Below, in pieces: positions 1 through 64,000 of a DNA stretch of 64,000 bases. The DNA is taken from the NCBI GenBank assembly GCA_020630875.1, contig JAHDIH010000009.1, forward strand, positions 62,001 to 126,000. Direction: 5' to 3'. Every line of letters begins with the position of its first letter. The first letter of the stretch is position 1. The translations under genes and the position numbers were made by a program. Source of the stretch: Deltaproteobacteria bacterium. Lineage in GTDB: Bacteria > Myxococcota_A > Polyangia > Haliangiales > Haliangiaceae. The notes below the pieces were generated by a model, which was given only the letters and a program-made list of their open reading frames with translations, made no database searches and was not told the DNA's origin.

Positions 1-885
1 CGACAACCCGTTCTTGTGTCAGGAACCGATGGCGTTGGTACGAAGCTTAAGCTGTGCACCGAGCATAATACGCACGAAGTAGCCGGAATCGATTTGGTAG
101 CGATGGTGGTAAACGACATTGCGGTTTGCGGAGCCAAACCTTTGTTCTTCCTCGATTACTTCGCATCGGGAAAGCTTGAGTCCGATGTAGCGGCGCGTGT
201 GGTTTCTGGAATCGCACAAGCTTGCAAAGAATCAGAGTGCAGCCTCGTTGGTGGCGAAACCGCCGAAATGCCGGGGATGTACCAACAGGGTGATTACGAC
301 GTCGCTGGTTTTGCAGTAGGCATCGTCGAAAAAGAAGACATTCGTAGTGGCGACAACCTTCGTGAAGGAGATGTGCTAATCGGCCTCGCATCTTCGGGGG
401 TTCACAGCAACGGTTTCTCGTTGGTTCGAAAACTTTTAGAGGTTAACAAAATCAAACTTACGGACGCGGTGCCATTCTCAAACGAAACCGTTGCAGAGGC
501 CCTTCTAAAACCTACGAAGCTTTACTCTAGCCCCATGCAAAAACTCGACCGCAATGAATTTGTAGCAGCAGCCCACATCACGGGCGGTGGGATCGTCGAA
601 AACGTTCCAAGGTTTCTGCCTGGCAATGGCCTCAGCGCAGAGATCAACACAGCGGCTATCTCAGTTCCTCCGCTTTTCAAATGGCTGCAGTCTTTGGGAG
701 TTACGCCTGAACAAATGGCGCTAACATTTAACTTAGGAACAGGCATGGTCATCGCTTGCAGGCCGGATGCCGTTAACTCAGCGATGGAGAAACTTGCCGA
801 ACTCACCCCTTCTGTGATTGGCAAGATCACCAATAGAAAGTCAGAGCCCCTCGTTTGGAGCGCCCCATGCGCATCGCTGTTTTAA
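1..885 (+). CDS. purM: Phosphoribosylformylglycinamidine cyclo-ligase (AIR synthetase), 5' end outside window
   Basis: Catalyses ATP-dependent ring closure of FGAM to AIR in de novo purine synthesis (cytosolic). The reading frame is open from base 1, so the gene enters from outside; about 50 residues are missing compared with the usual ~345. Visible family motifs are SGTDGVGTKLKL near the start, DLVAMVVNDI and CGAKPLFFLDY (nucleotide and substrate pocket), LVGGETAEMPGMY, and the C-terminal HITGGGIVENVPRFLP and FNLGTGM. The stop at 883-885 lies 16 bases inside purN, so the two genes are translationally coupled. Identification is secure; only the N-terminus is unseen. Confidence 0.95.
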   Translation, partial: RQPVLVSGTDGVGTKLKLCTEHNTHEVAGIDLVAMVVNDIAVCGAKPLFFLDYFASGKLESDVAARVVSGIAQACKESECSLVGGETAEMPGMYQQGDYDVAGFAVGIVEKEDIRSGDNLREGDVLIGLASSGVHSNGFSLVRKLLEVNKIKLTDAVPFSNETVAEALLKPTKLYSSPMQKLDRNEFVAAAHITGGGIVENVPRFLPGNGLSAEINTAAISVPPLFKWLQSLGVTPEQMALTFNLGTGMVIACRPDAVNSAMEKLAELTPSVIGKITNRKSEPLVWSAPCASLF

Positions 886-1415
886 TATCAGGAAAAGGAA
901 GCAACTTAAGTTCTGTCGTCGAAGCTCAGAAGGCTGGACAGTTGGGCTCAGCAACCGTCGAAGTGGTCATCGCTGACAAACATTGCAGCGGCCTTCTGGT
1001 CGCAACCAACGAAGGTATTCCAACGGTGGTTGCCGACTCAGATCGCAACATTGTAATCGAAGAAACGTTAACCCAGTATGGAATTGAGTTAGTCGTGTGT
1101 GCTGGATTTATGCGAATTCTGCCGAAGCAGCTCGTTTGCGATCGAGATTGGCAGGTCATTAACATTCACCCATCTCTTTTGCCTTTACATCCGGGACTGC
1201 GTGCAGTGGAGCAAGCCCTGGCAGATGGCTCGACTAAGACTGGTTGCACGGTCCACTACGTTGACGAATTCATCGATCACGGTCAAACCATCGCACAAGT
1301 GGAAGTTCCAATTCAGGAAAGCGACACCCCTGAAACGTTGCACGTCCGCATCCAGAAAGAGGAACACCAACTTCTTCCTCTGGTTATTAAGCAGCTCGCG
1401 TTACGTCGACAGTAG
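867..1415 (+). CDS. purN: Phosphoribosylglycinamide formyltransferase
   Basis: Transfers a formyl group from 10-formyl-THF to GAR in purine synthesis. The ATG at 867 is preferred to an upstream TTG at 855 because the protein then begins MRIAVLISGKGSNL, the canonical start of the family, at about 182 residues, slightly under the usual ~200. Catalytic Asn and His are seen in NIHPSLLPLHPG, and the catalytic Asp in VDEFIDHGQTIA, where the usual Gly after the Asp is His. It overlaps the purM end by 19 bases and its own 3' end overlaps the convergent phosphoesterase gene by 29 bases. No terminator is visible between the convergent genes. Confidence 0.93.
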   Translation: MRIAVLISGKGSNLSSVVEAQKAGQLGSATVEVVIADKHCSGLLVATNEGIPTVVADSDRNIVIEETLTQYGIELVVCAGFMRILPKQLVCDRDWQVINIHPSLLPLHPGLRAVEQALADGSTKTGCTVHYVDEFIDHGQTIAQVEVPIQESDTPETLHVRIQKEEHQLLPLVIKQLALRRQ

Positions 1416-2805
1416 CAGGTGCATGAGCTGGAGAACGGAGGGGCTCCACACCATCGAGACTCGGCTGAATCAGCAGCTCACTACGAGACCCGACCCAGCG
1501 GCGAACGCTAACCGTACCATCACTTAATACTTGCGTGTAAACGAAGGTTCTGAGTAATCCCGGATTCTCCGAAGGCATCCAGGTTCCAGAGTTCACGTAG
1601 GCCACGCCGTTAACGAGCCGATGAACGGGTTCGTGGGTGTGGCCAAATGCGACAACCTTTACGCCTACCAGCGTTCCGATTCGCGCCGCGATCTTAGACA
1701 TCGCATCGGCCGAAGCCAGCTCCCTGGATGCGGAGAGCCACGACAATGCCAACGTGCTAGCCGCAATAGTTGCTACCGACAGAACTCCTGCCCAAAGCAG
1801 CGGAAAAAGAGTCATGAACACAATGCTTAAGAAGGCAGTAATCGTAGACAAGACTAAGCGATCGACCATAAGCACTTGTGCTAGGCGAAACACACTAGAA
1901 ACCGCGGGAGTGGCCCCTAGCCGCGAAACAGCCCTTAGCGTTGATTCATCAACCTCACGTTCTCTTGCCAGCGCCGCGAGTTTCTCCGATTGCGCCATGT
2001 GCAGATCGTAGCTGGCAAAACCTTTCAATCCTCGATACGAGCGAAAAAGGGATGAAGAGAAGCGCCAGTATCCTGCACCTACCTGGCAGGCTCCTTTCAC
2101 TCCTTGGTTGAACGCGAATTTTAGAAACCCTCCTGCGGTCCATGTTTCGGTGACGCCGGGGTCGAGATTGGGAATTTGATTGGTCATGTAACGCATGCCT
2201 GCGGTATCGACGTTTTCAAATACCGCTTGCGTGTGAGGATTCATCGGTACGAGTGAATGCCTAAGCGAACAACTGTCATCGTATTGATGTCCGTGTTCGA
2301 TCCAGACAGCTCCCGGTTCATGGAAAAACCAAGCATGAAAAGAAATGCTTCCTTTGGTAACTTCCGGCCCCAACTGTCCTGCGTTTGCAATCAGTTCAAT
2401 GAAGCGCTCTTGCACTTCCGGCAGCTGCAGCTCAGTGTCATGGTTCCCCGCGATAATTTCGATTCGATTTCCTGCGGCAACAAAAGCAGCCAGAGTTTTA
2501 CAAACGTTGATGTGAGCATTGGCGATCAGTTCCAGTTTCTCTAAAGAAGCATTTAGGTTTCGTGCCTCCCCGTACTTTCCTTCGCCGACTACGACCGCAA
2601 GAAAATCAAGAAGGTCGCCATTGATCACCAACCTCCATGACTTACCCTCACGTCGTCGTGATTGATGGTATCGAACGAATCCGCAAAACTGCGTTTCGGC
2701 GAGCTCAAGATCTCTTGAATCAACATCAGTTGAACCTGGCCTCAACGACTCACCAAGATGAACGTCTGAGACGATTAGTAAGTTATATTGCAGTTCTTGA
2801 GACAT
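1387..2805 (-). CDS. Membrane-associated calcineurin-like metallophosphoesterase
   Basis: A 472-residue protein with the full metallophosphoesterase signature in its first third: SDVHLGE, NGDLLDF, AGNHDTEL, and, late in the chain, VVAFGHTHEPVHR. Between about residues 318 and 362 there are two closely spaced hydrophobic stretches likely to be a membrane hairpin, inserted before the last metal-binding motif, an unusual place for one. UDP-2,3-diacylglucosamine hydrolase LpxH shares the motifs but is about half as long and lacks this hairpin, so the substrate is unknown. The gene stands alone, convergent with purN and divergent from the Fe-S oxidoreductase. Confidence 0.8.
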   Translation of the reverse strand: MSQELQYNLLIVSDVHLGESLRPGSTDVDSRDLELAETQFCGFVRYHQSRRREGKSWRLVINGDLLDFLAVVVGEGKYGEARNLNASLEKLELIANAHINVCKTLAAFVAAGNRIEIIAGNHDTELQLPEVQERFIELIANAGQLGPEVTKGSISFHAWFFHEPGAVWIEHGHQYDDSCSLRHSLVPMNPHTQAVFENVDTAGMRYMTNQIPNLDPGVTETWTAGGFLKFAFNQGVKGACQVGAGYWRFSSSLFRSYRGLKGFASYDLHMAQSEKLAALAREREVDESTLRAVSRLGATPAVSSVFRLAQVLMVDRLVLSTITAFLSIVFMTLFPLLWAGVLSVATIAASTLALSWLSASRELASADAMSKIAARIGTLVGVKVVAFGHTHEPVHRLVNGVAYVNSGTWMPSENPGLLRTFVYTQVLSDGTVSVRRWVGSRSELLIQPSLDGVEPLRSPAHAPATVDVTRAA

Positions 2806-2882
2806 GAGAATGAAAATGACTGATCTTACAGCCTTTTTCTATTATGCATCACAACTTACGCATGCGCAAACACTTTCGCGTT

Positions 2883-2906
2883 CGTTGCGTAACTTTTGTC
2901 GCAACG
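2883..2906. promoter_or_regulatory. Inverted repeat in divergent promoter region
   Basis: CGTTGCG at 2883-2889 and CGCAACG at 2900-2906 form a perfect 7-bp dyad around a 10-base centre, in the 169-bp divergent gap between the phosphoesterase and the Fe-S oxidoreductase. An extended -10 like element TGgTAATTA at 2951-2959 would start the oxidoreductase message just before an AGG and the ATG at 2975. The dyad size suits a dimeric repressor operator, but this is inference from symmetry and place. Confidence 0.35.
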
Positions 2907-2974
2907 CTCCTCTTAAACGACGCCGCTTATCGACATCCAGACAGAGCTTATGGTAATTATGGCCCAGGTAACCA

Positions 2975-5080
2975 ATGAAAATTCTTATATTTTGCATCAT
3001 CCTCATCGCGGCACTAGGATTTTTTGCGAAGTCTGTCTGGAGCCTCACACGGGCGGCTCGACGCGGTGCAACAGACCCTCGTCCTCGCTTCGATCAAATT
3101 CCAGCTAGGCTCGCTTCCGTATTGTTGTACTTTTTCGCCCAGAAAAAGGTTGCCGAAGAAGGTCCGTCCCACCATACCAGTAAACATCACCTTCTAATCT
3201 TTTGGGGATTTTTGGTGATCACCATCGCAAGTGCGGAGATGATTTTGAATGGGGTATTTCCGTTTATCCGACTCGACTTACTACCGGACTTCATCTTCTT
3301 GCCGCTTGCAGGTCTGATCGATGTTTTCAACCTCATCGTCTTGACCATGATCTCTTGGGCCATCTTCCGGCGCATTGTAATCCGCCCCCATCTCATTCCG
3401 ATGAACTTGGATGCGGCATTGATCCTTGGCGCGATCGCGTCTCTCATGATTACTCACTTTCTTTACCACGGCTACGAAGCGGCGGGTCTCATGAGCGCTG
3501 GCAAGGAGCTGCATGGATGGCCGATATCGTCGGCCGTAGGCCGTTGGCTGCATGATGCCAGCTGGACGGCGTCTGACGTGAGCGCGGCACACTTTGCGTC
3601 GCAGACCGCGTATTGGTTGCACATGGGCATTCTCCTAATCTTCATGAATTACCTGCCCTATTCCAAACACATTCATCTTCTTGGTGCGCTACCCAATATT
3701 CTGACCCGGAACCTCAGCGAACGACGACTGGATATGCCCAAGCTTGATCTAGAGGATGAAAATCAATGGGGCGTTGGTAAAGTAGAACAATTTTCTTGGA
3801 AGTCACTGCTCGATACGTACGCCTGCACTGAGTGCGCTCGCTGCAGCAACTATTGTCCTGCGTACACAACCGAGAAAAATTTATCGCCCATGCAGTTGGT
3901 ACACGACATTCGTTACGAAGCAATGGATCGCGATGCGATTCAAATGGACATTGGAGCCCTTGAAACAGAAATCTCAGAGTTCACGGACTTTGACCCGGAC
4001 CACAAACCAGTTGATCTGATTCACCTGGAAGATACGTTGAAAGCTGCACGTAAAGCTGCAGATGACCTGCCTGCACTGGTTGGGGGGCGTATCGCCGAAG
4101 ACACTTTGTGGGCGTGTACAACCTGCGGTGCTTGCCAAGAAGTGTGTCCGGTATTTATCGAGCATCCACTAAAGATCCTACAAATGCGCCAAAGTCTGGT
4201 TCTAGAACAAGAAAAGGTTCCCGGCGAATTAGCGCGTGCGTTCAGAAACATCGAGCGGCAATCCAACCCATGGGGCATTGCAGCGGATCAGCGCATGGAT
4301 TGGGCCGAAGGCCTCGACGTTCCACTGCTCGAAGATAATCCTGATCCTGAGTACATTCTGTGGGTCGGTTGCGCGGGAGCCTTTGACAACAGAATCATCA
4401 AGCAAACCAAGGCCATGGTGAAAGTTCTTAATCGCGCCAAAGTAAGCTATGCGGTACTTGGGCATCAAGAGGAGTGCACGGGCGACCCTGCACGCCGCGC
4501 CGGAAATGAGTTCCTGTTTCAACAACTCGCTGAAAAAAATGTCGAGACCCTAAACAAAGCGAAAGCCAAAAAAGTAATCGCGTCATGCCCGCACTGTCTG
4601 CATACGCTGCGTCACGACTACCCGCAGTTCGGTGGTGACTATGAAGTAATTCATCACAGTAACTTGATCGCCCACCTGCTCGAAGAAGAGAAAATCATCC
4701 CCGAGAAACAAGTCGCCAAGACCGTGACGTATCACGACAGCTGCTACCTGGGACGTTGGAACCGAGAGTTCGAAGCTCCACGTAAGGTAATCAAAAAACT
4801 ACCTATTGCTGGAGAAGCTGTTGAAATGGAACGAAATCGACAACATGGCTTTTGCTGTGGAGCTGGTGGTGGACGAATGTTCATGGAAGAACACAGCCCT
4901 CGCGTTAACGACAACAGAGCTAAGGAAGCCATTGATACCGGCGCAGACACGGTCGCCGTCGCCTGTCCTTTCTGCAATATCATGATGACGGACGGTATGA
5001 AGACGTTCGATAAAGAAGAAGACGTTCAAGTGTTGGATCTAGCCGAGCTAGTTGCCAACAGCCTTAGCGACAGTCCATGA
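2975..5080 (+). CDS. Membrane-bound (Fe-S) oxidoreductase, EtfD/HdrD-like with NarI-like N-terminus
   Basis: A 701-residue membrane protein. About residues 1-245 hold several membrane helices of the NarI (nitrate reductase gamma, b-heme) type, ending in KHIHLLGALPN. Two 4Fe-4S motifs follow: CTECARCSNYCP (Cys 284-294) and CTTCGACQEVCP (Cys 381-391). The C-terminal third has two CCG-type cysteine domains of the heterodisulfide reductase/GlpC kind (CPHCLHTLRHDYP, HDSCYLGRWN, GFCCGAGGGRMF, CPFCNIMM). This order is that of mycobacterial EtfD and related proteins, which pass electrons from electron-transfer flavoprotein to the quinone pool during fatty and amino acid oxidation; the exact donor here is inferred. 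It overlaps the next gene by ATGA. Confidence 0.87.
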   Translation: MKILIFCIILIAALGFFAKSVWSLTRAARRGATDPRPRFDQIPARLASVLLYFFAQKKVAEEGPSHHTSKHHLLIFWGFLVITIASAEMILNGVFPFIRLDLLPDFIFLPLAGLIDVFNLIVLTMISWAIFRRIVIRPHLIPMNLDAALILGAIASLMITHFLYHGYEAAGLMSAGKELHGWPISSAVGRWLHDASWTASDVSAAHFASQTAYWLHMGILLIFMNYLPYSKHIHLLGALPNILTRNLSERRLDMPKLDLEDENQWGVGKVEQFSWKSLLDTYACTECARCSNYCPAYTTEKNLSPMQLVHDIRYEAMDRDAIQMDIGALETEISEFTDFDPDHKPVDLIHLEDTLKAARKAADDLPALVGGRIAEDTLWACTTCGACQEVCPVFIEHPLKILQMRQSLVLEQEKVPGELARAFRNIERQSNPWGIAADQRMDWAEGLDVPLLEDNPDPEYILWVGCAGAFDNRIIKQTKAMVKVLNRAKVSYAVLGHQEECTGDPARRAGNEFLFQQLAEKNVETLNKAKAKKVIASCPHCLHTLRHDYPQFGGDYEVIHHSNLIAHLLEEEKIIPEKQVAKTVTYHDSCYLGRWNREFEAPRKVIKKLPIAGEAVEMERNRQHGFCCGAGGGRMFMEEHSPRVNDNRAKEAIDTGADTVAVACPFCNIMMTDGMKTFDKEEDVQVLDLAELVANSLSDSP

Positions 5081-6903
5081 GTGAGTTTCTCGAGGCACTA
5101 AACCAACGTCCCCTACTCTTCGACGGAGCCATGGGGACGTTGCTCTACGATCGCGGCGTGTTTCTTAACCGGTCCTACGAAGAGTTAAACCTTTCGCAAC
5201 CACAGAAAGTAGCAAAAGCCCACGGCGACTACGTAATGGCAGGCGCTGATGTCATTGAAACCAACACCTTTGGGGCGAACCCCATTGCACTCCAAAGGCA
5301 CGGCCATGAAGCCTCGGCAAAGGAAATAAACGAAGCAGGAGTTTCTCTTGCGCGCTCCGTCGCGGGGAAAAACGTGTTTGTCGCCGGTGCAGTAGGGCCA
5401 ACCGGATTAAATGCGATGATCGCCACGGCGCAAGAACGCTTGTTAATTCAAGACGCATACAGAAAGCAGATGGGATGGCTCGTCGATGCAAAAGTCGATC
5501 TGCTTCTCCTGGAAACTTTCTCCTCCATCGTAGAGCTTGAACTTGCGCTTGAAGTTGCCAAAGAGCTGACCACCCCGGTCGTTGCACAACTTGTTTTTAC
5601 CAAGGGGGAAGCGGAAGGCGGGCTACTACCAGAAGACGTAGCGGCAAGACTCGTTGCAAGCGGCGCCGATGTTGTCGGGGCAAACTGCGGATCCGGCCCG
5701 GCTGAGCTTTACTCTGTAGCAAAGTCTATGGTTGGAAAAGGTGCACCGGTCAGCATTCAACCCAATGCGGGACTTCCCAACTACGTTGACGGCAGAACTA
5801 TTTACGTCTCTAACCCAGAGAACTTCGGAGTTTTTGCCAGACGGCTTCTAAAGCTGGGAGTCAAGATGGTTGGCGGATGTTGTGGCACTAGTCCACGCCA
5901 TATCCAAGCGATGAACGGCGCCATTCGGATGATGAGCAGTAGAAGGCGGAACACCGGCAACCACTGGGTCGCCGCCACACCGCTCAAGCCAGTCGCTCTA
6001 GCCGAACGCAGCGAGCTCGGTAAAAGGCTTGCGGAAGGACAATTTGTATCCTCGGTGGAGTTGACCTCCCCAAGGGGAACAGGCCTAGAAAAGTTCAACT
6101 CCAAGCTCGAGCAAGTAGCGTCGAGTGTCATTAATGCCTGCAATATCGCCGATGGACCAAGAGCAACCGCGCGCGTTAGTAATGTTGCGGCTTGTGCCCT
6201 CGCCCTCGCTGCTGGCATAGAGCCTATCCTCCACATTTGCTGTCGAGACAAGAACTACCTGGGACTTGTGTCGCATCTTTTAGGAGCGCACGCGTTGGGC
6301 ATTAGAAATCTAGTCATCATCAGTGGCGACCCGCCCAAGATGGGAGATTATCCCTTTGCCACACCAGTATACGACGTGGACTCCGTTGGGCTACTAAAAA
6401 TAGCCAACGCAATGAATCATGGGTTAGATCCAGCTGGCAAGGAACTCCCTTCTGGTCCTACAAAGTTCTTGCTTGCAACCGGGGCTGAGCCCGCAGCGGT
6501 CAACTACGAAGAGGAACTTAGAAGACTTGAGTTAAAAAAGGCTGCAGGTGCAGAACTTGTCATGACTCAGCCAGTCTACGACCCCGGCCTGCTGCAAAAG
6601 TTTCTTAAGGACATTGAGCCCCTTAACATCCCGGTAATGGTGGGCTTACTTCCACTGGCGTCACATAAGAACGCGCTATTTTTACACAACGAAGTTCCCG
6701 GAATGCAAATACCGCAAACCTATCGAGACATAATGAAAAAAGCTGGGGACGGTCCTACGGCTCAAGCGGCTGGCATAGAGATTGCGCGCGAAGTGCTCGC
6801 CTCAGTCCAAGAGCAAGTCGCTGGTGCCTATGTCATGCCACCATTCAATCGTGTCCAGGCAGCCGTTGATACATTGAGCCCGGTCACCGATCTGCTTCGC
6901 TAG
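5077..6903 (+). CDS. Bifunctional homocysteine S-methyltransferase / methylenetetrahydrofolate reductase (YitJ-like)
   Basis: A 608-residue two-domain enzyme. Residues ~1-285 form a homocysteine S-methyltransferase barrel with its zinc cysteines in GANCGSGP and GGCCGTSPRH. Residues ~315-605 form a MetF-like methylenetetrahydrofolate reductase (VSSVELTSPRG, HICCRDKN, ISGDPPKMGDYPF, VMTQPVYDP). Bacillus YitJ has the same order and length. It would couple making 5-methyl-THF with methylating homocysteine. The start ATG shares ATGA with the stop of the Fe-S oxidoreductase, so the two are co-translated, an odd pairing whose logic may be redox supply. The stop shares CTAG with convergent der. Confidence 0.9.
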   Translation: MSEFLEALNQRPLLFDGAMGTLLYDRGVFLNRSYEELNLSQPQKVAKAHGDYVMAGADVIETNTFGANPIALQRHGHEASAKEINEAGVSLARSVAGKNVFVAGAVGPTGLNAMIATAQERLLIQDAYRKQMGWLVDAKVDLLLLETFSSIVELELALEVAKELTTPVVAQLVFTKGEAEGGLLPEDVAARLVASGADVVGANCGSGPAELYSVAKSMVGKGAPVSIQPNAGLPNYVDGRTIYVSNPENFGVFARRLLKLGVKMVGGCCGTSPRHIQAMNGAIRMMSSRRRNTGNHWVAATPLKPVALAERSELGKRLAEGQFVSSVELTSPRGTGLEKFNSKLEQVASSVINACNIADGPRATARVSNVAACALALAAGIEPILHICCRDKNYLGLVSHLLGAHALGIRNLVIISGDPPKMGDYPFATPVYDVDSVGLLKIANAMNHGLDPAGKELPSGPTKFLLATGAEPAAVNYEEELRRLELKKAAGAELVMTQPVYDPGLLQKFLKDIEPLNIPVMVGLLPLASHKNALFLHNEVPGMQIPQTYRDIMKKAGDGPTAQAAGIEIAREVLASVQEQVAGAYVMPPFNRVQAAVDTLSPVTDLLR

Positions 6904-8252
6904 CGTTTTGGCTTTCGATTGGTTCGTTTTGCCCTGAAATACACTCGAATCGGAACGCCGCGGAACGCATAGTGTTTGCGCAGTTGATTGTGCACAAAGC
7001 GGCGATACGACATGGAAACTCCCTTTGGCTTGTTTGCCCACAAGACAAACGTTGGAGGACGCGTTGCTACTTGCGCGATGTACTGAATGGTTACTTGCTT
7101 ACCGCGGTGAATGGGCGGCGGCTTATGCTCGATGACGGCCTCAAAGAACTTGTTCAGCTCAGAAGTCGAAATGCGGCGCTTTGCTTGCTCGCCGACCTCG
7201 GCTACTTTCTTCATCAACTTCAAAAGTCCTTGAGACTCTAAAGCGGACGTGAGCACAAAAGGAATATAATCCAGGAAGTGGAGTTGGTCGTCGACAGACT
7301 GGCGAACCGCTGCCAAGCTTTCATCGTCCAAAAGGTCTGCTTTATTAAGTGCCACCACGACGCCTGCACCGCCATCTTTTATTAGCTGGGCAATCTTTGC
7401 GTCTTGGTCGGTGGCGCCAATCGTCGCATCGATCACGTGAACTACCACGTCGGCTCTTTCGATGTGACTTCGCGCCATGGCCACGGATATCTTTTCGATA
7501 TCTTCGTACACTTTGCTTTTTCTACGGATTCCAGCGGTATCGACAAGAAGGTACTCACTGCCCTCGAAGGAAAATGGGCTGTCTACAGGGTCGGTGGTGG
7601 TTCCAGGCATGTCATGGACCAACGCGCGGCTTTCGCCAAGCAAGCAGTTCATAATGGAAGACTTGCCAACATTTGGTTTCCCCACCAGCGCAAGTCTGAT
7701 GCGCTCATCGCCTTCTTCTCGAGGAACTGGCTCTGCAGGTCGCTCCCAGTCAGCGAATTGTTCGTCGACATAGTCCAGCAGCTCATCGATGCCTCGTCCG
7801 TGCTCTGCAGAAATGCCAAACACTGGGTCGATCCCAAGCTCAAAGAATTCATTTACCAAAGCATCTCTGTTTTTATGATCTACCTTGTTTGCGGCAACGA
7901 CAATGGTTTTGCCACTGGCTCTCAGCTCTTGCGCTAAATCGCGATCGACTGACGTGATACCACTTCTTGCATCTACGACAAACATCACCAAGTCTGCGTT
8001 TCTTGCAGCTTCCCTGGCATGCTTGTGAATGCTCGCACCGATGATTTCACTTGCTGCATCTGGATCGAGCCCACCGGTGTCTACCAATTCAAAAGCAACG
8101 TCAGAATAGTCGCAGCGGCCGTACCTGTTGTCTCGAGTCAGGCCAGCAGTGTCATGTACCAACGCCGGCCTTCCGCCTACTAAGCGGTTGAAGAGCGTTG
8201 ATTTGCCAACATTTGGTCGTCCGACAATCGCAACTACTGGTTCAACGGTCAT
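6900..8252 (-). CDS. der: Ribosome-assembly GTPase Der (EngA)
   Basis: A 450-residue tandem GTPase needed for maturation of the 50S subunit. The first G domain starts VAIVGRPNVGKSTLFNRL with DTGG and NKVD; the second, from about residue 187, has LVGKPNVGKSSIMN, DTAGIRRKSK and NKADLL. A C-terminal KH-like domain ends in RVYFRAKRTNRKPKR. All key nucleotide-binding residues are present. It lies downstream of era and begins inside era's last codons, so the two GTPases form one transcription unit. Confidence 0.97.
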   Translation of the reverse strand: MTVEPVVAIVGRPNVGKSTLFNRLVGGRPALVHDTAGLTRDNRYGRCDYSDVAFELVDTGGLDPDAASEIIGASIHKHAREAARNADLVMFVVDARSGITSVDRDLAQELRASGKTIVVAANKVDHKNRDALVNEFFELGIDPVFGISAEHGRGIDELLDYVDEQFADWERPAEPVPREEGDERIRLALVGKPNVGKSSIMNCLLGESRALVHDMPGTTTDPVDSPFSFEGSEYLLVDTAGIRRKSKVYEDIEKISVAMARSHIERADVVVHVIDATIGATDQDAKIAQLIKDGGAGVVVALNKADLLDDESLAAVRQSVDDQLHFLDYIPFVLTSALESQGLLKLMKKVAEVGEQAKRRISTSELNKFFEAVIEHKPPPIHRGKQVTIQYIAQVATRPPTFVLWANKPKGVSMSYRRFVHNQLRKHYAFRGVPIRVYFRAKRTNRKPKR

Positions 8253-9117
8253 ACCCTAACTCCTGCATTTTTCTCGTAGAACTTGACCACTTATCGACTA
8301 CACGAACGTGTAATTTCAGATGCACCGTACACCCAAACAGTTTTGAAATAGCCTCTCGCGCCAAGGTACCAATCTCTCGAATACGGCTTCCTTGCCTGCC
8401 AATCACAATCGCTTTCTGGGACTTACGCTCTACAAGAATCGACGCTGACAATTTTATGTCACCATTATCAAAGTCTTCCCATGCTTCAACCACCACCGCT
8501 GTTTCGTACGGGATTTCTCCGTTTAGCTGCAGAAAAGCCTGTTCGCGAATTAGCTCGGACGCCAAAAACGAATCGCCGCGATCCGTTGTAATATCTGGTG
8601 GAAACATGGGAGGACCGACTGGCAAGAGCCCTTCTATCGTAGACACCAACTGCTCTATTCCATCTCCAGTTTTAGCTGATATTGGAATGGCAGCTCCAAG
8701 TCCCCAAGAGTGAACTTCTTCCATTTTGGGGAGCAGCTGACTCTTCGACTTCAAAGCGTCAATCTTATTTAAGATAATAAGCATGTTGGGCAACGTGACT
8801 TCAGGCTTTTTCAGTGTTTTGGTCGCGTCGATTATTAACGCGACGACATCAGCATCAGCGGTCGCGGTTTCGACCTGTTGGCGCATGAACTTACGCAATG
8901 GACTGCCCCCGTCTTGCGCCCCTGGAGTATCCACAAATACCACCTGCATGCGATCTGGCCAATTGGCCACCCCTCTGATGTGGTTGCGGGTCGTTTGAGG
9001 CTTGGGAGAAACCGCACATAGGTGCTTCCCAATCAGCTGATTTAAAAGCGATGACTTTCCAGCGTTTGGGGCTCCGACTAACGCGCAGCTTCCTGCTCGA
9101 TGCACCGTGTCTTCCAC
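8242..9117 (-). CDS. era: GTPase Era
   Basis: A 291-residue GTPase that binds 16S rRNA and helps 30S maturation. G1 is GAPNAGKSS, switch II DTPGAQ, G4 NKID; the C-terminal type II KH domain has VIGRQGSRIREIG. The start codon is a GTG at 9117, giving MEDTVHRAGSCALVGAP; the choice is supported by a -10 like TAGGGT ending six bases upstream, as at many other first genes in this window. Der follows with an 11-base overlap. Confidence 0.95.
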   Translation of the reverse strand: MEDTVHRAGSCALVGAPNAGKSSLLNQLIGKHLCAVSPKPQTTRNHIRGVANWPDRMQVVFVDTPGAQDGGSPLRKFMRQQVETATADADVVALIIDATKTLKKPEVTLPNMLIILNKIDALKSKSQLLPKMEEVHSWGLGAAIPISAKTGDGIEQLVSTIEGLLPVGPPMFPPDITTDRGDSFLASELIREQAFLQLNGEIPYETAVVVEAWEDFDNGDIKLSASILVERKSQKAIVIGRQGSRIREIGTLAREAISKLFGCTVHLKLHVRVVDKWSSSTRKMQELGYDR

Positions 9118-9123
9118 GGCGCG

Positions 9124-9129
9124 ACCCTA
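9124..9129 (-). promoter_or_regulatory. Putative -10 element of the era-der operon (leaderless)
   Basis: On the minus strand TAGGGT lies exactly six bases before the GTG of era. Transcription would begin at or next to the start codon, with no room for a ribosome binding site. No convincing -35 is visible. Confidence 0.45.
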
Positions 9130-9195
9130 CCTCAAATGACATGGCGGCAACAGCAAAATGTAGGTCACAAAACTGGCCAGATTCAGTCCTGCTTC

Positions 9196-9201
9196 TATAA
9201 T
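9196..9201 (+). promoter_or_regulatory. Consensus -10 element before small membrane gene
   Basis: A perfect TATAAT stands seven bases before the GTG at 9209. It supports a real short gene there and a leaderless message. Confidence 0.5.
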
Positions 9202-9208
9202 TAGGGCT

Positions 9209-9475
9209 GTGCCCATATTTTTAGCAATACTGACCGCAGCCGCCTTGCTAGCCTCTCTAGCCCCCGCTCCTGGGCATCTTTGGGCTATTGGCCTTGGGTT
9301 GTGCAGCGCGCTTTGGGCCAGAGAAGTTACGTTTTCGCCGTCCAATGCTTACTCCACGAAAGTTCGCGGGGTGACGACCACGCTTTGGTGGCTCGCGACG
9401 GTGGCCACCCTCGTAGGACTTTTCCGAACGGGTGCTATCGTTTACGTTGGAAGCAAGCTATCTGAGTTGCTTTGA
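9209..9475 (+). CDS. Small membrane protein of unknown function
   Basis: An 88-residue protein with an N-terminal hydrophobic segment (about residues 2-38, interrupted by APAPGH) and a second one at about 58-84, so probably two or three membrane helices. No family is recognised. The GTG start sits seven bases after a perfect TATAAT. The gene is divergent from era and its last 18 bases overlap the convergent HEAT-repeat lipoprotein gene. An opposite-strand frame covers part of the same bases but has a less protein-like sequence. Confidence 0.55.
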   Translation: MPIFLAILTAAALLASLAPAPGHLWAIGLGLCSALWAREVTFSPSNAYSTKVRGVTTTLWWLATVATLVGLFRTGAIVYVGSKLSELL

Positions 9476-10303
9476 TTGAAGCATGCGCTTGGCCCGTTGC
9501 CTGACTATGGGATCGCTGTGAGCAGATAGGAACTCAAGGTACCCATTCGCATGAGGGCCTCCTAATTGCGAGACTACCGTGATGGCCTTTAACACAACTG
9601 AAGTATTCCGGAGCGGCAGTTTATCGGCAATGCGTTCTACAGCTCCTGCTAACTTGCGCCTTCTTATGTACTCTAAAGCAGCTAGGTGCACATCAGGTAG
9701 CTCCGACTCGAGTTTGCTTAGTACCGCCTTGTCGAACATCTCCGAGTCACGCGCTTGAGCTAGCTGAATGGCCCAACTTGCCACGCGAGGATCAACAGAC
9801 TCCATGGCGTTGGTTACTATTTCTGCACTGCCAAGCCTAAGGGCATCCATTAAGTACAGAAGATCTATAGACGCTTGTTGCCCCTTAGCGATGGCGGCGA
9901 CGATTCTGCGAATATCATTATCGGTCTGCGTAAGAGCGACCTGGGTAAACAACTTGGAACTGGGAGCGATGCCATAAGGGCCTTTCATCCAGACAACTTC
10001 GGCGAACATGGAAACGCTCATGCTCTTGGGCTCCGCGTGGCAAGTGGCGGAAAAAGCGAGATGGGCCTTTCTTTGAGCTTTAGCAGTTTGCAAAAGCTCA
10101 ATTTGTTCGAGTGCCAGTTCCTGAAGATCCGAACTGACGTCCATCATATCGCACCCAATAACGGATACCGCCACCGACTCCATTCGCATCGGAGAGTCCG
10201 CAACGTCATAGTCGAAAAGTTGTTTTCTTCCTTCGCTAAGGGAGATGTGCTCCTGACAGGCGACAGCGACCAACAGAAGTACTAACAGCGCCTTTGGATT
10301 CAC
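9458..10303 (-). CDS. HEAT-repeat lipoprotein
   Basis: A 281-residue protein with a lipoprotein signal ending LVAVAC (Cys16). Residues ~130-280 show alpha-helical HEAT-like repeats (VASWAIQLAQARD, VHLAALEYIRRRKL, VVLKAITVVSQLGGP, PIVRQRAKRML). HEAT solenoids are scaffolds, so a binding role on the inner face of the outer membrane is inferred. The start overlaps the GNAT gene stop (ATGA-type, 10300-10303), making it the third gene of an ATP-grasp - GNAT - HEAT operon. Confidence 0.7.
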   Translation of the reverse strand: MNPKALLVLLLVAVACQEHISLSEGRKQLFDYDVADSPMRMESVAVSVIGCDMMDVSSDLQELALEQIELLQTAKAQRKAHLAFSATCHAEPKSMSVSMFAEVVWMKGPYGIAPSSKLFTQVALTQTDNDIRRIVAAIAKGQQASIDLLYLMDALRLGSAEIVTNAMESVDPRVASWAIQLAQARDSEMFDKAVLSKLESELPDVHLAALEYIRRRKLAGAVERIADKLPLRNTSVVLKAITVVSQLGGPHANGYLEFLSAHSDPIVRQRAKRMLQSKQLR

Positions 10304-10761
10304 AGCGTCTTATAGTACGTGATCAGACCATCTCCTGGCCCATAAAAGTCCTCAAGTAACGACGCTTGCGGGTAGTTCAGCTTATCGTAGAGCTTGCGAG
10401 CTCCACCGTAGCTCTCCGTTTCTGAAGTTTCGACCCGGACCCCACTGGCCAATCGCTTCCGAAGCTCAGTTTCCATTTCTGTGATGAGTGCACTAGCGAC
10501 TCCGTTGCCCCGATGTGCCGGGGCCGTAACAATCCAGTATAAGTCGAAGGTGCCTTCCGTCATCGGAGTCTTTCCAAAGCATACGTACCCCGCAAATGAG
10601 TCGTTTCGTGTCGCCACAATGAATTCATAGTCAGGGGAGTTTGAAAGCGCCAAGTCAACAAGTTCTAGAGCTACTTCTATCTCCCCCTCCTTAAACGTCC
10701 CATCCGCTAGTGCCGCTTTAATTGATGGCCGGTCTGAGGCCGTTAAACCACGAAATTTCAT
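10300..10761 (-). CDS. GNAT-family N-acetyltransferase
   Basis: The ATG at 10761, sharing ATGA with the ATP-grasp gene stop, is preferred to a frame extension to 10794, giving 153 residues. GNAT motif A is APAHRGNGVASALI with the acetyl-CoA loop, preceded by the beta-strand FDLYWIVT and followed by ETSETESYGGARKLYDKLNY. The acceptor is not predictable. Coupling to a D-Ala-D-Ala-ligase-like enzyme suggests it modifies a peptide or amino acid product. Confidence 0.8.
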   Translation of the reverse strand: MKFRGLTASDRPSIKAALADGTFKEGEIEVALELVDLALSNSPDYEFIVATRNDSFAGYVCFGKTPMTEGTFDLYWIVTAPAHRGNGVASALITEMETELRKRLASGVRVETSETESYGGARKLYDKLNYPQASLLEDFYGPGDGLITYYKTL

Positions 10762-11750
10762 CGGCTCCTTCCTTTCGCACTGTTTGCAATACAATCCATT
10801 AGTGAAGAATAGCTGTACCCTCCGACTTTCGCGGAGCGTACAAAACCAGCATCCGGCGAAATGTCACAGTTAGGGTTCACATCGATAATCCAAGGGACGC
10901 CTTCCTGATCGATACGAAAGTCGACCCGGCAATAGTCTCGCAACCCACAAAGTTCAGCAGCGGCGATCGCGCTTTTCATCAACCGCTCTTCTATCTCTTG
11001 GTCTAAAGCTTTAACCGGAACCGGCTTAGTGCCAATGTAGTCTTCGTGCGCCTCGTCCCACTTCGCTAAGTAAGAGACGATATGGGGACGGCCTTCGGTC
11101 ATGTCAGCAAAGTCAATTTCGTGCAATGGAAGAACTTGCCAGCGCCCGTTTACTTGCAACAACGTTGCATTTATCTCCCTGCCTTGAATAAACGACTCTA
11201 CGATTACAGCTTGCTTATATTTTTGGTGCAGCTGCGTGGCCCGAGTTTCAAGCTCTTCCCACGTGTTGACGACATTGCGCTCGTCAATACCAACAGAAGC
11301 ATCCTCGTGAGCAAGCTTGAGAAAAGCGGGCAGTTCAACTCCTCCAGCTGGGGCTTCTCCATCAAAGGTAAAACCATCAGGAACGTTTAAACCCTGCCCT
11401 CGCAGAAAAGCTTTACAACGATCTTTGTGCAAACAGAGGTCCAACGCAAATGATGACGCACCAGTGTACGGAATGCCAAAAAGGTCCATCAGCGCGGGAA
11501 ATACAATCTCATTGCGCGCGTCCCCTCGAAGCGATTCGCACACGTTAAATACGGCGTCGAATGTTTTCAGCTTCTCAAGTACTTCCGCATAATCGTCGCC
11601 ATGAACGCCTACGAGCGAAACATCATGTCCGGCGTCTTTGATCCCACTAGAAACGGCATGGGCCGACGCTTCCACCGCGCTGACATCCGCGCCTGAGGCG
11701 TCTTTTAGTTCTTCGTCATAGTCAGTATTATAGAGAACCGCTATTCGCAC
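10758..11750 (-). CDS. ATP-grasp ligase related to D-alanine-D-alanine ligase
   Basis: A 330-residue enzyme. The N-terminal Rossmann-like part (MRIAVLYNTDYDEE, FDAVFNVCESLRGDARNE) and the ATP-grasp part (GIPYTGASSFALDLCLHKD, LKLAHEDASVGID, VESFIQGREI, VDFRIDQEGVPWIIDVNPN) follow the Ddl fold, including the Mg-binding Asp and Asn near the end. Real Ddl is usually in the mur/fts cluster; here the partners are a GNAT and a HEAT lipoprotein, so a peptide- or amino-acid-joining role other than cell wall synthesis is likely. The GTG start at 11750 follows TAGGCT by six bases. Confidence 0.82.
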   Translation of the reverse strand: MRIAVLYNTDYDEELKDASGADVSAVEASAHAVSSGIKDAGHDVSLVGVHGDDYAEVLEKLKTFDAVFNVCESLRGDARNEIVFPALMDLFGIPYTGASSFALDLCLHKDRCKAFLRGQGLNVPDGFTFDGEAPAGGVELPAFLKLAHEDASVGIDERNVVNTWEELETRATQLHQKYKQAVIVESFIQGREINATLLQVNGRWQVLPLHEIDFADMTEGRPHIVSYLAKWDEAHEDYIGTKPVPVKALDQEIEERLMKSAIAAAELCGLRDYCRVDFRIDQEGVPWIIDVNPNCDISPDAGFVRSAKVGGYSYSSLMDCIANSAKGRSR

Positions 11751-11756
11751 GTCCTT

Positions 11757-11762
11757 AGCCTA
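11757..11762 (-). promoter_or_regulatory. Putative -10 element of the ATP-grasp operon (leaderless)
   Basis: TAGGCT on the minus strand ends six bases before the GTG start at 11750. It matches the TANNNT-N6-start pattern seen across the window. Confidence 0.42.
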
Positions 11763-11777
11763 CCGTTACTATCGCAT

Positions 11778-12377
11778 CTATTGCAAAACATCGACCAAAG
11801 ATTCACGAGTTGCATTAAGAAAAAGTGGAGCCACATCCCTTACGGTGAGCGATTTACCAAAGTGCGTGAGCGGTCTGGTTCGAACTCCGGAAAGCCCACA
11901 AGGAGCAAGCCCTTTCCAGTCGGCCTCTGGTGTCGAGATGTTAATAGAAAATCCGTGATTAATTACTCTGCGCTTTAAATGAATGCCACAGGAAATCACT
12001 TTATCCTGCCCAATAAATCCGCCCATTGGTGCTTCTTGCCAAACCACTTCTGCGTTAAAAAGTTCGAAAGCTAACTGACACAGCCGCTGCCCGACAGACG
12101 ACAGCACAGTTTTCAATCGGGTAATCTTTACTACGGGATAGATCACCATTTGCCCAGGACCATGATAGGTTGCGAGCCCTCCCCGGCTCGTTGAGATAAC
12201 CTTCACTCCTTCAGGGGCCGCGATATTGCTGCGTTTGCTCAAACTAATCACAGGGAGAAGTTCGGCTGCCACCACGGTGGCCCGAGCGTTTCCGTAAACG
12301 ATCACATTTTCTCGAATAACTTGCTGATAACTATCGGCATCCTCAAAGGATACTCGCCCGAGCCACTCGGCCTTCAA
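11778..12377 (-). CDS. lipB: Octanoyl-[acyl carrier protein]:protein N-octanoyltransferase
   Basis: Transfers octanoate from ACP to lipoyl domains, the first step of lipoate synthesis. The signature RGGLATYHGPGQMVIYP is complete. The catalytic Lys is in GQDKVISCGIHLKR and the nucleophilic Cys in APCGLSGVRTRPL. At 199 residues it is at the short end for the family. Its start overlaps the stop of the HARE-HTH protein gene (12374-12377), so the two are co-translated. Confidence 0.93.
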   Translation of the reverse strand: MKAEWLGRVSFEDADSYQQVIRENVIVYGNARATVVAAELLPVISLSKRSNIAAPEGVKVISTSRGGLATYHGPGQMVIYPVVKITRLKTVLSSVGQRLCQLAFELFNAEVVWQEAPMGGFIGQDKVISCGIHLKRRVINHGFSINISTPEADWKGLAPCGLSGVRTRPLTHFGKSLTVRDVAPLFLNATRESLVDVLQ

Positions 12378-13798
12378 CCCGCTCGCTCACACGCCGCAAG
12401 AACTTCATGAAAGAACTGGGAATCACGCATGCAAACGGTCATTTGCTTTGAATTCACACCAATATTATGTCGCGCTAGTTCGTTGCATAACTGACGAGCC
12501 AGCAGCAGAGAGACACTTGCCCCATCTTTTTGCAGCTCCACTTTCGCATCATCAGACAAATCACCAGGAGAAATGAGCATTCCAGCCAACCTCTTTTTCT
12601 TGGTGATGCCAACGCGCAACTCACCAACTCCACGGCGAGAAACGCCCCGTTTACTGTAGGGAACCACCGCAATCATTGTCGGCCAACTAGTACCCGGTTG
12701 TACAGCCGTCGCGTAGCACGCATGATCCAACATCTTAATCCATGAGATCTGAGTGAACCCAACCGACGACAAATAGGTATGGACCACCGTCGCAAGGGGC
12801 TTTGCGGCCATCTCTTGCAGCTGTGATTCTAGCCAAATCATGGTCTCAAGTTGCAGAGACTCCACGCTATCTACCAACGCCTGGGTCTCTTGTTCTAGCT
12901 GATTCTTTTTAAAAAGGTCTCGGCCTTCGTAACGTATCTTCGCTGGTAAACCTTTGGCACGACTTTGCGCTTCATCAACAAGCAGTGACGCCTTCAATGC
13001 TGGCCATTGCTTCAACGGATTCCCTCCCAGGAGCTGTCGTTTGGCCATCATTTGCGCAAGCTGCTTCACCTGAACGTTACCGCCTCCCTTCATCTCTGAC
13101 AGCGTCGCGTAAGCGGCCCGCGCAATACGCCCTCCCTGCTCCCAGAGGGATGTTTTTCCGGAGCGACTTGCTTTACTCTCTACTTTGGACTCGGCCGCGG
13201 GCTTGGTTTGCTGCTTTCTGTCCGCTGGCTCTCGGTCTCGACCACGACGCCTTTTCTTTGGCGCGAGAATGGGCGGGTGAAGCTCCCTGTCTTCGTACGG
13301 TGTAAGCGCATCAGTGTATTCCTGCACGCCCTCGCCAAGCGCCAGAGCTGGTTCGGTGGGCTCAGCCTTAGACTTCTTCGGCTTGGAAGTTTTCGGAGCA
13401 GCATCCTTTCTTCCCCCTGCCGCTTTAGTATTTTTGGTTTGCTTGCCGGAAGTCGACTTTGCATCCTTGGTGGACTTTGTTGGCTTGGTAGACTTTGTGG
13501 CTTTCTTCGTAGACGTTGTTTGCTTAGGGGACTTTGTGGCTTTCTTCGTAGCCGTTGTTTGCTTCGCAGGCTTTGTGGCTTTCTTGGTCTTTGAAATCCG
13601 CGACGCCCCTAAGACCCAACCGTCGTCCTGTTGTTTTAGAGAGCTGTTTTTCTTACTTTCCCTGGTAAGGGCAGCCTTCATACTCGCGACTTTGCATTCT
13701 TTTTTCAGAAGCTTTATTGCTTTCTTATTGATCACCTCCACTTTTAGAGGGGAATCCGCGGCTTTTAATACCGTTAACGCTGCATCAATAAGTCTCAT
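12374..13798 (-). CDS. HARE-HTH protein with Lys-rich linker and Mrr-like C-terminal domain
   Basis: 474 residues in three parts. Residues ~1-68 are a HARE (HB1, ASXL, restriction endonuclease) winged helix: MRLIDAALTVLKAADSPLKV, then INKKAIKLL and DDGWVLG. Residues ~70-215 are a Lys/Thr-rich low-complexity linker with 13-residue repeats. Residues ~320-470 resemble the Mrr restriction fold: RGVGELRVGITKKKRLAG, LISPGDLSDDAKVEL and LARQLCNELARHNIGV align with the 'GvlvT..fs..A' and 'LidG..L..l....iGV' segments. The QxK motif appears as VPYSK, so the Gln is not visible and nuclease activity is doubtful. A DNA-binding or DNA-sensing role is inferred. Coupled to lipB. Confidence 0.72.
   Translation of the reverse strand: MRLIDAALTVLKAADSPLKVEVINKKAIKLLKKECKVASMKAALTRESKKNSSLKQQDDGWVLGASRISKTKKATKPAKQTTATKKATKSPKQTTSTKKATKSTKPTKSTKDAKSTSGKQTKNTKAAGGRKDAAPKTSKPKKSKAEPTEPALALGEGVQEYTDALTPYEDRELHPPILAPKKRRRGRDREPADRKQQTKPAAESKVESKASRSGKTSLWEQGGRIARAAYATLSEMKGGGNVQVKQLAQMMAKRQLLGGNPLKQWPALKASLLVDEAQSRAKGLPAKIRYEGRDLFKKNQLEQETQALVDSVESLQLETMIWLESQLQEMAAKPLATVVHTYLSSVGFTQISWIKMLDHACYATAVQPGTSWPTMIAVVPYSKRGVSRRGVGELRVGITKKKRLAGMLISPGDLSDDAKVELQKDGASVSLLLARQLCNELARHNIGVNSKQMTVCMRDSQFFHEVLAACERAG
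13491..13587 (-). repeat. 39-bp coding tandem repeat in Lys-rich linker
   Basis: About two and a half copies with a 39-bp period, starting at 13491, 13530 and 13569, share GACTTTGTGGCTTTCTTCG. On the coding strand each copy gives 13 residues of the form TKKATKSPKQTTS. Copy number is likely to vary by slippage between strains. Confidence 0.7.
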
Positions 13799-13842
13799 TT
13801 CAATCCCTACTAGTAACGTTTTGCGGGTTCAGGGTCAAAATC

Positions 13843-13872
13843 TTGCCCGCAAAAACCACTTCAAGATAGAAT
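13843..13872 (+). promoter_or_regulatory. Sigma-70 type promoter of the GT51 gene
   Basis: TTGCCC (13843-13848), an 18-base spacer and TAGAAT (13867-13872) stand seven bases before the TTG at 13880. The promoter lies in the 81-bp gap divergent from the HARE-HTH gene. Confidence 0.45.
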
Positions 13873-13879
13873 TAAGCGT

Positions 13880-15724
13880 TTGTTGCCCCTCCGTTCACTA
13901 ATCGCAGTTCCTACAGCCGCCGGGTGCGCGGTGCTGTGCGGCGTATCGCTTCAAACCATGTCTAAACCACAAACCGTGCGCGATATTGATGTCGGGATAG
14001 ACGGTAATTGCACCATTACAGGGCTTAAACTCCCTCAGGGACGATTTGAAACCGCTGAGGCAAATATATTTTCAACCCAACTCAAGCTGAAGCTAGATAA
14101 TGGCGTGCTGGACATTTCAAGGAGCAGCGGTCGGCCCAGCGAGTCCGGAAGCAAGTTCAATCGATCTGTTGCAGTCGAACTATCCAACACTGAACTTTCC
14201 TGGAACTCGACTATGCATTTTGAGATCGACAAGGGAGTGATAGAAATCGCCCCACAAGGCGTCATCGCCACCATAGAAGGCAGCGGGCGGTTGAAATCGC
14301 GTCATGCAACGGTCGCATTTAGTAGATTGAGAGCTTCCGCATTTAAAAGCTCCAAGACAGCTATCGTTGGCAGCGCGGATATTTGGGCGCAAACCTCAAA
14401 GGGGTCCTTTGTCGCTCCTAACGTCACGTTCCAAATGACGCAGGGGGTGGTCCAAATTGCGAGCACGCCAGAAAGCTCTCTTACCTCGGGGAAGTTCACT
14501 GGCTATATTTCCCCCGAGACGCAAAGTATGGAACTCGAATTTTACTCTTGGCCTCTATCCTCAATTAATCTCGGCGGATCGCAGCTTTCCGGCAGTATCA
14601 CAGGGGCCTTGAAGGTTTCCAAAGAAGAAGAGTTTTGGGTAGGAATGGCGCAAGGGGCGCTCACGAATCTCAAGTTAGAAAGCGACAATCTTGCCAAAAC
14701 GACAACCGCTATCTCTCCAGACTTTTCTTTCGTAGCCAACTATTCACCAGCTGAAGACTTCCTTCAGGTACGTCCGGCGGAAGTGGCCATCGGAAACACC
14801 AACATTAGTCTTTCTCTCGACGCGTCGGTCAGCGACGGGAGCGAAACGATCTGGCTGCAAGCAGACCTGCCCTCAACAAGCTGTCACGACCTGTACCTTT
14901 CCGCTCCGGCATCTGTTCGGTCCACATTGTCTGGTCTGCAGCTCACTGGGAGAATTGAAGGAAAGATCAAAACATCAATAGACTTCGACAACGCAGACTC
15001 GACGACGCTAGAATTCGATATCGACAATGATTGTCAAGCGACGCGAGAACCATCTCATGCGGATACTAAGACGGCTGCCAAAACCCATACGACTCGAACG
15101 GGCAGAAAATTGCCTATTTCTCCACACCCCCAATTTGTACCTATCAAGACGCTCCCCAGCCACGTCTACAAAGCATTCGTAAGTGGCGAAGATGCAGCTT
15201 TTTTCGTTCACAATGGTTTCGATACCAATCAGCTAGAGCGCTCGCTCCGAATCAACGTCGATCAGAGAAAGATGGTCAGAGGCGGCTCGACGATATCGCA
15301 GCAACTGGTTAAGAACTTATTCTTATCTCCCAACAGAAGCGTTTCAAGGAAACTTCAAGAGGTAATACTCACCTGGCGCCTCGAAGCCAACACTTCCAAA
15401 ATGCGAATCCTGGAGCAATACCTCAATGTAATTGAGCTAGCACCTGATACGTTTGGACTTTACGAAGGAGCTGAGTACTGGTTCGACAAACCTGCCTCGC
15501 TGTTAACGTTACATGAAGCGGCGTTTCTAGCAGCATTGACTCCAGCCCCTACGTACTTCTCCAAACGGTTAAACGAAAATGGAAGAGTTTTGCAAGCGGA
15601 TTTGAGAGAGCGTGTCAATGTAATACTCCGCGCCATGGCGCGGAATGGCTATATCACTTGGGACGACTACCGACGGTTGACGACCAGGCGACTTAAGCTT
15701 CATCAAGTGCAAAGAGAGGCTTAA
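13880..15724 (+). CDS. GT51 peptidoglycan glycosyltransferase with large N-terminal beta-rich (AsmA-like) domain
   Basis: 614 residues. After a hydrophobic N-terminal anchor (about residues 5-24), residues ~35-390 are a beta-rich region with weak resemblance to AsmA-type lipid-transfer domains (FETAEANIFSTQLKLKLDNG, STPESSLTSGKFTGYI). Residues ~405-600 are a GT51 transglycosylase: SGEDAAFFVHNGFD with the catalytic Glu, RGGSTISQQLVKNLFL, RKLQEVILTWRLE and ILEQYLNVIEL. No transpeptidase domain follows, so it is monofunctional and far longer than ordinary MtgA (~240 residues). It polymerises lipid II in the periplasm. The start is a TTG supported by the promoter spacing. It shares TTAA with the next, convergent gene. 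Confidence 0.85.
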   Translation: MLPLRSLIAVPTAAGCAVLCGVSLQTMSKPQTVRDIDVGIDGNCTITGLKLPQGRFETAEANIFSTQLKLKLDNGVLDISRSSGRPSESGSKFNRSVAVELSNTELSWNSTMHFEIDKGVIEIAPQGVIATIEGSGRLKSRHATVAFSRLRASAFKSSKTAIVGSADIWAQTSKGSFVAPNVTFQMTQGVVQIASTPESSLTSGKFTGYISPETQSMELEFYSWPLSSINLGGSQLSGSITGALKVSKEEEFWVGMAQGALTNLKLESDNLAKTTTAISPDFSFVANYSPAEDFLQVRPAEVAIGNTNISLSLDASVSDGSETIWLQADLPSTSCHDLYLSAPASVRSTLSGLQLTGRIEGKIKTSIDFDNADSTTLEFDIDNDCQATREPSHADTKTAAKTHTTRTGRKLPISPHPQFVPIKTLPSHVYKAFVSGEDAAFFVHNGFDTNQLERSLRINVDQRKMVRGGSTISQQLVKNLFLSPNRSVSRKLQEVILTWRLEANTSKMRILEQYLNVIELAPDTFGLYEGAEYWFDKPASLLTLHEAAFLAALTPAPTYFSKRLNENGRVLQADLRERVNVILRAMARNGYITWDDYRRLTTRRLKLHQVQREA

Positions 15725-16452
15725 ATTCCTTCAAAAAGGCGATTCGCGAAGTTCTCGTCCAGGTTAGCATCGAGAATTCTCTTCGCTGCCTTGTCGATAT
15801 TATAAGCCACGCGCTGAAACGAAAATTTCTTGGTCTCTGTATCGTACAAACCAAAGCTTGAACGCGTGTCTCGATCCCTTGGCTGCCCTACCGACCCGAC
15901 GCTGATAATGTATTTGTAACCTTCACGGATAGTGAACTCATCTGCGACGACTTCAAACGCATCGTCCTCTGATAGGGCAAACGACTTGCATAAATGGGAG
16001 TGGCCAATAAAAGTGACCTCTTCCATTTCTTTCCAAATGGGAAGGCAGTAGTTGGCTTGTTCAACCGAGAAAACGTAGTCGAAGGCCTCAAGATCGATGG
16101 GCGAACCATGACAGAAAGCGACACCGTTTTCCCGAACTTCGTAAGGTAATCCCTTGAGCCACTCCATATTGGCAGCAGTGAGAATTTCGGCGTGATAGTT
16201 CAGAGCGTTTCGTGCGGCCTCGTAGTAGTAGGAGTAGTCCATTCGTCCTGACACTGCGGCATCGTGGTTGCCAAGAATGCAAGCAGAAGTAATATCGCGC
16301 ACGATATCACAGCATTCATTTGGTGCACCTCCATAGCCAACCGTGTCGCCAATACAGACGAATCTTTCGGCTCCTAAGTCCTTCATAGAAGAAACTACTT
16401 CAGTAAGAGCTTCAATGTTCGCGTGAGTATCTGAAAATATGCCGTATAGCAT
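15721..16452 (-). CDS. YfcE/MJ0936-type metallophosphoesterase
   Basis: 243-residue cytosolic phosphoesterase with FSDTHANIEAL, GDTVGYGGAPNE, GNHDAAVSG, FCHGSPIDLEAF and IGHSHL, the full metal-binding set. Family members hydrolyse phosphodiesters or phosphomonoesters; the substrate is unknown. The ATG at 16452 follows a TATATT element by six bases. Single-gene unit. Confidence 0.85.
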   Translation of the reverse strand: MLYGIFSDTHANIEALTEVVSSMKDLGAERFVCIGDTVGYGGAPNECCDIVRDITSACILGNHDAAVSGRMDYSYYYEAARNALNYHAEILTAANMEWLKGLPYEVRENGVAFCHGSPIDLEAFDYVFSVEQANYCLPIWKEMEEVTFIGHSHLCKSFALSEDDAFEVVADEFTIREGYKYIISVGSVGQPRDRDTRSSFGLYDTETKKFSFQRVAYNIDKAAKRILDANLDENFANRLFEGI

Positions 16453-16458
16453 TGCACC

Positions 16459-16464
16459 AATATA
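16459..16464 (-). promoter_or_regulatory. Putative -10 element (leaderless phosphoesterase gene)
   Basis: TATATT on the minus strand ends six bases before the ATG at 16452. It is one of the clearest cases of the leaderless arrangement in the window. Confidence 0.48.
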
Positions 16465-16548
16465 CGTGATAAATGCCTCAAACCGGATCTATTTCTCGAC
16501 CTTTTTACAGTTGCCCCAACCGACAGTTTAAGGCACAACCCGTGAACT

Positions 16549-17061
16549 ATGATTGATATCGAGGAATACGCCAAACAAGCGATTGTCTACGTTCGAAATG
16601 CTACCAGTGTGGACCTTGACTACACCCATGAAACACTCCCCCTGCTCGACCATGTACTAACCAACGCAAGCAACGAGCGGGAAAGTGTTCAAGAGCTAAT
16701 GGCGGAGACCGCCGCCGCGTACTTTGGGAAGGTTCTTGTCAAAGCATTCGATGGAACGTGGGATACCGATGGTGAGGTAGCGAACGTATCAATCCCTCCC
16801 GGCATTACCGTCACCCCGCTCGCTATGGCTTGGGCAGCAATCACCAAGAGCGACTCAGGTCCCAATCATGCCTATTCTCTCGAAATCGCCTCAGGCTACA
16901 AGGCTGCCGCCAAAGAACTATTAGCGGCGATGGCGCCTCAAACAGAAGAAGTTTATTACTCCCTAGGGGGACGCTTTGATGCCTTGTTCCATCTTTGTTC
17001 GGTACTGCGCAACGAAATTAAGGAGAAAGCGGAGTCAAAGGAACCACCGCAAGCGACATAA
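16549..17061 (+). CDS. Hypothetical protein
   Basis: 170 residues, acidic, mostly helical, no signal peptide or membrane segment. No family recognised. Local features are VYVRNATSVDLDYTHETL at the N-terminus and a Trp-containing middle (AFDGTWDTDG, MAWAAITKSDSGPNHA), giving a look of a small cytosolic globular protein. Its last 44 bases overlap the convergent DUF4097 gene. No TANNNT element stands at the usual place before this ATG. Confidence 0.6.
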   Translation: MIDIEEYAKQAIVYVRNATSVDLDYTHETLPLLDHVLTNASNERESVQELMAETAAAYFGKVLVKAFDGTWDTDGEVANVSIPPGITVTPLAMAWAAITKSDSGPNHAYSLEIASGYKAAAKELLAAMAPQTEEVYYSLGGRFDALFHLCSVLRNEIKEKAESKEPPQAT

Positions 17062-17962
17062 CAATCGATGCGCTTCCCTTGGGAGCGTAAGCCGCAATGG
17101 TCGCCGGCTTCCCTTCACCTATTGACCGACCCAATCGGCTGCCGTCCTTACGTGTTTTCGTTTCCATAGTCTGAGGTAAGAGCGAGGTTTTGCCTTTAGC
17201 CAATGCGTGTATCGCACTGCGCTTAATCACCTTGACGGTAACATTGCCCGATTGACTGCGAGCTACGATGTCTCCTCCGGCAGCAGCGCTGGCTTCAATA
17301 CGAACGTTGCCGGTATGAACGACAAAAGACCCTCTTGTAGTCACCACTCGATGCCCGACGATATCACCTCTGTGTACGAAACCATCAACTTGGTTGCCGC
17401 TAATACGCTCAAGCTCAAGATCACCAATCAATGTTTTGGAGCTAACGTTGCCAAAGACATCTTTAATTGTCGAATTTCCGTTGTTCGCCCGTGACCGCAC
17501 CTCGCCTAGCACGCGTTCAAGATGAACGTTACCACGATTAACGACTACCGATGCGCCGGCTTCGACATCTCGAACCGTAACCGACCCATTCCATGTCGTG
17601 ACGGATACTTTGGTATCTACCGGAACCGAGATGCGAAGATTAACGGAAGTGCTTCCATCAGCGGCGGAAATAGCTTCCGGCCCCCCTTTAATGACGCTAT
17701 GAATCTCAAGCCCCTTCCCGACTAAGTTTGCTGCTACTCGTAACTTACCAAGTACGCCAGACGTAGGAGCAATCTTATCGGATTGAATCGACACTTGCTT
17801 ATTCTTAGTGCCTTGGATGGTTACCGATCCGTAAGGGTTGTTGATGGTGACATGGCTCAGTTTTTTATCTTGCCCAATATCGACCTGGTCTCGCTGAAAC
17901 ACAGGTTCACTTGATGCAGCAGCACCTGTAAGCGCAAGTACCAATGCTATACGGATCACCAT
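17018..17962 (-). CDS. Secreted DUF4097-type beta-helical (putative adhesin) protein
   Basis: About 314 residues from the ATG at 17962, which gives a clear signal peptide (VIRIALVLALTGAAASSEP). The rest is a run of short beta-strand repeats typical of the DUF4097/putative auto-transporter adhesin head fold: SVTTWNGSVTVRDVEAGASV, VVNRGNVHLERV, RANNGNSTIKDVFGNVS, SQSGNVTVKV. Such proteins often sit behind ECF sigma and anti-sigma genes, as here, and are thought to act at the envelope; the real role is not known. It overlaps the anti-sigma gene by 7 bases. Confidence 0.78.
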   Translation of the reverse strand: MVIRIALVLALTGAAASSEPVFQRDQVDIGQDKKLSHVTINNPYGSVTIQGTKNKQVSIQSDKIAPTSGVLGKLRVAANLVGKGLEIHSVIKGGPEAISAADGSTSVNLRISVPVDTKVSVTTWNGSVTVRDVEAGASVVVNRGNVHLERVLGEVRSRANNGNSTIKDVFGNVSSKTLIGDLELERISGNQVDGFVHRGDIVGHRVVTTRGSFVVHTGNVRIEASAAAGGDIVARSQSGNVTVKVIKRSAIHALAKGKTSLLPQTMETKTRKDGSRLGRSIGEGKPATIAAYAPKGSASIVMSLAVVPLTPLSP

Positions 17963-18543
17963 TGGGCAGCCTCCACTTTCCATTCTTGAGGAGCATCTGG
18001 AACCAATGACGCGAGCTCCAACCAATGGAGCTCAATCACTTCCGAAGCTTTTCCCTGCTGCGCCTTCGCATCGCGAAACCCAACGGCCCCCGAGTCTAGG
18101 CCGCGGCTTGTGCGCCAGTCTAAAATGGAGTGCTCAAAAAATGCTAAAACGTCCGCATCCCTGCGTTGTTGTGCCTCGAACATGGACACAACGACTTCTT
18201 GAGTCTCAGATGCAGCGGAAGCTGAAGGTGTCTTGTCGTTACGCAAAACCAAAAATGCGACAGCGAGCACTGCGGTTGCCGCTCCTAGCGCCCCAGAAGT
18301 CGCAAGCCAGCTGCGTCTGTCGAAGTGCATTGTCTCTTCTTCCTTTACCCGCGCCATAATGTCGCGAAAACAATCTGGGGCTTGCGGTGCATCCAAATTT
18401 TGAAGTGCCGCATAAACCGAAGCAGAAGCCCCCTGGCATGCCCTGCATGGTTCACAAGACTCCAGATGGCTTTGCAGCGCCAACCGCTTTGTCATGCCCA
18501 GTTCGTCTTCAGAAAGAAGCCGTCGTGCCATGCGACAGTTCAA
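17956..18543 (-). CDS. Anti-sigma factor with zinc-finger (ZAS-like) domain
   Basis: 195 residues. The N-terminal zinc-binding segment has Cys3 then HLESCEPCRAC (His and two Cys of the HxxxCxxC motif). One membrane helix lies at about residues 85-103 (ATSGALGAATAVLAVAFLVL), followed by a ~90-residue periplasmic sensor-like part. It would hold the ECF sigma factor inactive at the inner membrane until a signal arrives. Its ATG overlaps the sigma gene stop (18540-18543). Extra Cys make partner redox control possible but unproven. Confidence 0.83.
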   Translation of the reverse strand: MNCRMARRLLSEDELGMTKRLALQSHLESCEPCRACQGASASVYAALQNLDAPQAPDCFRDIMARVKEEETMHFDRRSWLATSGALGAATAVLAVAFLVLRNDKTPSASAASETQEVVVSMFEAQQRRDADVLAFFEHSILDWRTSRGLDSGAVGFRDAKAQQGKASEVIELHWLELASLVPDAPQEWKVEAAQW

Positions 18544-19130
18544 GAGACACCTGCTTCTGCAAGTAAGGTTCTCATTTTCATTCTTGCTTTGTACAGCTGA
18601 GACTTAGAAGTACCAACTCGGCATCCCATGACTGCCGCACACTCTTCGTGTGACAGCCCCTGTATGTCGTGTAACACCAATACGGTACGGTATCCTTTGG
18701 GTAGGGATTGGATGCACCGCTCAATCGTGCCTTGAAGCTTAGAATCTTGCTTGGGAGCGTCGCATGCCACGACAGGAACCTTTTCCATGTCCGTCCTGTT
18801 TTTCCAGTGTTTTTTTCGCTTCGCGATTAGCGAAAGTGATGTGTTGACCGTAAGCCGGTACACCCAAGTGGAAAGAGCAGAATCTCCTCTAAACTTTGAA
18901 AGGCCGCGAAAAATTCGAACAAAGGACTCTTGCATTGCTTCCTCTGCCAAGCTTGCCCCCGCAATGCGATACGCCACCGCGAAAACCCGCGCTTTGTAAC
19001 GACTGTGCAGTACGGCCATCGCTCGCTCATCACCTTTCGCGCACAGATCGATTAGTTGTTTGTCGGTCATCGCGGAACGGTTGGAGGCGTCCTGCGCAAA
19101 CATATGTTGAATGGTACCCACGTTTCCCAT
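18540..19130 (-). CDS. ECF-family RNA polymerase sigma factor
   Basis: 196 residues. Region 2 covers about 20-95 (GDERAMAVLHSRYKARVF, AEEAMQESFVRIFRGLSKF, LSTWVYRLTVNTSLS); region 4 covers ~130-190 (CIQSLPKGYRTVLVLHDIQG, HEECAAVMGCRVGTSKSQL). No region 3, as expected for ECF factors. First gene of a sigma - anti-sigma - DUF4097 operon. An ECF-type promoter with AACC and GTCAA blocks stands directly upstream, so autoregulation is likely. The ATG at 19130 is placed by that promoter: the -10 ends six bases before it. Confidence 0.93.
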   Translation of the reverse strand: MGNVGTIQHMFAQDASNRSAMTDKQLIDLCAKGDERAMAVLHSRYKARVFAVAYRIAGASLAEEAMQESFVRIFRGLSKFRGDSALSTWVYRLTVNTSLSLIAKRKKHWKNRTDMEKVPVVACDAPKQDSKLQGTIERCIQSLPKGYRTVLVLHDIQGLSHEECAAVMGCRVGTSKSQLYKARMKMRTLLAEAGVS

Positions 19131-19136
19131 GCTACT

Positions 19137-19165
19137 TTGACAGAAATCACCGACCTAGGGTTGCC
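19137..19165 (-). promoter_or_regulatory. ECF-type autoregulatory promoter
   Basis: On the minus strand GGCAACC (19165-19159), a 16-base spacer and TGTCAA (19142-19137) precede the sigma gene. AACC in the -35 and GTC in the -10 are hallmarks of promoters read by ECF factors. The -10 ends six bases before the ATG. Confidence 0.5.
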
Positions 19166-19214
19166 TCATTTCGGGCACTTGAAAATTTCTTCACTTGACT
19201 GCTCTTCAATTGAT

Positions 19215-19242
19215 GCCGATCCCTCTTCCACCAGGGATCGGC
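19215..19242. promoter_or_regulatory. Operator-like 10-bp perfect inverted repeat over the PfkB -35 region
   Basis: GCCGATCCCT (19215-19224) and AGGGATCGGC (19233-19242) are exact inverted copies with an 8-base centre. No T-run follows on either strand, so it is not a terminator. It covers the place of the -35 element of the PfkB kinase promoter (about -47 to -20 relative to the start codon), which would let a bound dimer block transcription. Confidence 0.5.
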
Positions 19243-19246
19243 CTTG

Positions 19247-19255
19247 TGTTACGCT
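19247..19255 (+). promoter_or_regulatory. Extended -10 element of the PfkB kinase gene
   Basis: TGt followed by TACGCT ends six bases before the GTG at 19262. It decides the start codon and predicts a leaderless message. Confidence 0.45.
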
Positions 19256-19261
19256 GCGTCT

Positions 19262-20188
19262 GTGGTGGGGAAACCTTTGATTGCCGGAATGGGGCAAGTT
19301 CAGCTTGAATACTTCTGTGTATCGGAGACTCTTTCACAGCATGGTCGCCCCGCCCAATTGGAGCGATTAGTCGTTGAACCAGCGGGAACCGTGCCTCTGG
19401 CACTAGCTACAGCGAGCGCTCTTGGCATGCCTACCAGAATTGGGTCGGCACTTGCTCTGGATCACGCGGGGCGTTTCCTGCGCGAAAGCTTGCAAAAGGC
19501 CGGAATGGAACTAGGTCACATCTATCCTGCTTCTGGCTCTCTGTCCCCTTTGCGCTTCAACATTCTACAGGGGAAACATCGTCACCACTACGCGAGTGCA
19601 GGAAACATGATGACCGATGACGCTCATTTCGACTTCAGATCGATGCTTCATCAGGTTCGGCTTCTCATCGTGTCCGACGACTGCGGCGACCTTGATATCG
19701 TGGAAGCCTGCGAAGCCGCCAATGCTATGAGAATCCCGGTAGTTTGCGATATTGCCAACAATCTCACGCTTCTGAGCAAAATAGTGCCCCTGGCCTCCGT
19801 CTTGGTGGTCGGTGAACAAATTGCAGCGGAAGTATCCCACTGCGGCTCTCCAGAGCAGTCGCTTGCGTGGTTTGAAAAACAAAACGTCCCCGCCACCGTG
19901 ATCACCATGGGAGATAGCGGTTGCGTCGCTTCTCGCAACGGTAAGATTTATCGCGAAAGCGCGCTTGATGTCGAGGTTAAAGACACCTCTGGTGCCGGTG
20001 CCGTTTTCACCGGCGCATTGTCTTCCGCGATGGTTTCCGATCTGGGGTTCGGAGACTGCCTGCGTTATGCCAATACCGCCGCGGCGATTGCCTGCACCAG
20101 ACTTGGCGCTTGGGCGGCACTTCCTACCAAAGAAGAGATCCAGGAAGCCTTACATCGGCCAAGCGAGCGCAAGCAAACCTCCGGCTGA
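19262..20188 (+). CDS. PfkB-family sugar/nucleoside kinase
   Basis: About 308 residues from the GTG at 19262, chosen over an in-frame TTG at 19244 by the extended -10 element and because the family fold starts at about GKPLIAGMGQ. Family marks are GTVPLALATASALGMPTRIG near the N-terminus and the C-terminal anion hole with catalytic Asp, DTSGAGAVFTGA. Ribokinase, fructokinase and nucleoside kinases share this fold, so the substrate is open. Likely controlled by a repressor at the dyad 19215-19242. Followed 36 bases later by the sulfatase-fold gene. Confidence 0.85.
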   Translation: MVGKPLIAGMGQVQLEYFCVSETLSQHGRPAQLERLVVEPAGTVPLALATASALGMPTRIGSALALDHAGRFLRESLQKAGMELGHIYPASGSLSPLRFNILQGKHRHHYASAGNMMTDDAHFDFRSMLHQVRLLIVSDDCGDLDIVEACEAANAMRIPVVCDIANNLTLLSKIVPLASVLVVGEQIAAEVSHCGSPEQSLAWFEKQNVPATVITMGDSGCVASRNGKIYRESALDVEVKDTSGAGAVFTGALSSAMVSDLGFGDCLRYANTAAAIACTRLGAWAALPTKEEIQEALHRPSERKQTSG

Positions 20189-20209
20189 CTTCACCTAGAT
20201 TCGGCAGCA

Positions 20210-20218
20210 TGGTATTGC
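20210..20218 (+). promoter_or_regulatory. Extended -10 element of the sulfatase-fold gene
   Basis: TGg followed by TATTGC ends six bases before the ATG at 20225, giving this gene its own leaderless start just downstream of the PfkB stop. Confidence 0.38.
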
Positions 20219-20224
20219 TGCGGT

Positions 20225-22408
20225 ATGAAATTTCTAGAGAACCTTCGCGGTCCAGCCTCAGCACTTGCTGCGATTTCGACAGCTGGATTGTTTGCAGCCA
20301 TCTGGGAAAACAGTACCGCCGTGGAGCAAGGCGGTAGTGGTATCATGACTCTGGCGGGGCTCATCGGAATCATCACGTTGGTTGTCGCCGTCGGCTGCTT
20401 TTTCCTCGCATGGGCGGTTTCAAGCTTGCTCAGCCCCAGCACTTACGGTGAGGCGTGGAAAAGCTTTTACGCCAACCAAACTAAGGACAACAACGTATTC
20501 AGCGCTATTCTCTCCATAGGAGTGGGACTCTTGTTCGCCGAAAAAGCTACTATTATTATCGCCAAAGGACTTTCGAACGCGGGGAGAAAGGGACCTGCCA
20601 GTGAACTCATCGGTTTGTCTTCCTCGGCGCTGGTGGTCGTGGGTCTTATTTTAGCGTTAGTGATCTTTTCGTTGATTAGAAAAGTATTACGAAATGCACC
20701 TCGAATTCCTTCCGTGCCAAACGCCCTCGTAGGTGTTGGCATCCTGGTATTAATGTGGATTGCGAGGCTGAGGAGCACCATCGCAGCGGGTTACGACAGC
20801 GGAATACCTTCGGGGTACCTCTCTGTATTGTTGGTTTTGATCTTGATATCGACTGTAGCCTTTGCATTGTTTCTTCGGGTGCAGCGTCGCCTTAGCCCAA
20901 CTGCCACGCTGGGATTGGGAGTATTGACGTTGGCGTTGTGTACTGTTGTGCCTGTTGCGATGCTCAAGCGCACCATACATCCAGAAACCACGACAGCGAT
21001 TCTAAATAAATCAGCCGTTGGCAAAAGTCTCATCGTAGCGCTGCAGGGTCGTATGGACAAAGATGGAGATGGCGAATCTGCATTTCTGAACGGTCCCGAT
21101 TGCGACGACAACGACCCAAACGTTTTCGGCGGTGGCATCGACATACCTGGCAACGGCATCGACGAAGATTGCGTAGGTGGCGACGCAACAAAAGTAGCAG
21201 TCGTGAAAACGGCAGACAAAACCTACCCGCGCATCACCGACAATCTCGTCGTAATCATGATTGACACACTGCGCGCAGACAGGATGGGATACACCGGCTA
21301 CAAGCGGGACGGAGCTTCGCTGACTCCCAACCTGGACAAGCTCGCTGCGCAAAGCACCGTCTTCACCAACGCCTACTCTCAGTCCCCGCGGACGCCGCGC
21401 TCTGCTCCGAGCATCTTGACCGGCAAATTCCCCTCTAGAATTGTATTTGGCGGGAAGAAAAACACGAGCTACCCGTCGGTCGCTGAAGAAAATGAAACCT
21501 TCTTTGAGAAGCTGCAAACACTTGGCGTAACCACCGCTCATGTTTCTTCTCACTTCTACTTCAGAGAAGAGCGGAATTTGATGCAAGGTATCGACGACTA
21601 CGACAACGAAGGTGCCAAGAACATTGCCCCCTCTAACAAAGACATTGCTTCACCGCGCTTAATCCCTAAAGCGATAGAGAAACTAAAAGACGCCCAGGGA
21701 AAACCCATCGCTATGTTTCTGCACCTCTTCGAGCCGCACTCAAGCTACATGAAACACGCTGACTACCCCCTTAAAGGCGCGCCGACGGGAGTTGGCAAGC
21801 TCATGGAAAAATACGACTACGAAATCGCCTTTACGGACAAGTGGGTCGGTAAACTTTTGAGCGAGCTTGAAAGTAGCGGTATGATGGAAAACACGACAAT
21901 CGTTGTGCTGTCAGATCATGGCGAGTCTTTTGGGGACAGAAAACTGCAAGGAAGGCCTGCAATGTTTCATGGCACGCACCTGTACGAGGAAGTGATTAGA
22001 GTGCCGTTGATGATTCGTGTACCTAAAACCACCCCAAGGAACGTCAACGACCGGGTAATGCTTGTAGATGTAGCGCCAACCATTCTTTCTGCCTACGGAA
22101 TTACCCCGCCCCAGCATATAGACGGAATCAGCCTTCTACCACTCATCCAAGGAGGTACACTCAAGCCGCGGCCGATCTATGCGGAGCTGCTACCCTACTC
22201 TAAGTGGCCCAATGGCGCTCGCATTCTTATCGGACCGGATGGCAAATACAAATCCTATCAACGGGTCAACGAAAATATTTTCGAGCTCTACGACTTACAA
22301 AGCGACCCAAAGGAAGCTACGAATTTGGCAACAACCAAACCAGAGCTTGCGAAAGAGTTGAAGACAAAACTCGCCGACTGGGCCTCGCAGATGCGTTCGC
22401 GCCCTTAA
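20225..22408 (+). CDS. Membrane sulfatase-fold (alkaline phosphatase superfamily) enzyme with MopE-like metal-binding motif
   Basis: 727 residues. About residues 8-248 hold several membrane helices. Residues ~277-320 are an Asp/Gly-rich calcium-binding-like motif (DKDGDGE, GPDCDDNDPNVFGGG, GNGIDEDCVGGD) of the MopE type common in Myxococcota. Residues ~338-640 are the alkaline phosphatase-superfamily domain: VIMIDTLRADRMGY with metal-binding Asp347, then TPRSAPSILTG, VVLSDHGESFGD and FHGTHLYEEVIRVP. The residue in the nucleophile position aligns as Thr390, as in phosphoethanolamine and phosphoglycerol transferases, not the Cys or Ser converted to formylglycine in true sulfatases. It shares TTAA with the convergent gene. 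Confidence 0.85.
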   Translation: MKFLENLRGPASALAAISTAGLFAAIWENSTAVEQGGSGIMTLAGLIGIITLVVAVGCFFLAWAVSSLLSPSTYGEAWKSFYANQTKDNNVFSAILSIGVGLLFAEKATIIIAKGLSNAGRKGPASELIGLSSSALVVVGLILALVIFSLIRKVLRNAPRIPSVPNALVGVGILVLMWIARLRSTIAAGYDSGIPSGYLSVLLVLILISTVAFALFLRVQRRLSPTATLGLGVLTLALCTVVPVAMLKRTIHPETTTAILNKSAVGKSLIVALQGRMDKDGDGESAFLNGPDCDDNDPNVFGGGIDIPGNGIDEDCVGGDATKVAVVKTADKTYPRITDNLVVIMIDTLRADRMGYTGYKRDGASLTPNLDKLAAQSTVFTNAYSQSPRTPRSAPSILTGKFPSRIVFGGKKNTSYPSVAEENETFFEKLQTLGVTTAHVSSHFYFREERNLMQGIDDYDNEGAKNIAPSNKDIASPRLIPKAIEKLKDAQGKPIAMFLHLFEPHSSYMKHADYPLKGAPTGVGKLMEKYDYEIAFTDKWVGKLLSELESSGMMENTTIVVLSDHGESFGDRKLQGRPAMFHGTHLYEEVIRVPLMIRVPKTTPRNVNDRVMLVDVAPTILSAYGITPPQHIDGISLLPLIQGGTLKPRPIYAELLPYSKWPNGARILIGPDGKYKSYQRVNENIFELYDLQSDPKEATNLATTKPELAKELKTKLADWASQMRSRP

Positions 22409-22980
22409 GAGGCAAGAACGTCAACAAAAAGACGTTCGTACGCTCGAACCACGGCTCGAGGTTGCAGTCGTGCTCTAGCGTACGCCTTTGAGGCTAAGTT
22501 GGAGACGTGCCGCCCGCCTCCGTCCCTTGAGTATTTAAGTAATAGAGGAACTACTTCGGCAGGGTGAAACAACATCCTAGGAGAAGCCACCACGGCGCCA
22601 GCGTCTCGGCAAAAGCAAAGCCTCATCTCTGCCACCGTGCCTTTGGCAACGCCTGCAAGGGACACTCCTGACAGCTCAAACTCTCCGCCTCCAGCAAGAT
22701 CAGTAACCGTCACGTCATGGCCTTTGGTTCGAAGAATTTGAAAGAGGCTTCTGTGAGAAGACTCCCATGGCCACCGGGCCACCGTAGTACTCGGAAGAAC
22801 GTTCTTCTCGCACACAGCCCACTCGACAAACAACATGGACCATAGCTCCCAGCTAGCATCATCGGCATGCAACTCTCCACGCAGTTTGTGAAAGTCTGGA
22901 CGAAGACTCGTCAGCGGCGCCGCATGTCCCGAAGCCTCTGCAATCATTTCCTCTAACGCAAGATGAGTCTTAGTGGGCAT
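22405..22980 (-). CDS. Hypothetical protein, third gene of pyrC-carA operon
   Basis: 191 residues, no signal or membrane segment; no family recognised. The chain starts [20 protein letters not shown] and has a Trp-rich stretch ([30 protein letters not shown]) and a Gly-rich middle ([20 protein letters not shown]). Its ATG lies 11 bases inside the carA 3' end, so it is co-translated with pyrimidine genes, but no sequence evidence ties it to that pathway. Confidence 0.62.
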
Positions 22981-24085
22981 TGCGCTTCATATTTGTCGCA
23001 AATCGCTCGAATAAGTGTCGTGCGTCATGAGGTCCAGGGGAAGCCTCCGGGTGGTATTGAACGCCAAAGGCTTGCCCACTCTCTATGCCAGCAAGAGTTT
23101 TGTCGTACAAGTTCCAATGAGTTGCCACGACGCCCTCCGGCAAGGATTTGGGATCGACCGCAAATCCATGATTCTGCGCGGTAATATCAACTCGTCCCAG
23201 AGCCTCGTCTAAGATGGGATGATTGCCACCGTGGTGACCAAACTCAAGCTTGTAAGTACGTGCCCCAAGGGCTAAAGCCAAAATCTGGTGCCCCAAACAA
23301 ATCCCAAAGATCGGCAACTTACTTGTGAGAAGCTCCTTTACCGTTTCGATCGCATAGTCGAGGGTCGCGGGATCTCCAGGGCCATTGGACAAAAAGACAC
23401 CGTGCGGCTTCAGGTCTAGTATTTCTTTAGCGCTGGTACTCGCTGGCACTACCGTGACGTCGCACCCCACCGAGCGCAGCCTACGAAGAATGTTTCGCTT
23501 GATACCAAAGTCGATTGCCACGACCCGGTAATTCAGCGCCGCTGCTGATTCTGCGTGAACGCCTGCAGACTGCCATGCCTGCCATGTATTTTTCACTGGA
23601 GCATCGCATGTCACATCAGAAGCAAGATCTTGACCATCCATTGACGGTATTTCTCTTACCTTCTTCAAAAGCTCTTCGGCACTAAGTTCAGTAGAAATTC
23701 CGGCACGCTGAGCGCCCTTGTCTCGCAACACTCGCGTTACCGCTCGGGTATCAACTCCTTGAATCCCCACCACCCCATGGGCGCTCATGTATTCAGGCAG
23801 ACTTCGTTTAGTACGCCAACTTGAAGGAACCAGGGAAAGCTCTCTAACCACCAACCCCCGCGCTTGAACCACTTCCGCCTCATCGTCGTCGTCGTTGGTT
23901 CCTGTGTTACCTATCTGCGGTGCAGTCATTACTACAATTTGCCCCGCATAGGAGGGATCAGAAAGAATCTCCTGGTACCCCGTCATAGAGGTATTGAATA
24001 TCGCCTCTCCAAATCGGGTGCCACGCTCACCAAAAGCGGTACCGTCAAACGTACTGCCATCTTCAAATACTAATATCGCTTTCAA
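22970..24085 (-). CDS. carA: Carbamoyl-phosphate synthase small (glutamine amidotransferase) subunit
   Basis: 371 residues. The N-terminal CPSase domain has [20 protein letters not shown]; the C-terminal class I amidotransferase has the catalytic Cys in [17 protein letters not shown] and the His-Glu pair in [12 protein letters not shown]. It supplies ammonia to CarB for pyrimidine and arginine synthesis; carB is not in the window. ATGA overlap with pyrC upstream. Confidence 0.96.
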
Positions 24086-25365
24086 CGTTGTTTCTCCATT
24101 ACCAATCGACCACCACAGAACGTATAATTAACTCGCCCGACGACTTCTCTGCCATGAAACGGCGAGTTGTCGGACCGTGAAGCACTGGCGCCAGCATCGA
24201 AGGTCCACTTTGCCTTAGGATCAAAGACGCAAACGTCGGCAATTCCTCCCTCGGCAATCTGTCCAAGCCCCTTCAGGTGAAAAACGTCGGCGGCTCCTTT
24301 GGTGAAAAGTTGAACCATTCGCGACAGCGATATCACCCCTTGTCCCACAAGAGCATTGGCTAGTGGCAACGCGGTTCCAAGACCTAACATTCCAGGAGCC
24401 GCACATGAAAAATCTAAATCCTTGTCAACCGATGCATGGGGAGCGTGGTCCGTAGCGATACAATCAATAGTTCCATCGGCAAGACCGACGAGAAGTGCGT
24501 CAATGTCTTCTTGAGTTCTGAGCGGCGGCATCACCTTTGCCGAAGTGTCGTAGCCGCAACAGGCCACGTCGGTCAAAGTAAAGTGATGAGGAGTGACTTC
24601 ACTAGTTACCGGCAGCCCACGCCTTTTGGCGTCTCGCACCATCTCTACAGAGCGTGCTGCCGAGATATGAGCTACATGGTATTGCGCGCCGGTAAGTCCC
24701 ACCAACTCGATATCGCGAGCGACCATAATCGATTCGGTTTCCCTCGGTTGGCCTTTCAACCCTAGTTGACTCGAAACGTCTCCTTCATGCATCACACCAC
24801 CTTCCGCAAGGTCAAGGTCTTCTGCATGTTGAACCATAGGCAGGGAAAACGTTTTGGCGTACTCGAGAGCACGTCGCATTAAGCCAGCATGCATCACCGG
24901 TTTACCGTCATCAGACAACGCTACGATGCCCGCTTCTTTCATCTCTCCGTACTCAGCCAACAACTTTCCGTTGGAGCCTTTGGTAATCGCACCGATGGGC
25001 AGCACTCTCGCTAACCCCGCTTTCTTAGCCTGCGTCACGATCAAGTCAGAGACCGCGCGACAGTCGTTAATGGGATTGGTATTGGGCATGCAGCAAACCG
25101 TGGTGAACCCACCGTCCACCGCCGCTCGCGCTCCTGTGGAAATATCTTCCTTATACTCAAAGCCCGGCTCTCTGAAGTGAACGTGCAAGTCAATAAAGCC
25201 AGGAGCCACGACTTGATCCTGGCAATCAATGACTCGACCGTTGGTAGTCAGCCCCTTACCAGTCGCTTTAATTATGCCATCGGCAATCAAGACATCACAT
25301 GATTGTTCCTCCGGGGAATCGACCCGTGCATCAATTAGCCGGCCACCACGCAGAAGGAATTCCAT
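24082..25365 (-). CDS. pyrC: Dihydroorotase (class I, PyrC-type)
   Basis: Ring closure of carbamoyl-aspartate to dihydroorotate. 427 residues with [17 protein letters not shown] (zinc His pair), [29 protein letters not shown] and [15 protein letters not shown] (catalytic Asp). Class I size and motifs indicate an active enzyme and not the inactive PyrC-like partner type. First gene of pyrC - carA - hypothetical; the ATG follows an extended -10 like element. Confidence 0.95.
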
Positions 25366-25422
25366 ACCCCGTTTGTAGCAGCGGGGTGTGACCTAAGTCC
25401 ATACAAATGGTAACCTCCTGCT
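25366..25422. promoter_or_regulatory. Divergent pyrC / CinA-like promoters, both leaderless
   Basis: In this 57-bp gap the minus strand has TGc-TACAAA (25380-25372) ending six bases before the pyrC ATG, and the plus strand has TGg-TAACCT (25408-25416) ending six bases before the GTG at 25423. Two small dyads overlie them: ACCCCG/CGGGGT (25366-25371 with 25382-25387) and CCTGCTGT/ACAGCAGG (25417-25424 with 25432-25439), the second enclosing the GTG. Confidence 0.42.
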
Positions 25423-26154
25423 GTGCAACCTACAGCAGGCGCGGTAATCATTGGAAATGAGATCCTTTCAGGGAAGTTCTCAGATGAAAATACCCCTCAT
25501 TTGATCGCCGAACTGAGAAAGAAGGGCATTCGTCTTATGCAGGTAGCGCTACTTGATGACATCATCGACGACATCGCCACTACCGTGGCTGACTTCTCGG
25601 GTCGCTACGATTACGTAATCACCTCAGGAGGGATTGGCCCAACCCACGACGACGTCACGTTCGAAGCCATCGCCAAGGCAACGGGCAGCGCACTTGCGCT
25701 CGACGAACAACTTGATGACTTGGTGCGATCTTATTGGGGGCCGAATCCAACCGATCGTCAGCGAACTTTTGCTCACGTGCCTTCCCAAACAAGACTCGTA
25801 CCTCACGAGGATCTGTCATGGCCACTGGCTGTAGTTGACAACATCTACGTACTGCCTGGCGTTCCCAAGCTTTTTAGAAAGAAACTGGCAGTGGCAATGA
25901 CGGAGTTCCGAAGCGTCGTTATCGTTCAGCGCAAACTCTTTCTCGACGTCCGCGAGTCGCTTATCGCCGATGAGCTAGCACGTTTCGCCTCCAGCAACCC
26001 CGACGTTCAAATTGGAAGCTACCCAAGACATGACGCACCAGACCACAGTCTTATCATTACGTTAGAAGGTGTCGCAAAGTCAGCAGTAGAGAGCGCTGCC
26101 ACTGTTCTGACCAAGGCTTTTAAAAGCCATGTGGTCCGGGTTGAAGCAGACTGA
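25423..26154 (+). CDS. CinA N-terminal (MoCF-like, molybdopterin-binding fold) domain protein
   Basis: 243 residues: only the N-terminal MoCF-like half of CinA (AVIIGNEILSGKFSDENTPH, VITSGGIGPTHDDVTFEAI, VYVLPGVPKLF-like at ~140). The C-terminal nicotinamide mononucleotide deamidase half of full CinA (~410 residues) is absent, as in the stand-alone family. The half present is linked to ADP-ribose/FAD pyrophosphatase activity in related proteins. GTG start set by the promoter; the stop is just upstream of hisS. Confidence 0.82.
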   Translation: MQPTAGAVIIGNEILSGKFSDENTPHLIAELRKKGIRLMQVALLDDIIDDIATTVADFSGRYDYVITSGGIGPTHDDVTFEAIAKATGSALALDEQLDDLVRSYWGPNPTDRQRTFAHVPSQTRLVPHEDLSWPLAVVDNIYVLPGVPKLFRKKLAVAMTEFRSVVIVQRKLFLDVRESLIADELARFASSNPDVQIGSYPRHDAPDHSLIITLEGVAKSAVESAATVLTKAFKSHVVRVEAD

Positions 26155-26173
26155 CATTGTGGTACAAGCCATC

Positions 26174-27427
26174 ATGGCCGAAAATGTGAGATCCGTTCGC
26201 GGGATGAACGACCGACTGCCTGAGGAAATGGCGTCGTTTCAGGCTATTGCAGAGCACTGCCGGAAGGTCTTTTCTAGACGAAACTACAAAGAGCTGCAAA
26301 CGCCAGTGGTGGAGTCCACCCCCCTTTTCTCGCGTGGCATCGGGGAAGCTACCGACATCGTTGAGAAAGAAATGTATACGTTCCCTGATAGGAAGGGACG
26401 ATCGCTTACCCTGCGGCCAGAAATGACAGCGAGCTGTGCACGGGCCTACATTCAGCACGGGATATTCAAAAGTCGTCCGTTTAGCGAGTGGTTCTATATT
26501 GCCCCGATGTTCCGCTACGAGCGTATGCAGACCGGGCGGTACCGACAATTTTGGCAAGCAGGCGTCGAAGTATTTGGAGACCGAGCGCCAACCCTTGATG
26601 CAGAAGTAGCGTCTGTCCTCTACGAAGTGTTCAGCGGCCTCGGCGTAACCGACCTAACCATGTTGGTAAATTCAGTTGGAGACAAAGAAGATCGCGTCAT
26701 CTACCGAGAGAAATTGCTGCAATACTTAACGCCGTTTTCGTCGCAACTTTGTGGCGATTGCCAAAGACGCATCAATACTAATCCGTTACGCGTCCTTGAT
26801 TGCAAAGTGCCAAGTTGTAAAGAAATCGCAGCTGCAGCCCCGGCGCTTGCGGACTCACTTCGCGACGAGTCGAAACAGTACTTTCACGACACATGCAACG
26901 CACTACAAGTGGTGGGAGTTCCCTATAAGATCGACAAGCAATGCGTAAGAGGCCTAGATTATTATACAGGCCCTGTATTCGAGCTTGTTTCGACTTCGAA
27001 AGCCCTGGGCAAGCAGACGACACTTGGTGCGGGGGGAAGGTACGATGGCCTTGTGCAGCAACTAGGTGGACCGAGCACCCCCGCGGTCGGATTCGCGTTG
27101 GGAATGGAGCGAGCCATGCTGGTAAGCGACATGATTGCAGCGGAAACCGCCCCCAGTCTGTTTATTGCCACCTTAGGGACGGCGGCAAAAGTTCATGGCT
27201 TAGCTTTAGCTTCAAAGCTAGCTGATACTAACGTATCGGTCAGCGTGGAGCATCGAGACGTGAAACTTAAAGCTCAACTAAGGCGTGCAGCTAAAAATGG
27301 CTTCACCTGGGCACTTGTGCTTGGAGATAACGAAATCGAATCAGGTAAAGCGAACCTAAAAAATTTGGATACCAAGCAAGAAACCGAGATTGAGTTAGCT
27401 CGCCTTGCGGACAACCTGAACCGCTAA
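26174..27427 (+). CDS. hisS: Histidyl-tRNA synthetase
   Basis: About 417 residues. Class II motifs are LRPEMTASCARAY (motif 1 area), FRYERMQTGRYRQFWQ (motif 2) and AVGFALGMERAML (motif 3); histidine-binding VRGLDYYTGPVFE and AGGRYDGL are present, and a C-terminal anticodon-binding domain follows. The frame is open from 26129 inside the CinA-like gene, but ATG 26174 (MAENVRSVRGMNDRLPEE) gives the family N-terminus. A TGgTACAAG element lies five bases before that ATG. The 3' end overlaps a convergent gene by 33 bases. Confidence 0.95.
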   Translation: MAENVRSVRGMNDRLPEEMASFQAIAEHCRKVFSRRNYKELQTPVVESTPLFSRGIGEATDIVEKEMYTFPDRKGRSLTLRPEMTASCARAYIQHGIFKSRPFSEWFYIAPMFRYERMQTGRYRQFWQAGVEVFGDRAPTLDAEVASVLYEVFSGLGVTDLTMLVNSVGDKEDRVIYREKLLQYLTPFSSQLCGDCQRRINTNPLRVLDCKVPSCKEIAAAAPALADSLRDESKQYFHDTCNALQVVGVPYKIDKQCVRGLDYYTGPVFELVSTSKALGKQTTLGAGGRYDGLVQQLGGPSTPAVGFALGMERAMLVSDMIAAETAPSLFIATLGTAAKVHGLALASKLADTNVSVSVEHRDVKLKAQLRRAAKNGFTWALVLGDNEIESGKANLKNLDTKQETEIELARLADNLNR

Positions 27428-28576
27428 CAACACAACCCCAAACAGACAAGCGAAAAGTGGAAGTCTATTTGACGACTTGCTTGCGATGCTCGGAGTTGCC
27501 TGTGCAGCAGGAGCTCCGACCAAACGACCGCTTAGCGGAGGACTGCTCCACGACAGCGAATCCAATACTTCGCCCTTAAGCCCTACGGCTTTGACGTGAA
27601 CCGACGGGCCATCCACAGAAACTCGCAGGAAATGATTCTTGCGATGAAAGACTTCGATAACGTCTCGATCGATCTTCTTGGCTGACTTACGTCTAGGGTA
27701 AAGTGGCGCACCACCACCGCCAGAAACAAAATACCGAACCCCGCCCTTTTCCCCTCGCATGTAAGCATGGTCGTGCCCTGAAAACACGGCATCAACTTGG
27801 TAACGACGGAACAGCGCCTCCCAGCGATTTCTCGTTCCGCGATGACCACCATGAAGCGATATCGAGTACAACGGATGATGAACCGTTACGAACACGTGCT
27901 CGACGGAAGTTCGCTTCGCTGCCTCCAGAGTCTCCTGTAGCCAAATGGTCTGTCTGCCCATTTCTGGGTCTCGCATGTTGCTGTCCAGCACCACAAGAAG
28001 CGTTTTTCCAGCTAGGTAGCTGTAGTAACGCTCACTGCCGCTACTATCTTTTGGCAAGGCAAAGTAGCGCTCAAACTCCTTGGCATGCCTCCCTTTTCTG
28101 TCGTGATTCCCCACCGAAGGAAAGAATACGGCACGCGAGAGTAACTCTTTCTCTATTTCAAAGAACTTTCGCCACTGACGATGCACTCTCCCATGCTCCA
28201 CGTAATCACCTGTGCCCAAAATGAAGTGCATGGACTCCCCTGCTAGCGATCTGATTACTTTTCGATGAACTCCAGGACGCGAGCGCGAATCCCCAAACAC
28301 TAAGAACTCCAAAGGGCCAGAGCGAGGAATGCCGCGACCTACACCGGATGCCATATGCCCATCGCAATTCACGTGGTAATCAAATTGGGACGCGGTTGCC
28401 GCAGATACTTCGTGAACTCCATCATCATCAGGAAGCGAGAGCGACAGCGCGTTGCCCAACACCACAGCGCACGACTTCCTTGACTCAAACAAGAGTGTCG
28501 TTTCTCCCGGACGCTCCGATTGCAATATGGGTGACTTTCGAATCGTCGAATAAGCAAGGGGAGACAAAACCAGCAA
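27395..28576 (-). CDS. Exported metallophosphoesterase with C-terminal membrane anchor
   Basis: 393 residues. A calcineurin-like domain covers ~95-300: FGDSRSRPGVH, LGTGDYVEHG, VGNHDRKGRH, VTVHHPLYS, SGHDHAYMRGEKG. The C-terminus has one hydrophobic helix and a basic tail (LPLFACLFGVVLLAVQVVRKAS). The annotated TTG at 28576 gives a short hydrophobic start; the open frame upstream (RFIVAFLLVLSPLAYS) would make a better signal peptide but offers only ATA or ATT as start codon. It begins 8 bases after the PrkA stop, so it is the last gene of that operon. Purple-acid-phosphatase-like in layout; substrate unknown. Confidence 0.75.
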   Translation of the reverse strand: MLVLSPLAYSTIRKSPILQSERPGETTLLFESRKSCAVVLGNALSLSLPDDDGVHEVSAATASQFDYHVNCDGHMASGVGRGIPRSGPLEFLVFGDSRSRPGVHRKVIRSLAGESMHFILGTGDYVEHGRVHRQWRKFFEIEKELLSRAVFFPSVGNHDRKGRHAKEFERYFALPKDSSGSERYYSYLAGKTLLVVLDSNMRDPEMGRQTIWLQETLEAAKRTSVEHVFVTVHHPLYSISLHGGHRGTRNRWEALFRRYQVDAVFSGHDHAYMRGEKGGVRYFVSGGGGAPLYPRRKSAKKIDRDVIEVFHRKNHFLRVSVDGPSVHVKAVGLKGEVLDSLSWSSPPLSGRLVGAPAAQATPSIASKSSNRLPLFACLFGVVLLAVQVVRKAS

Positions 28577-28584
28577 GAAAGCAA

Positions 28585-30744
28585 CTATGAAGCGAGGAGA
28601 CGTTTGTACCTCCCCAGCAATAAGCTCGCCGTTTCTTTGACCGACTCATCACTGTAGCCAAACTGCTTTATCAATCGCTCAATAGCAGCTGCCGCATCGG
28701 CATCGGCAGCGCCGTCTAGATGTTTCAAGACAGCTTCCACACCATCTTTAACTGGAATACGTTGCTTCAGGTAGTACGCGTGCCTAATCTTCTCAAAATG
28801 CTTGGGGAAGATTACCGGATACAGAGGCTTCTCATTTGGATTATCAAGCGACCAAGCGCCAATGCGAGATATCAACGCATGACGAAACTCCTCCACGGCC
28901 TCTCCAGCTTCAAGAGTCTCCTCTACGCCTCGCATCATCCCCTCATCAGCATGCTCGAAGTCACCGGTGCGAGGATTGCGGATTCGCTCTTTCTTGGTCC
29001 AGTGGATTACATGCAAAATGTAGTTATCGAACAGCCTGTCGTACTCTCCGGCATCAACGAAACCAAGAGCTTCACAAAACTCTGAATCCGCAGCGTCAAG
29101 CCACACTTCTTTCACCACCTCAATCAGAGCCGCGAAGTCACTGTAGCCACTGTCTGGTTCTAAACTTAAGAAGTCGTACACAGACCGCTTCTCACAAAGG
29201 TTGCTAATCTCTTCCAAGATTGCAGCCGGTGAGACAAAGCCTGCATTTTTGCCGGCGGCATCATAAATAACTTGCATCATTGCGCGCGGAGAAGCGCCGA
29301 GCACGCCTTCGTAGTCTGGTCGCGCTTGATGCTCGCTCTTCAATTGAGGAAGCGAAGCTGTTACCATCTTACCTTCAGCAGCGGATAGTCCCGGAGGCGG
29401 CCCTTCCTTCGCAAACAACCTAGCCTTCTCAAGCGGACTAAGATTCGCCACAATCTCCCTTAGCTCAGCCGGATAAGCGGAAGGATCTGGCTTCCTCAGC
29501 CTTGAAAGTACCGCCCAAAGGGACGCTACCAGAGCGCAGTGAGGGGCAAGATGTTTGCCAGCTGCGGCTTCCTTAAGTTTCGCGCGGTAAAGTTTCTCTT
29601 CCTCACGGTAGTTGAGAAGGTAAGGAAGCCGGACGAGCTCAATCCTACCTCGAAACGATTGAAAATCTGGGACCTGTTTGAAAGCATGCAAATGCACTTC
29701 GTTGGTGGTTGCCATAAAAACCAGGTCCAAAAACAACGTAGCCGACCCCATGGATACGCTGGCTTTTTCAACGGTGGTCAACAGGTACTTATACGCCTCC
29801 AGTGGCCTCTTCAACAGATCTGAGTATTCTATCAGCCCCCGATTTCCGTCTACTAAAGCGCCACCGTACTCATGCAGCGAAAGGTATTGCAGGGAACTTG
29901 GAAGCGCTTGCGTTGACCGGTCCATTGTGACTTGCCTCTCGCTCGCATCGACTGAAAGCTGCGGCTCAACGGTCACATCACTGTGTCGGTAACGGTGGTC
30001 AATGTAAAACCGTTCTACTTGCACGTGATTCAATACCGCAAGGTAGTCCCCCTTGTAGCTTCTAAGAAGCGCATCGTAAATCTTAAAATTTTTCTGAGAA
30101 AGCCTGCCATATTTCAGGTAGTCAGGTACTTCAGCGGATTTACCGTAGGCCCACTTGTCGAGCAACTTCCGGCGCGCAGCGACTGGAATAAATAACAGCG
30201 GGTGATCGCGAAACTCATCGAAAAGTTTAGCTTGAATAAGCTCTGGAGGAAGGTGGGCATGAGAACCTTCAACTGGGGCATCACCTTCAAAGCCGATACC
30301 TTTCCTGCTGTTGCGATCGGTAGGAAACACCCAACTAATCCCATACATCGCGCCAACGTCAGATTTAGAGTATTCATGCAACCCGCGACCAATCGTTCGA
30401 ACGAATGTTGATTTTGCCGAACCATTGGGGCCATGAAGAACGATGAGTTTATTGACCGCACCTTCACGTACAAAGTTGTCGAGAATCTGAAACACCCTAG
30501 CCTGTGCTTCCTGCTGCCCGACTAAAGGCACTCCACCGTCCCACTTGGCATCGAAAAGACGGTAACGCCCGTCGCTATCACAACCAAAATGAGCAAGTGC
30601 GTCCCTGACGTATTGTGCAGCACTACGTAACTGCAACGCGGGGTTCCCTTCGACTACTTCCAAGTATTCATCGAACGAAAGCACGTCTTTGCGGTCCGTA
30701 AATTCCTGGCGAACCGCTGCCCCTAGTTCCTCGAGAACTCCCAT
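28585..30744 (-). CDS. PrkA-type AAA+/serine protein kinase
   Basis: 719 residues, longer than the usual ~640. The N-terminal AAA domain has Walker A GPNGSAKSTF after LIVLH, and the PrkA pattern continues through SFDEYLEVVEGNP, MYGISWVFPTD and HLPPELIQAKLFDEFRDHP to a helical C-terminal half (YDNPNEKPLYPVIFPKH-like at ~650). PrkA/YeaG proteins respond to stress and starvation with kinase and possibly protease activity. Here it follows a lipoprotein and RidA and precedes a phosphoesterase, a possible kinase/phosphatase pairing, and it is divergent from a Hanks kinase. Confidence 0.88.
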   Translation of the reverse strand: MGVLEELGAAVRQEFTDRKDVLSFDEYLEVVEGNPALQLRSAAQYVRDALAHFGCDSDGRYRLFDAKWDGGVPLVGQQEAQARVFQILDNFVREGAVNKLIVLHGPNGSAKSTFVRTIGRGLHEYSKSDVGAMYGISWVFPTDRNSRKGIGFEGDAPVEGSHAHLPPELIQAKLFDEFRDHPLLFIPVAARRKLLDKWAYGKSAEVPDYLKYGRLSQKNFKIYDALLRSYKGDYLAVLNHVQVERFYIDHRYRHSDVTVEPQLSVDASERQVTMDRSTQALPSSLQYLSLHEYGGALVDGNRGLIEYSDLLKRPLEAYKYLLTTVEKASVSMGSATLFLDLVFMATTNEVHLHAFKQVPDFQSFRGRIELVRLPYLLNYREEEKLYRAKLKEAAAGKHLAPHCALVASLWAVLSRLRKPDPSAYPAELREIVANLSPLEKARLFAKEGPPPGLSAAEGKMVTASLPQLKSEHQARPDYEGVLGASPRAMMQVIYDAAGKNAGFVSPAAILEEISNLCEKRSVYDFLSLEPDSGYSDFAALIEVVKEVWLDAADSEFCEALGFVDAGEYDRLFDNYILHVIHWTKKERIRNPRTGDFEHADEGMMRGVEETLEAGEAVEEFRHALISRIGAWSLDNPNEKPLYPVIFPKHFEKIRHAYYLKQRIPVKDGVEAVLKHLDGAADADAAAAIERLIKQFGYSDESVKETASLLLGRYKRLLAS

Positions 30745-30781
30745 TAGGTTCAGTGTACTACAACCTCAAATGCGATGTGGT

Positions 30782-31171
30782 TTATCTGGTCACTAAAGCA
30801 ATCGCATCGATCTCCACGATGACGTCACGCGGCAGCCGTGAAACTTCTACCGCAGCCCTAGCTGGCCGATGCCCCCCCATGGCAGCGGAGTAGACCTCGT
30901 TCATTGCAGAGAAGTCGCCAAGGTCTTTAAGGAAAACCGTAAGCTTGACCGTCGACTGCAGTGAAGATCCCGCCTCCTTTAAGACGGCTTCTAAGTTTTT
31001 TATCACCTGCTTAGTCTGACTTTTACAATCTGTTCCAACGATTTCACCAGTGGCAGGGTCCATCGCTATCTGACCGCTGCAATACACCATCCCGCCGCAA
31101 ACTACTGCTTGACTGTAAGGGCCAATCGCAGCCGGTGCGCCTTTTGTTGCGACAACCTTTAGTTCACCCAT
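30782..31171 (-). CDS. ridA: RidA-family 2-iminobutanoate/2-iminopropanoate deaminase
   Basis: 129 residues with the RidA core: GPYSQAVVCGGMVYCSGQI, KNLEAVLKEAGSSL and RPARAAVEVSRLPRDVIVEI carrying the catalytic Arg and Glu. It removes reactive enamines/imines made by PLP enzymes. Starts one base after the lipoprotein stop. Confidence 0.92.
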   Translation of the reverse strand: MGELKVVATKGAPAAIGPYSQAVVCGGMVYCSGQIAMDPATGEIVGTDCKSQTKQVIKNLEAVLKEAGSSLQSTVKLTVFLKDLGDFSAMNEVYSAAMGGHRPARAAVEVSRLPRDVIVEIDAIALVTR

Positions 31172-31172
31172 G

Positions 31173-31847
31173 TTATTTTAGTGTCACCGCAACTTCTTGG
31201 GTCTTCGGTACGCATTCGTCATCCGTACATACGGCAAAGCGTGCCTTGCAAGTAAAAGTAGCCCCAGCCTTAGCGTCCGAGAATGTAGTTTTGAAGATAC
31301 CTTTCTTTTCTCCAAATTCTTGAGCTTCACTCTTTTTTATCGTCGATTTTGCAAGCGTGGCGGAGGAGGCACTTAAAATCATTTTTGTTGGAAATTCTTG
31401 ATTGAGCTTATAAATCCCAGAAGGTTTGAGCTCTACCGTTAACGTTCCTTTACCGCCAGACTCGGTGGCGACCACTGAAACCACGTAAGAATCCTTCTGC
31501 ACCGATTTTTTGCCCGTTCTGCCTGCCTTTTTCTTAGGGGCTTCTTCTTTGGTCTCAACAGACGGAGCAATGGCCTTGGGTGCGGTGACAGCCAACTTCG
31601 GTTTTCCCACCGGAATCACCGGTACACTTTTGCTTGGCACTTTCACTTCTATTGGGGCACCAACCGGCTGAATCGTCATTACATCCTTCTCGGTCGCCAC
31701 GGCGGGCGCTTCCGCTTTGATGTCTGGTACTGTAGGTTTGCCCCCCTCCGTTGCAGGCCTTACTTCAGGAGTTTGCCCTCCCGACTTCTTTTCACAGCCG
31801 TACGAGCCCAAGGAACACAACAGTAACACTAGTTTCACCATTGCCAT
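31173..31847 (-). CDS. Lipoprotein with Pro/Thr-rich linker and small C-terminal beta domain
   Basis: About 224 residues from the ATG at 31847 (an ATG three codons upstream is possible). The signal ends LGSYGC, a clear lipobox. A low-complexity linker (Lys/Pro/Ala-rich, ~25-115) leads to a domain (~120-224) with a Cys pair in FTCKARFAVCTDDECVP, a pattern seen in periplasmic thiol-handling DsbD-like N-domains. That relation is tentative. First gene of lipoprotein - ridA - prkA - phosphoesterase. Confidence 0.68.
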   Translation of the reverse strand: MAMVKLVLLLCSLGSYGCEKKSGGQTPEVRPATEGGKPTVPDIKAEAPAVATEKDVMTIQPVGAPIEVKVPSKSVPVIPVGKPKLAVTAPKAIAPSVETKEEAPKKKAGRTGKKSVQKDSYVVSVVATESGGKGTLTVELKPSGIYKLNQEFPTKMILSASSATLAKSTIKKSEAQEFGEKKGIFKTTFSDAKAGATFTCKARFAVCTDDECVPKTQEVAVTLK

Positions 31848-31884
31848 ATTGTGCATTACACAACGATTGGGCGCAAACCGCAGT

Positions 31885-31914
31885 TTGCTGATTCATGTCA
31901 TTTTGGGGTACGAT
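31885..31914 (+). promoter_or_regulatory. Sigma-70 type promoter of the Ser/Thr kinase gene
   Basis: TTGCTG (31885-31890), 18-base spacer, TACGAT (31909-31914), then six bases to the GTG at 31921. The only case in the window with both a fair -35 and the strict leaderless spacing. Confidence 0.5.
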
Positions 31915-31920
31915 TAAAGG

Positions 31921-33054
31921 GTGTCGCATGCAGAGCAGCTTGGCCGCTATCACCTGCTAGAGCGCATAGCTTACGGCGGCATGGCGGAAATCTACCGAGC
32001 CAGGACGTTTGACCGGCTTGGGCGGCGTCATGACGTAGCCGTAAAACGAGTCTTAGCCCACCTGGCCAAAGACGATAGTTTCATCGACATGCTGGTAGAT
32101 GAAGCCAAGATTGCCATTGCGCTGAGGCACCCCAACATCGCGCAGGTCTACGAGTTCGCTCAAGCCGGCGAAGAGTACTTCCTTGCCATGGAATGGGTTG
32201 ACGGCAAAGATTTGCGCTCGATCTTAAAACTGCTGCGAGGCAAGGGAGAAACACTACCACCTGAGCACGCGGCCTACGCCATTTATGAAGTGGCAAACGC
32301 GCTCCACGCGGCGCATACCGCGACTGACAAGGACCAGAAACCCATGCGCATCGTCCACCGGGACATCTCACCTTCGAACGTATTGTGTGCTTACACTGGA
32401 GAGGTAAAGCTGTGCGACTTTGGGATTGCCAAGGCGACGTTATCTAAGGTCAACACCAAAACCGGTGTTATCAAGGGGAAGATTAAATACATGAGTCCCG
32501 AGCAAGCGTTGGGGAGAAAGCTAGATCATCGCAGCGATATATTTTCATTAGGCTCATGCTTATACGAAATGCTAACCAGTAAAACCCCGTTTCGAGGTGA
32601 TAATGAAATGGACATTTTGGTCAAGGTTCGCGACGTGACGTACGACAGCATTTCATTTTACAATCCTTCCGTCCCGGACGAACTGCAGGGCATCGCGACG
32701 CGTTGCATGCAGCGCTCTCGTTCGCGTCGTTACGCCAATGCCGCAGAGCTCGCTAATGACATCGCGGGCTTCATGAGAGAAAATTACCCAGACTACACTC
32801 GCAGTCATTTTGGGGCCTTTATGCGACACCTCTTCGCCAAAGAGATCGACCAAGAGTTACGGAGACTCGAAACTTTCGTGGTAGCGCAGTCCGCAGGAGG
32901 AAAAGCAGATCTCGGACGCAACCTCTTAGCAGATGCGCTTGAGCCAGATGCCACCTACACCCAATTCACCCCTCAACAGCAAGGTGACGAGGATGCGGGC
33001 AAGCCAGAGAACTTCCACTCAGAAGTAACGCAAATCATTCCAAACCGACGCTAG
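31921..33054 (+). CDS. Hanks-type serine/threonine protein kinase, soluble
   Basis: 377 residues. Kinase domain ~8-285: Gly-rich loop IAYGGMAEIYRA, VAVKRVL (catalytic Lys), HRDISPSNVLC (catalytic loop, the Ser form typical of myxobacterial kinases), DFGIAK, GKIKYMSPEQ, DIFSLGSCLYEML and RYANAAELANDI. No membrane helix; a ~90-residue tail rich in Gln and acidic residues ends in EVTQIIPNRR. All catalytic residues are present. GTG start by promoter spacing. It shares CTAG with the convergent gene. Confidence 0.93.
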   Translation: MSHAEQLGRYHLLERIAYGGMAEIYRARTFDRLGRRHDVAVKRVLAHLAKDDSFIDMLVDEAKIAIALRHPNIAQVYEFAQAGEEYFLAMEWVDGKDLRSILKLLRGKGETLPPEHAAYAIYEVANALHAAHTATDKDQKPMRIVHRDISPSNVLCAYTGEVKLCDFGIAKATLSKVNTKTGVIKGKIKYMSPEQALGRKLDHRSDIFSLGSCLYEMLTSKTPFRGDNEMDILVKVRDVTYDSISFYNPSVPDELQGIATRCMQRSRSRRYANAAELANDIAGFMRENYPDYTRSHFGAFMRHLFAKEIDQELRRLETFVVAQSAGGKADLGRNLLADALEPDATYTQFTPQQQGDEDAGKPENFHSEVTQIIPNRR

Positions 33055-35159
33055 TCCAAGTGAATGTCGACGGAATTTCTGTCTTCTTCTGGATCCAGGT
33101 TTATTGGATAATTCGTTTTTCTACCTGACCGAGTTTTGACACGAATCGATTGGTTGCCTGTTGGCACCTTCATAGAGAAATCACCATGTTTATCTGCCGT
33201 GCCTTTTGATTTTCCGCAAGTGAGTGTCGCCCCGGGGCTTCTACTGCCATTTTCCCAAACCGTGCCCGAGATGGAGGCCACGCGAAATAATTCAAACCGA
33301 CACTCATCGCCGTGAGTTAGCGTCTTGGATACCGGCTGAAACCCAGCAATTCGCACGTTCACTTTGATTGGCTTGGGAGTCACTGGTCCGATCTTGTACC
33401 GTCCGTAGCGATGATGGGGGTAACGTTTACCGCCGGCAGATAAGATTACATTTTCCAGAGGGAGGTCGTTGTCCCCATCGATTACCAGGCAAGAGTGAGT
33501 TACGCCTTCGACCAAAGCTAACGAGGTGACATCGTCGGTGCTCATCTGTTTGCTTCCCGCGAGAAATGCAGAATGGGAAACACGAATGGTGTGATTGCCC
33601 TGCGTCACCCCTTCAAAGCGAAAAACTCCGTCAGCGTCGGAGAAGGTCACCAGCCCGTACTCGATAAGCTCTATCTTGGCTCCTGCAATCGGTCTGTCAT
33701 TTGGCGCCGTAGCAATTCCGCGCAAAACCCGGTCCGCACGACGAAGGGGCACCGTAGTTCCCTGCCCTTTTCGCAACGTAACGGACTTTCGCTCATATCC
33801 TGGCGCGGACACAAAAACCACGACCGACTTCTGTGCGAATGGACCAATCACGCCGCTGGTTGCCCAGGTCTGCCCTTGCCCTTTTTGTACAAAAGCATTG
33901 GCAATCGCTCTTCCAGACTCATCCACCACAGTCACTTCACCGCGCCATCCACCATCGAGCACGATACGTCCCAAGTCCAGCTCGCCAGTGACGGTCACTT
34001 TCATTTTTTTCTCGATGTAGCTAGGATGAAGAATCCTAAGACGAAGCTCTCCCAGCGATTGCCCCGGAAGCTCAAAACGCCCTGCGACGTCGGTTTTGCC
34101 ATCCCAAACCGCCTCGATGGACAGCGCCTTGCTAGAAAGGCCCCAGGTGATTAGCCTCGAGCTCTGCAGACCGGCACTAATTGGTGGGATGGGGCCTTTC
34201 ATCACTCCGAGTTCAAAGGCTGAGTGAATTTTGGAAAAATACGTACTGTTTCGAATCACGGAAACTTCCGCCGCCTCTACCGGCTTGCCTTCGCCATCTA
34301 CGACGGTCCCGACCACCGTCACGCCTTGGCTAAGTATTAACTCCATTTCTATCACTCCCGACTTCGACACTTGGGCGGACGTAGTTGACGCATAGCTTTC
34401 GTGGCTGGCTACCACCCGCATTCCGGGCTCGTATCCAGTATGCAACGTTAATGTTCCTGTATCGTCTGTGATAAGCGTTCGGCTGTAGCCGCTTTCCCGC
34501 TGAATGGCAACGCTAGCGTTGGGAACAACGGCTCCTGCTCCATCCACCACCTTAACCTGAAGCGCCAGCAGCGGGCCGTCCCCCATTTGCATGATCCTGT
34601 CTTCGTAAACGTCAACTCTGGTGGGAACACTGGCGCCGTCGGTAGTAATCCAATACCCTCCTTGCGGAACTTTTTCAAAATCTGCAGAGTTACTTTCGAG
34701 TGCAAGGGACATCAGGGCTACTTCAGAATTCACTGGCGTGACCGTTGCTAACGTTCCTACTTCGCTCATGACCGTCAGATGCACCAGTCGGGTAGCCCAA
34801 ACATCAAGTCCATTGCTAGGCCAACGTTTGATGGTGGCAGAGACTTCCATTACGGAATCACCAGAAACGACAACTTCACAAGGAAATGCTTCTACGGCCA
34901 CTGAAAAGGTGCCGTCTTCACCAGACACACCAACAGAAGTTCCAACGGTGACGGACGCATCTTCTATTGGCTTACCTAACCTATCCACCACACGCCCTAC
35001 GAAGAGTTTGACTCGTTCTTTCTGCAGATCCTCAGAGACTGGTAGCGAGACACCCTCGACAGGACTTGGAACCTTTTCTCTAGCGGTGGTTACGGCAGGC
35101 TTGTGAAGTACTACGGCTGCCACCGAAATCAGTACTAACATGGCACAAATTGCTTTCAT
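33051..35159 (-). CDS. Exported multi-repeat carboxypeptidase-regulatory-like (CarboxypepD_reg) protein
   Basis: About 702 residues from the ATG at 35159, which opens a signal peptide or anchor (MKAICAMLVLISVAAVVL); a TTG extension to 35189 would overlap the divergent gene. The body is a chain of ~80-residue beta-sandwich repeats of the carboxypeptidase regulatory type: GRVVDRLGKPIEDASVTVG, VVDGAGAVVPNASVAI, GTVVDGEGKPVEAAEVSV, VVDESGRAIANAFV, ATAPNDRPIAGAKIEL, ISGTVWENGSRSPGATLTC. Likely a cell-surface or periplasmic structural or binding protein. Confidence 0.82.
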   Translation of the reverse strand: MKAICAMLVLISVAAVVLHKPAVTTAREKVPSPVEGVSLPVSEDLQKERVKLFVGRVVDRLGKPIEDASVTVGTSVGVSGEDGTFSVAVEAFPCEVVVSGDSVMEVSATIKRWPSNGLDVWATRLVHLTVMSEVGTLATVTPVNSEVALMSLALESNSADFEKVPQGGYWITTDGASVPTRVDVYEDRIMQMGDGPLLALQVKVVDGAGAVVPNASVAIQRESGYSRTLITDDTGTLTLHTGYEPGMRVVASHESYASTTSAQVSKSGVIEMELILSQGVTVVGTVVDGEGKPVEAAEVSVIRNSTYFSKIHSAFELGVMKGPIPPISAGLQSSRLITWGLSSKALSIEAVWDGKTDVAGRFELPGQSLGELRLRILHPSYIEKKMKVTVTGELDLGRIVLDGGWRGEVTVVDESGRAIANAFVQKGQGQTWATSGVIGPFAQKSVVVFVSAPGYERKSVTLRKGQGTTVPLRRADRVLRGIATAPNDRPIAGAKIELIEYGLVTFSDADGVFRFEGVTQGNHTIRVSHSAFLAGSKQMSTDDVTSLALVEGVTHSCLVIDGDNDLPLENVILSAGGKRYPHHRYGRYKIGPVTPKPIKVNVRIAGFQPVSKTLTHGDECRFELFRVASISGTVWENGSRSPGATLTCGKSKGTADKHGDFSMKVPTGNQSIRVKTRSGRKTNYPINLDPEEDRNSVDIHLD

Positions 35160-35228
35160 TTCGCGTTCAACGGCGAAATAGTGCCGCAATCATCGCGGAC
35201 AAGCCAGCAGTTTGATAGATTATCATTG

Positions 35229-35633
35229 ATGGCACTATTCGACACAGGCATTCACAGCAACCAAGTCGCAACGGCTGTAATGACCGAAGTGGCAATTATC
35301 GACCTTGGATACGTAGCCGAAACGTGCCGCCGAACGATCGAAAACACGCCGCATGCTTGGGAAGTCGAAAACATCACCATCACCATCACCGCGGATGCAA
35401 GCGATAACTCCATCATGCGACTTGAGTCTGTGATCGGGACACTCAACGACAGCACCAACAACGCTCAGTACTTCCGAGCCCTTCTGGAAAAAAACTACCG
35501 CGGTCTTGGCAGTTGCGCTTACTCTCTTGTCGGAAATGATGTCGTGCTAATCACAGAACGTCCCACCATCGACCTGGACCAGAGCGAAGTCTCAAACATG
35601 ATTACGCAGATGATCTTAGCGGCCAAAGCCTAG
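35229..35633 (+). CDS. Hypothetical protein, possible YbjN / type III chaperone-like fold
   Basis: About 134 residues from the ATG at 35229, preferred over 35181 because TAGATT ends seven bases before it. The pattern of the C-terminal half (CAYSLVGNDVVLITERPTIDLDQSEVSNMI) recalls YbjN and secretion-chaperone folds; the match is only in pattern. The stop forms CTAG with the restored frame of the convergent LRR lipoprotein. Confidence 0.6.
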   Translation: MALFDTGIHSNQVATAVMTEVAIIDLGYVAETCRRTIENTPHAWEVENITITITADASDNSIMRLESVIGTLNDSTNNAQYFRALLEKNYRGLGSCAYSLVGNDVVLITERPTIDLDQSEVSNMITQMILAAKA

Positions 35634-36657
35634 TTGCAAACCGCTTCGATGCCTGCCTTTAATCCCTTGCAGGCTTTGTCCGGGATGGAAACGTGCAGCT
35701 TCTTGAGCCTAGGAAACTGATTGAATTGCGAAATGCTATCGGCCCCCAGCTGGTCGCTGTAAATTTGCAAATACTGCAACTCGGGCAGACTGGATAGGAC
35801 TTTAACTCCCCGAGACGTAATGGGGCCAGAGATCTCCAGAGCCCTAGTTTCTTGGCTTCAGAAAGGTAAAGAAGCTGGTTGTCGGTCATCTCGGTTCCTT
35901 CCAGCACAAGCTCTTCCAAGGCGACCAACTTCGCCAAGAACGACAAGTCAGAGGCAAGAGCGTAGCGGTCGATGGTTAAATGACGAATCTTGGTGAGTTT
36001 TCCAAGGGGGGACAAATCAACTTCCATCTCGTCGTTGCCGTCAAATTGAAGCCCTTCCAGCTGAGTTAGCGACGACAGCGCCACTAACTCTTCCCCGCTA
36101 GGCACATAGCCTCGCAAATCCAGCACTTTCAAGCTAGGCATCTTTTTCAACTTTCCGGCCAGATAACTAAGCGACTCGGCAGGATAGAATCCAAGCATCT
36201 CAACGGAAAGACCAGTCTTAATGATAAAATCTAGACCATCCTCAGGCTCGGTCTCAAAGGCCACCGCCGCCACCTTGCTTTGAACCGTCTTGGACAGTTC
36301 TCGCAACTGCTCAGAGGTTGTAGTGATGCTAACACTTCTGTCCTTGGCGAATACTAAGACGTCTTCGTAGGACAGGCTCTCAAACGTGTCTGCAGTCAGA
36401 TCAAGATGAAGCAATGCACCGCTGAGCGGATGCCTAATGCCAAGGCCGTCCTCTTGCAACGTAGCACAAATGCTCCAATCGACTTTGAGCCAGTGTTGTG
36501 TCGTCTCATGGCAGAAACTCCACGAGGGCTCGCTTTTTACAGACCGCGCCGGACGCACTACCGTTGTTGGATAGCTGCTTTTCAGTGAGGTACAAGAAAG
36601 TAGTGCGACAAAACAAGCTACTTTCCAAAGACGTTTAGGCGCCGCGGGGGCCTTCAT
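35630..36657 (-). CDS. Leucine-rich-repeat lipoprotein, reading frame broken near the 3' end
   Basis: Begins at ATG 36657 with a lipoprotein signal (VACFVALLSC, Cys22). From ~170 it shows bacterial LRR units (MPSLKVLDLRGY, LTQLEGLQFDG, LGKLTKIRHLTIDRY, LVALEELVLEGTEM). As written the frame ends at 35659 with a non-LRR, Cys/Ser-rich tail. Re-reading one base near 35860 (the -1 frame) gives RALEISGPI, LPELQYLQIYSDQL, FPRLKKLHVSIPD and a stop at 35630-35632, a perfect continuation of the repeat. So one base is missing here, by mutation or sequence error. No slippery heptamer is seen at the junction. Confidence 0.75.
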
Positions 36658-36883
36658 CCATTGCCATTGAAACGATAGCGTTCGGGCAAACCACAAGATG
36701 GTCCATGGACTCTAGTGTTTTACCAGAGGCAGAAATTAGCTCTACGTGTTGAAGTTTTACAAACTCAACTTGTCCTTGTCCGGGTTGACAGGACGCTAAA
36801 TACCCCGTGATTGAAGCACCGGTATCATATTCAATGCGAACACGATGGCTTGTCCATTGATGAAGCTTTGAGTAGTCAGGCAT
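36635..36883 (-). CDS. Small SH3/Sm-like protein of unknown function
   Basis: 82 residues. RVRIEYDTGASITGYLASCQ, then VEFVKLQHVELIS and HLVVCPNAIVSMAMDE match the layout of LSm/Hfq-like five-strand barrels (Gly in strand 2, 'Iv.v' near the end). No Hfq RNA-contact motif is evident, so RNA binding is only a possibility. TAGGAT ends six bases before the ATG. It overlaps the start of the LRR lipoprotein by 23 bases, so the two are likely co-transcribed. Confidence 0.6.
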   Translation of the reverse strand: MPDYSKLHQWTSHRVRIEYDTGASITGYLASCQPGQGQVEFVKLQHVELISASGKTLESMDHLVVCPNAIVSMAMDEGPRGA

Positions 36884-36889
36884 AGGCTC

Positions 36890-36901
36890 ATCCTATAACA
36901 T
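36890..36901. promoter_or_regulatory. Back-to-back -10 elements of two divergent leaderless genes
   Basis: TAGGAT on the minus strand (36895-36890) ends six bases before the ATG at 36883; TAACAT on the plus strand (36896-36901) ends six bases before the GTG at 36908. Only 24 bp separate the two genes, so both cannot be fully occupied by polymerase at once. Confidence 0.42.
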
Positions 36902-36907
36902 GGACAG

Positions 36908-37543
36908 GTGAGCTCTACTAGCCATCTGGTCATCGTAAGACACGGTCAGTCCGTAGCCAATGTAGAAAAGCGATTTGGCGGTCATACGGATACGCCGCTG
37001 ACCCCTTTTGGCGTCTCCCAGGCTGAAGCAGCAGCGGCTGCCCTATCCAATCGTTCGATACAGCGCCTCTACTCCAGCGATATCGTTCGCGCCAAGCAAA
37101 CGGCAAGTCCTATTGCCGCCGCCCTCGGACTCCCCATTCAAACGGACAGGCGACTGCGAGAGCGGACGGTTGGCGTGTTCGACGGCATGGAGATCGGCGA
37201 ATTCGAAAAAAACCATCCTGACTCGTTCGCCAAGATGAGAAGCGAACGCTGGGAGTTCACGGCTCCTCAAGGAGAAAATGCCACGACGGTCTACGCCCGC
37301 ATCCAAAGCGTCCTAGACGAGGTGTCCAAGCTCAACGGAACCACCGTCCTCGTCAGTCATGGTATCGCCATCTTCTTTATGCTCCTCAAAGCAGCAGGTG
37401 TTGGCGCCCCCCACCGTCAAACTAAGTTCTTTGCGCTCGTGGAAAACTGCTCCTTTAGCGAGTTTTCAATTGAACCCGACGGCATCTGGCGCTTACGCCG
37501 TTTCAACGACACCGCGCATTTGAGCGAGTTAGTTACCCCGTAG
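36908..37543 (+). CDS. Histidine phosphatase family protein (phosphoglycerate-mutase-like)
   Basis: 211 residues with the phosphohistidine motif RHGQSVANVEKRFGGHTDTPLT, second Arg in LYSSDIVRAKQTASPIA, LRERTVGVFDGME and the late His in TVLVSHGIAIFF. Of the broad-specificity phosphatase type rather than a true glycolytic dPGM. GTG start by promoter spacing (an ATG at 36900 runs into a stop). Confidence 0.86.
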   Translation: MSSTSHLVIVRHGQSVANVEKRFGGHTDTPLTPFGVSQAEAAAAALSNRSIQRLYSSDIVRAKQTASPIAAALGLPIQTDRRLRERTVGVFDGMEIGEFEKNHPDSFAKMRSERWEFTAPQGENATTVYARIQSVLDEVSKLNGTTVLVSHGIAIFFMLLKAAGVGAPHRQTKFFALVENCSFSEFSIEPDGIWRLRRFNDTAHLSELVTP

Positions 37544-38185
37544 GCGGGACATTGTCATTTTGATGGAGGCGTTTGGAATAGTAGCCGGGAATTCCACAAT
37601 CGGCTCGTCAGGATGCTTGCTGATGGCATCTTGATCTAAGTCTTTCCAGACCGTGATCACTACATCACCACTAAAGTCGGTCCCCGCAATCATGGCGTTC
37701 GCTTCGGTCAAGCGAAATGGAATCGGCCAGTTTTGAAATACCAAGCGATCGGTAGCAAGAGGGCCCCCAAATGGCTTGCCAGTTGCGGGGTCTTTTCTTT
37801 TTACAGAAACAAAAAGAACGTCTCCTGCGGCGAACTTCGCCTTAATTTCTTTGGTGGCGTCAATGGTTCCTGCAAGAGACTTGCTTGCATCGATCTTACG
37901 ATTGGGGTCTGGTGCTTGCAGTCCCAACTGAGTTACGTCCACACCGCCTCCCATGTTGCCATGAGGTGCTTGCCCTCCACCGCTCCACGCTCCGCCAGCA
38001 TGAGGATTTGCTCCACCGGCGTGTGGATTGGCGCCTGCGGCGTGCGGGTTGGCTTTTCCATGAGGTGCAATGGCATGAGGACCTTGGCCGCTTGGAGTCG
38101 TGGTGTTCACTTGTCCTTGCTTCTGGGTTGGCTTCTTCTCAGAACAAGCCCCTAGGAAAAATACAATACATAACGCGATACGCAT
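37529..38185 (-). CDS. His/Gly-repeat lipoprotein with CcmI C-terminal-like domain
   Basis: 218 residues. Lipobox FLGAC (Cys14). Residues ~38-78 hold repeats of NPHAGGA/PHG giving about nine His, a possible metal-binding or flexible spacer. Residues ~105-215 (VLFVSVKRKDPATGKPFGGP, LATDRLVFQNWPIPFRLTEA, DVVITVWKDLDQDA) match the C-terminal domain of the cytochrome c maturation protein CcmI/CycH, which handles apocytochrome. No other ccm gene is nearby. The 3' end overlaps the histidine phosphatase gene by 15 bases. Confidence 0.7.
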   Translation of the reverse strand: MRIALCIVFFLGACSEKKPTQKQGQVNTTTPSGQGPHAIAPHGKANPHAAGANPHAGGANPHAGGAWSGGGQAPHGNMGGGVDVTQLGLQAPDPNRKIDASKSLAGTIDATKEIKAKFAAGDVLFVSVKRKDPATGKPFGGPLATDRLVFQNWPIPFRLTEANAMIAGTDFSGDVVITVWKDLDQDAISKHPDEPIVEFPATIPNASIKMTMSRLRGN

Positions 38186-38313
38186 GTCGGGAAGACTAAC
38201 GGCAATATTGCGGCTTCGCTACCGAGAAAGCGCAAAATACTTCGCGACAGCAAGGGAGAACCCAGACAAAAGCTCAATTCGCTAGTTTTTGAAGGTCGAG
38301 GGACAAAACGAAT

Positions 38314-38343
38314 GCGACTCGCTAAGGAATGCCGTAGAGTCGC
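38314..38343 (+). promoter_or_regulatory. MFS-gene promoter with overlapping inverted repeat
   Basis: TAGAGT (38335-38340) ends six bases before the GTG at 38347. GCGACTC (38314-38320) and GAGTCGC (38337-38343) form a 7-bp dyad covering the -10, which would suit a repressor. The rest of the 161-bp divergent gap 38186-38346 shows only TAGTCT, seven bases before the lipoprotein ATG on the minus strand. Confidence 0.38.
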
Positions 38344-38346
38344 GAC

Positions 38347-39690
38347 GTGGAAAAGAGTTACAGGCGAAGCCTTCTATTCTTCCTGAGCGTTGCAACGTTC
38401 TTCGAAGGATACGATTTCATGGCACTGACGCAGATTATGGGTGAGATGTTTGTCGACTTCGGAATCCAACCGACCAATTGGACCTCAGAGGTCTCCGCAC
38501 TTGTACAGCAAGCGCTAATCGACACGCCATCCCCTGAACTCTCGACGAAGCTCGTCCCCAGCAGGCCTTCTCTCGGGCCGTCAGCCCTCGCCTGGGCAGG
38601 CTACGTCGGCCTGTTGGTGAACGCGGGAGCCATTTTTGCTTACTTGTTGATACGCAAAGCAGACGACTGGGGACGTAAACGAGTCCTCAACCTCACCATT
38701 GCGGGGTACATTACCACTACATTCTTAACCGGGTTCGCGATGAACATTTGGGTGTTTATCATCCTGCAGTTTTTTGGAAGGATCTTTCTTCTTGCAGAAT
38801 GGGCCATCGCCATGGTCATGGCCGCGGAAGAGTTCCCAGCAGGAAAAAGAGGAACCGCCATTGGCATACTTCAAGGTGCCTCAACACTTGGTGCGATTTT
38901 CTGCGTAGGCACGGTGCCGTTCCTTCTCCAAACCCCGTGGGGGTGGCGCTCGGTTTACTTCGCCGGAATCGTTCCGCTCGTATTAATCGCCTGGTCCAGA
39001 CGCAACCTGCGCGAAACCGAAAGATTCAAAACCGCGATGGCGCACCAACCGCAAGAGGTAAAAAAACGGCGTCCTCTTTTTGCGATTTGGCGCAGCAAAT
39101 ACAGAGGGAGATTGGCCCTACTCTCTGCCATTTGGTGCCTCGCCTACATTCCATCGCAAACCTCAATCCACTTTTGGAAACTTTTTGCAGAGGCTGAGCG
39201 TGGATTCACCGATGGGCAAGTCGCCCTTGCCATCGGACTGGCTGCTGTGGTTTCCATGCCCCTGGTATTCCTCAGCGGGAAACTGATCGACACCATAGGT
39301 CGAAAGCGGGGAGCGACGGTCATCTTTTTGGTCTCTGCCTTTGGCGTATTCGGGTGCTACACGTTTCAGAGCTACTGGGCGCTGACGTGCGCCCTGACCT
39401 TCGGCATCTTTGGCGCGGCTGCCTTTCTGCCGGTACTCAACGCCTACACCACCGAGCTGTTCCCTACAGAGATGCGCGGCGACGCTTTCGCATGGTCCAA
39501 TAATCTGTTGGGACGGCTGGGCTATGTGTTCGCACCTGGCATCGTCGGCGTGGTCGCCGTGCAATTTGGAGCTTTCGGACCAATCGTCCGTTGGTTGTCT
39601 CTGTTCAGTATCGCGGCCATGCTACTGATTCTCTTCACCCTACCAGAAACCAAAGGTAAAGAACTGGAAGACACGGCGATGCTTCACTAG
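38347..39690 (+). CDS. Major facilitator superfamily transporter
   Basis: 447 residues, about twelve membrane helices. Sugar/metabolite-porter signatures: DDWGRKRVL after helix 2-3 and IDTIGRKRGATV after helix 8, ELFPTEMRGDAFAWSNN late in the chain, and PETKGKELE at the C-terminus. N-terminal FFEGYDFMALTQI is typical of the aromatic acid/sugar porter groups. A ~55-residue loop lies between helices 1 and 2. Substrate unknown. Confidence 0.87.
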   Translation: MEKSYRRSLLFFLSVATFFEGYDFMALTQIMGEMFVDFGIQPTNWTSEVSALVQQALIDTPSPELSTKLVPSRPSLGPSALAWAGYVGLLVNAGAIFAYLLIRKADDWGRKRVLNLTIAGYITTTFLTGFAMNIWVFIILQFFGRIFLLAEWAIAMVMAAEEFPAGKRGTAIGILQGASTLGAIFCVGTVPFLLQTPWGWRSVYFAGIVPLVLIAWSRRNLRETERFKTAMAHQPQEVKKRRPLFAIWRSKYRGRLALLSAIWCLAYIPSQTSIHFWKLFAEAERGFTDGQVALAIGLAAVVSMPLVFLSGKLIDTIGRKRGATVIFLVSAFGVFGCYTFQSYWALTCALTFGIFGAAAFLPVLNAYTTELFPTEMRGDAFAWSNNLLGRLGYVFAPGIVGVVAVQFGAFGPIVRWLSLFSIAAMLLILFTLPETKGKELEDTAMLH

Positions 39691-39715
39691 CAGCATAACA
39701 GAGAAAGTTTGCCAT

Positions 39716-41089
39716 TCAGCGTTTTATGCCAACGCCAGCTCGAGTCACCAAATGAGTCACGTTGCCTGCTTCATCTTTCCAGAATGTGGCCGTTACGGAG
39801 TTGCCAAGGAGGGTTCCCGCAAACTGATTGGGGCCCACCTGCTCTACTTCGATTTTGAGGGCGTCGTCCTGAATGTAGACTTTCATTTGCTCGTCGTCGT
39901 AATCGACGCGAGTCGTGCCAATGAAGCCATTAGAGTCGTAGATGCCAGTAAATTGGTCCCACTTCGAAGGATCGGGTGTAAATGACTCGGTCTCTTCGTT
40001 CAAATTGAGGAACGCATCAGCTGCGGCAAGCGCAACTCGGCTGCGATCCACCGAGCCGGTATTGTACAGAACCCCCACCGCGAACTTTTTCTCTGGCGCG
40101 GTAAATAGATACGCCTTGGCAGTAGTCCACGCGCCACCATGAGTTATTACGTCAAGCCCCTTGTAAGTGCTGCGGCGTAAGCCGTACGCGTAGTCGCCAT
40201 CTTCTCCTGGGGTGGTCGGTGCATGGCGCTTTGTCCAAGTCTCGTAGGCCGCCCCTGAGACCTCCGGCGAAAGACCGAGTACTGCCAGCATGTACTTTCC
40301 GAAATCTTCCGCGTTGATGAGCATCCCTTGTGCGGGGTGGGCAAAGTGACAACCGAGACTGTCAGGAGCATCCACTCTTGGCATTCCTCCATCGACACCG
40401 TGTGGTGACGCTACGTTGCCAAATGCGATCGCTTCGGCGACATCGTACGTAGTGTGCGTCATGCCCAACGGATCCATGACCAGTCGCTTCGCCGCAGCCG
40501 TAAAAGGTTCCCCTTCAGCGAGGCCCGTCACGTATCCTGCGAGGTTGAATCCGTCGTTGGAATAATTCCATACCGCACCAGGCTCACTCCACAGCTCGCC
40601 TCGGTTTTGTTGCCAGTGCTCCGCCGCAGTTTCGGAGCAGTTGGCGTAATTGCTGTTGGTCACCGGACTGTCATCAGGAATCCCCGAAGTATGAGTCAAC
40701 GCCATGTGCGGAGTAATCAAAGATTCTTGTCCTCCGGCAAATTGAAGCATCGGCTCATAGTCTGAAACTGGCGCATTCAATGACAAGTTCCCCACTTCTT
40801 CTGACAGTACCGCAGCCAGCCCTGTAATGCCTTTACTGACTGAGAACGCATGAAAAAGCGTTTGGGTATCCACCGGCTCTTGTGTGCCGTAGGTTCGCAC
40901 GCCAAAGCCCTCGCTGAAAGCTACTTTTCCATCAACCACAACGACCACGCTCATGCCGGGAACGCGCTCTTCCTCCATTTGCATTTGAGCTTCCTCTCGA
41001 GTTTTCTCCCACGCCTCTTGGGCCGTCAGAGGTTCTTCATCAGCTCCGCAAGCGGACATGGCACACAATAGAACTATACTTTTTCGCAC
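39716..41089 (-). CDS. Serine beta-lactamase-fold hydrolase (class C/esterase type), lipoprotein
   Basis: 457 residues; signal ends AMSAC (Cys14). Catalytic SxxK is FSVSKGITG, the YxN motif is YSNDGFN, and HGGAW serves as the third motif. These mark the penicillin-binding-like esterase/peptidase group; true antibiotic hydrolysis cannot be told from sequence. A ~100-residue C-terminal lipocalin-like part (FTGIYDSNGFIGTTRVDYDD) follows, as in many such esterases. GTG start; the gene begins 6 bases after the stop of the upstream hypothetical gene, so they form an operon. Confidence 0.85.
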   Translation of the reverse strand: MRKSIVLLCAMSACGADEEPLTAQEAWEKTREEAQMQMEEERVPGMSVVVVVDGKVAFSEGFGVRTYGTQEPVDTQTLFHAFSVSKGITGLAAVLSEEVGNLSLNAPVSDYEPMLQFAGGQESLITPHMALTHTSGIPDDSPVTNSNYANCSETAAEHWQQNRGELWSEPGAVWNYSNDGFNLAGYVTGLAEGEPFTAAAKRLVMDPLGMTHTTYDVAEAIAFGNVASPHGVDGGMPRVDAPDSLGCHFAHPAQGMLINAEDFGKYMLAVLGLSPEVSGAAYETWTKRHAPTTPGEDGDYAYGLRRSTYKGLDVITHGGAWTTAKAYLFTAPEKKFAVGVLYNTGSVDRSRVALAAADAFLNLNEETESFTPDPSKWDQFTGIYDSNGFIGTTRVDYDDEQMKVYIQDDALKIEVEQVGPNQFAGTLLGNSVTATFWKDEAGNVTHLVTRAGVGIKR

Positions 41090-41095
41090 ATGACG

Positions 41096-41782
41096 TCATA
41101 TCACGTCGTAAGCTGAGCGACCACTGTCCATAATGGGGGACGTGTTCAGTCGTTTTTTGGTCTGATCGGCCAAACGTCTGATTTCGGTATCGACGTTATC
41201 AATATCCTTTGCTATCACGCGTTCATTGGACGTTCTCTCACCAACCCAAGTCATCAAGCTCACCAGCTTTTCCTTGGTCATCACCTCGAGAAGGCCGTCA
41301 ACCTCAGCGACTTCAAATACCACTGCTGGCGTGACCTTTTCCACATCAAGCGAACGAATTAGAATCTCGCACAGAGCTTCACGTTTGAAATTTTTGCACA
41401 GCCAGACCGGCCCAACCGCTTCGACGAGCTCTTCGCCCCGCACCCCGCGGTCGACGGCGCTACCCAAATAGTAGCGACAGTAGTCCGCATTCTTTTCCAT
41501 ATCAATGTTGGCGAAAGAGCTCTCCAGTAATTTCCAAAGCAGCGTTTTCGGTATGTGGGTAAGAATCGCATCAATGCCGACACATTCGATCACCGCTGCA
41601 GGCGTCGGTCGTTCATCAAATGAAAGCCGCAAAAGCTTTGACATCACCTCTGCGGGCATATTAGCTGCAAGCTCCTCGGGCGTCACCACCTCAAGTATCG
41701 CTTCACTTGACAATAACTCCGACGAGAACGCTTGCTCGAACACTCCCCTAAACCAGTTCTTCTCTTCTTTGACGTCACCCAC
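41096..41782 (-). CDS. Hypothetical protein with internal helical repeats
   Basis: About 228 residues. No signal or membrane segment. The chain repeats a motif of the form 'SxEAxLEVVxPEELAxxMPxEVxxKLL' / 'TPAAVIECVGIDAILTHIPKTLLWKLLESS' / 'VTPAVVFEVAEVDGLLEVMTKEKLVSLM', three or four times at ~45-residue spacing, suggesting a small solenoid. The frame extends to GTG 41791, but GTG 41782 is preferred since TAGAGT ends seven bases before it. Upstream partner of the esterase lipoprotein. Confidence 0.62.
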   Translation of the reverse strand: MGDVKEEKNWFRGVFEQAFSSELLSSEAILEVVTPEELAANMPAEVMSKLLRLSFDERPTPAAVIECVGIDAILTHIPKTLLWKLLESSFANIDMEKNADYCRYYLGSAVDRGVRGEELVEAVGPVWLCKNFKREALCEILIRSLDVEKVTPAVVFEVAEVDGLLEVMTKEKLVSLMTWVGERTSNERVIAKDIDNVDTEIRRLADQTKKRLNTSPIMDSGRSAYDVI

Positions 41783-41866
41783 GATCCACACTCTACAACG
41801 TCTGCGGGTAGGTCAGGAAGGGAGGTTCGTAGGTCCATAAACCACATTCAAACTTTTGGATGATGG

Positions 41867-41875
41867 TGGTAAACT
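41867..41875 (+). promoter_or_regulatory. Extended -10 element (leaderless)
   Basis: TGg followed by TAAACT ends six bases before the ATG at 41882, predicting transcription from the A of the start codon. Confidence 0.45.
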
Positions 41876-41881
41876 ATAAAG

Positions 41882-42556
41882 ATGAACCGGGGGGTCTTTC
41901 TTTCATCACTACTTTTTCTCGTGCCAGCCGCGGAGGCGCACGTTCGTTTAGATTCGCCAGTGCAGCGCGGAGAGAGCGACGCTCAAAAGGCTGAACCTTG
42001 TGGCGAAAGTGGCTCGGTACGAGGCACGAAGGTTGCAACCTTTAGACCCGGCTCGCAAATGACATTGCGCTGGACTGAGACCATTGCTCATGCCGGACAC
42101 TACAGGATAGCCTTCGACAAGGACGGGCAAGACGATTTCCCAGAGCCAACGGTTACCCCAGGTGTTGTCGGCGGCGGAATCCTCGCGGACGGCTTATTTC
42201 CGACCACAGACAGCAACCGAAATAACGCGGAATACTCCCATACCATCACGCTACCAGATGTGGAGTGCGACAACTGTACGCTGCAACTGATTCAAGTCAT
42301 GACCGACAGAGCAGCGCCATACTATTTTAGATGCAACGATCTTGTCCTCTCCGCGGATGCCCCCGAGATGGGAGACTATGGTTTAGAGAGCGGAGGCGAC
42401 GGCACCGGCAATGGCGATGGAAACGGCAGTGGAGATGGCGGCGGCGATGTCGGCGGCGATGTTAGCAACGGAACCATCGAGGGCGGTTGCAGTGGATCGT
42501 CTCCGGCTGCGATCTTATCGCTGATGGCTATTTTCTTAGCCATGCGCCGTAAATAA
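41882..42556 (+). CDS. Secreted polysaccharide-monooxygenase-like protein with MYXO-CTERM-like tail
   Basis: 224 residues. Signal cleavage after AAEA would leave His20 as the first mature residue (HVRLDSPVQRG), the condition for a copper histidine brace; the partner His may be His70 or His73 in ETIAHAGHYRIAF. Four to six Cys could pair (EPCGESG, VECDNCTLQL, FRCNDLV). A Gly/Asp-rich linker and the tail GGCSGSSPAAILSLMAIFLA with basic end fit MYXO-CTERM sorting. It resembles the myxobacterial SCE4755-type monooxygenase-like family as I recall it; oxidative polysaccharide cleavage is inferred. Confidence 0.75.
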   Translation: MNRGVFLSSLLFLVPAAEAHVRLDSPVQRGESDAQKAEPCGESGSVRGTKVATFRPGSQMTLRWTETIAHAGHYRIAFDKDGQDDFPEPTVTPGVVGGGILADGLFPTTDSNRNNAEYSHTITLPDVECDNCTLQLIQVMTDRAAPYYFRCNDLVLSADAPEMGDYGLESGGDGTGNGDGNGSGDGGGDVGGDVSNGTIEGGCSGSSPAAILSLMAIFLAMRRK

Positions 42557-42575
42557 ATTCAGAGCGTTAGCTTCA

Positions 42576-42619
42576 AGTGGCTACTCTGCCAGCCAGTAGT
42601 GGCTACTACAGGAGCCAGT
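42576..42619. repeat. Two tandem 22-bp direct repeats upstream of a sigma factor gene
   Basis: Copies start at 42576 and 42598; each begins AGTGGCTACT and ends AGCCAGT, with five variable bases between. The 22-bp period equals two helical turns, so bound proteins would face the same side. The rest of the 160-bp gap (42557-42716) has a TCGAAG/CTTCGA hairpin (42699-42704 and 42712-42717) touching the first ATG. Confidence 0.55.
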
Positions 42620-42716
42620 AATTTTAGGTACTTACGGTACTTTTTCACTTGCCATAGCCGATTCGGATCTGTAGAACGGTAACTGTGTAGCCAAGCGGTC
42701 GAAGCAAAGGTCTTCG

Positions 42717-43841
42717 ATGTCAGCTATGAATTCTCTATGTCTAAACTCCCTCCCCACAATTGGTAAAAATGGCGTTGTCATGCAAGGCAAGGTTTCACTT
42801 CTTGAACCTTGTGAAGAAATCAGTCTCGCCAAGCAACTAATAAAAGTCGAAGAAAACATCTGGTTGACCATGCTCAGCAGCTCAGGACTCGCGGTGTTGT
42901 CAGGACTAGAACTTGATGCGGACCAGAAACGGTTGGCCACTGAACTGCTTGACCCGTCGGTAGACAGTGACGCTGCAATGACACTTGCTAAACAGCTTCG
43001 CAAGCAAGATGGAGACCGAAAGCTATTGTCTGCGGCAGTAAAAAAACTAGGTCCTCATCTTCCGGAGGCATTACGCAAAACCGTGACAAAAGAATTAAGG
43101 AAGTCGCAACGTCTGCGCGAAAAATTCGTTAACGCAAACCTTCGGTTGGTAATCTCAGTCGCCAAACGATACCGATACGGGGCCATGGACCAAGCTGACT
43201 TAGTTCAAGAAGGTACACTGGGACTAATGTACGCTATCGGAAGATTTGAACCAGAAAGAGGATTGCGTTTCTCCACTTATGCTTGTTGGTGGATTCGTCA
43301 TGCAATCGGCCGTGCCCTAGCAGACAAAGGCCGCGCGGTACGAGTACCCGTCTACATGCAAGACCAAGGCAACCAAATTGCAAAAGCGAAACGTCAACTT
43401 CACGCAGAACTCGGGCGAACACCTACCATCAAAGAAGTATCAAACCGAACGGGGATATCAGAACAAAAACTGCAGGAAATGAACACACTCCTTGTCAACG
43501 GCGGCTCAAGTATGGACAAAAAGGTATCCGCAACAGATGAACGTACAGTTTTAGATCTTCTGCCAGATCACCGACCGAGCGCAATCGATGCTATCGCTAG
43601 CAAAGCAATGAGCGAACGAGTTCACAGTGTGTTCCACGTGCTAACGCCCATCGAACAAAAAGTTATTACCCTCAGGTTCGGCCTCAAAGACGAGCCTGAA
43701 AGTGAGTTAACGTTCAAAGAAATTGGAACGCAGTTTCAGCTTTCTCGGGAACGAATCCGCCAAATTCAGAACGGCGCATTGCGCAAACTAAAACGAGCGA
43801 TCCTCGCTTCCAATGCGCCACGCGAACAACAGTACTGTTAG
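42717..43841 (+). CDS. Sigma-70 family RNA polymerase sigma factor (group 2/3, RpoS/RpoH-like)
   Basis: 374 residues. Region 1.2 begins LLEPCEEISLAKQL; region 2 is NLRLVISVAKRYRYGAMDQA, DLVQEGTLGLMYAIGRFEPE, RGLRFSTYACWWIRHAIGRA; region 3 has LHAELGRTPTIKEVSNRTGI; region 4 has LTPIEQKVITLRFGL, TFKEIGTQFQLSRERIRQIQ. About 100 residues lie between regions 1.2 and 2. Likely a stress or developmental alternative sigma. Starts at 42717 or 42726 are possible; ATG 42780, after TGgTAAAAAT, is a third choice. It shares TTAG with the convergent gene. Confidence 0.9.
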   Translation: MSAMNSLCLNSLPTIGKNGVVMQGKVSLLEPCEEISLAKQLIKVEENIWLTMLSSSGLAVLSGLELDADQKRLATELLDPSVDSDAAMTLAKQLRKQDGDRKLLSAAVKKLGPHLPEALRKTVTKELRKSQRLREKFVNANLRLVISVAKRYRYGAMDQADLVQEGTLGLMYAIGRFEPERGLRFSTYACWWIRHAIGRALADKGRAVRVPVYMQDQGNQIAKAKRQLHAELGRTPTIKEVSNRTGISEQKLQEMNTLLVNGGSSMDKKVSATDERTVLDLLPDHRPSAIDAIASKAMSERVHSVFHVLTPIEQKVITLRFGLKDEPESELTFKEIGTQFQLSRERIRQIQNGALRKLKRAILASNAPREQQYC

Positions 43842-44086
43842 TCAAGCGCGATCAAGCAAGCGTTGGCTTTGTCGACGAGCCGGTCCAGCTCAGGATGTTT
43901 CGTAGGACGATCGCCGCTGGCCGTCGCGCGATTGGCTAACTCGACGTAACGTTTCATGGCCTTATCTCCGCATTCGCGATCTTTACACTGACACGCCTGC
44001 TCTGCCCACTCCGCTACTTCATCCTCAATCGGCTTAGCATTGTTACAAGAGGCAACTAGCAGCGCCACCACAACTAAGGCTCTCAT
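43838..44086 (-). CDS. Small Cys-containing lipoprotein (paralogue B)
   Basis: 82 residues; lipobox LVASC (Cys14). The mature part has EWAEQACQCKDRECGDKAMK and a late Cys in ANACLIALD, the same layout as the next gene upstream (DDACACKDATCAKTA ... GVKCINEA). Four Cys likely form two disulfides. Function unknown. ATGA overlap with its paralogue. Confidence 0.65.
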   Translation of the reverse strand: MRALVVVALLVASCNNAKPIEDEVAEWAEQACQCKDRECGDKAMKRYVELANRATASGDRPTKHPELDRLVDKANACLIALD

Positions 44087-44328
44087 TTAGCGGCGCTCGC
44101 TTCGTTGATGCATTTTACCCCCTGGGCCACGTACTCTTTGGCTTTTTTGGCATCCCCTGTCGGGTTTTCGCCAAGCTTTTTTCGCAACTTTTCAAAATTC
44201 TCAGTCGCTGTCTTAGCGCATGTTGCGTCTTTACAAGCGCAAGCGTCGTCCATCCACTTTTTGATATGCTCTTCATCTCCAGAACAACCAAAGAACACGA
44301 CCACAAGCAAAACCAAGAAAGCTTTCAT
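44083..44328 (-). CDS. Small Cys-containing lipoprotein (paralogue A)
   Basis: About 81 residues from ATG 44328 (MKAFLVLLVVVFFGC, lipobox Cys15); a longer start at 44379 would add a non-signal extension. Mature part WMDDACACKDATCAKTATEN and a late Cys in GVKCINEASAAK. Tandem duplicate with the downstream gene, so a recent duplication or a two-part envelope complex. It follows the CoA-transferase operon closely, and may be read through from it. Confidence 0.65.
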   Translation of the reverse strand: MKAFLVLLVVVFFGCSGDEEHIKKWMDDACACKDATCAKTATENFEKLRKKLGENPTGDAKKAKEYVAQGVKCINEASAAK

Positions 44329-44381
44329 GGCTCGAGTGTGCCATGAGCAGATTCGATTGCAAGAGTTAGCGCCATTCATAG

Positions 44382-45011
44382 CTACATCACGACCACTGGG
44401 CCGCCAGTTGCACCCTCGACTTGCTCTAGCGTAACTCCCGGAGCAAGTTCGACGACCACGAACTTTCCATCCTTTGGCTCAAACACCCCAAGTTCCGTGA
44501 TCACGTAACTTACTACCCTACTTGCGGTGAGGGGAAAGCTGCACTTTTCAACCAACTTGGCCTCCCCCTTTTTACTCGAGTGCGTGCACATTGCGATGAC
44601 TCGAGCGGCACCTGCAGCTAAATCCATAGCACCGCCGATGCCCATCACCTTTTTATTTGGGATGGTCCAATTGGCAAGATCGCCGAAGGCAGATACTTGC
44701 AGCGCGCCAAGAAAAGCGAGATCCACATGGCCGCCCCGAATCATCGCAAACGACAAGGACGAGTCAAAAGTAGAACCACCCGGCACGACGGTTACGGTTT
44801 GCTTCCCCGCATTAATGAGTTGCGGGTCCGCCTGTCCTTTTGCGGGAAAGGGTCCCATTCCAAGCAAGCCATTTTCACTGTGAAGTAAAACGTCCTTGCC
44901 ACCCAAGTTATCAGCTATCAACGTTGGTAGACCGATACCTAAGTTTACTATCTGACCGCTGCTAATTTCTTCTGCGGCTCTTTTGGCAATTTCATCCTTT
45001 GTCCAACTCAT
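44382..45011 (-). CDS. 3-oxoacid CoA-transferase, subunit B
   Basis: 209 residues. The catalytic Glu46 lies in LLHSENGLLGMGP; GIGLPTLIADNL and GGAMDLAAGAARVIAMCTH are typical of ScoB/AtoA. It forms a heterotetramer with subunit A and moves CoA from succinyl-CoA or acetyl-CoA to a 3-ketoacid or related acid. Last gene of a five-gene operon; overlaps subunit A at 45008-45011. Confidence 0.92.
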   Translation of the reverse strand: MSWTKDEIAKRAAEEISSGQIVNLGIGLPTLIADNLGGKDVLLHSENGLLGMGPFPAKGQADPQLINAGKQTVTVVPGGSTFDSSLSFAMIRGGHVDLAFLGALQVSAFGDLANWTIPNKKVMGIGGAMDLAAGAARVIAMCTHSSKKGEAKLVEKCSFPLTASRVVSYVITELGVFEPKDGKFVVVELAPGVTLEQVEGATGGPVVVM

Positions 45012-45700
45012 GCTGGCTGCTCCATCAGGTACTCAAACGGATCCTCATGGCTGGTAACTTCCACCACCCGCTGGATGAAAATCCCAGGGAGATGAACGTC
45101 ATCAGGGTCAAGCGCGCCAACCTCTACTAGTTCGTCGCATTCCGCAATAGCTACTTTCGACGCCATCGCCATTACCGGGCCAAAGTTTTGAGCGGTTCTC
45201 CAAAACCTTAAGTTGCCATAGGCATCGGCTTTCCTCGCACGCACAAAAGCAAAATCGGGCTTTATCGCCCGTTCCAGCAAGTACGTCTCACCGTCAAACA
45301 CCTTCGTTTCTTTCCCCTCTTCAACTACGGTTCCAACACCGGTTCTAGTATAGAACCCTGCAATCCCGGCACCACCACTTCGCAATCGTTCGACCATCGT
45401 CCCTTGCGGAATGACTTCCACTTCTACGCTTTTGTTGGCCATTTGGCTATGCAGGTCCATGTTGTTGCCAATGTAGCTGCAAATCACTTTGCGGATAAGT
45501 CCCGCCTTAAGCCAAGTGGCAAGTCCCTTGCCTAAATTCCCAGAGTTGTTACTGATCAACGTCAAATTTCGAATCCCACGATCAGCGACAATGGAAATTA
45601 ATGATTCTGGGTTACCGCAAAGACCAAACCCACTCACGGCAATGAAAGCTCCATCCTCAATCCCATGAGCGGCTTCTTCTACTGACTTTACTACTTTCAA
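45008..45700 (-). CDS. 3-oxoacid CoA-transferase, subunit A
   Basis: 230 residues with the ScoA/AtoD pattern: DGAFIAVSGFGLCGNPESLI, TLISNNSGNLGKGLATWLKA, EVIPQGTMVERLRSGGAGIA, GFYTRTGVGT and ADAYGNLRFWRTAQNF. Overlaps the preceding aminotransferase gene stop by ATGA (45697-45700), tying this CoA transferase to amino-group catabolism and not to poly-hydroxybutyrate or ketone use. Confidence 0.92.
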   Translation of the reverse strand: MKVVKSVEEAAHGIEDGAFIAVSGFGLCGNPESLISIVADRGIRNLTLISNNSGNLGKGLATWLKAGLIRKVICSYIGNNMDLHSQMANKSVEVEVIPQGTMVERLRSGGAGIAGFYTRTGVGTVVEEGKETKVFDGETYLLERAIKPDFAFVRARKADAYGNLRFWRTAQNFGPVMAMASKVAIAECDELVEVGALDPDDVHLPGIFIQRVVEVTSHEDPFEYLMEQPA

Positions 45701-46929
45701 ACTGCCCTCCTGACACCTTCTTCTAAAATTCCAAGCCCTCGGTGCAAGTCATCGACGCTGCAAGTTAACGCCGGTGCAATTACGATGCTTCGTCTTGATG
45801 AATAAAGATGCACCAACACACGCTCTTGATTAAGATGGGATGCAAGTTTGCGATAGCCGTCATCATCAAGTTCAACATCCAGCGCGGCCAAAAGCCCTAT
45901 GCTACGAAAGTGACTTACGGCCTTGAGCTTGCCTAGTTCTGCAACGCGACGGGACAAGGCGTCCTGTAGTGGTTTCGATTTCGCTATGCTTGCAGGATAC
46001 ACGTCTAACGCGGCATTGGCCGCAGCGCATGCAATAGGATGAGCGTAGTTGGTAAGCCCGGCATAAAGCACCTGCTCCTCAAAATGAGATGCTACCCGCT
46101 CGGACACCAACACGGCCCCCAGGGGCGCGTAGCCTGCGGTAAGCCCCTTTGCCAGCGTAATCATGTCGGGAATCACTCCAAATTGCTCAAACCCAAACAT
46201 GCTACCAAGTCGTCCGAACCCAACAAGCACTTCATCTAAAATCAACAAGGCCCCACTGCGAGCAGCGTGCTTTTTCACTTCAGACAGGAAGGTTGGACTG
46301 GGAATCCGAACGCCGTTTGCCCCAGGAACGGTCTCGAGAAGGATTGCGGCAATAGAGTCGCGGCCCTCTCCTGCGATGGTGTCTTCAATATGCTTGGCGC
46401 AAGGGGTATCGCTGCCGGACTTTCCGATATTTTCTTGGCACCCCCGACAGGGACAATCAAGCAAGCGCACCACTCCCGGTATCCCTGGTTCAAGTGGCGG
46501 CCTTCGATAATCTCCGGTCATCGTTAACGCTCCCATGGTCGCTCCATGATAGCTATTGTAGCGTGTCATAACCTTGTGGCGGCCAGTAACCAACCTGGCA
46601 ATCTTGTACGCGTTTTCATTTGCTTCTGCGCCGCCCAGAGTAAAGAAGACCTTGCTAAATCCTTTGGGCGCTGCGGCGAGCAGCTTGCGAGCGAGTTCGT
46701 CTTTGGCAGGAAAACTCCAGTTAGGTAGTGCTGCAGGAAGCGACGTAGCTTGCTGTCGAATGGATTCGATCACCGGCTCACAACTAAGCCCCAGGTTCGC
46801 CTGATAGCTCAAGCTGCCTAAGTCTAGCCATTCCTGCCCGCCGGACTCGAAGTGAACGCCACGCGTTCCGGTAACTTCGAGTGGTGTAAAGCCTCCTTGT
46901 TTACGCCAGGTATAGAAGTAGTCACTCAT
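45697..46929 (-). CDS. Class III (omega-type) PLP aminotransferase
   Basis: About 410 residues from ATG 46929, which shares ATGA with the C45 gene; the frame extends far upstream but only as Arg-rich shadow sequence. Class III marks: TLGGAEANENAYKIAR, RYNSYHGATMGALTMTG, LLILDEVLVGFGRLG (PLP-binding Asp) and ITLAKGLTAGYAPLGAV (Schiff-base Lys). A Cys-rich insert (LLDCPCRGCQENI ... DTPCAKHIEDT) is typical of beta-alanine/GABA-pyruvate and Asp aminotransferase relatives. It acts on a terminal or beta amino group. Confidence 0.88.
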   Translation of the reverse strand: MSDYFYTWRKQGGFTPLEVTGTRGVHFESGGQEWLDLGSLSYQANLGLSCEPVIESIRQQATSLPAALPNWSFPAKDELARKLLAAAPKGFSKVFFTLGGAEANENAYKIARLVTGRHKVMTRYNSYHGATMGALTMTGDYRRPPLEPGIPGVVRLLDCPCRGCQENIGKSGSDTPCAKHIEDTIAGEGRDSIAAILLETVPGANGVRIPSPTFLSEVKKHAARSGALLILDEVLVGFGRLGSMFGFEQFGVIPDMITLAKGLTAGYAPLGAVLVSERVASHFEEQVLYAGLTNYAHPIACAAANAALDVYPASIAKSKPLQDALSRRVAELGKLKAVSHFRSIGLLAALDVELDDDGYRKLASHLNQERVLVHLYSSRRSIVIAPALTCSVDDLHRGLGILEEGVRRAV

Positions 46930-47981
46930 CGACCACCAACCTGGAACTCTACGGGCCTCGCGTAACTTACGAAGCCTGCGCACGCCCACACTTCTTTTGA
47001 CTTTGTGTCCATTGCAATAGCACCGCAAGTGGCGGACCCGTGAGGCGCTTGGTACGTTGCGGTAGAAGTGCAAGTAGATTGAGGAAAACCGTCGCGACTA
47101 CCAAGCAGTCTCCAAGCTTCAGCAAGATCTTGAGGCACCGCCTGTTGCAAACTCGCCTCCATACTAGCGTAACGACCATAGGTGGTACTGGTATTTGATA
47201 TATCTGTCTTCGCTGCGACTTCTTGCACCAATGCATGATTGGTATGGTGATAGTACCTGCGACCGTCAAGGGACTGCTCACACTCTACGGATCCAGAGAC
47301 TTCCCACATCGTGGCGGACTTGGAATCCGCTGCAACGTAATGATGCCCCGACGCGAAAGAAACATGATCCATGACGTCTTTCGCCTCATCGTGATTTTTT
47401 GCTGACAGAATCTTTCTAATGATCACAGACCACACCACACCGGGCTTAGCGTCGGTGCATCGAAGGTTGTTAATGCCCGCCGCTACCCCACAGTCATTCA
47501 TCCCAGCCATGCCGAGGCATCCTGTCAATGAAAAGATTGTCGCTGCCGGTCGCCCATCTTGCTCCGGAACCTGCAACATTAAAACATGAGGCATCGCAGA
47601 GATGTGCATGTCCCACGTTTGCGCCAAAATTCCGGACGGCGTCCACAGCATGGAGCAACCGCCGTCATCGAAGTCAATGGAGCTAGCACCTTCGTCTCTC
47701 AAGTCGGTGTAATGGTTCAACACCACCAATTCTGCAACTGAGAGACCTGCCCCCTCTGCAATGCCAACCAGCTCGTCTGAAAATGAGGGAGAACACCCCT
47801 TGGTAACTTCAAAATGAAGTAGCGCACGTCGCAGAAGAACGTCACGACTAGGAAAACCAAACTTATCAAGGCATAGCCCGATTCGAATATCTGTCAATGC
47901 GCGAACGTCGTCACGAAAAGCCTCGCCATGAGCTCGGCCTTGGGCTCGCGGCGTCCCTTTGGGTAAATCAAAAACTCTCAT
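46926..47981 (-). CDS. C45-family Ntn-hydrolase (acyl-CoA:6-aminopenicillanate acyltransferase-like)
   Basis: 351 residues. The autocatalytic nucleophile is Cys109 in DDGGCSMLW; GILAQTWDMHISAMPHVLML, SLTGCLGMAGMNDCGVAAGI and NHYTDLRD follow the family. After self-cleavage before Cys109 the enzyme hydrolyses or transfers amide-bound acyl groups. In this operon an N-deacylase role is the simplest reading. ATGA overlaps on both sides (47978-47981, 46926-46929). Confidence 0.85.
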   Translation of the reverse strand: MRVFDLPKGTPRAQGRAHGEAFRDDVRALTDIRIGLCLDKFGFPSRDVLLRRALLHFEVTKGCSPSFSDELVGIAEGAGLSVAELVVLNHYTDLRDEGASSIDFDDGGCSMLWTPSGILAQTWDMHISAMPHVLMLQVPEQDGRPAATIFSLTGCLGMAGMNDCGVAAGINNLRCTDAKPGVVWSVIIRKILSAKNHDEAKDVMDHVSFASGHHYVAADSKSATMWEVSGSVECEQSLDGRRYYHHTNHALVQEVAAKTDISNTSTTYGRYASMEASLQQAVPQDLAEAWRLLGSRDGFPQSTCTSTATYQAPHGSATCGAIAMDTKSKEVWACAGFVSYARPVEFQVGGR

Positions 47982-50900
47982 GCGGGACCTCCGATTTCTT
48001 TGGCGACTTCTATCAAGTGGCGCAACGGCGAAAGGTCATCCCATGAAGGAGTCACCAGAAGATTCCCGTTGGCCGCCGCATAGCAATGAACCCCTCTACT
48101 ACGAAGCGCTCTCTGAATGTTTCGAACTTGCCTGCCGCACTCTACCACTCGGTGCATGCCTAAGCCCTGCACTGAAAACCCCATCTCCTGCAGCTTATTC
48201 GCCGCCGCCGACAAGCCTTCAATAACCGCGGCTCTGTCCAACCGTCGAACCGCTCGCAACTGATGGTGGTGCCGGATTAACGTCAACTCATCGCCGTCCC
48301 AAGTAGAGACAAGTTTCATGGGAGCTTTAATGTACTTCTCGGAGGTGACGTGCACGTAGCCGGTCTGCCCTCCAGGCCACCAAACCAAAGTGTCTGGCTT
48401 GTGTTCGTACGTTTGAGACAGGAATGCGTCCACCCCACTTCGATATCCTGCGGAGGCAGTTTCTACTGCAATAAGCCCGACCTTGAATTCTTCACGAACG
48501 TCCTCTAGCGATTTGCAAAATGCCTTCGGCAACACCAAGCCGGTTCGCTCCCCCACCAGCTCATAAACCAGCGCTACAGTTGTCCCGGACGTTTGCCGAA
48601 GAAAATCTCGGAGAGCAGAAAGCGCGGCCTGTTCTCCCACCAATGCAGGGTGCGGAAGACGCGGCCAATCGAACGTTGGACCTACCTGGCGATGGAGATT
48701 TACATCGCTCAAACTTCGCGTCGATGCTGCCGTATGACCAAAGTAGTTCCCTGCAAACGTTGCGACGTTGACGGTTTTGGGATGACCGTAACGAAGCAAG
48801 CGAATCGCCTTGTCCACTGCCTCATCCCGCCCTGAAGAAAGATAGAGATGTGGATGAGTCGGAGTAAGCGCAGAGACCCATTCTAAGGCTCGAACGTGCG
48901 CGGGGGTGGCGTAGTTGAGCAGCGTCAATTTATTGACCGCAGGCCCAAAGATTGCCCCTTCGTCTCTTACCTTGGTCAACGTAGCCGGGGGGGTCTTCAG
49001 CGGTCTGGCCATTCCCTGAGAAAGCGACGTTTCACTGGCGGCCCCAGCTGTTTCCGGTACCAACTGTTGAATGGGTATTCTGTAGTAAATGGCTTGCCCT
49101 TCGGGATCCGCGTATTGACCACGCAACGTATCGACGATGTGAGCACCAAACACACGATTCAGGTGGGTCATGGCAGCAGTTTTTCCAATCCTGTTTCTGC
49201 CAGTCACGAACTTATAGCGTGGCGTACCATCCGCATTTTTCATGCCGCGAGCATGTTTGAGTTGCATTTGTTTAATAGCACGACCAATGCCCTGCTTTTG
49301 ATACCCCTCTGCTACGGTGACAGAAGCAGAATACAGCGTATTGTGCATACCAAGCATTGGATCTTGATCCGGCCCTTCGCTGTCCACGGGAACTTCAAGC
49401 GGAGCGCCAATACCAAAACCGACCATGTCGCCACTTTTGTTTTCCGCAACCACCACTACCGCATCCTCATGTTTTAGTACCTCCCGTATTTGTTCCGGTG
49501 GCGTACGGCGTGCGGGCTCGTACACGTCCAGTTCGATATCTAACATGGCTTGCAGCTTTGACTCCGCCTCGGCTGGTGGCACTTGAGTGAAAACGACATC
49601 ACTTGGAGTCGGGTTTCTGTTTCCTGACTCTATATTCTCCCAAGCGGGAGGCTTTTTACCCGGATGCGCCTCGAGCCACGCAAGTGACTGACGAATACTA
49701 ACAAAGAGATGATCAATTTCTCGGCGCCACATCGATTCGTTTAACCGATAGCGAATGGTTCGTTCGCCTGCTCCAAAGACCACGGTGCCTCTCCAAAAAC
49801 GTTGGGCAATGTACGAAAGCTGGTGCTCTTTGGTTGGCAAATCAAAAGCGAGTGCGTTGCCGCGACACCGGGGATTTTCCACAAGGGACGGAAATGCCGC
49901 AGCCAACTGAGTGAGCCGAGGTTCAAGAATCTCCTGCAACCTAGAAGAACTGTAACTTGCTTCCGAAGCCATGTCCGCATGAATGCGGCCACGCACCGCC
50001 GATGCCAGATGGACCGCTGTAGGCTCAGGATCTGAAAAACGGCTCATTACCACGCCGATCTGGGCGCGTTTTGCAAACGTCACAACCTCGGGACTAGCAG
50101 GACGCCCTCGCAAGTCCATCAGCCCAAAAGTCGTATGCCAAGCGAATGGTCCCCCCAATCCGAAACCAGTTTGTACTTCGTCGAAGATCAAGCGAACTTT
50201 GAGCTTTGCCGTGATAAGACGTAGCCCACGAAAGAAGCGATCGGTGGCGTAGCGATCGCCCCCCTCGGATTGCATCGGTTCAATAATCGACGCAAAGTAC
50301 GTGCCGGTTTGCAACTCATCGCAAACTTCAGCCAAAGCCAAAGCCTCCGCCGACAACAAAGGGTCAGATGATTCGCTTGCAAAGTCTCGCCGCAGTCCAC
50401 TGCCATCAGCCGCAGCACAAAGTGCGTAGAACCCAGATGGTGCGCGCGGTTGTTCTTCATTGGGTGTTGACCACACCGGAAACTGTACAAAGTTGGCGTC
50501 TACCCCTGCCATTGCGAACGGCTCCCGTTTGGCGGGATTATACGTCGCAGCAAGTGACGCCAGCGTCCGGCCGTGAAACGACCCCTCAAAAGCTAGCAGC
50601 TTGGTAGCATGCTCCGCCTCTCGGTTCGCGTAGCAAAGTGCAATCGCTTTTTCATTGGCTTCGGCGCCGCTGTTAGTAAATGTTACCTCAGGAAGACCTG
50701 GCACGTGACGTCTTAAGGTATCGGCGTAAAGTTCAAGCAAATCATGACCGCCTTGACTCGTGTCCCAGTCGGAAAGAAGCACGCCATCGAACTCACCTTC
50801 GAAATAGCCTCGAACGACAGAATCTTCAGAGAATCCACCGCAAAGAGTTGCGGTTTGGCTCATTCCATCCATTACGGACAGCGGCTCATCGTCGATCGAA

Positions 50901-52600
50901 ACCAGCCAAGGGCCGCCACTACGAATGTGATCGAAAACCGGAGGTTTCTTCTCTTTGGCCATGCGGTCTGCAGCGTACAGCCTTTGCAGCCAATATTCAG
51001 ACTGTGGAAGTCTGCAGTCTTCTGGCTTATGGATGCCAAAGGGCCGAGGGTCATCTACCAACGAACGTCCAGCTTCAGATCTTTCCTCTGCTAAATGCTG
51101 CGCCTCAAGCGTGTCGAGGTCCGGAGTTGGCAATGAGCTCTCCGCTATTTTTCCATGGCGAATCACCGGCCCGCAGGCGTTTTGCAAAACCGCCATCGGA
51201 ACAAACGAATGCCGCGACGCATACGCTCCGCCAGGACGATGGTTACCACTTTTTCCAACGCCACCAAATGGCAGACGCGGCGACGCTAAGTTGGTACTAC
51301 GATTTTGATTAAGGATCCCGCAATGCACTTTCTCATAGAGGGACTCAAACCTTTCGGTACTCGCGGTAAAAACGGAGTTAGCAAAGCCGAAGGGACTCGC
51401 ATTGAGTATTTCAGCAGCATGATCTTCGTCTCGAACGATTTGAATTGCGAGATCCGGGCCAAAACATTCCTCGTCGGTATACCCCGCAATGCCATCTTCG
51501 CCTTCAGGGATCAAATGCACTGACGCTCCGCGGAACGCACCGCCATCTGGCGACAGTCCCTCCAATAGCGGCACCGCACCTCCCTCTCTCCCTCGCTTCA
51601 AAAGTGAATCAAATTGTTTTGCAGCTGCAGCAGTCGCCAGGGGACCAGCAAAACTGCCTGGCTCACGTGGTGCTCCAAACACCAATCGGGACGCCACCTC
51701 TTTAAGTGCCTCTATAAATGCAGGTGCAATCGATTCTTGAACAAGTACCCTATCGGTTCCCGTGCAGCGCTGCCCGGTAGTAAGATAGCCACCGATGGCA
51801 CACTCATGCACCGCTTGACGCATAGAGGCATCGTCCAAGACCACGCATGTGTTCTTGCCTCCGAGCTCAAGAGCAGCAAGAAGTTGTGGCTTTTCAACGG
51901 CTGCAGCTTTAATCATTTTTCCTACCTTGTAGGAACCTGTGAAGTAAAGCCCTCGCACCGCAGGAGCGCTGACCAATGCTGCTCCCACGTCTCCCCCTCC
52001 AAAAACCATATTGAATACTCCCGGAGGGAGTGACGACGCTGCTGCGGCTTCAGCGTAAACCGTCGACGCTCCAAGGGCTATCTCACTCGGCTTCACCACC
52101 ACCGCATTGCCAGTCAAAAGCGAGGGCAAGACGTAGGCATTGATTAGGTGCAGCGGAAAGTTGAACGGTCCGATCACCCCAATCACTCCGAGGGGAGACA
52201 ATCGCAGAGACTCCCCGGATTGGGATTTAGAGCGTGCATGCTCCATTTCTGCCACCACTTGCGTTTTTACTAACGCAAACCGATTGATTACGGCATTGGC
52301 TTCGACTCTTGCTTCCGCCAAAACTTTCCCCATCTCATTGCAGATGAAGTCGGCCATCGCTTCTTTGCGTTGTTCAAGCTCGTGCCGGAAACTCTCTAGG
52401 TGATGCCACCTCGTCTCCATGGAAAGTTTTCGCCATTGCATCGCAGAAGTTTCAGCGGCAGTAACAGCCAGATTCACATGGGCGACATCGCCAGACTGTC
52501 GAAACACTGGCTGGAAACCGTTTGCAGGATCGTGTGAAGTCAATACAGTCTCACCTGTTGTAAACTCCCCGCCGATAAGACTCCCCAATCCTTTAATCAC
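47978..52600 (-). CDS. Four-domain fusion: aldehyde dehydrogenase - class III aminotransferase - GNAT - inactive aminotransferase
   Basis: About 1540 residues (1550 if started at ATG 52630, numbering used here). Residues ~15-490: AstD-like aldehyde dehydrogenase with PFNFP (Asn157), ELGGKN (Glu255) and GQRCTG (Cys289). ~540-1000: class III aminotransferase with TNSGAEANEKA, FDEVQTGFG (Asp817) and FAKRAQ (Lys854). ~1010-1195: GNAT acetyltransferase, GYQKQGIGRAIKQ. ~1215-1550: second class III fold (SSGRDEAVDKAIRLL, FAGNYFGHTAAST) whose PLP Asp and Lys positions are Val and Pro (LIAVETASAGYRS, LVWWPGGQTGY), so probably structural. GTG 52600 is chosen because TACAAT ends six bases before it and the homologous part begins IKGLGSLIGGEF. 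First gene of the operon. Confidence 0.85.
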   Translation of the reverse strand: MIKGLGSLIGGEFTTGETVLTSHDPANGFQPVFRQSGDVAHVNLAVTAAETSAMQWRKLSMETRWHHLESFRHELEQRKEAMADFICNEMGKVLAEARVEANAVINRFALVKTQVVAEMEHARSKSQSGESLRLSPLGVIGVIGPFNFPLHLINAYVLPSLLTGNAVVVKPSEIALGASTVYAEAAAASSLPPGVFNMVFGGGDVGAALVSAPAVRGLYFTGSYKVGKMIKAAAVEKPQLLAALELGGKNTCVVLDDASMRQAVHECAIGGYLTTGQRCTGTDRVLVQESIAPAFIEALKEVASRLVFGAPREPGSFAGPLATAAAAKQFDSLLKRGREGGAVPLLEGLSPDGGAFRGASVHLIPEGEDGIAGYTDEECFGPDLAIQIVRDEDHAAEILNASPFGFANSVFTASTERFESLYEKVHCGILNQNRSTNLASPRLPFGGVGKSGNHRPGGAYASRHSFVPMAVLQNACGPVIRHGKIAESSLPTPDLDTLEAQHLAEERSEAGRSLVDDPRPFGIHKPEDCRLPQSEYWLQRLYAADRMAKEKKPPVFDHIRSGGPWLVSIDDEPLSVMDGMSQTATLCGGFSEDSVVRGYFEGEFDGVLLSDWDTSQGGHDLLELYADTLRRHVPGLPEVTFTNSGAEANEKAIALCYANREAEHATKLLAFEGSFHGRTLASLAATYNPAKREPFAMAGVDANFVQFPVWSTPNEEQPRAPSGFYALCAAADGSGLRRDFASESSDPLLSAEALALAEVCDELQTGTYFASIIEPMQSEGGDRYATDRFFRGLRLITAKLKVRLIFDEVQTGFGLGGPFAWHTTFGLMDLRGRPASPEVVTFAKRAQIGVVMSRFSDPEPTAVHLASAVRGRIHADMASEASYSSSRLQEILEPRLTQLAAAFPSLVENPRCRGNALAFDLPTKEHQLSYIAQRFWRGTVVFGAGERTIRYRLNESMWRREIDHLFVSIRQSLAWLEAHPGKKPPAWENIESGNRNPTPSDVVFTQVPPAEAESKLQAMLDIELDVYEPARRTPPEQIREVLKHEDAVVVVAENKSGDMVGFGIGAPLEVPVDSEGPDQDPMLGMHNTLYSASVTVAEGYQKQGIGRAIKQMQLKHARGMKNADGTPRYKFVTGRNRIGKTAAMTHLNRVFGAHIVDTLRGQYADPEGQAIYYRIPIQQLVPETAGAASETSLSQGMARPLKTPPATLTKVRDEGAIFGPAVNKLTLLNYATPAHVRALEWVSALTPTHPHLYLSSGRDEAVDKAIRLLRYGHPKTVNVATFAGNYFGHTAASTRSLSDVNLHRQVGPTFDWPRLPHPALVGEQAALSALRDFLRQTSGTTVALVYELVGERTGLVLPKAFCKSLEDVREEFKVGLIAVETASAGYRSGVDAFLSQTYEHKPDTLVWWPGGQTGYVHVTSEKYIKAPMKLVSTWDGDELTLIRHHHQLRAVRRLDRAAVIEGLSAAANKLQEMGFSVQGLGMHRVVECGRQVRNIQRALRSRGVHCYAAANGNLLVTPSWDDLSPLRHLIEVAKEIGGPA

Positions 52601-52606
52601 ACCTGT

Positions 52607-52612
52607 ATTGTA
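52607..52612 (-). promoter_or_regulatory. Putative -10 element of the fusion-protein operon (leaderless)
   Basis: TACAAT on the minus strand ends six bases before the GTG at 52600, inside the frame that could start at ATG 52630. It argues for the shorter protein. Confidence 0.42.
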
Positions 52613-52698
52613 ATAGGTAGACTCGAGCATGCGAGTCCGTCAGGCACGAGAATGCAATTCACCTAAGAAAGCATCCGATCGCTTGCATTTCGCTAACT

Positions 52699-52707
52699 TG
52701 CTATGAT
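52699..52707 (+). promoter_or_regulatory. Extended -10 promoter of rpmG-rpmB
   Basis: TGc followed by TATGAT (52702-52707). The predicted start point leaves a leader of about nine bases before the rpmG ATG, without a Shine-Dalgarno sequence. Confidence 0.4.
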
Positions 52708-52722
52708 ACGCACCATCCTCTT

Positions 52723-52905
52723 ATGGCAGCTGCGAAAAAGAAGAAGAAAAAAGGACGAGAACTGATTCGTCTTGTTTCGACTGCGGGAACTGGTTATTTC
52801 TACACCACTTCAAAGAACCGTAAACGAACCCCCGACAAGCTTGTATTCAAAAAGTACGACCCGGTGGTTCGTAAACACGTCGAGTTTAAAGAAAGTAAAA
52901 TCTAG
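52723..52905 (+). CDS. rpmG: 50S ribosomal protein L33
   Basis: 60 residues with the L33 pattern [36 protein letters not shown] and [12 protein letters not shown]. It lacks the four zinc Cys, so it is the C-minus form. The N-terminus has an unusual run of eight Lys/Ala residues ([10 protein letters not shown]). Followed nine bases later by rpmB. Confidence 0.95.
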
Positions 52906-52914
52906 GAGTCTATT

Positions 52915-53151
52915 GTGTCACGCGTATGTCAAGTAACAGGTAAACGTCCCCAAGTCGGGAACCGCGTAAGCCATTCCAACAGAAAAACCAAGCGCCGCTT
53001 TGATATCAACCTCCATGACAAACGTTATTGGCTTGAGTCAGAAAAGAAGTGGATTACCCTTCGCATCACGACTCGTGGAATGCGTACCGTTGATAAAGTC
53101 GGAATCGAAAAGATTGTGAAACGTCTGCGGGCCGAAGGGCAAAAGATCTAA
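52915..53151 (+). CDS. rpmB: 50S ribosomal protein L28
   Basis: 78 residues: CQVTGKRPQVGNRVSHSNRK, TKRRFDINLHDKRYW and the C-terminal TTRGMRTVDKVGIEKIV. GTG start with a clear ribosome binding site AGGAG at 52904-52908, in contrast with the SD-less first genes of units in this window. A strong terminator follows. Confidence 0.95.
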   Translation: MSRVCQVTGKRPQVGNRVSHSNRKTKRRFDINLHDKRYWLESEKKWITLRITTRGMRTVDKVGIEKIVKRLRAEGQKI

Positions 53152-53171
53152 TCCAATCGTAGATATGCGAA

Positions 53172-53200
53172 AAAAGCTGGCTAATGGCCAGCTTTTCTTT
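53172..53200 (+). terminator. Rho-independent terminator after rpmB
   Basis: Perfect 10-bp stem AAAAGCTGGC (53172-53181) / GCCAGCTTTT (53187-53196) with loop TAATG, followed by C and T-rich bases (CTTTT). Flanking A and T runs make it bidirectional in form. Confidence 0.85.
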
Positions 53201-53305
53201 TGGCGGAAACAGAGATGTGAGGGAGATTCTTGTTATTAAGTAACAATTTCTGACGTTTAGCAAAGTACCTTGCAGACGTTGGCTCGATGCGATACGAACC
53301 AAACA

Positions 53306-54094
53306 ATGCGTTATATCGTTACGTTAGCAGTTCTAGTAGCTTTCTCAACCTCCGCCAACGCCCAGGCCAAATGCAAAAACAGCCTAATACCGTTTGAGGT
53401 TGGTGCCAGCTGGACCTTCGAAAAAGAAAACTCGGCGGTGATGGAAAAGATTAGGGAACTGCCGGCAGCGCAACTGCTGGAAAGCCGCATCGCCAAACAA
53501 GCGTCAAAAGTGACGCTTACAGTGGAAAAAATAGAAGAAAAAGCCGGAGTACCCACCGTTTTTCTGAAAGAAACAGCGGAAGACGTTTCGAAAACAGTGG
53601 AGATTGGATGCACATCTTCAGGACTTATTGTTCCCATTCAAAGTATCCTATACTCCGCGGAACCCGCTGCCGGTCACACGTACGCATTCGAGAACGCAAA
53701 ATCGAAGGGGTCGTCTTACGCGCTGCGGAAGGGCAACATTAAGAGTAAACAGTGGTCTTCCACTTTTTCTGCAGACGTAGTTCGCGGAAGCCTGCCAAGG
53801 GCGAAATTGTCGTTGGAACGGACGGTAACCGTTGGGCGAGCGGAGAATTTGACAGTCATGGGGAAAGACCTCAAACCAAAAAAGTTTGTTATCACCATCA
53901 AAGGAACGGCAACCATTGAAGGCTTGGAGAAAATGCCAGTGCAAACCACTGACAAAACGGCAATCAAACCCTCGCCTACTCACGATGCAAACTCAGCCAT
54001 CTGGTTTGCCCCCGACTATGGTCCTATTAAGTTTCTTAACTCACTTGGACATGAATATTTACTGACCGACTTCAAAGCGCCTACGACCAACTAA
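53306..54094 (+). CDS. Exported hypothetical protein
   Basis: About 262 residues from ATG 53306, which gives a signal peptide (MRYIVTLAVLVAFSTSANAQ); the frame extends 12 codons upstream without it. Mature part is beta-rich with two Cys (AKCKNSLIPFEVGASWTFEK, VEIGCTSSGLIV) and ends SAIWFAPDYGPIKFLNSLGH, wording seen in proteins that score lipid or substrate binding in an outer-membrane DUF3108-like fold. No assignment is made. Confidence 0.65.
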   Translation: MRYIVTLAVLVAFSTSANAQAKCKNSLIPFEVGASWTFEKENSAVMEKIRELPAAQLLESRIAKQASKVTLTVEKIEEKAGVPTVFLKETAEDVSKTVEIGCTSSGLIVPIQSILYSAEPAAGHTYAFENAKSKGSSYALRKGNIKSKQWSSTFSADVVRGSLPRAKLSLERTVTVGRAENLTVMGKDLKPKKFVITIKGTATIEGLEKMPVQTTDKTAIKPSPTHDANSAIWFAPDYGPIKFLNSLGHEYLLTDFKAPTTN

Positions 54095-54096
54095 AG

Positions 54097-55254
54097 CTAA
54101 TCCAGCCTAATAAACAGGCATTGCAAGTAGTTACTTTCTGGAAAACCAAAGCGCCTTGGATGATCGCTTCCTGCACCACTTCTCGCAATAATTCTGGCGA
54201 CTCTGCCTGTTTTTCGTATCCCTCGATTCACAGCGCCTTCAAACTGCGGCCAGTCGATATGTGACGAACAGGATGCACTTACCAACAATCCACCTGGCGC
54301 GACCGCTCTACAAGCCAAGGTATTAATCCTGGCGTAAGTCGACAAGGCTGCGGACTTTGCACTTTCTTTGGGCGCAAAGTTAGGCGGGTCGCAAATCACG
54401 ATATCAAATTGGTGTTTGAGTTTTTTAAGAAACACTTCTACGTCTTCGGCGAAAAAACCATGCGCGCCAGGATCAATTCCATTGAGAATGAAGTTACCTC
54501 GAGCGGCGTCGATAACCGGCTTGGAAATGTCGACGCTAGTCACCTTTGATGCGCCAGCAAGGGCCGCATGAACCGAAAAACCTCCGGTATAAGAGTACAG
54601 ATTTAGTACGGTCTGCCCTGGAGCGTGAGTGCCCACGAGCAAACGGTTGGGTCTTTGGTCAAGAAAGAATCCTGTCTTTTGCCCTCTTCGCAAGTCTACG
54701 TTGAACTTCGCATTCTTCTCAGCAATTACCACCTCCTCCCGACTGCCCCTAACCAGTTGTCGCTTACGCCCACGAACCACTTGCCACACCGTGCTAACCG
54801 TCAGACCAGATTCTATAACTTGCACTACGTCTTCAGCAAAAGGCTGCCAGAACGTTTGCGCTTCCTCTCCATCGTAGTAAAGGCTCAATACGTCATCGTA
54901 CCGGTCAACGATAAGCCCCGGCATTCCATCGGATTCACCGTAAATGATTCGCCAACCATTGGTTTGATGAAGAGACGCGTCGGACTGGCGCACTTGCATT
55001 GCGCTAAGTGCCTTTTGCCGCACCCAACTGCGCCAATCGTTCACCGAAGCAACCGACAAAACCCTAACCGCAATGGGAGACGTTGCATTGTACCACCCCC
55101 ACGCTACACTGCCCTGATCGTCAACAAGCTCTACTATCTCGGCGGACTCGGCAGTTGACTCAACTAGAGCGTCTCGAAATACCCAAGGGTGACCGTTAGT
55201 TATCGAGCGTCTTAAGTTTTTCTTTAGCTTTAGTTTCTTCATCATCTTTTTCAA
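54097..55254 (-). CDS. PUA-domain class I SAM-dependent rRNA methyltransferase (RlmI-like)
   Basis: 385 residues. N-terminal PUA part: RRSITNGHPWVFRDALV, WGWYNATSPIAVRVLS. The methyltransferase has VLNLYSYTGGFSVHAALAGA (SAM loop), VTSVDISKPVIDAARGNFIL, DIVICDPPNFAPKE (catalytic NPPF/DPPxF-type) and LLVSASCSSHIDW. RlmI methylates C5 of a 23S rRNA cytosine; the specific target here is not assured. Its first 59 bases overlap the TolB-like gene end. Confidence 0.88.
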   Translation of the reverse strand: MKKMMKKLKLKKNLRRSITNGHPWVFRDALVESTAESAEIVELVDDQGSVAWGWYNATSPIAVRVLSVASVNDWRSWVRQKALSAMQVRQSDASLHQTNGWRIIYGESDGMPGLIVDRYDDVLSLYYDGEEAQTFWQPFAEDVVQVIESGLTVSTVWQVVRGRKRQLVRGSREEVVIAEKNAKFNVDLRRGQKTGFFLDQRPNRLLVGTHAPGQTVLNLYSYTGGFSVHAALAGASKVTSVDISKPVIDAARGNFILNGIDPGAHGFFAEDVEVFLKKLKHQFDIVICDPPNFAPKESAKSAALSTYARINTLACRAVAPGGLLVSASCSSHIDWPQFEGAVNRGIRKTGRVARIIARSGAGSDHPRRFGFPESNYLQCLFIRLD

Positions 55255-56146
55255 TTTTGTCCGCCATGCCGGTCAAAATGGCGTGTCGCAACCCTACTTC
55301 ATACAGAGGTAGTTGACTTACGTCCTCGAAAGAAACTCGAGGATTAATCGCGGACCAACGTTGCTGGGTCACCATCTGCATGTCTTGAAAAAGTCGCCAT
55401 TTAGGGTCTTCCGCCTGTAAGTCGATTACAGTGATTGCGGAGTGAATCGGGTCGCCGGTCTCCTCCGAGCGGTATGTGGCAGTTGCAAAGAGCAGCTTTC
55501 CTTTGTTGCCCCAAACAGGAATGGTCTGATCCGCCAAAGGTTCTGCAATCGCAAACAGAGTAGTTCCACTTTTGTCTGCTACTACAATATCAACATTGGT
55601 CTTGTTGCCATCTTTCACCAATGCAGAATATGCCAGTCGGTCCCCTTGCGGAGACCACTTTGGATAAGTCCCTTGAATGGCGGTGGCGACTTCATTGATC
55701 ACGATCCTTGGTCGTTTGTCATCAATGGTAACGTATGCAAAATCTCCGCTACGGCTGAAGCTCGGCATCAAGGTGACGTTACCGGAGTTAATGGTTTTGC
55801 TCTTGCCAGCCGTAGTCAGTTCCATCACATCGTAGCTTTGCCCCCTCTCAACGGAGAACACGATCTTATCTTCAGCCCAGCTGATGTCTCTGAGTCCTTT
55901 GGTTGCCGGAAAAATATTTTTTACTTCTCCCCCACGTGGATCCACGAGCCAAATGCCCCATTTTCCACTTTGGTCTACTACGCCACGATTCGAAGTAAAC
56001 GCAAGCACTTTACCGTCAGGAGACCAGATTGGTTCGCGATCGATTTGTCCTACCTTGTCAGGCTTCGTGAGGTTCCCAAGACGATTTCCCCGCGCACCAA
56101 GCCACACCAAACCAGTGCCATTGACTGTGGACTCCGCGGTAACCAC
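55196..56146 (-). CDS. TolB-like beta-propeller protein (PD40 repeats)
   Basis: 316 residues from a GTG. Propeller blades with the PD40 pattern: EPIWSPDGKVLAFTSNRG, SFSRSGDFAYVTIDD, YPKWSPQGDRLAYSA, IPVWGNKGKLLFATA, and a charged tail (IEKDDEETKAKEKLKTLDN). No signal peptide of its own. The frame stays open upstream through QVARIP, and lies -1 to the adjacent anchor gene that ends 15 bases earlier, so the two may once have been, or may still be, read as one membrane-tethered propeller. Confidence 0.75.
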   Translation of the reverse strand: MVTAESTVNGTGLVWLGARGNRLGNLTKPDKVGQIDREPIWSPDGKVLAFTSNRGVVDQSGKWGIWLVDPRGGEVKNIFPATKGLRDISWAEDKIVFSVERGQSYDVMELTTAGKSKTINSGNVTLMPSFSRSGDFAYVTIDDKRPRIVINEVATAIQGTYPKWSPQGDRLAYSALVKDGNKTNVDIVVADKSGTTLFAIAEPLADQTIPVWGNKGKLLFATATYRSEETGDPIHSAITVIDLQAEDPKWRLFQDMQMVTQQRWSAINPRVSFEDVSQLPLYEVGLRHAILTGMADKIEKDDEETKAKEKLKTLDN

Positions 56147-56160
56147 CGCGGGAATGCGAG

Positions 56161-56394
56161 CTACTTGGTTGCCGCTGGTGGTGCCTCTACTGGCACCTTT
56201 GCAGCCGGCTTGGAAGTAGACTTGGCCGGCGGCTGAAATAATAAGTAGATAGCCACAGCCAGAACGAACAAAATGGCTCCGGATACGATCCCAGCGGTCT
56301 TTGCTTTTTTTCCAGCAGAAATAGAGTGTTCTTCGAACACCACCATTGCAGCTTCTTCGTTTGGCGGGAGAGATGTAAAATCTTGTATATTCAT
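56161..56394 (-). CDS. Small single-span membrane protein with Pro/Lys-rich tail
   Basis: 77 residues: a cytoplasmic start (MNIQDFTSLPPNEEAAMVVF), one helix (TAGIVSGAILFVLAVAIYLL, ~34-53) and a periplasmic Ala/Pro/Lys tail (KPAAKVPVEAPPAATK). A typical N-terminal tether for an envelope domain; see the neighbouring propeller. Confidence 0.6.
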   Translation of the reverse strand: MNIQDFTSLPPNEEAAMVVFEEHSISAGKKAKTAGIVSGAILFVLAVAIYLLFQPPAKSTSKPAAKVPVEAPPAATK

Positions 56395-56499
56395 TGGTTC
56401 TAGCCTGTCTGATACTCAGGGAGCGTAAGAGATTTATGCAGATCTTTCAAGGATACTAGCCGCCAGCATGTGTTGCCATACTCATGTTTTCATCTGATC

Positions 56500-57846
56500 A
56501 TGACGTTAATGTGGAGGATTGCCTTCATACTCCTCTTGCTCGCCCCTACGGTTTCCTCTGAGACCAGAGTGGTCGTAAGAGGTGCAGAGCTCTCTAAGTC
56601 GCCGCTAGGCCCACTTCTTACCGTGGCAATCGCGCCTCTATCCTTGGAGGGAAAACTACTGAGCACTGAGGGCTTGCAGGTTAATATCGGCTCAAGTCCA
56701 CTTCCTAGTCCGCCGATCCTCGTGACGCGACAAGACTCGACCAGAGATCTCGCCCTGATTGTTGTGCTACAAACGGCTGGCCAAGAAAAACTCATCCAGA
56801 CGCTGCAAGATTCGGGGCTGCCATGGCCCAAGGGGGCGCGGCTGTCACTTATCGAGTACAGCGATGCCGTGGCCGGAGGGCACCAATTCTCAGACGCTGA
56901 CGTTTTTTTAGATGCGCTAAGCGAGGCAGAACCAAGCGAGCTAACCGATGCGCCGCAATTACTCGCCGCAGTTCACCGCGGGGTCAGTGCAGCTTATCGT
57001 TACCAAAAGAAGCACCCAACGACTGACGTAAGCGTACTGGTTTTGTCCGACGGACTTACTGAAGACCAGCAACCAGCAGATTTTTTTGAGGCGGCACGAC
57101 GAGCGAAAAAACGTGGAATCCGAATTCATACTATTGGTTTTAGTGAAAGCGATTTTCGCACCCCACTGCTTGGGTTGGGCACCTTGTCAAAATTGTCCGG
57201 GGGGACTTTCAGGTGGTTACGTTCCTCCCACGGGCTCGCCCAGAACCTTAAGAACCTGTTTGAAGAGGAGGAGCGCCACTACCTACTGCGAATCTTTCTT
57301 GGCAACAAAAATATCAAGGGCAAGCCGCTGTACGTTACGCTGCAAGAGCAAAAGTCTGATCGGTTCGTCGTAAAAGAATACTCTTGCTCCGGTACAATCT
57401 GTTCCGACACTTGCATCGCGAACCGTTGCAGCCCCCCACAAAACTCCGACCAATTCCCGTGGCGGATTATACTAATCGCTATCGCCGCAATAGTGGGACT
57501 CGTAATTACCGTCTACCTCCTAAAACGAATGCCGAGAAGAAACAAAAGCACAGGCCCTTCGAGAGGGTCTCTAATCCTTCTAACGGGCGACTCCATCACG
57601 ACCAGCGCACGACATGGAGCAACCATTGGCACAGGGAAAAAGAGTGACCTGAGAGTACCGCCTTTTCCCGGAGTAGCGGAAACGCATATCAGACTGGAAG
57701 CCCAAAAAGGTGGAGCACTAGCCGCTGTCGATGTATCTGGCCTTGGGTTCAAAGTAAACGGCATCTCTGTTTCAAGCAAAGTACTAAATCACGGAGTGAC
57801 AATTCAAATAGGTAACGTCTCGATACGTTACTGGGAGGGAGCATAA
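56500..57846 (+). CDS. VWA-like protein with membrane helix and C-terminal FHA-like domain
   Basis: About 448 residues from ATG 56500 (signal peptide MTLMWRIAFILLLLAPTVSS); a GTG at 56470 is less likely. Periplasmic VWA-like domain ~75-265 (LALIVVLQTAGQEKLIQTL, VSVLVLSDGLTEDQQPADF, IHTIGFSESDF); the MIDAS DxSxS is replaced by LQTAG, so metal binding may be lost. Four Cys follow (EYSCSGTICSDTCIANRC). One helix (IILIAIAAIVGLVITVYLL) leads to a cytoplasmic FHA-like domain (ATIGTGKKSDLRVPPFP, AETHIRLE, FKVNGISV, HGVTIQIG). It could link an outside signal to phosphothreonine binding inside. TAATG overlap with the next gene. Confidence 0.76.
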   Translation: MTLMWRIAFILLLLAPTVSSETRVVVRGAELSKSPLGPLLTVAIAPLSLEGKLLSTEGLQVNIGSSPLPSPPILVTRQDSTRDLALIVVLQTAGQEKLIQTLQDSGLPWPKGARLSLIEYSDAVAGGHQFSDADVFLDALSEAEPSELTDAPQLLAAVHRGVSAAYRYQKKHPTTDVSVLVLSDGLTEDQQPADFFEAARRAKKRGIRIHTIGFSESDFRTPLLGLGTLSKLSGGTFRWLRSSHGLAQNLKNLFEEEERHYLLRIFLGNKNIKGKPLYVTLQEQKSDRFVVKEYSCSGTICSDTCIANRCSPPQNSDQFPWRIILIAIAAIVGLVITVYLLKRMPRRNKSTGPSRGSLILLTGDSITTSARHGATIGTGKKSDLRVPPFPGVAETHIRLEAQKGGALAAVDVSGLGFKVNGISVSSKVLNHGVTIQIGNVSIRYWEGA

Positions 57847-59750
57847 TGGGGAAAATATGGATTGCTGGCAAAGGATTTGAAACCGACGCCAACATCATTC
57901 GCTGGGATGAGGGACCAGGTTACGACGCAGCCAAAGAAGTCTGCATCAATTCTTCTCAACCATGTCAGAATGGTATCCCGTTCGAGATGGAAGGCACCAG
58001 GCGAAGGCGCTACGGCCTACGACCTTCCCTTTCCCGCTACGGCAAGCATCCCCCATTGGGCGCAGCACAAGCTGCGATAAAACAATTCATCTTTCACCAC
58101 GATGGTTGCGCAAGCGCCAAAATGTGTTTCAACGTACTTCATAACGAACGAGGCTATTCCGCTCACTTTTTGATCGACAACGATGGAACCATCTACCAGA
58201 CACTTGATCTTTCAATGATGGCCTACCACGCAGCAAAGTTTAACTCTAACTCGATTGGCGTTGAAATCTGCAATCGCGGCAACGCGAAAAAAGAACCAAA
58301 CTACTACTCAAAGAAACGTCAACAACGCGACGTAACTACCTGCAGAATACACGATCACACATACCTCGCCTTCAAATTCACAGAAGTGCAAGAGCGCGCA
58401 TTGCGTGAGCTTGCCAAAGGCTTGTCGCACGCACTACCAAACTTACCACTGGAATACCCACAAGAGTCTCCTGGACGCCAGTCCTGGGGGGTGCTCCCCA
58501 ACGTTCGAAAGTACTCGGGGTACCTTGGCCATTATCATACGACCACAAGAAAGTGGGACCCTGGCCCATTCGATTTCAAAAAGTTTTGCCAAGACATTCG
58601 CGGTTCCATGTGCTTCCCGGTAGCTGGCAAGGCCAAGAAGCCACCAGTGATTCCGCAAGACAATGGCAAGCTGAACGAGCAATCGGACAAACTGTACAGA
58701 AAAAGTGAAGAGAGAGATGGCTCAGGTTACTTTCCCGTCGGGCGATTCGGAAAGTCTCGTTTGTGGCACGGTGGTATCCATATGCCAGGCACGGAAAAGG
58801 ACAAGGTTTATGCGGTTTTTCCTGGGCGAATTGTCGCCGCAAGATTCAAGCCTAACTCTCCTGCGGGAAGCCAAAACTTTGTACTAGTTAGACACGACCT
58901 CTCGTTTGGCGAAAAAACAGAACGTTTTTATTCCCTTTATTACCACCTGTACAATGAGGTGGGAGCAAAGTCTGAAACACCGGAATGGGTAGATAAAGCG
59001 AAGACGAAACTTTCTAGAGGAAATGTCGTCCTTCTTGACATCCCCATTCAAGGTGGTGAGTCTCTAGGGCGCGTCGGTAAAGCCGGCCCTGACTTCAAGG
59101 AAGAATTGCACTTTGAAATCTTTTCTCCCGACGAGGTCTTCGGAAAAGCCGGAGAGTCCACATGGAAGGTAATTGATGGTACTGCTGGCGGTCGTTTTTG
59201 CGACAACAGCGAAGTACTGACAGAGATAGACGAATCAGGAGATGGCAAACTGTCCCGCAAAGAACTGCTCGACTTCTTTAGAGGCAGTCGCGGCGACAAA
59301 AACGCCGCCAGGTTCTACGTAACACTGCACGCCTCAGAATGGTGCGGCCGACCTGATTGGGACTCCAGCCTAAAACAATCCCCGTCGTTTCAAGAGCTAT
59401 CGGAAACGGCCTACGAGGATCTTCTCGAAACCCAAATCAAGCCGTCACTTTGGTGGACGGACTCGCTGGCAGCACATGCGAAACTTCCAAGAGACGGAGT
59501 AGTATTCCATTACCACCCTCTGTCCTTTTTGAAGTACGTAACGGAAAAAGTCATTGAGGCAAACGCCTTGGCCGACAATGGAGTCGGAGCATTCTCCGTA
59601 CAGTCTGCGGAGGAACCACCACCAGGGGTAACGGACGACTTCGGGGACGTTTCAGGAGAATCGTTTTTGGATGCGACAGAACTTGCGCCCGTAGATCTCG
59701 GACACCACTTAACACTGGAGGACCTCGTCAATGGCTACCCAGAAGAGTAA
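57846..59750 (+). CDS. Dual peptidoglycan hydrolase: amidase_2 + M23-like + EF-hand, no signal peptide
   Basis: 634 residues, beginning MGKIWIAGKG with no export signal. Amidase_2 (N-acetylmuramoyl-L-alanine amidase) domain ~65-250: FIFHHDGC (zinc His84/85), SIGVEICNRG (Glu140) and HTTTRKWDPGPFDF (Asp238). Residues ~295-435 resemble an M23 endopeptidase: WHGGIHM has His308 and His312 where the family has HxxxD, and ELHFEIF keeps the second His (422) of HxH. An EF-hand loop DESGDGKLSRKE lies at 462-473. The ~170-residue C-terminus is unknown. Delivery by a dedicated secretion machine or phage-tail-like device is an inference from the missing signal. Confidence 0.8.
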   Translation: MGKIWIAGKGFETDANIIRWDEGPGYDAAKEVCINSSQPCQNGIPFEMEGTRRRRYGLRPSLSRYGKHPPLGAAQAAIKQFIFHHDGCASAKMCFNVLHNERGYSAHFLIDNDGTIYQTLDLSMMAYHAAKFNSNSIGVEICNRGNAKKEPNYYSKKRQQRDVTTCRIHDHTYLAFKFTEVQERALRELAKGLSHALPNLPLEYPQESPGRQSWGVLPNVRKYSGYLGHYHTTTRKWDPGPFDFKKFCQDIRGSMCFPVAGKAKKPPVIPQDNGKLNEQSDKLYRKSEERDGSGYFPVGRFGKSRLWHGGIHMPGTEKDKVYAVFPGRIVAARFKPNSPAGSQNFVLVRHDLSFGEKTERFYSLYYHLYNEVGAKSETPEWVDKAKTKLSRGNVVLLDIPIQGGESLGRVGKAGPDFKEELHFEIFSPDEVFGKAGESTWKVIDGTAGGRFCDNSEVLTEIDESGDGKLSRKELLDFFRGSRGDKNAARFYVTLHASEWCGRPDWDSSLKQSPSFQELSETAYEDLLETQIKPSLWWTDSLAAHAKLPRDGVVFHYHPLSFLKYVTEKVIEANALADNGVGAFSVQSAEEPPPGVTDDFGDVSGESFLDATELAPVDLGHHLTLEDLVNGYPEE

Positions 59751-59865
59751 GAAATCACTGTCTCGTCGTTATATTCTGTGCTTTCCACCGCTAGCCTGGC
59801 TCGCACTAAAACTGCGCAAGAAACCCGCCGAGAAGCGAAAAACAACATGGTTTGGCCATTACTAA
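59731..59865 (+). CDS. Small 44-residue basic membrane-associated protein (unannotated-size ORF)
   Basis: Starts MATQKSKKSLSRRYILCFPP, then LAWLALKLRKKP and a basic end. A strong ribosome binding site GGAGG (59716-59720) stands ten bases before the ATG, and the gene overlaps the hydrolase 3' end by 20 bases. Basic ends around a short hydrophobic core suggest a membrane peptide, perhaps a helper or regulator for the hydrolase; this is inferred from position only. Confidence 0.5.
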   Translation: MATQKSKKSLSRRYILCFPPLAWLALKLRKKPAEKRKTTWFGHY

Positions 59866-59898
59866 CTGCGGCGGCTCGCGGCAAACCAAGAACTTGTG

Positions 59899-59904
59899 TA
59901 AATT
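59899..59904 (+). promoter_or_regulatory. Putative -10 element of the beta-barrel gene (leaderless)
   Basis: TAAATT ends six bases before the ATG at 59911, so the beta-barrel gene may be transcribed on its own as well as with the cluster. Confidence 0.42.
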
Positions 59905-59910
59905 TGGGTT

Positions 59911-60846
59911 ATGAGACTACTTACGGCGACTCTTATTCTAGCGGCATCCAGCTATGCTTACGCACAAGATGAAATCGAACTCGACGACGACGACATTGAG
60001 TTAGGCGACGACACACCGGAAGAAGCGCCAGCCTACGATGGCCCTCCACCATCAGGCTCCGAAGAAGACCCTTCTGCACCAAAGCTTGCCGACGACAAGA
60101 AGCGCGAGAAAGAAGAAGCAGTAATTAAGGCTAAAACGGTAATCGAGTCGTATCCTACGAAATACATCGACCGCCCTCTTACGTTGCCGTCACAAATGGT
60201 TGAAGTAGAGTTTCATACTCCACTGACGTTCAATCCTTGGTCGGTCGGAGCCAATCTAAAGCTGGACTATGGGATTACTGAAAAAGTAGAAGTCGGACTT
60301 CTTTACGGAATGGGTACGTACCATAAAGATTCAAAATTTGAAGCCGGCAAAGCCGTTGGCATTCAAACAAGGGTGGGAATCACCGAAGACATCTCCGTAG
60401 AAGCGACAATCCCGATGCTTTTTGACCCGTTTGCAATGAGTCTCACTATTGGTGCGCCAATGCGCTTTCGGCTCAATGACAAACTGGCGCTGTACCTCGG
60501 CCACGACTTACTTTCGTTCAAGATTTCAAAGTTCATGCCTTTGGTTTTCGACCCCGTCGGTAACGCAGGACTTGCTACGCAGGCTGACATTGGAACCGCG
60601 TTACCGTCATCTGCGCTTACCTTAAATCTGGGAGCAGGCTATCAACTTACAAATTCTTCTGCGTTACGTGGTCAGATTTCCGTGTACGCCCCAGAGTTCG
60701 ACATTGATGCGTCGCTCTATGGCCTGTCGCTAGACTACCTCAGCACAGGTCAGAGGTTTGACTGGTATCTAGGGCTCCGAAGTCTAGACCTTGAAAATAT
60801 CGATTCCAACTTAACGTTACTTGTTGGGTTACACTGGAGGATTTAA
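59911..60846 (+). CDS. Outer membrane beta-barrel-like protein with acidic N-terminal tail
   Basis: 311 residues. Signal peptide MRLLTATLILAASSYAYAQ, then an acidic stretch (DEIELDDDDIELGDDTPEE) and a Pro/Lys linker. From ~85, alternating amphipathic strands run to the end (VEVGLLYGMGTYH, GIQTRVGITEDISVEATIP, LTLNLGAGYQL, LTLLVGLHWRI), ending in aromatic-basic-hydrophobic as outer membrane proteins often do. About twelve strands. The acidic tail could bind calcium. No specific porin family recognised. Confidence 0.72.
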   Translation: MRLLTATLILAASSYAYAQDEIELDDDDIELGDDTPEEAPAYDGPPPSGSEEDPSAPKLADDKKREKEEAVIKAKTVIESYPTKYIDRPLTLPSQMVEVEFHTPLTFNPWSVGANLKLDYGITEKVEVGLLYGMGTYHKDSKFEAGKAVGIQTRVGITEDISVEATIPMLFDPFAMSLTIGAPMRFRLNDKLALYLGHDLLSFKISKFMPLVFDPVGNAGLATQADIGTALPSSALTLNLGAGYQLTNSSALRGQISVYAPEFDIDASLYGLSLDYLSTGQRFDWYLGLRSLDLENIDSNLTLLVGLHWRI

Positions 60847-60876
60847 ACTCCCATTTCCCCCGAGGGGGATTGGTGC

Positions 60877-60905
60877 CAGGTGGGTCCCATTCCCCCAGCC
60901 ACCTG
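60877..60905. promoter_or_regulatory. Inverted repeat upstream of the sigma-54 promoter (candidate enhancer site)
   Basis: CAGGTGG (60877-60883) and CCACCTG (60899-60905) form a perfect 7-bp dyad with a 15-base centre, about 75 bp before the predicted start point. This suits a dimeric sigma-54 activator, though such sites are often further upstream. Confidence 0.38.
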
Positions 60906-60939
60906 CGCTGAAGGTACGCAGTTTCCCGTGTTTAGGTGG

Positions 60940-60956
60940 TGGCATGGCAATTGCTT
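60940..60956 (+). promoter_or_regulatory. Sigma-54 (RpoN) promoter
   Basis: TGGCATG-N4-TTGCTT with GG at 60941-60942 and GC at 60953-60954, exactly ten bases between them. Agreement with the -24/-12 consensus (TGGCAYG-N4-TTGCW) is near complete. The expected start point is about 60966, two bases before the ATG at 60968. Confidence 0.65.
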
Positions 60957-60967
60957 AGTCTGCAACT

Positions 60968-61480
60968 ATGGACAAGCTACACTCTGCGCTCGCACGTCAT
61001 TCTTTCGAATCTTCATTCTGGCTGGGGGGATACCCTTCAGTTAGGGAATACACCCGTTCGCTTGCACACGTTTTGGCAAACGAAGACACACGGCTGGAAC
61101 TTAGAAAACTGTTGTTTCGCAACAGCTTGCTCGGAATCTATCGCTACACACCGCCTGAGTTTTTTATCACAAAGAAGATCACAGAAGATGGTTTAACGTT
61201 TGCCTGCGGCATTGTTGGCTACGAATTTTTTGTTGGCGAGCACCCCTTCGGGGAGACGAGCAAAGACCAAAAAATTGCATTACTCACCAGCCCATCCCTG
61301 CCAACCTCTGTTGGAATTTCCTCTGCTGAGCGCGTATTGAAGTCTGCGCTCCACAGAGATCCTCTGCGGCGACCTCGCCTGCAACGGCTCATGGAGCGCT
61401 GGGTACAATCATTCGCTCGTCAAATAACGGCGGCAGAGCAAACAGGAACTAACATCACCAGAATACCTACTAACTTTTAG
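60968..61480 (+). CDS. Protein-kinase C-lobe-like fragment (pseudokinase-like), sigma-54 dependent
   Basis: 170 residues. The middle and end follow the C-lobe of Hanks kinases: YTPPEFFITKK (the Pro-Glu after the activation loop), FACGIVGYEFFVGEHPFG (like 'slGvvlyElltGrpPF') and LKSALHRDPLRRPRLQRL (like 'al..dP..RP'). No Gly loop, catalytic Lys, HRD or DFG is present, so it cannot be an active kinase. It may be a substrate mimic or adaptor, or a decayed kinase, though its own strong promoter argues for use. The 3' end overlaps the convergent permease gene by 11 bases. Confidence 0.6.
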   Translation: MDKLHSALARHSFESSFWLGGYPSVREYTRSLAHVLANEDTRLELRKLLFRNSLLGIYRYTPPEFFITKKITEDGLTFACGIVGYEFFVGEHPFGETSKDQKIALLTSPSLPTSVGISSAERVLKSALHRDPLRRPRLQRLMERWVQSFARQITAAEQTGTNITRIPTNF

Positions 61481-62600
61481 CGCACGTGAAACCAAGTGAA
61501 ACCACTTTCTCTTCCACTGCTTTAGGGTCGGCATCACTGGAAACGTGCAGCGTGCCGGCCTTAAGGTCGACTTTCACCTCCGCCGCCAAACTCGCAAGCG
61601 ATATCTCTATACGCCTAACGCACCCCCCGCACGTCATTCCGCCAACAGAAAACGCTATCGCGCGGTCAACCTTAGTATTCCGTTTTGGCAAGGGCGCTAG
61701 TAACAACATGCAAAGAGATGCGGCAACCACGCCGCCAAACACTGAGGCATGGTCCATCGCGACTAAGCGGTTTACTTCAAGCTTAGGGTTGATGACGTAG
61801 GCCAAAACCAGAGAACAAGCAGAGAGTGTCACTACAAAGGCTACAGCCGCTCTTTTGCCAAGCTCCTTGCCCATCACGCCAAGTGTCGAAAGGTTCGTCG
61901 CAGGGCCAGCAACGAGAAACACCAAAGCGGAGGCAGACGAAAACCCCGCACTCACCATAGTCGCGGCAATGGGAACGGATGCCGTCGCGCACACGTAGAC
62001 AGGAACAGAGACCAGTAGTGCTACGCCGGGATTGAGAAACTCGCCGGGAAGCCAATAGTGCTTTGTTAGTGTCAGTGTTACTCCTGAGATCAAAGCGCCC
62101 CCTAAAACCCACCAACGAATACTCCTTAGAATTTGAAAACCATGAAGTAGTATCGCGGTTCGCCCTTCGGTTTCGATGGTTTGCGACTTTTGAGTAACAG
62201 CATACGGGGCTACCGCAGCTACCACGAGCCCGGTGACCAGCCCTACTACTACGGCAATTCCCGCCTTTAGCCACGCGAACTTCCAACCAAGAAGTCCGGC
62301 AGTAACGAAAAATGAATCTACGCCTGTTTGCGGTGTGACTACAAGAAAGGTGGCCACGGCAGCAGCTGAAGCTCCTTGTCTCTTTAAGCCGACCGCCACT
62401 GGAATCACCCCACACGAACAAAGTGGCAACGGCAGTCCCACGAGTAACGCCCAGAAGACTCCTGTTGCCCCTTTCATCTTAGCGGTAATGTTGGCTGGGA
62501 GCACTGCCATGATTACTCCTGCCAGCAGTGCTCCGATGAAAAGCCACGGGGCCATCTCCACCATTACAAGCCAACTGGCATAAAGCATCTCCACGAGCAC
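61470..62600 (-). CDS. Cu/Zn-type permease (SO_0444/ArsP_1 family) with C-terminal HMA domain
   Basis: 376 residues, about eight membrane helices. Permease marks: GLPLPLCSCGVIPVAVGLKR and FLVVTPQTGVDSFF in the first half, mirrored by VPVYVCATASVPIAATMVSA and FLVAGPATNLSTL in the second. A C-terminal heavy-metal-associated domain has GGMTCGGCVRRIE. Family members export Cu, Zn or organo-arsenicals; the HMA domain points to a soft metal. GTG start after TGgTAATGT. Confidence 0.85.
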   Translation of the reverse strand: MLVEMLYASWLVMVEMAPWLFIGALLAGVIMAVLPANITAKMKGATGVFWALLVGLPLPLCSCGVIPVAVGLKRQGASAAAVATFLVVTPQTGVDSFFVTAGLLGWKFAWLKAGIAVVVGLVTGLVVAAVAPYAVTQKSQTIETEGRTAILLHGFQILRSIRWWVLGGALISGVTLTLTKHYWLPGEFLNPGVALLVSVPVYVCATASVPIAATMVSAGFSSASALVFLVAGPATNLSTLGVMGKELGKRAAVAFVVTLSACSLVLAYVINPKLEVNRLVAMDHASVFGGVVAASLCMLLLAPLPKRNTKVDRAIAFSVGGMTCGGCVRRIEISLASLAAEVKVDLKAGTLHVSSDADPKAVEEKVVSLGFTCAKS

Positions 62601-62606
62601 ACTCTG

Positions 62607-62631
62607 ACATTACCAGAAATCGTGGTAGCGT
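62607..62631. promoter_or_regulatory. Divergent extended -10 elements of permease and SDR genes
   Basis: Minus strand TGg-TAATGT (62615-62607) ends six bases before the GTG at 62600; plus strand TGg-TAGCGT (62623-62631) ends seven bases before the ATG at 62639. Both units fit in a 38-bp gap. Confidence 0.47.
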
Positions 62632-62638
62632 CCACGCT

Positions 62639-63457
62639 ATGAGCAGACGTCTCGAAGGAAAGCACGCGTTGATCACAGGCGCTTCCAGCGGCATTGGCAA
62701 GTGCATTGCGAGCCAACTGGCCGAAATGGGCGCCAATGTGACGGTCGTAGCTCGGCGCAAGGACAGGCTGGAAAAACTAGCAGATGAGCTGAAAAGTAAA
62801 CATCAGGTCGCGGCATCAGTTGTGGCGCAAGACCTGGCAGAGGACGATGCCGCTCAAAAGATTTGGGACCGCTGCCAGAGCCCATTGGACATCGTCGTGA
62901 ATAATGCAGGGTTTGGAACACTGTCGCCATTTTCCTCCCAAAGTGAAGACGGAATCGCCGCTCTAATTGCAGTCAACATATCCGCGCTTACGGAGCTATC
63001 CCATCACTTTGTCACCGAGAGAATTCGACGAGGCGAAGGCGGCTACCTCTTGCAAGTTGCCTCAATCGCCGCATTTCAATCCAACCCCTACTTTGCGGTC
63101 TATGGTGCAGCCAAAGCGTACGTTTGCCGATTCTCTGAAGCGCTAGACTTTGAACTCAAAGGTACCGATATTTCCTCCACTTGTTTATGCCCTGGCGCCA
63201 CCCGCACAGAGTTTGTCGAGCACGCTGGAGTTGACGTCTCCGCGGTACCAGCCATTGGAAGGGCCACCTTCATGTCCGCAGAGAAAACCGCGGCCATCGG
63301 CATCAAAGCGATGCTTAAACGCAAACGTTTGGTGGTCGCAGGAGCGCCCAACAAGTTCGCGGCCTTCGGCAATCGTTTTGTCCCTAGCACCATCACCACC
63401 GCCCTAGCCTCAAAAATGATGGGCGGAAGAAAAAATAATTCCAGCAAGCCTATCTGA
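62639..63457 (+). CDS. Short-chain dehydrogenase/reductase (SDR)
   Basis: 272 residues. Cofactor loop TGASSGIGK with VARRKDRL after strand 2 (Arg pair suggesting NADPH), NNAGFG, catalytic Ser in LLQVASIAAFQ and YGAAKAYV (Tyr, Lys). LCPGATRTEF follows. DltE/YqjQ-like classical SDR; substrate unknown. Confidence 0.9.
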   Translation: MSRRLEGKHALITGASSGIGKCIASQLAEMGANVTVVARRKDRLEKLADELKSKHQVAASVVAQDLAEDDAAQKIWDRCQSPLDIVVNNAGFGTLSPFSSQSEDGIAALIAVNISALTELSHHFVTERIRRGEGGYLLQVASIAAFQSNPYFAVYGAAKAYVCRFSEALDFELKGTDISSTCLCPGATRTEFVEHAGVDVSAVPAIGRATFMSAEKTAAIGIKAMLKRKRLVVAGAPNKFAAFGNRFVPSTITTALASKMMGGRKNNSSKPI

Positions 63458-63668
63458 GTTCAACACGGCAAGCATCGAGTTCATGAAGAAATGCCGCCAA
63501 CTCTTTGGCGACATCAGGCGAATGAGCCAGTAAATCTTCCATCCCAGTAACCACCAATGTGTCTGGGATCTTCTCAGCAGGGTCGTAGAAGAAATGCTGC
63601 CCGAGCCCATTCCATGATATTTCGTACAACGAGGGAAGTTCGAGAGTTCGAATAAAAGATTCCACCAA
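63450..63668 (-). CDS. Hypothetical short protein
   Basis: 72 residues: TLELPSLYEISWNGLGQHFF, YDPAEKIPDTLVVTGMEDLL and AKELAAFLHELDACRVELR read as a compact cytosolic protein. The TTG at 63668 follows TAGCGT by seven bases; a GTG at 63665 is the next codon. Its end overlaps the SDR gene by 8 bases. No family recognised. Confidence 0.5.
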   Translation of the reverse strand: MVESFIRTLELPSLYEISWNGLGQHFFYDPAEKIPDTLVVTGMEDLLAHSPDVAKELAAFLHELDACRVELR

Positions 63669-63930
63669 ATCAGCGACGCTACGACACTACGACCTCTACT
63701 TTACCCAGGCCACTGTTCCCGACGGCCCCCACCGGAGGATCATTTACCGCAATGTCCTGTAAAAAATTACAGTCCTGGTGCAAGCTAAATTTTACAGCCC
63801 TTCTTGTTTTCTGCCGCTTAGTTTGGTTTGCAGGCGACGCCGAGTCTGCGCCCTTGTCTTGGTGAACTACTTTTCTCGTGTCTGACAGTAATCTCGCTGT
63901 TCCTTTTCCGACAAACATCCTTAGTCATCA
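63669..63930. other. Intergenic region with a LexA-type box and no clear gene
   Basis: A 262-bp stretch. CTGT-N8-ACAG with an all-A/T centre lies at 63757-63772, the form of the gammaproteobacterial SOS box. A 37-codon frame (63752-63865, MSCKKLQSWCK...) has GGAGG 13 bases upstream and a hydrophobic middle, but is weak evidence. An opposite frame (63679-63918) has low-complexity basic sequence and is not taken as a gene. Confidence 0.3.
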
Positions 63931-64000
63931 TGCCCGAAAAAAAGCGTATCTACGCGTGCATCCGGGAGCTGCTGGTCACTCGCAAACCACGAGATCACGG
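63931..64000 (+). CDS. Start of an unidentified gene, cut by the window end
   Basis: An ATG at 63931 opens a frame (MPEKKRIYACIRELLVTRKP) that runs off the window. 23 residues are too few to assign. It lies downstream of the LexA-type box, so an SOS-linked gene is possible. Confidence 0.3.

Follow-up and report, generated by a model that had tools for sequence, protein, structure and literature searches.

How contractile injectors that are cytoplasmic or anchored deal with the wall of the cell that produces them is an open question, especially outside the T6SS. For TagX, a T6SS peptidoglycan hydrolase of Acinetobacter, the proposed role is to open a passage for the machine through the wall of the producing cell (PMC5061870). 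The CIS of Streptomyces is cytoplasmic and has been linked to cell death (PMC10066040), and a membrane protein, CisA, is needed for CIS function and firing in S. coelicolor (PMC12237407). Among the eCIS-associated toxins (such as EAT10), some have neighbouring immunity genes (PMC8213781).

Here we describe a module that encodes a hydrolase (HYD), a VWA-TM-FHA protein and a microprotein family, WIGH, in a phylum that is known to include predators. What is chiefly new is the link of this module to contractile machines: across related bacteria it is found almost only in genomes with phage-tail-like injectors, and it is therefore probably a wall-handling accessory of such a machine. The near one-to-one genomic link provides a named candidate for wall handling. 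Like TagX, HYD is a wall hydrolase encoded in contractile-system loci. TagX, however, is a VanY-like L,D-endopeptidase with a TM anchor, whereas HYD combines an AmpD-type amidase with an altered M23 domain and has neither a signal nor a TM segment. Membership of HYD in the TagX family was considered and rejected, as its domains are Amidase_2 and M23-like and not VanY-type; the analogy is functional only. A second parallel is CisA, a membrane protein that assists a CIS whose sheath is of the type found here. The cisA gene, however, is part of the cis cluster itself and comes from a Gram-positive, whereas our module is unlinked, belongs to a Gram-negative and includes a wall enzyme. EAT10 is likewise a case of a peptidoglycan hydrolase associated with eCIS. 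Toxins of this type are encoded within eCIS operons or close to them. The HYD gene of the window is not; moreover, HYD accompanies its CIS type almost universally and also occurs with T6SS.

Organization of the module and its envelope proteins

The window, the whole stretch of 64,000 nucleotides that was analyzed, corresponds to C14:62001-126000 of a 4.07 Mb genome in 17 contigs (G000) and has a GC content of 52%. Named relatives place it in a Kofleriaceae-like family of Myxococcota. A preliminary description had recognized an envelope cluster of four ORFs, the positions of which were borne out when the ORFs of the window were read again. The genes for the VWA-TM-FHA protein (positions 56500-57846, plus strand) and HYD (57846-59750, plus strand) share one base, and the TAATG coupling described for them is visible in the sequence. 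The 44-aa WIGH ORF (59731-59865) overlaps the 3' end of HYD by 20 nt and is followed by the gene for an outer-membrane beta-barrel protein (59911-60846, plus strand). This VWA-HYD-small ORF-barrel order recurs across the window's family, and on comparative grounds the cluster is no chance grouping but a module that has been conserved among Kofleriaceae-like Myxococcota. In every f1 locus with enough contig on that side, the VWA gene lies directly 5' of HYD. The barrel protein has a signal peptide (judged by eye, as were all signal peptides in this study), an acidic N-terminus and a weak Pfam match to OMP_b-brl (0.016); it is a conserved neighbour in family f1 only, and its gene is on the opposite strand in some genomes. 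Two conserved neighbours are divergent, on the minus strand: a 77-aa single-TM protein (56161-56394), which adjoins the module in most f1 loci, and a TolB/PD40 propeller-like protein (55196-56146; Pfam PD40, 1.9e-12), also seen among the neighbours of relatives' loci. A gene for a DUF1287 lipoprotein lies immediately 5' of the module in most of the window's family and is absent at the window locus.

The VWA-TM-FHA protein (448 aa) was read from Pfam matches, an AF2 model and its relatives as a signal peptide, a periplasmic VWA domain, a cysteine-rich stalk, one TM segment and a cytoplasmic FHA domain. Its start is the ATG at 56500, with an alternative GTG upstream at 56470. The VWA domain was matched by Pfam VWA (E = 2.5e-6), and the AF2 model (pLDDT 85) contained a VWA fold, a TM helix at residues 321-341 and a C-terminal FHA fold that matched GarA-type, phosphothreonine-binding FHA structures. 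The FHA domain (positions 57565-57837, plus strand) is divergent in the window copy, where the GSTNGTFVNG of relatives reads GLGFKVNG, without the usual NGT motif, and falls below Pfam detection. The relatives carry a textbook FHA domain (PF00498, 1.5e-16). The FHA-like cytoplasmic end proposed in the preliminary description appears in the predicted fold and in the Pfam matches of the relatives, and the window protein is a candidate FHA-domain sensor.

The hydrolase HYD and the WIGH microprotein

HYD is a protein of 634 aa in which Pfam and AF2 delineate a conserved N-terminal strand motif, an amidase domain, an M23-like domain, an EF-hand and a C-terminal domain. Its AF2 model (pLDDT 85) matched AmpDh2/AmpD and LytM/EnvC structures. 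The Amidase_2 domain (positions 58071-58568, plus strand; Pfam E = 2.3e-19) was aligned in 28 homologues, all of which retain H84, H229, D238, E140 and K236; with the fold, the H/H/D zinc ligands and the catalytic Glu/Lys in place, HYD is predicted to be an N-acetylmuramoyl-L-alanine amidase of the AmpD/PGRP type. The M23/LytM-like domain (58761-59126, plus strand) was recognized from fold matches and a Pfam M23 score just under the cut-off (E = 1.1e-5). H308-x3-H312, H367 and H422 are invariant in the 28 homologues, and in 28 of 28 rows HxxxH replaces HxxxD and Q/ExH replaces HxH, so that the HxxxD and HxH motifs of an active M23/LytM endopeptidase are missing from every row. The domain may still bind metal. 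The claim that HYD has two different peptidoglycan-cutting folds was correct as to the folds; because the M23 site is altered, two folds need not mean two cutting activities. A single EF-hand, also claimed, is present as the canonical loop DESGDGKLSRKE (59229-59264, plus strand) and conserved in relatives, with D462, D466 and E473 kept in at least 27 of the 28 rows.

HYD is conserved over its full length in about 30 relatives, and this strong conservation appears unlike that of a swappable cargo. As had been proposed, it lacks an N-terminal export signal, both in the window copy and in a clade of signal-less proteins from 41 genomes. Of the 28 aligned homologues, 27 start without a signal peptide and the most distant one starts signal-peptide-like. 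Common to the signal-less members is the motif LTLEDLxxGY at the C-terminus (LTLEDLVNGY in the window, positions 59709-59738, plus strand), which is absent from signal-bearing members; the Sec-signal clade ends differently. A wider homologue scan, with signals judged by eye, found Myxococcales relatives with the same domains plus a Sec-type signal, and Planctomycetota/Verrucomicrobiota relatives (L098-L126) that are single-domain amidases. The latter keep the N-terminal motif, and most of them have signals of the lipoprotein type. In the tree, the signal-less Myxococcota HYD clade split from the signal-bearing groups with support of 96/94. Family f7 contributed 11 genomes in which HYD has a Sec signal; VipB (T6SS) is present in every one of them and the PF17482 sheath in none. 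These homologues have neither WIGH nor VWA, and the WIGH profile gave no match in this family at E 1e-5. The presence of Sec-signal HYD in T6SS genomes suggests that the enzyme acts in the periplasm of the cell that makes it, a role also proposed for TagX (PMC5061870). The preliminary description had named homologues with Sec signals and a non-conserved small ORF as findings that would count against it; the former exist, whereas the small ORF proved strongly conserved. In one genome (G005), the locus L028 carries a tandem HYD duplicate (4935-9145) with the WIGH gene between the copies and no VWA gene directly 5' of the second.

WIGH, a conserved microprotein family added by this analysis, was defined by a 27-member alignment and an HMM. 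The window copy (44 aa; positions 59731-59865, plus strand) has a twin-arginine sequence (SRRYI), a weak hydrophobic stretch and a C-terminal WFGHY. The 27 copies range from 44 to 83 aa, and the RR pair and the C-terminal W-(I/F)-G-H ("WIGH") are invariant in all of them. The ORFs of relatives read (S/T)RRx(F/L/I), continue with a weak Ala/Leu-rich stretch and finish with WIGH or WFGH at the extreme C-terminus; these ORFs of 48-83 aa overlap HYD or come directly after it. When the HMM was built without the window copy, the window WIGH ranked first of 1885 window ORFs (E = 6e-4). In most pairs dN was lower than dS. By these comparisons, the 44-aa ORF is a genuine gene. At L067 the WIGH gene is on the opposite strand and still adjoins HYD, whereas G044 and G052 each have a WFGHC copy elsewhere in the genome, unlinked to HYD. 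No match was obtained at E 1e-5 in several genomes with signal-less HYD (e.g. G036, G074, G125-G130 and G133), and a relaxed-pattern search of HYD loci without a WIGH-like gene gave no convincing candidate.

The TAT_signal_seq model (TIGR01409) matched 22 of the 27 WIGH members at a permissive threshold (best 4.8e-5), and Pfam TAT_signal (PF10518), likewise with permissive E-values, matched 12 of 27. The HMM search gave no TAT model match for the window copy. With its twin arginines and weak hydrophobic region the family has the hallmarks of a Tat signal peptide, and WIGH resembles such a peptide with a short tail and not a holin. A holin identity, suggested in the preliminary description, was rejected on the basis of the weak stretch of 13-17 residues, the twin-arginine motif, the WIGH tail, the TAT scores of the family and the lack of a PHROG match; the window copy matched no phage lysis family. 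The same features bear on the proposal that the cluster is a lysis module, with HYD as an endolysin through which a dying cell sets its CIS particles free and WIGH as a holin-like peptide. The best PHROG matches of HYD are indeed endolysins and amidases, and release of eCIS through producer lysis has been discussed (PMC8213781). Such a role nevertheless seems improbable given a Tat-like WIGH with a short, weak hydrophobic stretch, a window copy outside the lysis families, and the occurrence of the module with T6SS, for which lysis is unneeded.

One known example of Tat hitchhiking is MelC1/MelC2. In another, PaoABC, a partner that is folded and has no signal can be exported by means of the signal on a second protein (PMC4273604). 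WIGH differs in being only 44-83 aa long and mostly signal plus a short tail, and in that no TatC was found in the window's genome. It also recalls TIGR02811 (formate dehydrogenase region TAT target), a tiny Tat-signal protein with a conserved C-terminus that is encoded beside an enzyme. The TIGR02811 HMM weakly matched 7 of the 27 WIGH members; the enzyme context differs from the HYD context of WIGH, and so, presumably, does the C-terminal motif, going by the family description. TatC was found in 53 of the 56 genomes searched and not in the window's genome, which is 97% complete. Since the window WIGH also has no TAT match, Tat export could be a general feature only if tatC has been missed by the assembly, and a strict Tat escort model is weakened in this genome. 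An orphan tatA is present there (L130; G000:C5:92751-92900), possibly as a result of Tat loss or an assembly gap. We consider it doubtful that WIGH, with its Tat signal and tail, constitutes an export or licensing signal supplied in trans to HYD, giving eCIS and T6SS on-demand access to the wall; equally doubtful is the exchange of HYD's own signal for a WIGH partner that this idea includes.

Association with contractile machines

The distribution of the module was compared with that of the PF17482 eCIS-type sheath using genome lists that cover 318 genomes of the class, of varying completeness. The sheath was present in 38 of the 41 genomes with signal-less HYD versus 77 of 318 class-wide (Fisher P = 4e-24, uncorrected for kinship). 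The sheath-less exceptions were G017, which is 75% complete, and G043 and G074, both of which have T6SS. In G004 a sheath is present and HYD and WIGH are both absent. Shared ancestry of a few lineages could generate such a pattern around an ordinary envelope or predation enzyme. The genomes cluster in the phylogeny, in the window's genome the CIS lies on a different contig from HYD, and the DUF1287 (NlpC/P60-like) lipoprotein in the cluster of relatives suggests general wall work. HYD and the sheath are, however, jointly absent from genus g2 of the window's family and, within its order, from families f2 and f4; they are jointly present in families f3, f6, f21 and f22. With HYD also in or near T6SS loci of other lineages, we regard mere kinship as an improbable explanation.

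The window's own genome carries a CIS locus (G000:C7:413129-433500) with genes for Pvc16_N, two gp19-type tube proteins, sheath, gp25 and Baseplate_J. Its second sheath protein had its best match in 8BKY/8BL4 (1.5e-78 for 8BKY), of which 8BKY was deposited for the S. coelicolor CIS (PMC10066040), and its tube protein was best matched by another eCIS. With these genes present and the sheath nearest to that of Streptomyces, the system is classed by homology as an eCIS of the Streptomyces kind. T6SS was rejected as the machine here, as G000 has no VipB and VipB occurs in only 2 of the family's genomes. Because the CIS is unlinked to the module, the tie between them in the window's genome is statistical and not physical. 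Nine stretches that span CIS loci were searched for the VWA, HYD, WIGH and barrel proteins and gave nothing beyond similarity to the FHA domain and one weak kinase-like match. At the 3' end of the own-genome locus lies an ORF with FHA-like sequence (L143:1130-1798), which might connect the CIS to the VWA-FHA protein through signalling.

Physical linkage was seen in other lineages. In family f13 the module is part of the T6SS operon: L074 has the order VWA, lipoprotein, HYD, WIGH, hcp, tssE, tssF, tssG, clpV, tssB, tssC, and L073 the order VWA, lipoprotein, HYD, tssE, tssF, tssG, clpV. Outside this family, the HYD contig of L080 also bears T6SS genes plus a VWA gene. Contractile loci near the module, sought as a check on the preliminary description, were thus found beside HYD in these lineages and were absent from the retrieved flanks of the cluster in the window's genome, where the CIS is on another contig. 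The description had favored effector delivery or lysis over normal wall growth; the tie to contractile machines held, through the sheath in 38 of 41 genomes and the T6SS loci elsewhere, and the reading of the small peptide as a holin did not. The L074 locus also encodes a 601-aa fused VipA-VipB-like protein (5380-7182) 5' of the T6SS operon, although normal tssB and tssC genes are present in that operon.

A candidate role at the producer's own wall

The explanation we prefer, and hold tentatively, is that the VWA-TM-FHA protein, HYD and WIGH form an accessory of CIS or T6SS that cuts the producer's own wall, with WIGH as a membrane or export partner. The machine served would be the Streptomyces-type eCIS in the window's genome and T6SS in some relatives. 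HYD would be made in the cytoplasm without a signal of its own and then applied to the producer's peptidoglycan, with cutting timed or placed to suit the passage, docking or release of the machine. Its dedicated membrane or periplasmic partner would be WIGH, carried or anchored by the Tat-type signal, and its invariant C-terminal tail probably contacts HYD, either escorting the folded enzyme out or silencing it until needed. The VWA-TM-FHA protein would tie the module to the envelope and to phospho-signalling. The step performed by WIGH could be that of an escort, an anchor, an inhibitor or an immunity peptide.

A signal-less hydrolase is equally expected of injected cargo. HYD could be carried by the CIS or T6SS into other cells or, as has been suggested for the CIS of Streptomyces, act on the producer's own envelope at death, with WIGH as an immunity or inhibitor peptide that is exposed at the membrane and blocks the conserved zinc site of HYD with its His-containing C-terminal tail. 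The missing signal of HYD and the tight HYD-WIGH gene pair favor this alternative: the WIGH gene adjoins or overlaps HYD and its product is apparently exportable, which is a usual layout of a peptidoglycan effector and its immunity protein, and the C-terminal motif specific to the CIS-associated signal-less clade could be a loading tag. A peptidoglycan hydrolase toxin, EAT10, is among the known eCIS-associated toxins (PMC8213781), envelope-targeting effectors have been proposed for the Streptomyces CIS (PMC10066040), and an immunity role would tolerate the loss of TatC if WIGH inserts by another route. The own-wall and cargo readings account for nearly all of the observations. We nevertheless consider cargo rather unlikely. 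The Sec-signal relatives in T6SS genomes, the near one-to-one presence of HYD with the machine, with no turnover, and its strong conservation favor action on the producer's own wall. In addition, the WIGH tail is invariant, whereas immunity peptides usually diverge, and WIGH is unlinked to HYD in some genomes.

Other ORFs of the window were observed beside the module. Downstream, a 170-aa ORF (60968-61480, plus strand) matches Pkinase (3.5e-5) at profile positions 154-259 of 263. This part corresponds to the C-lobe of a Ser/Thr kinase alone, and with the N-lobe missing the ORF is possibly a kinase remnant. Reading by eye identified a predicted permease with a C-terminal heavy-metal-associated-like domain (61470-62600, minus strand) and an apparent fusion of 1550 aa with aldehyde dehydrogenase, aminotransferase-like and acetyltransferase-like parts (47978-52630, minus strand).
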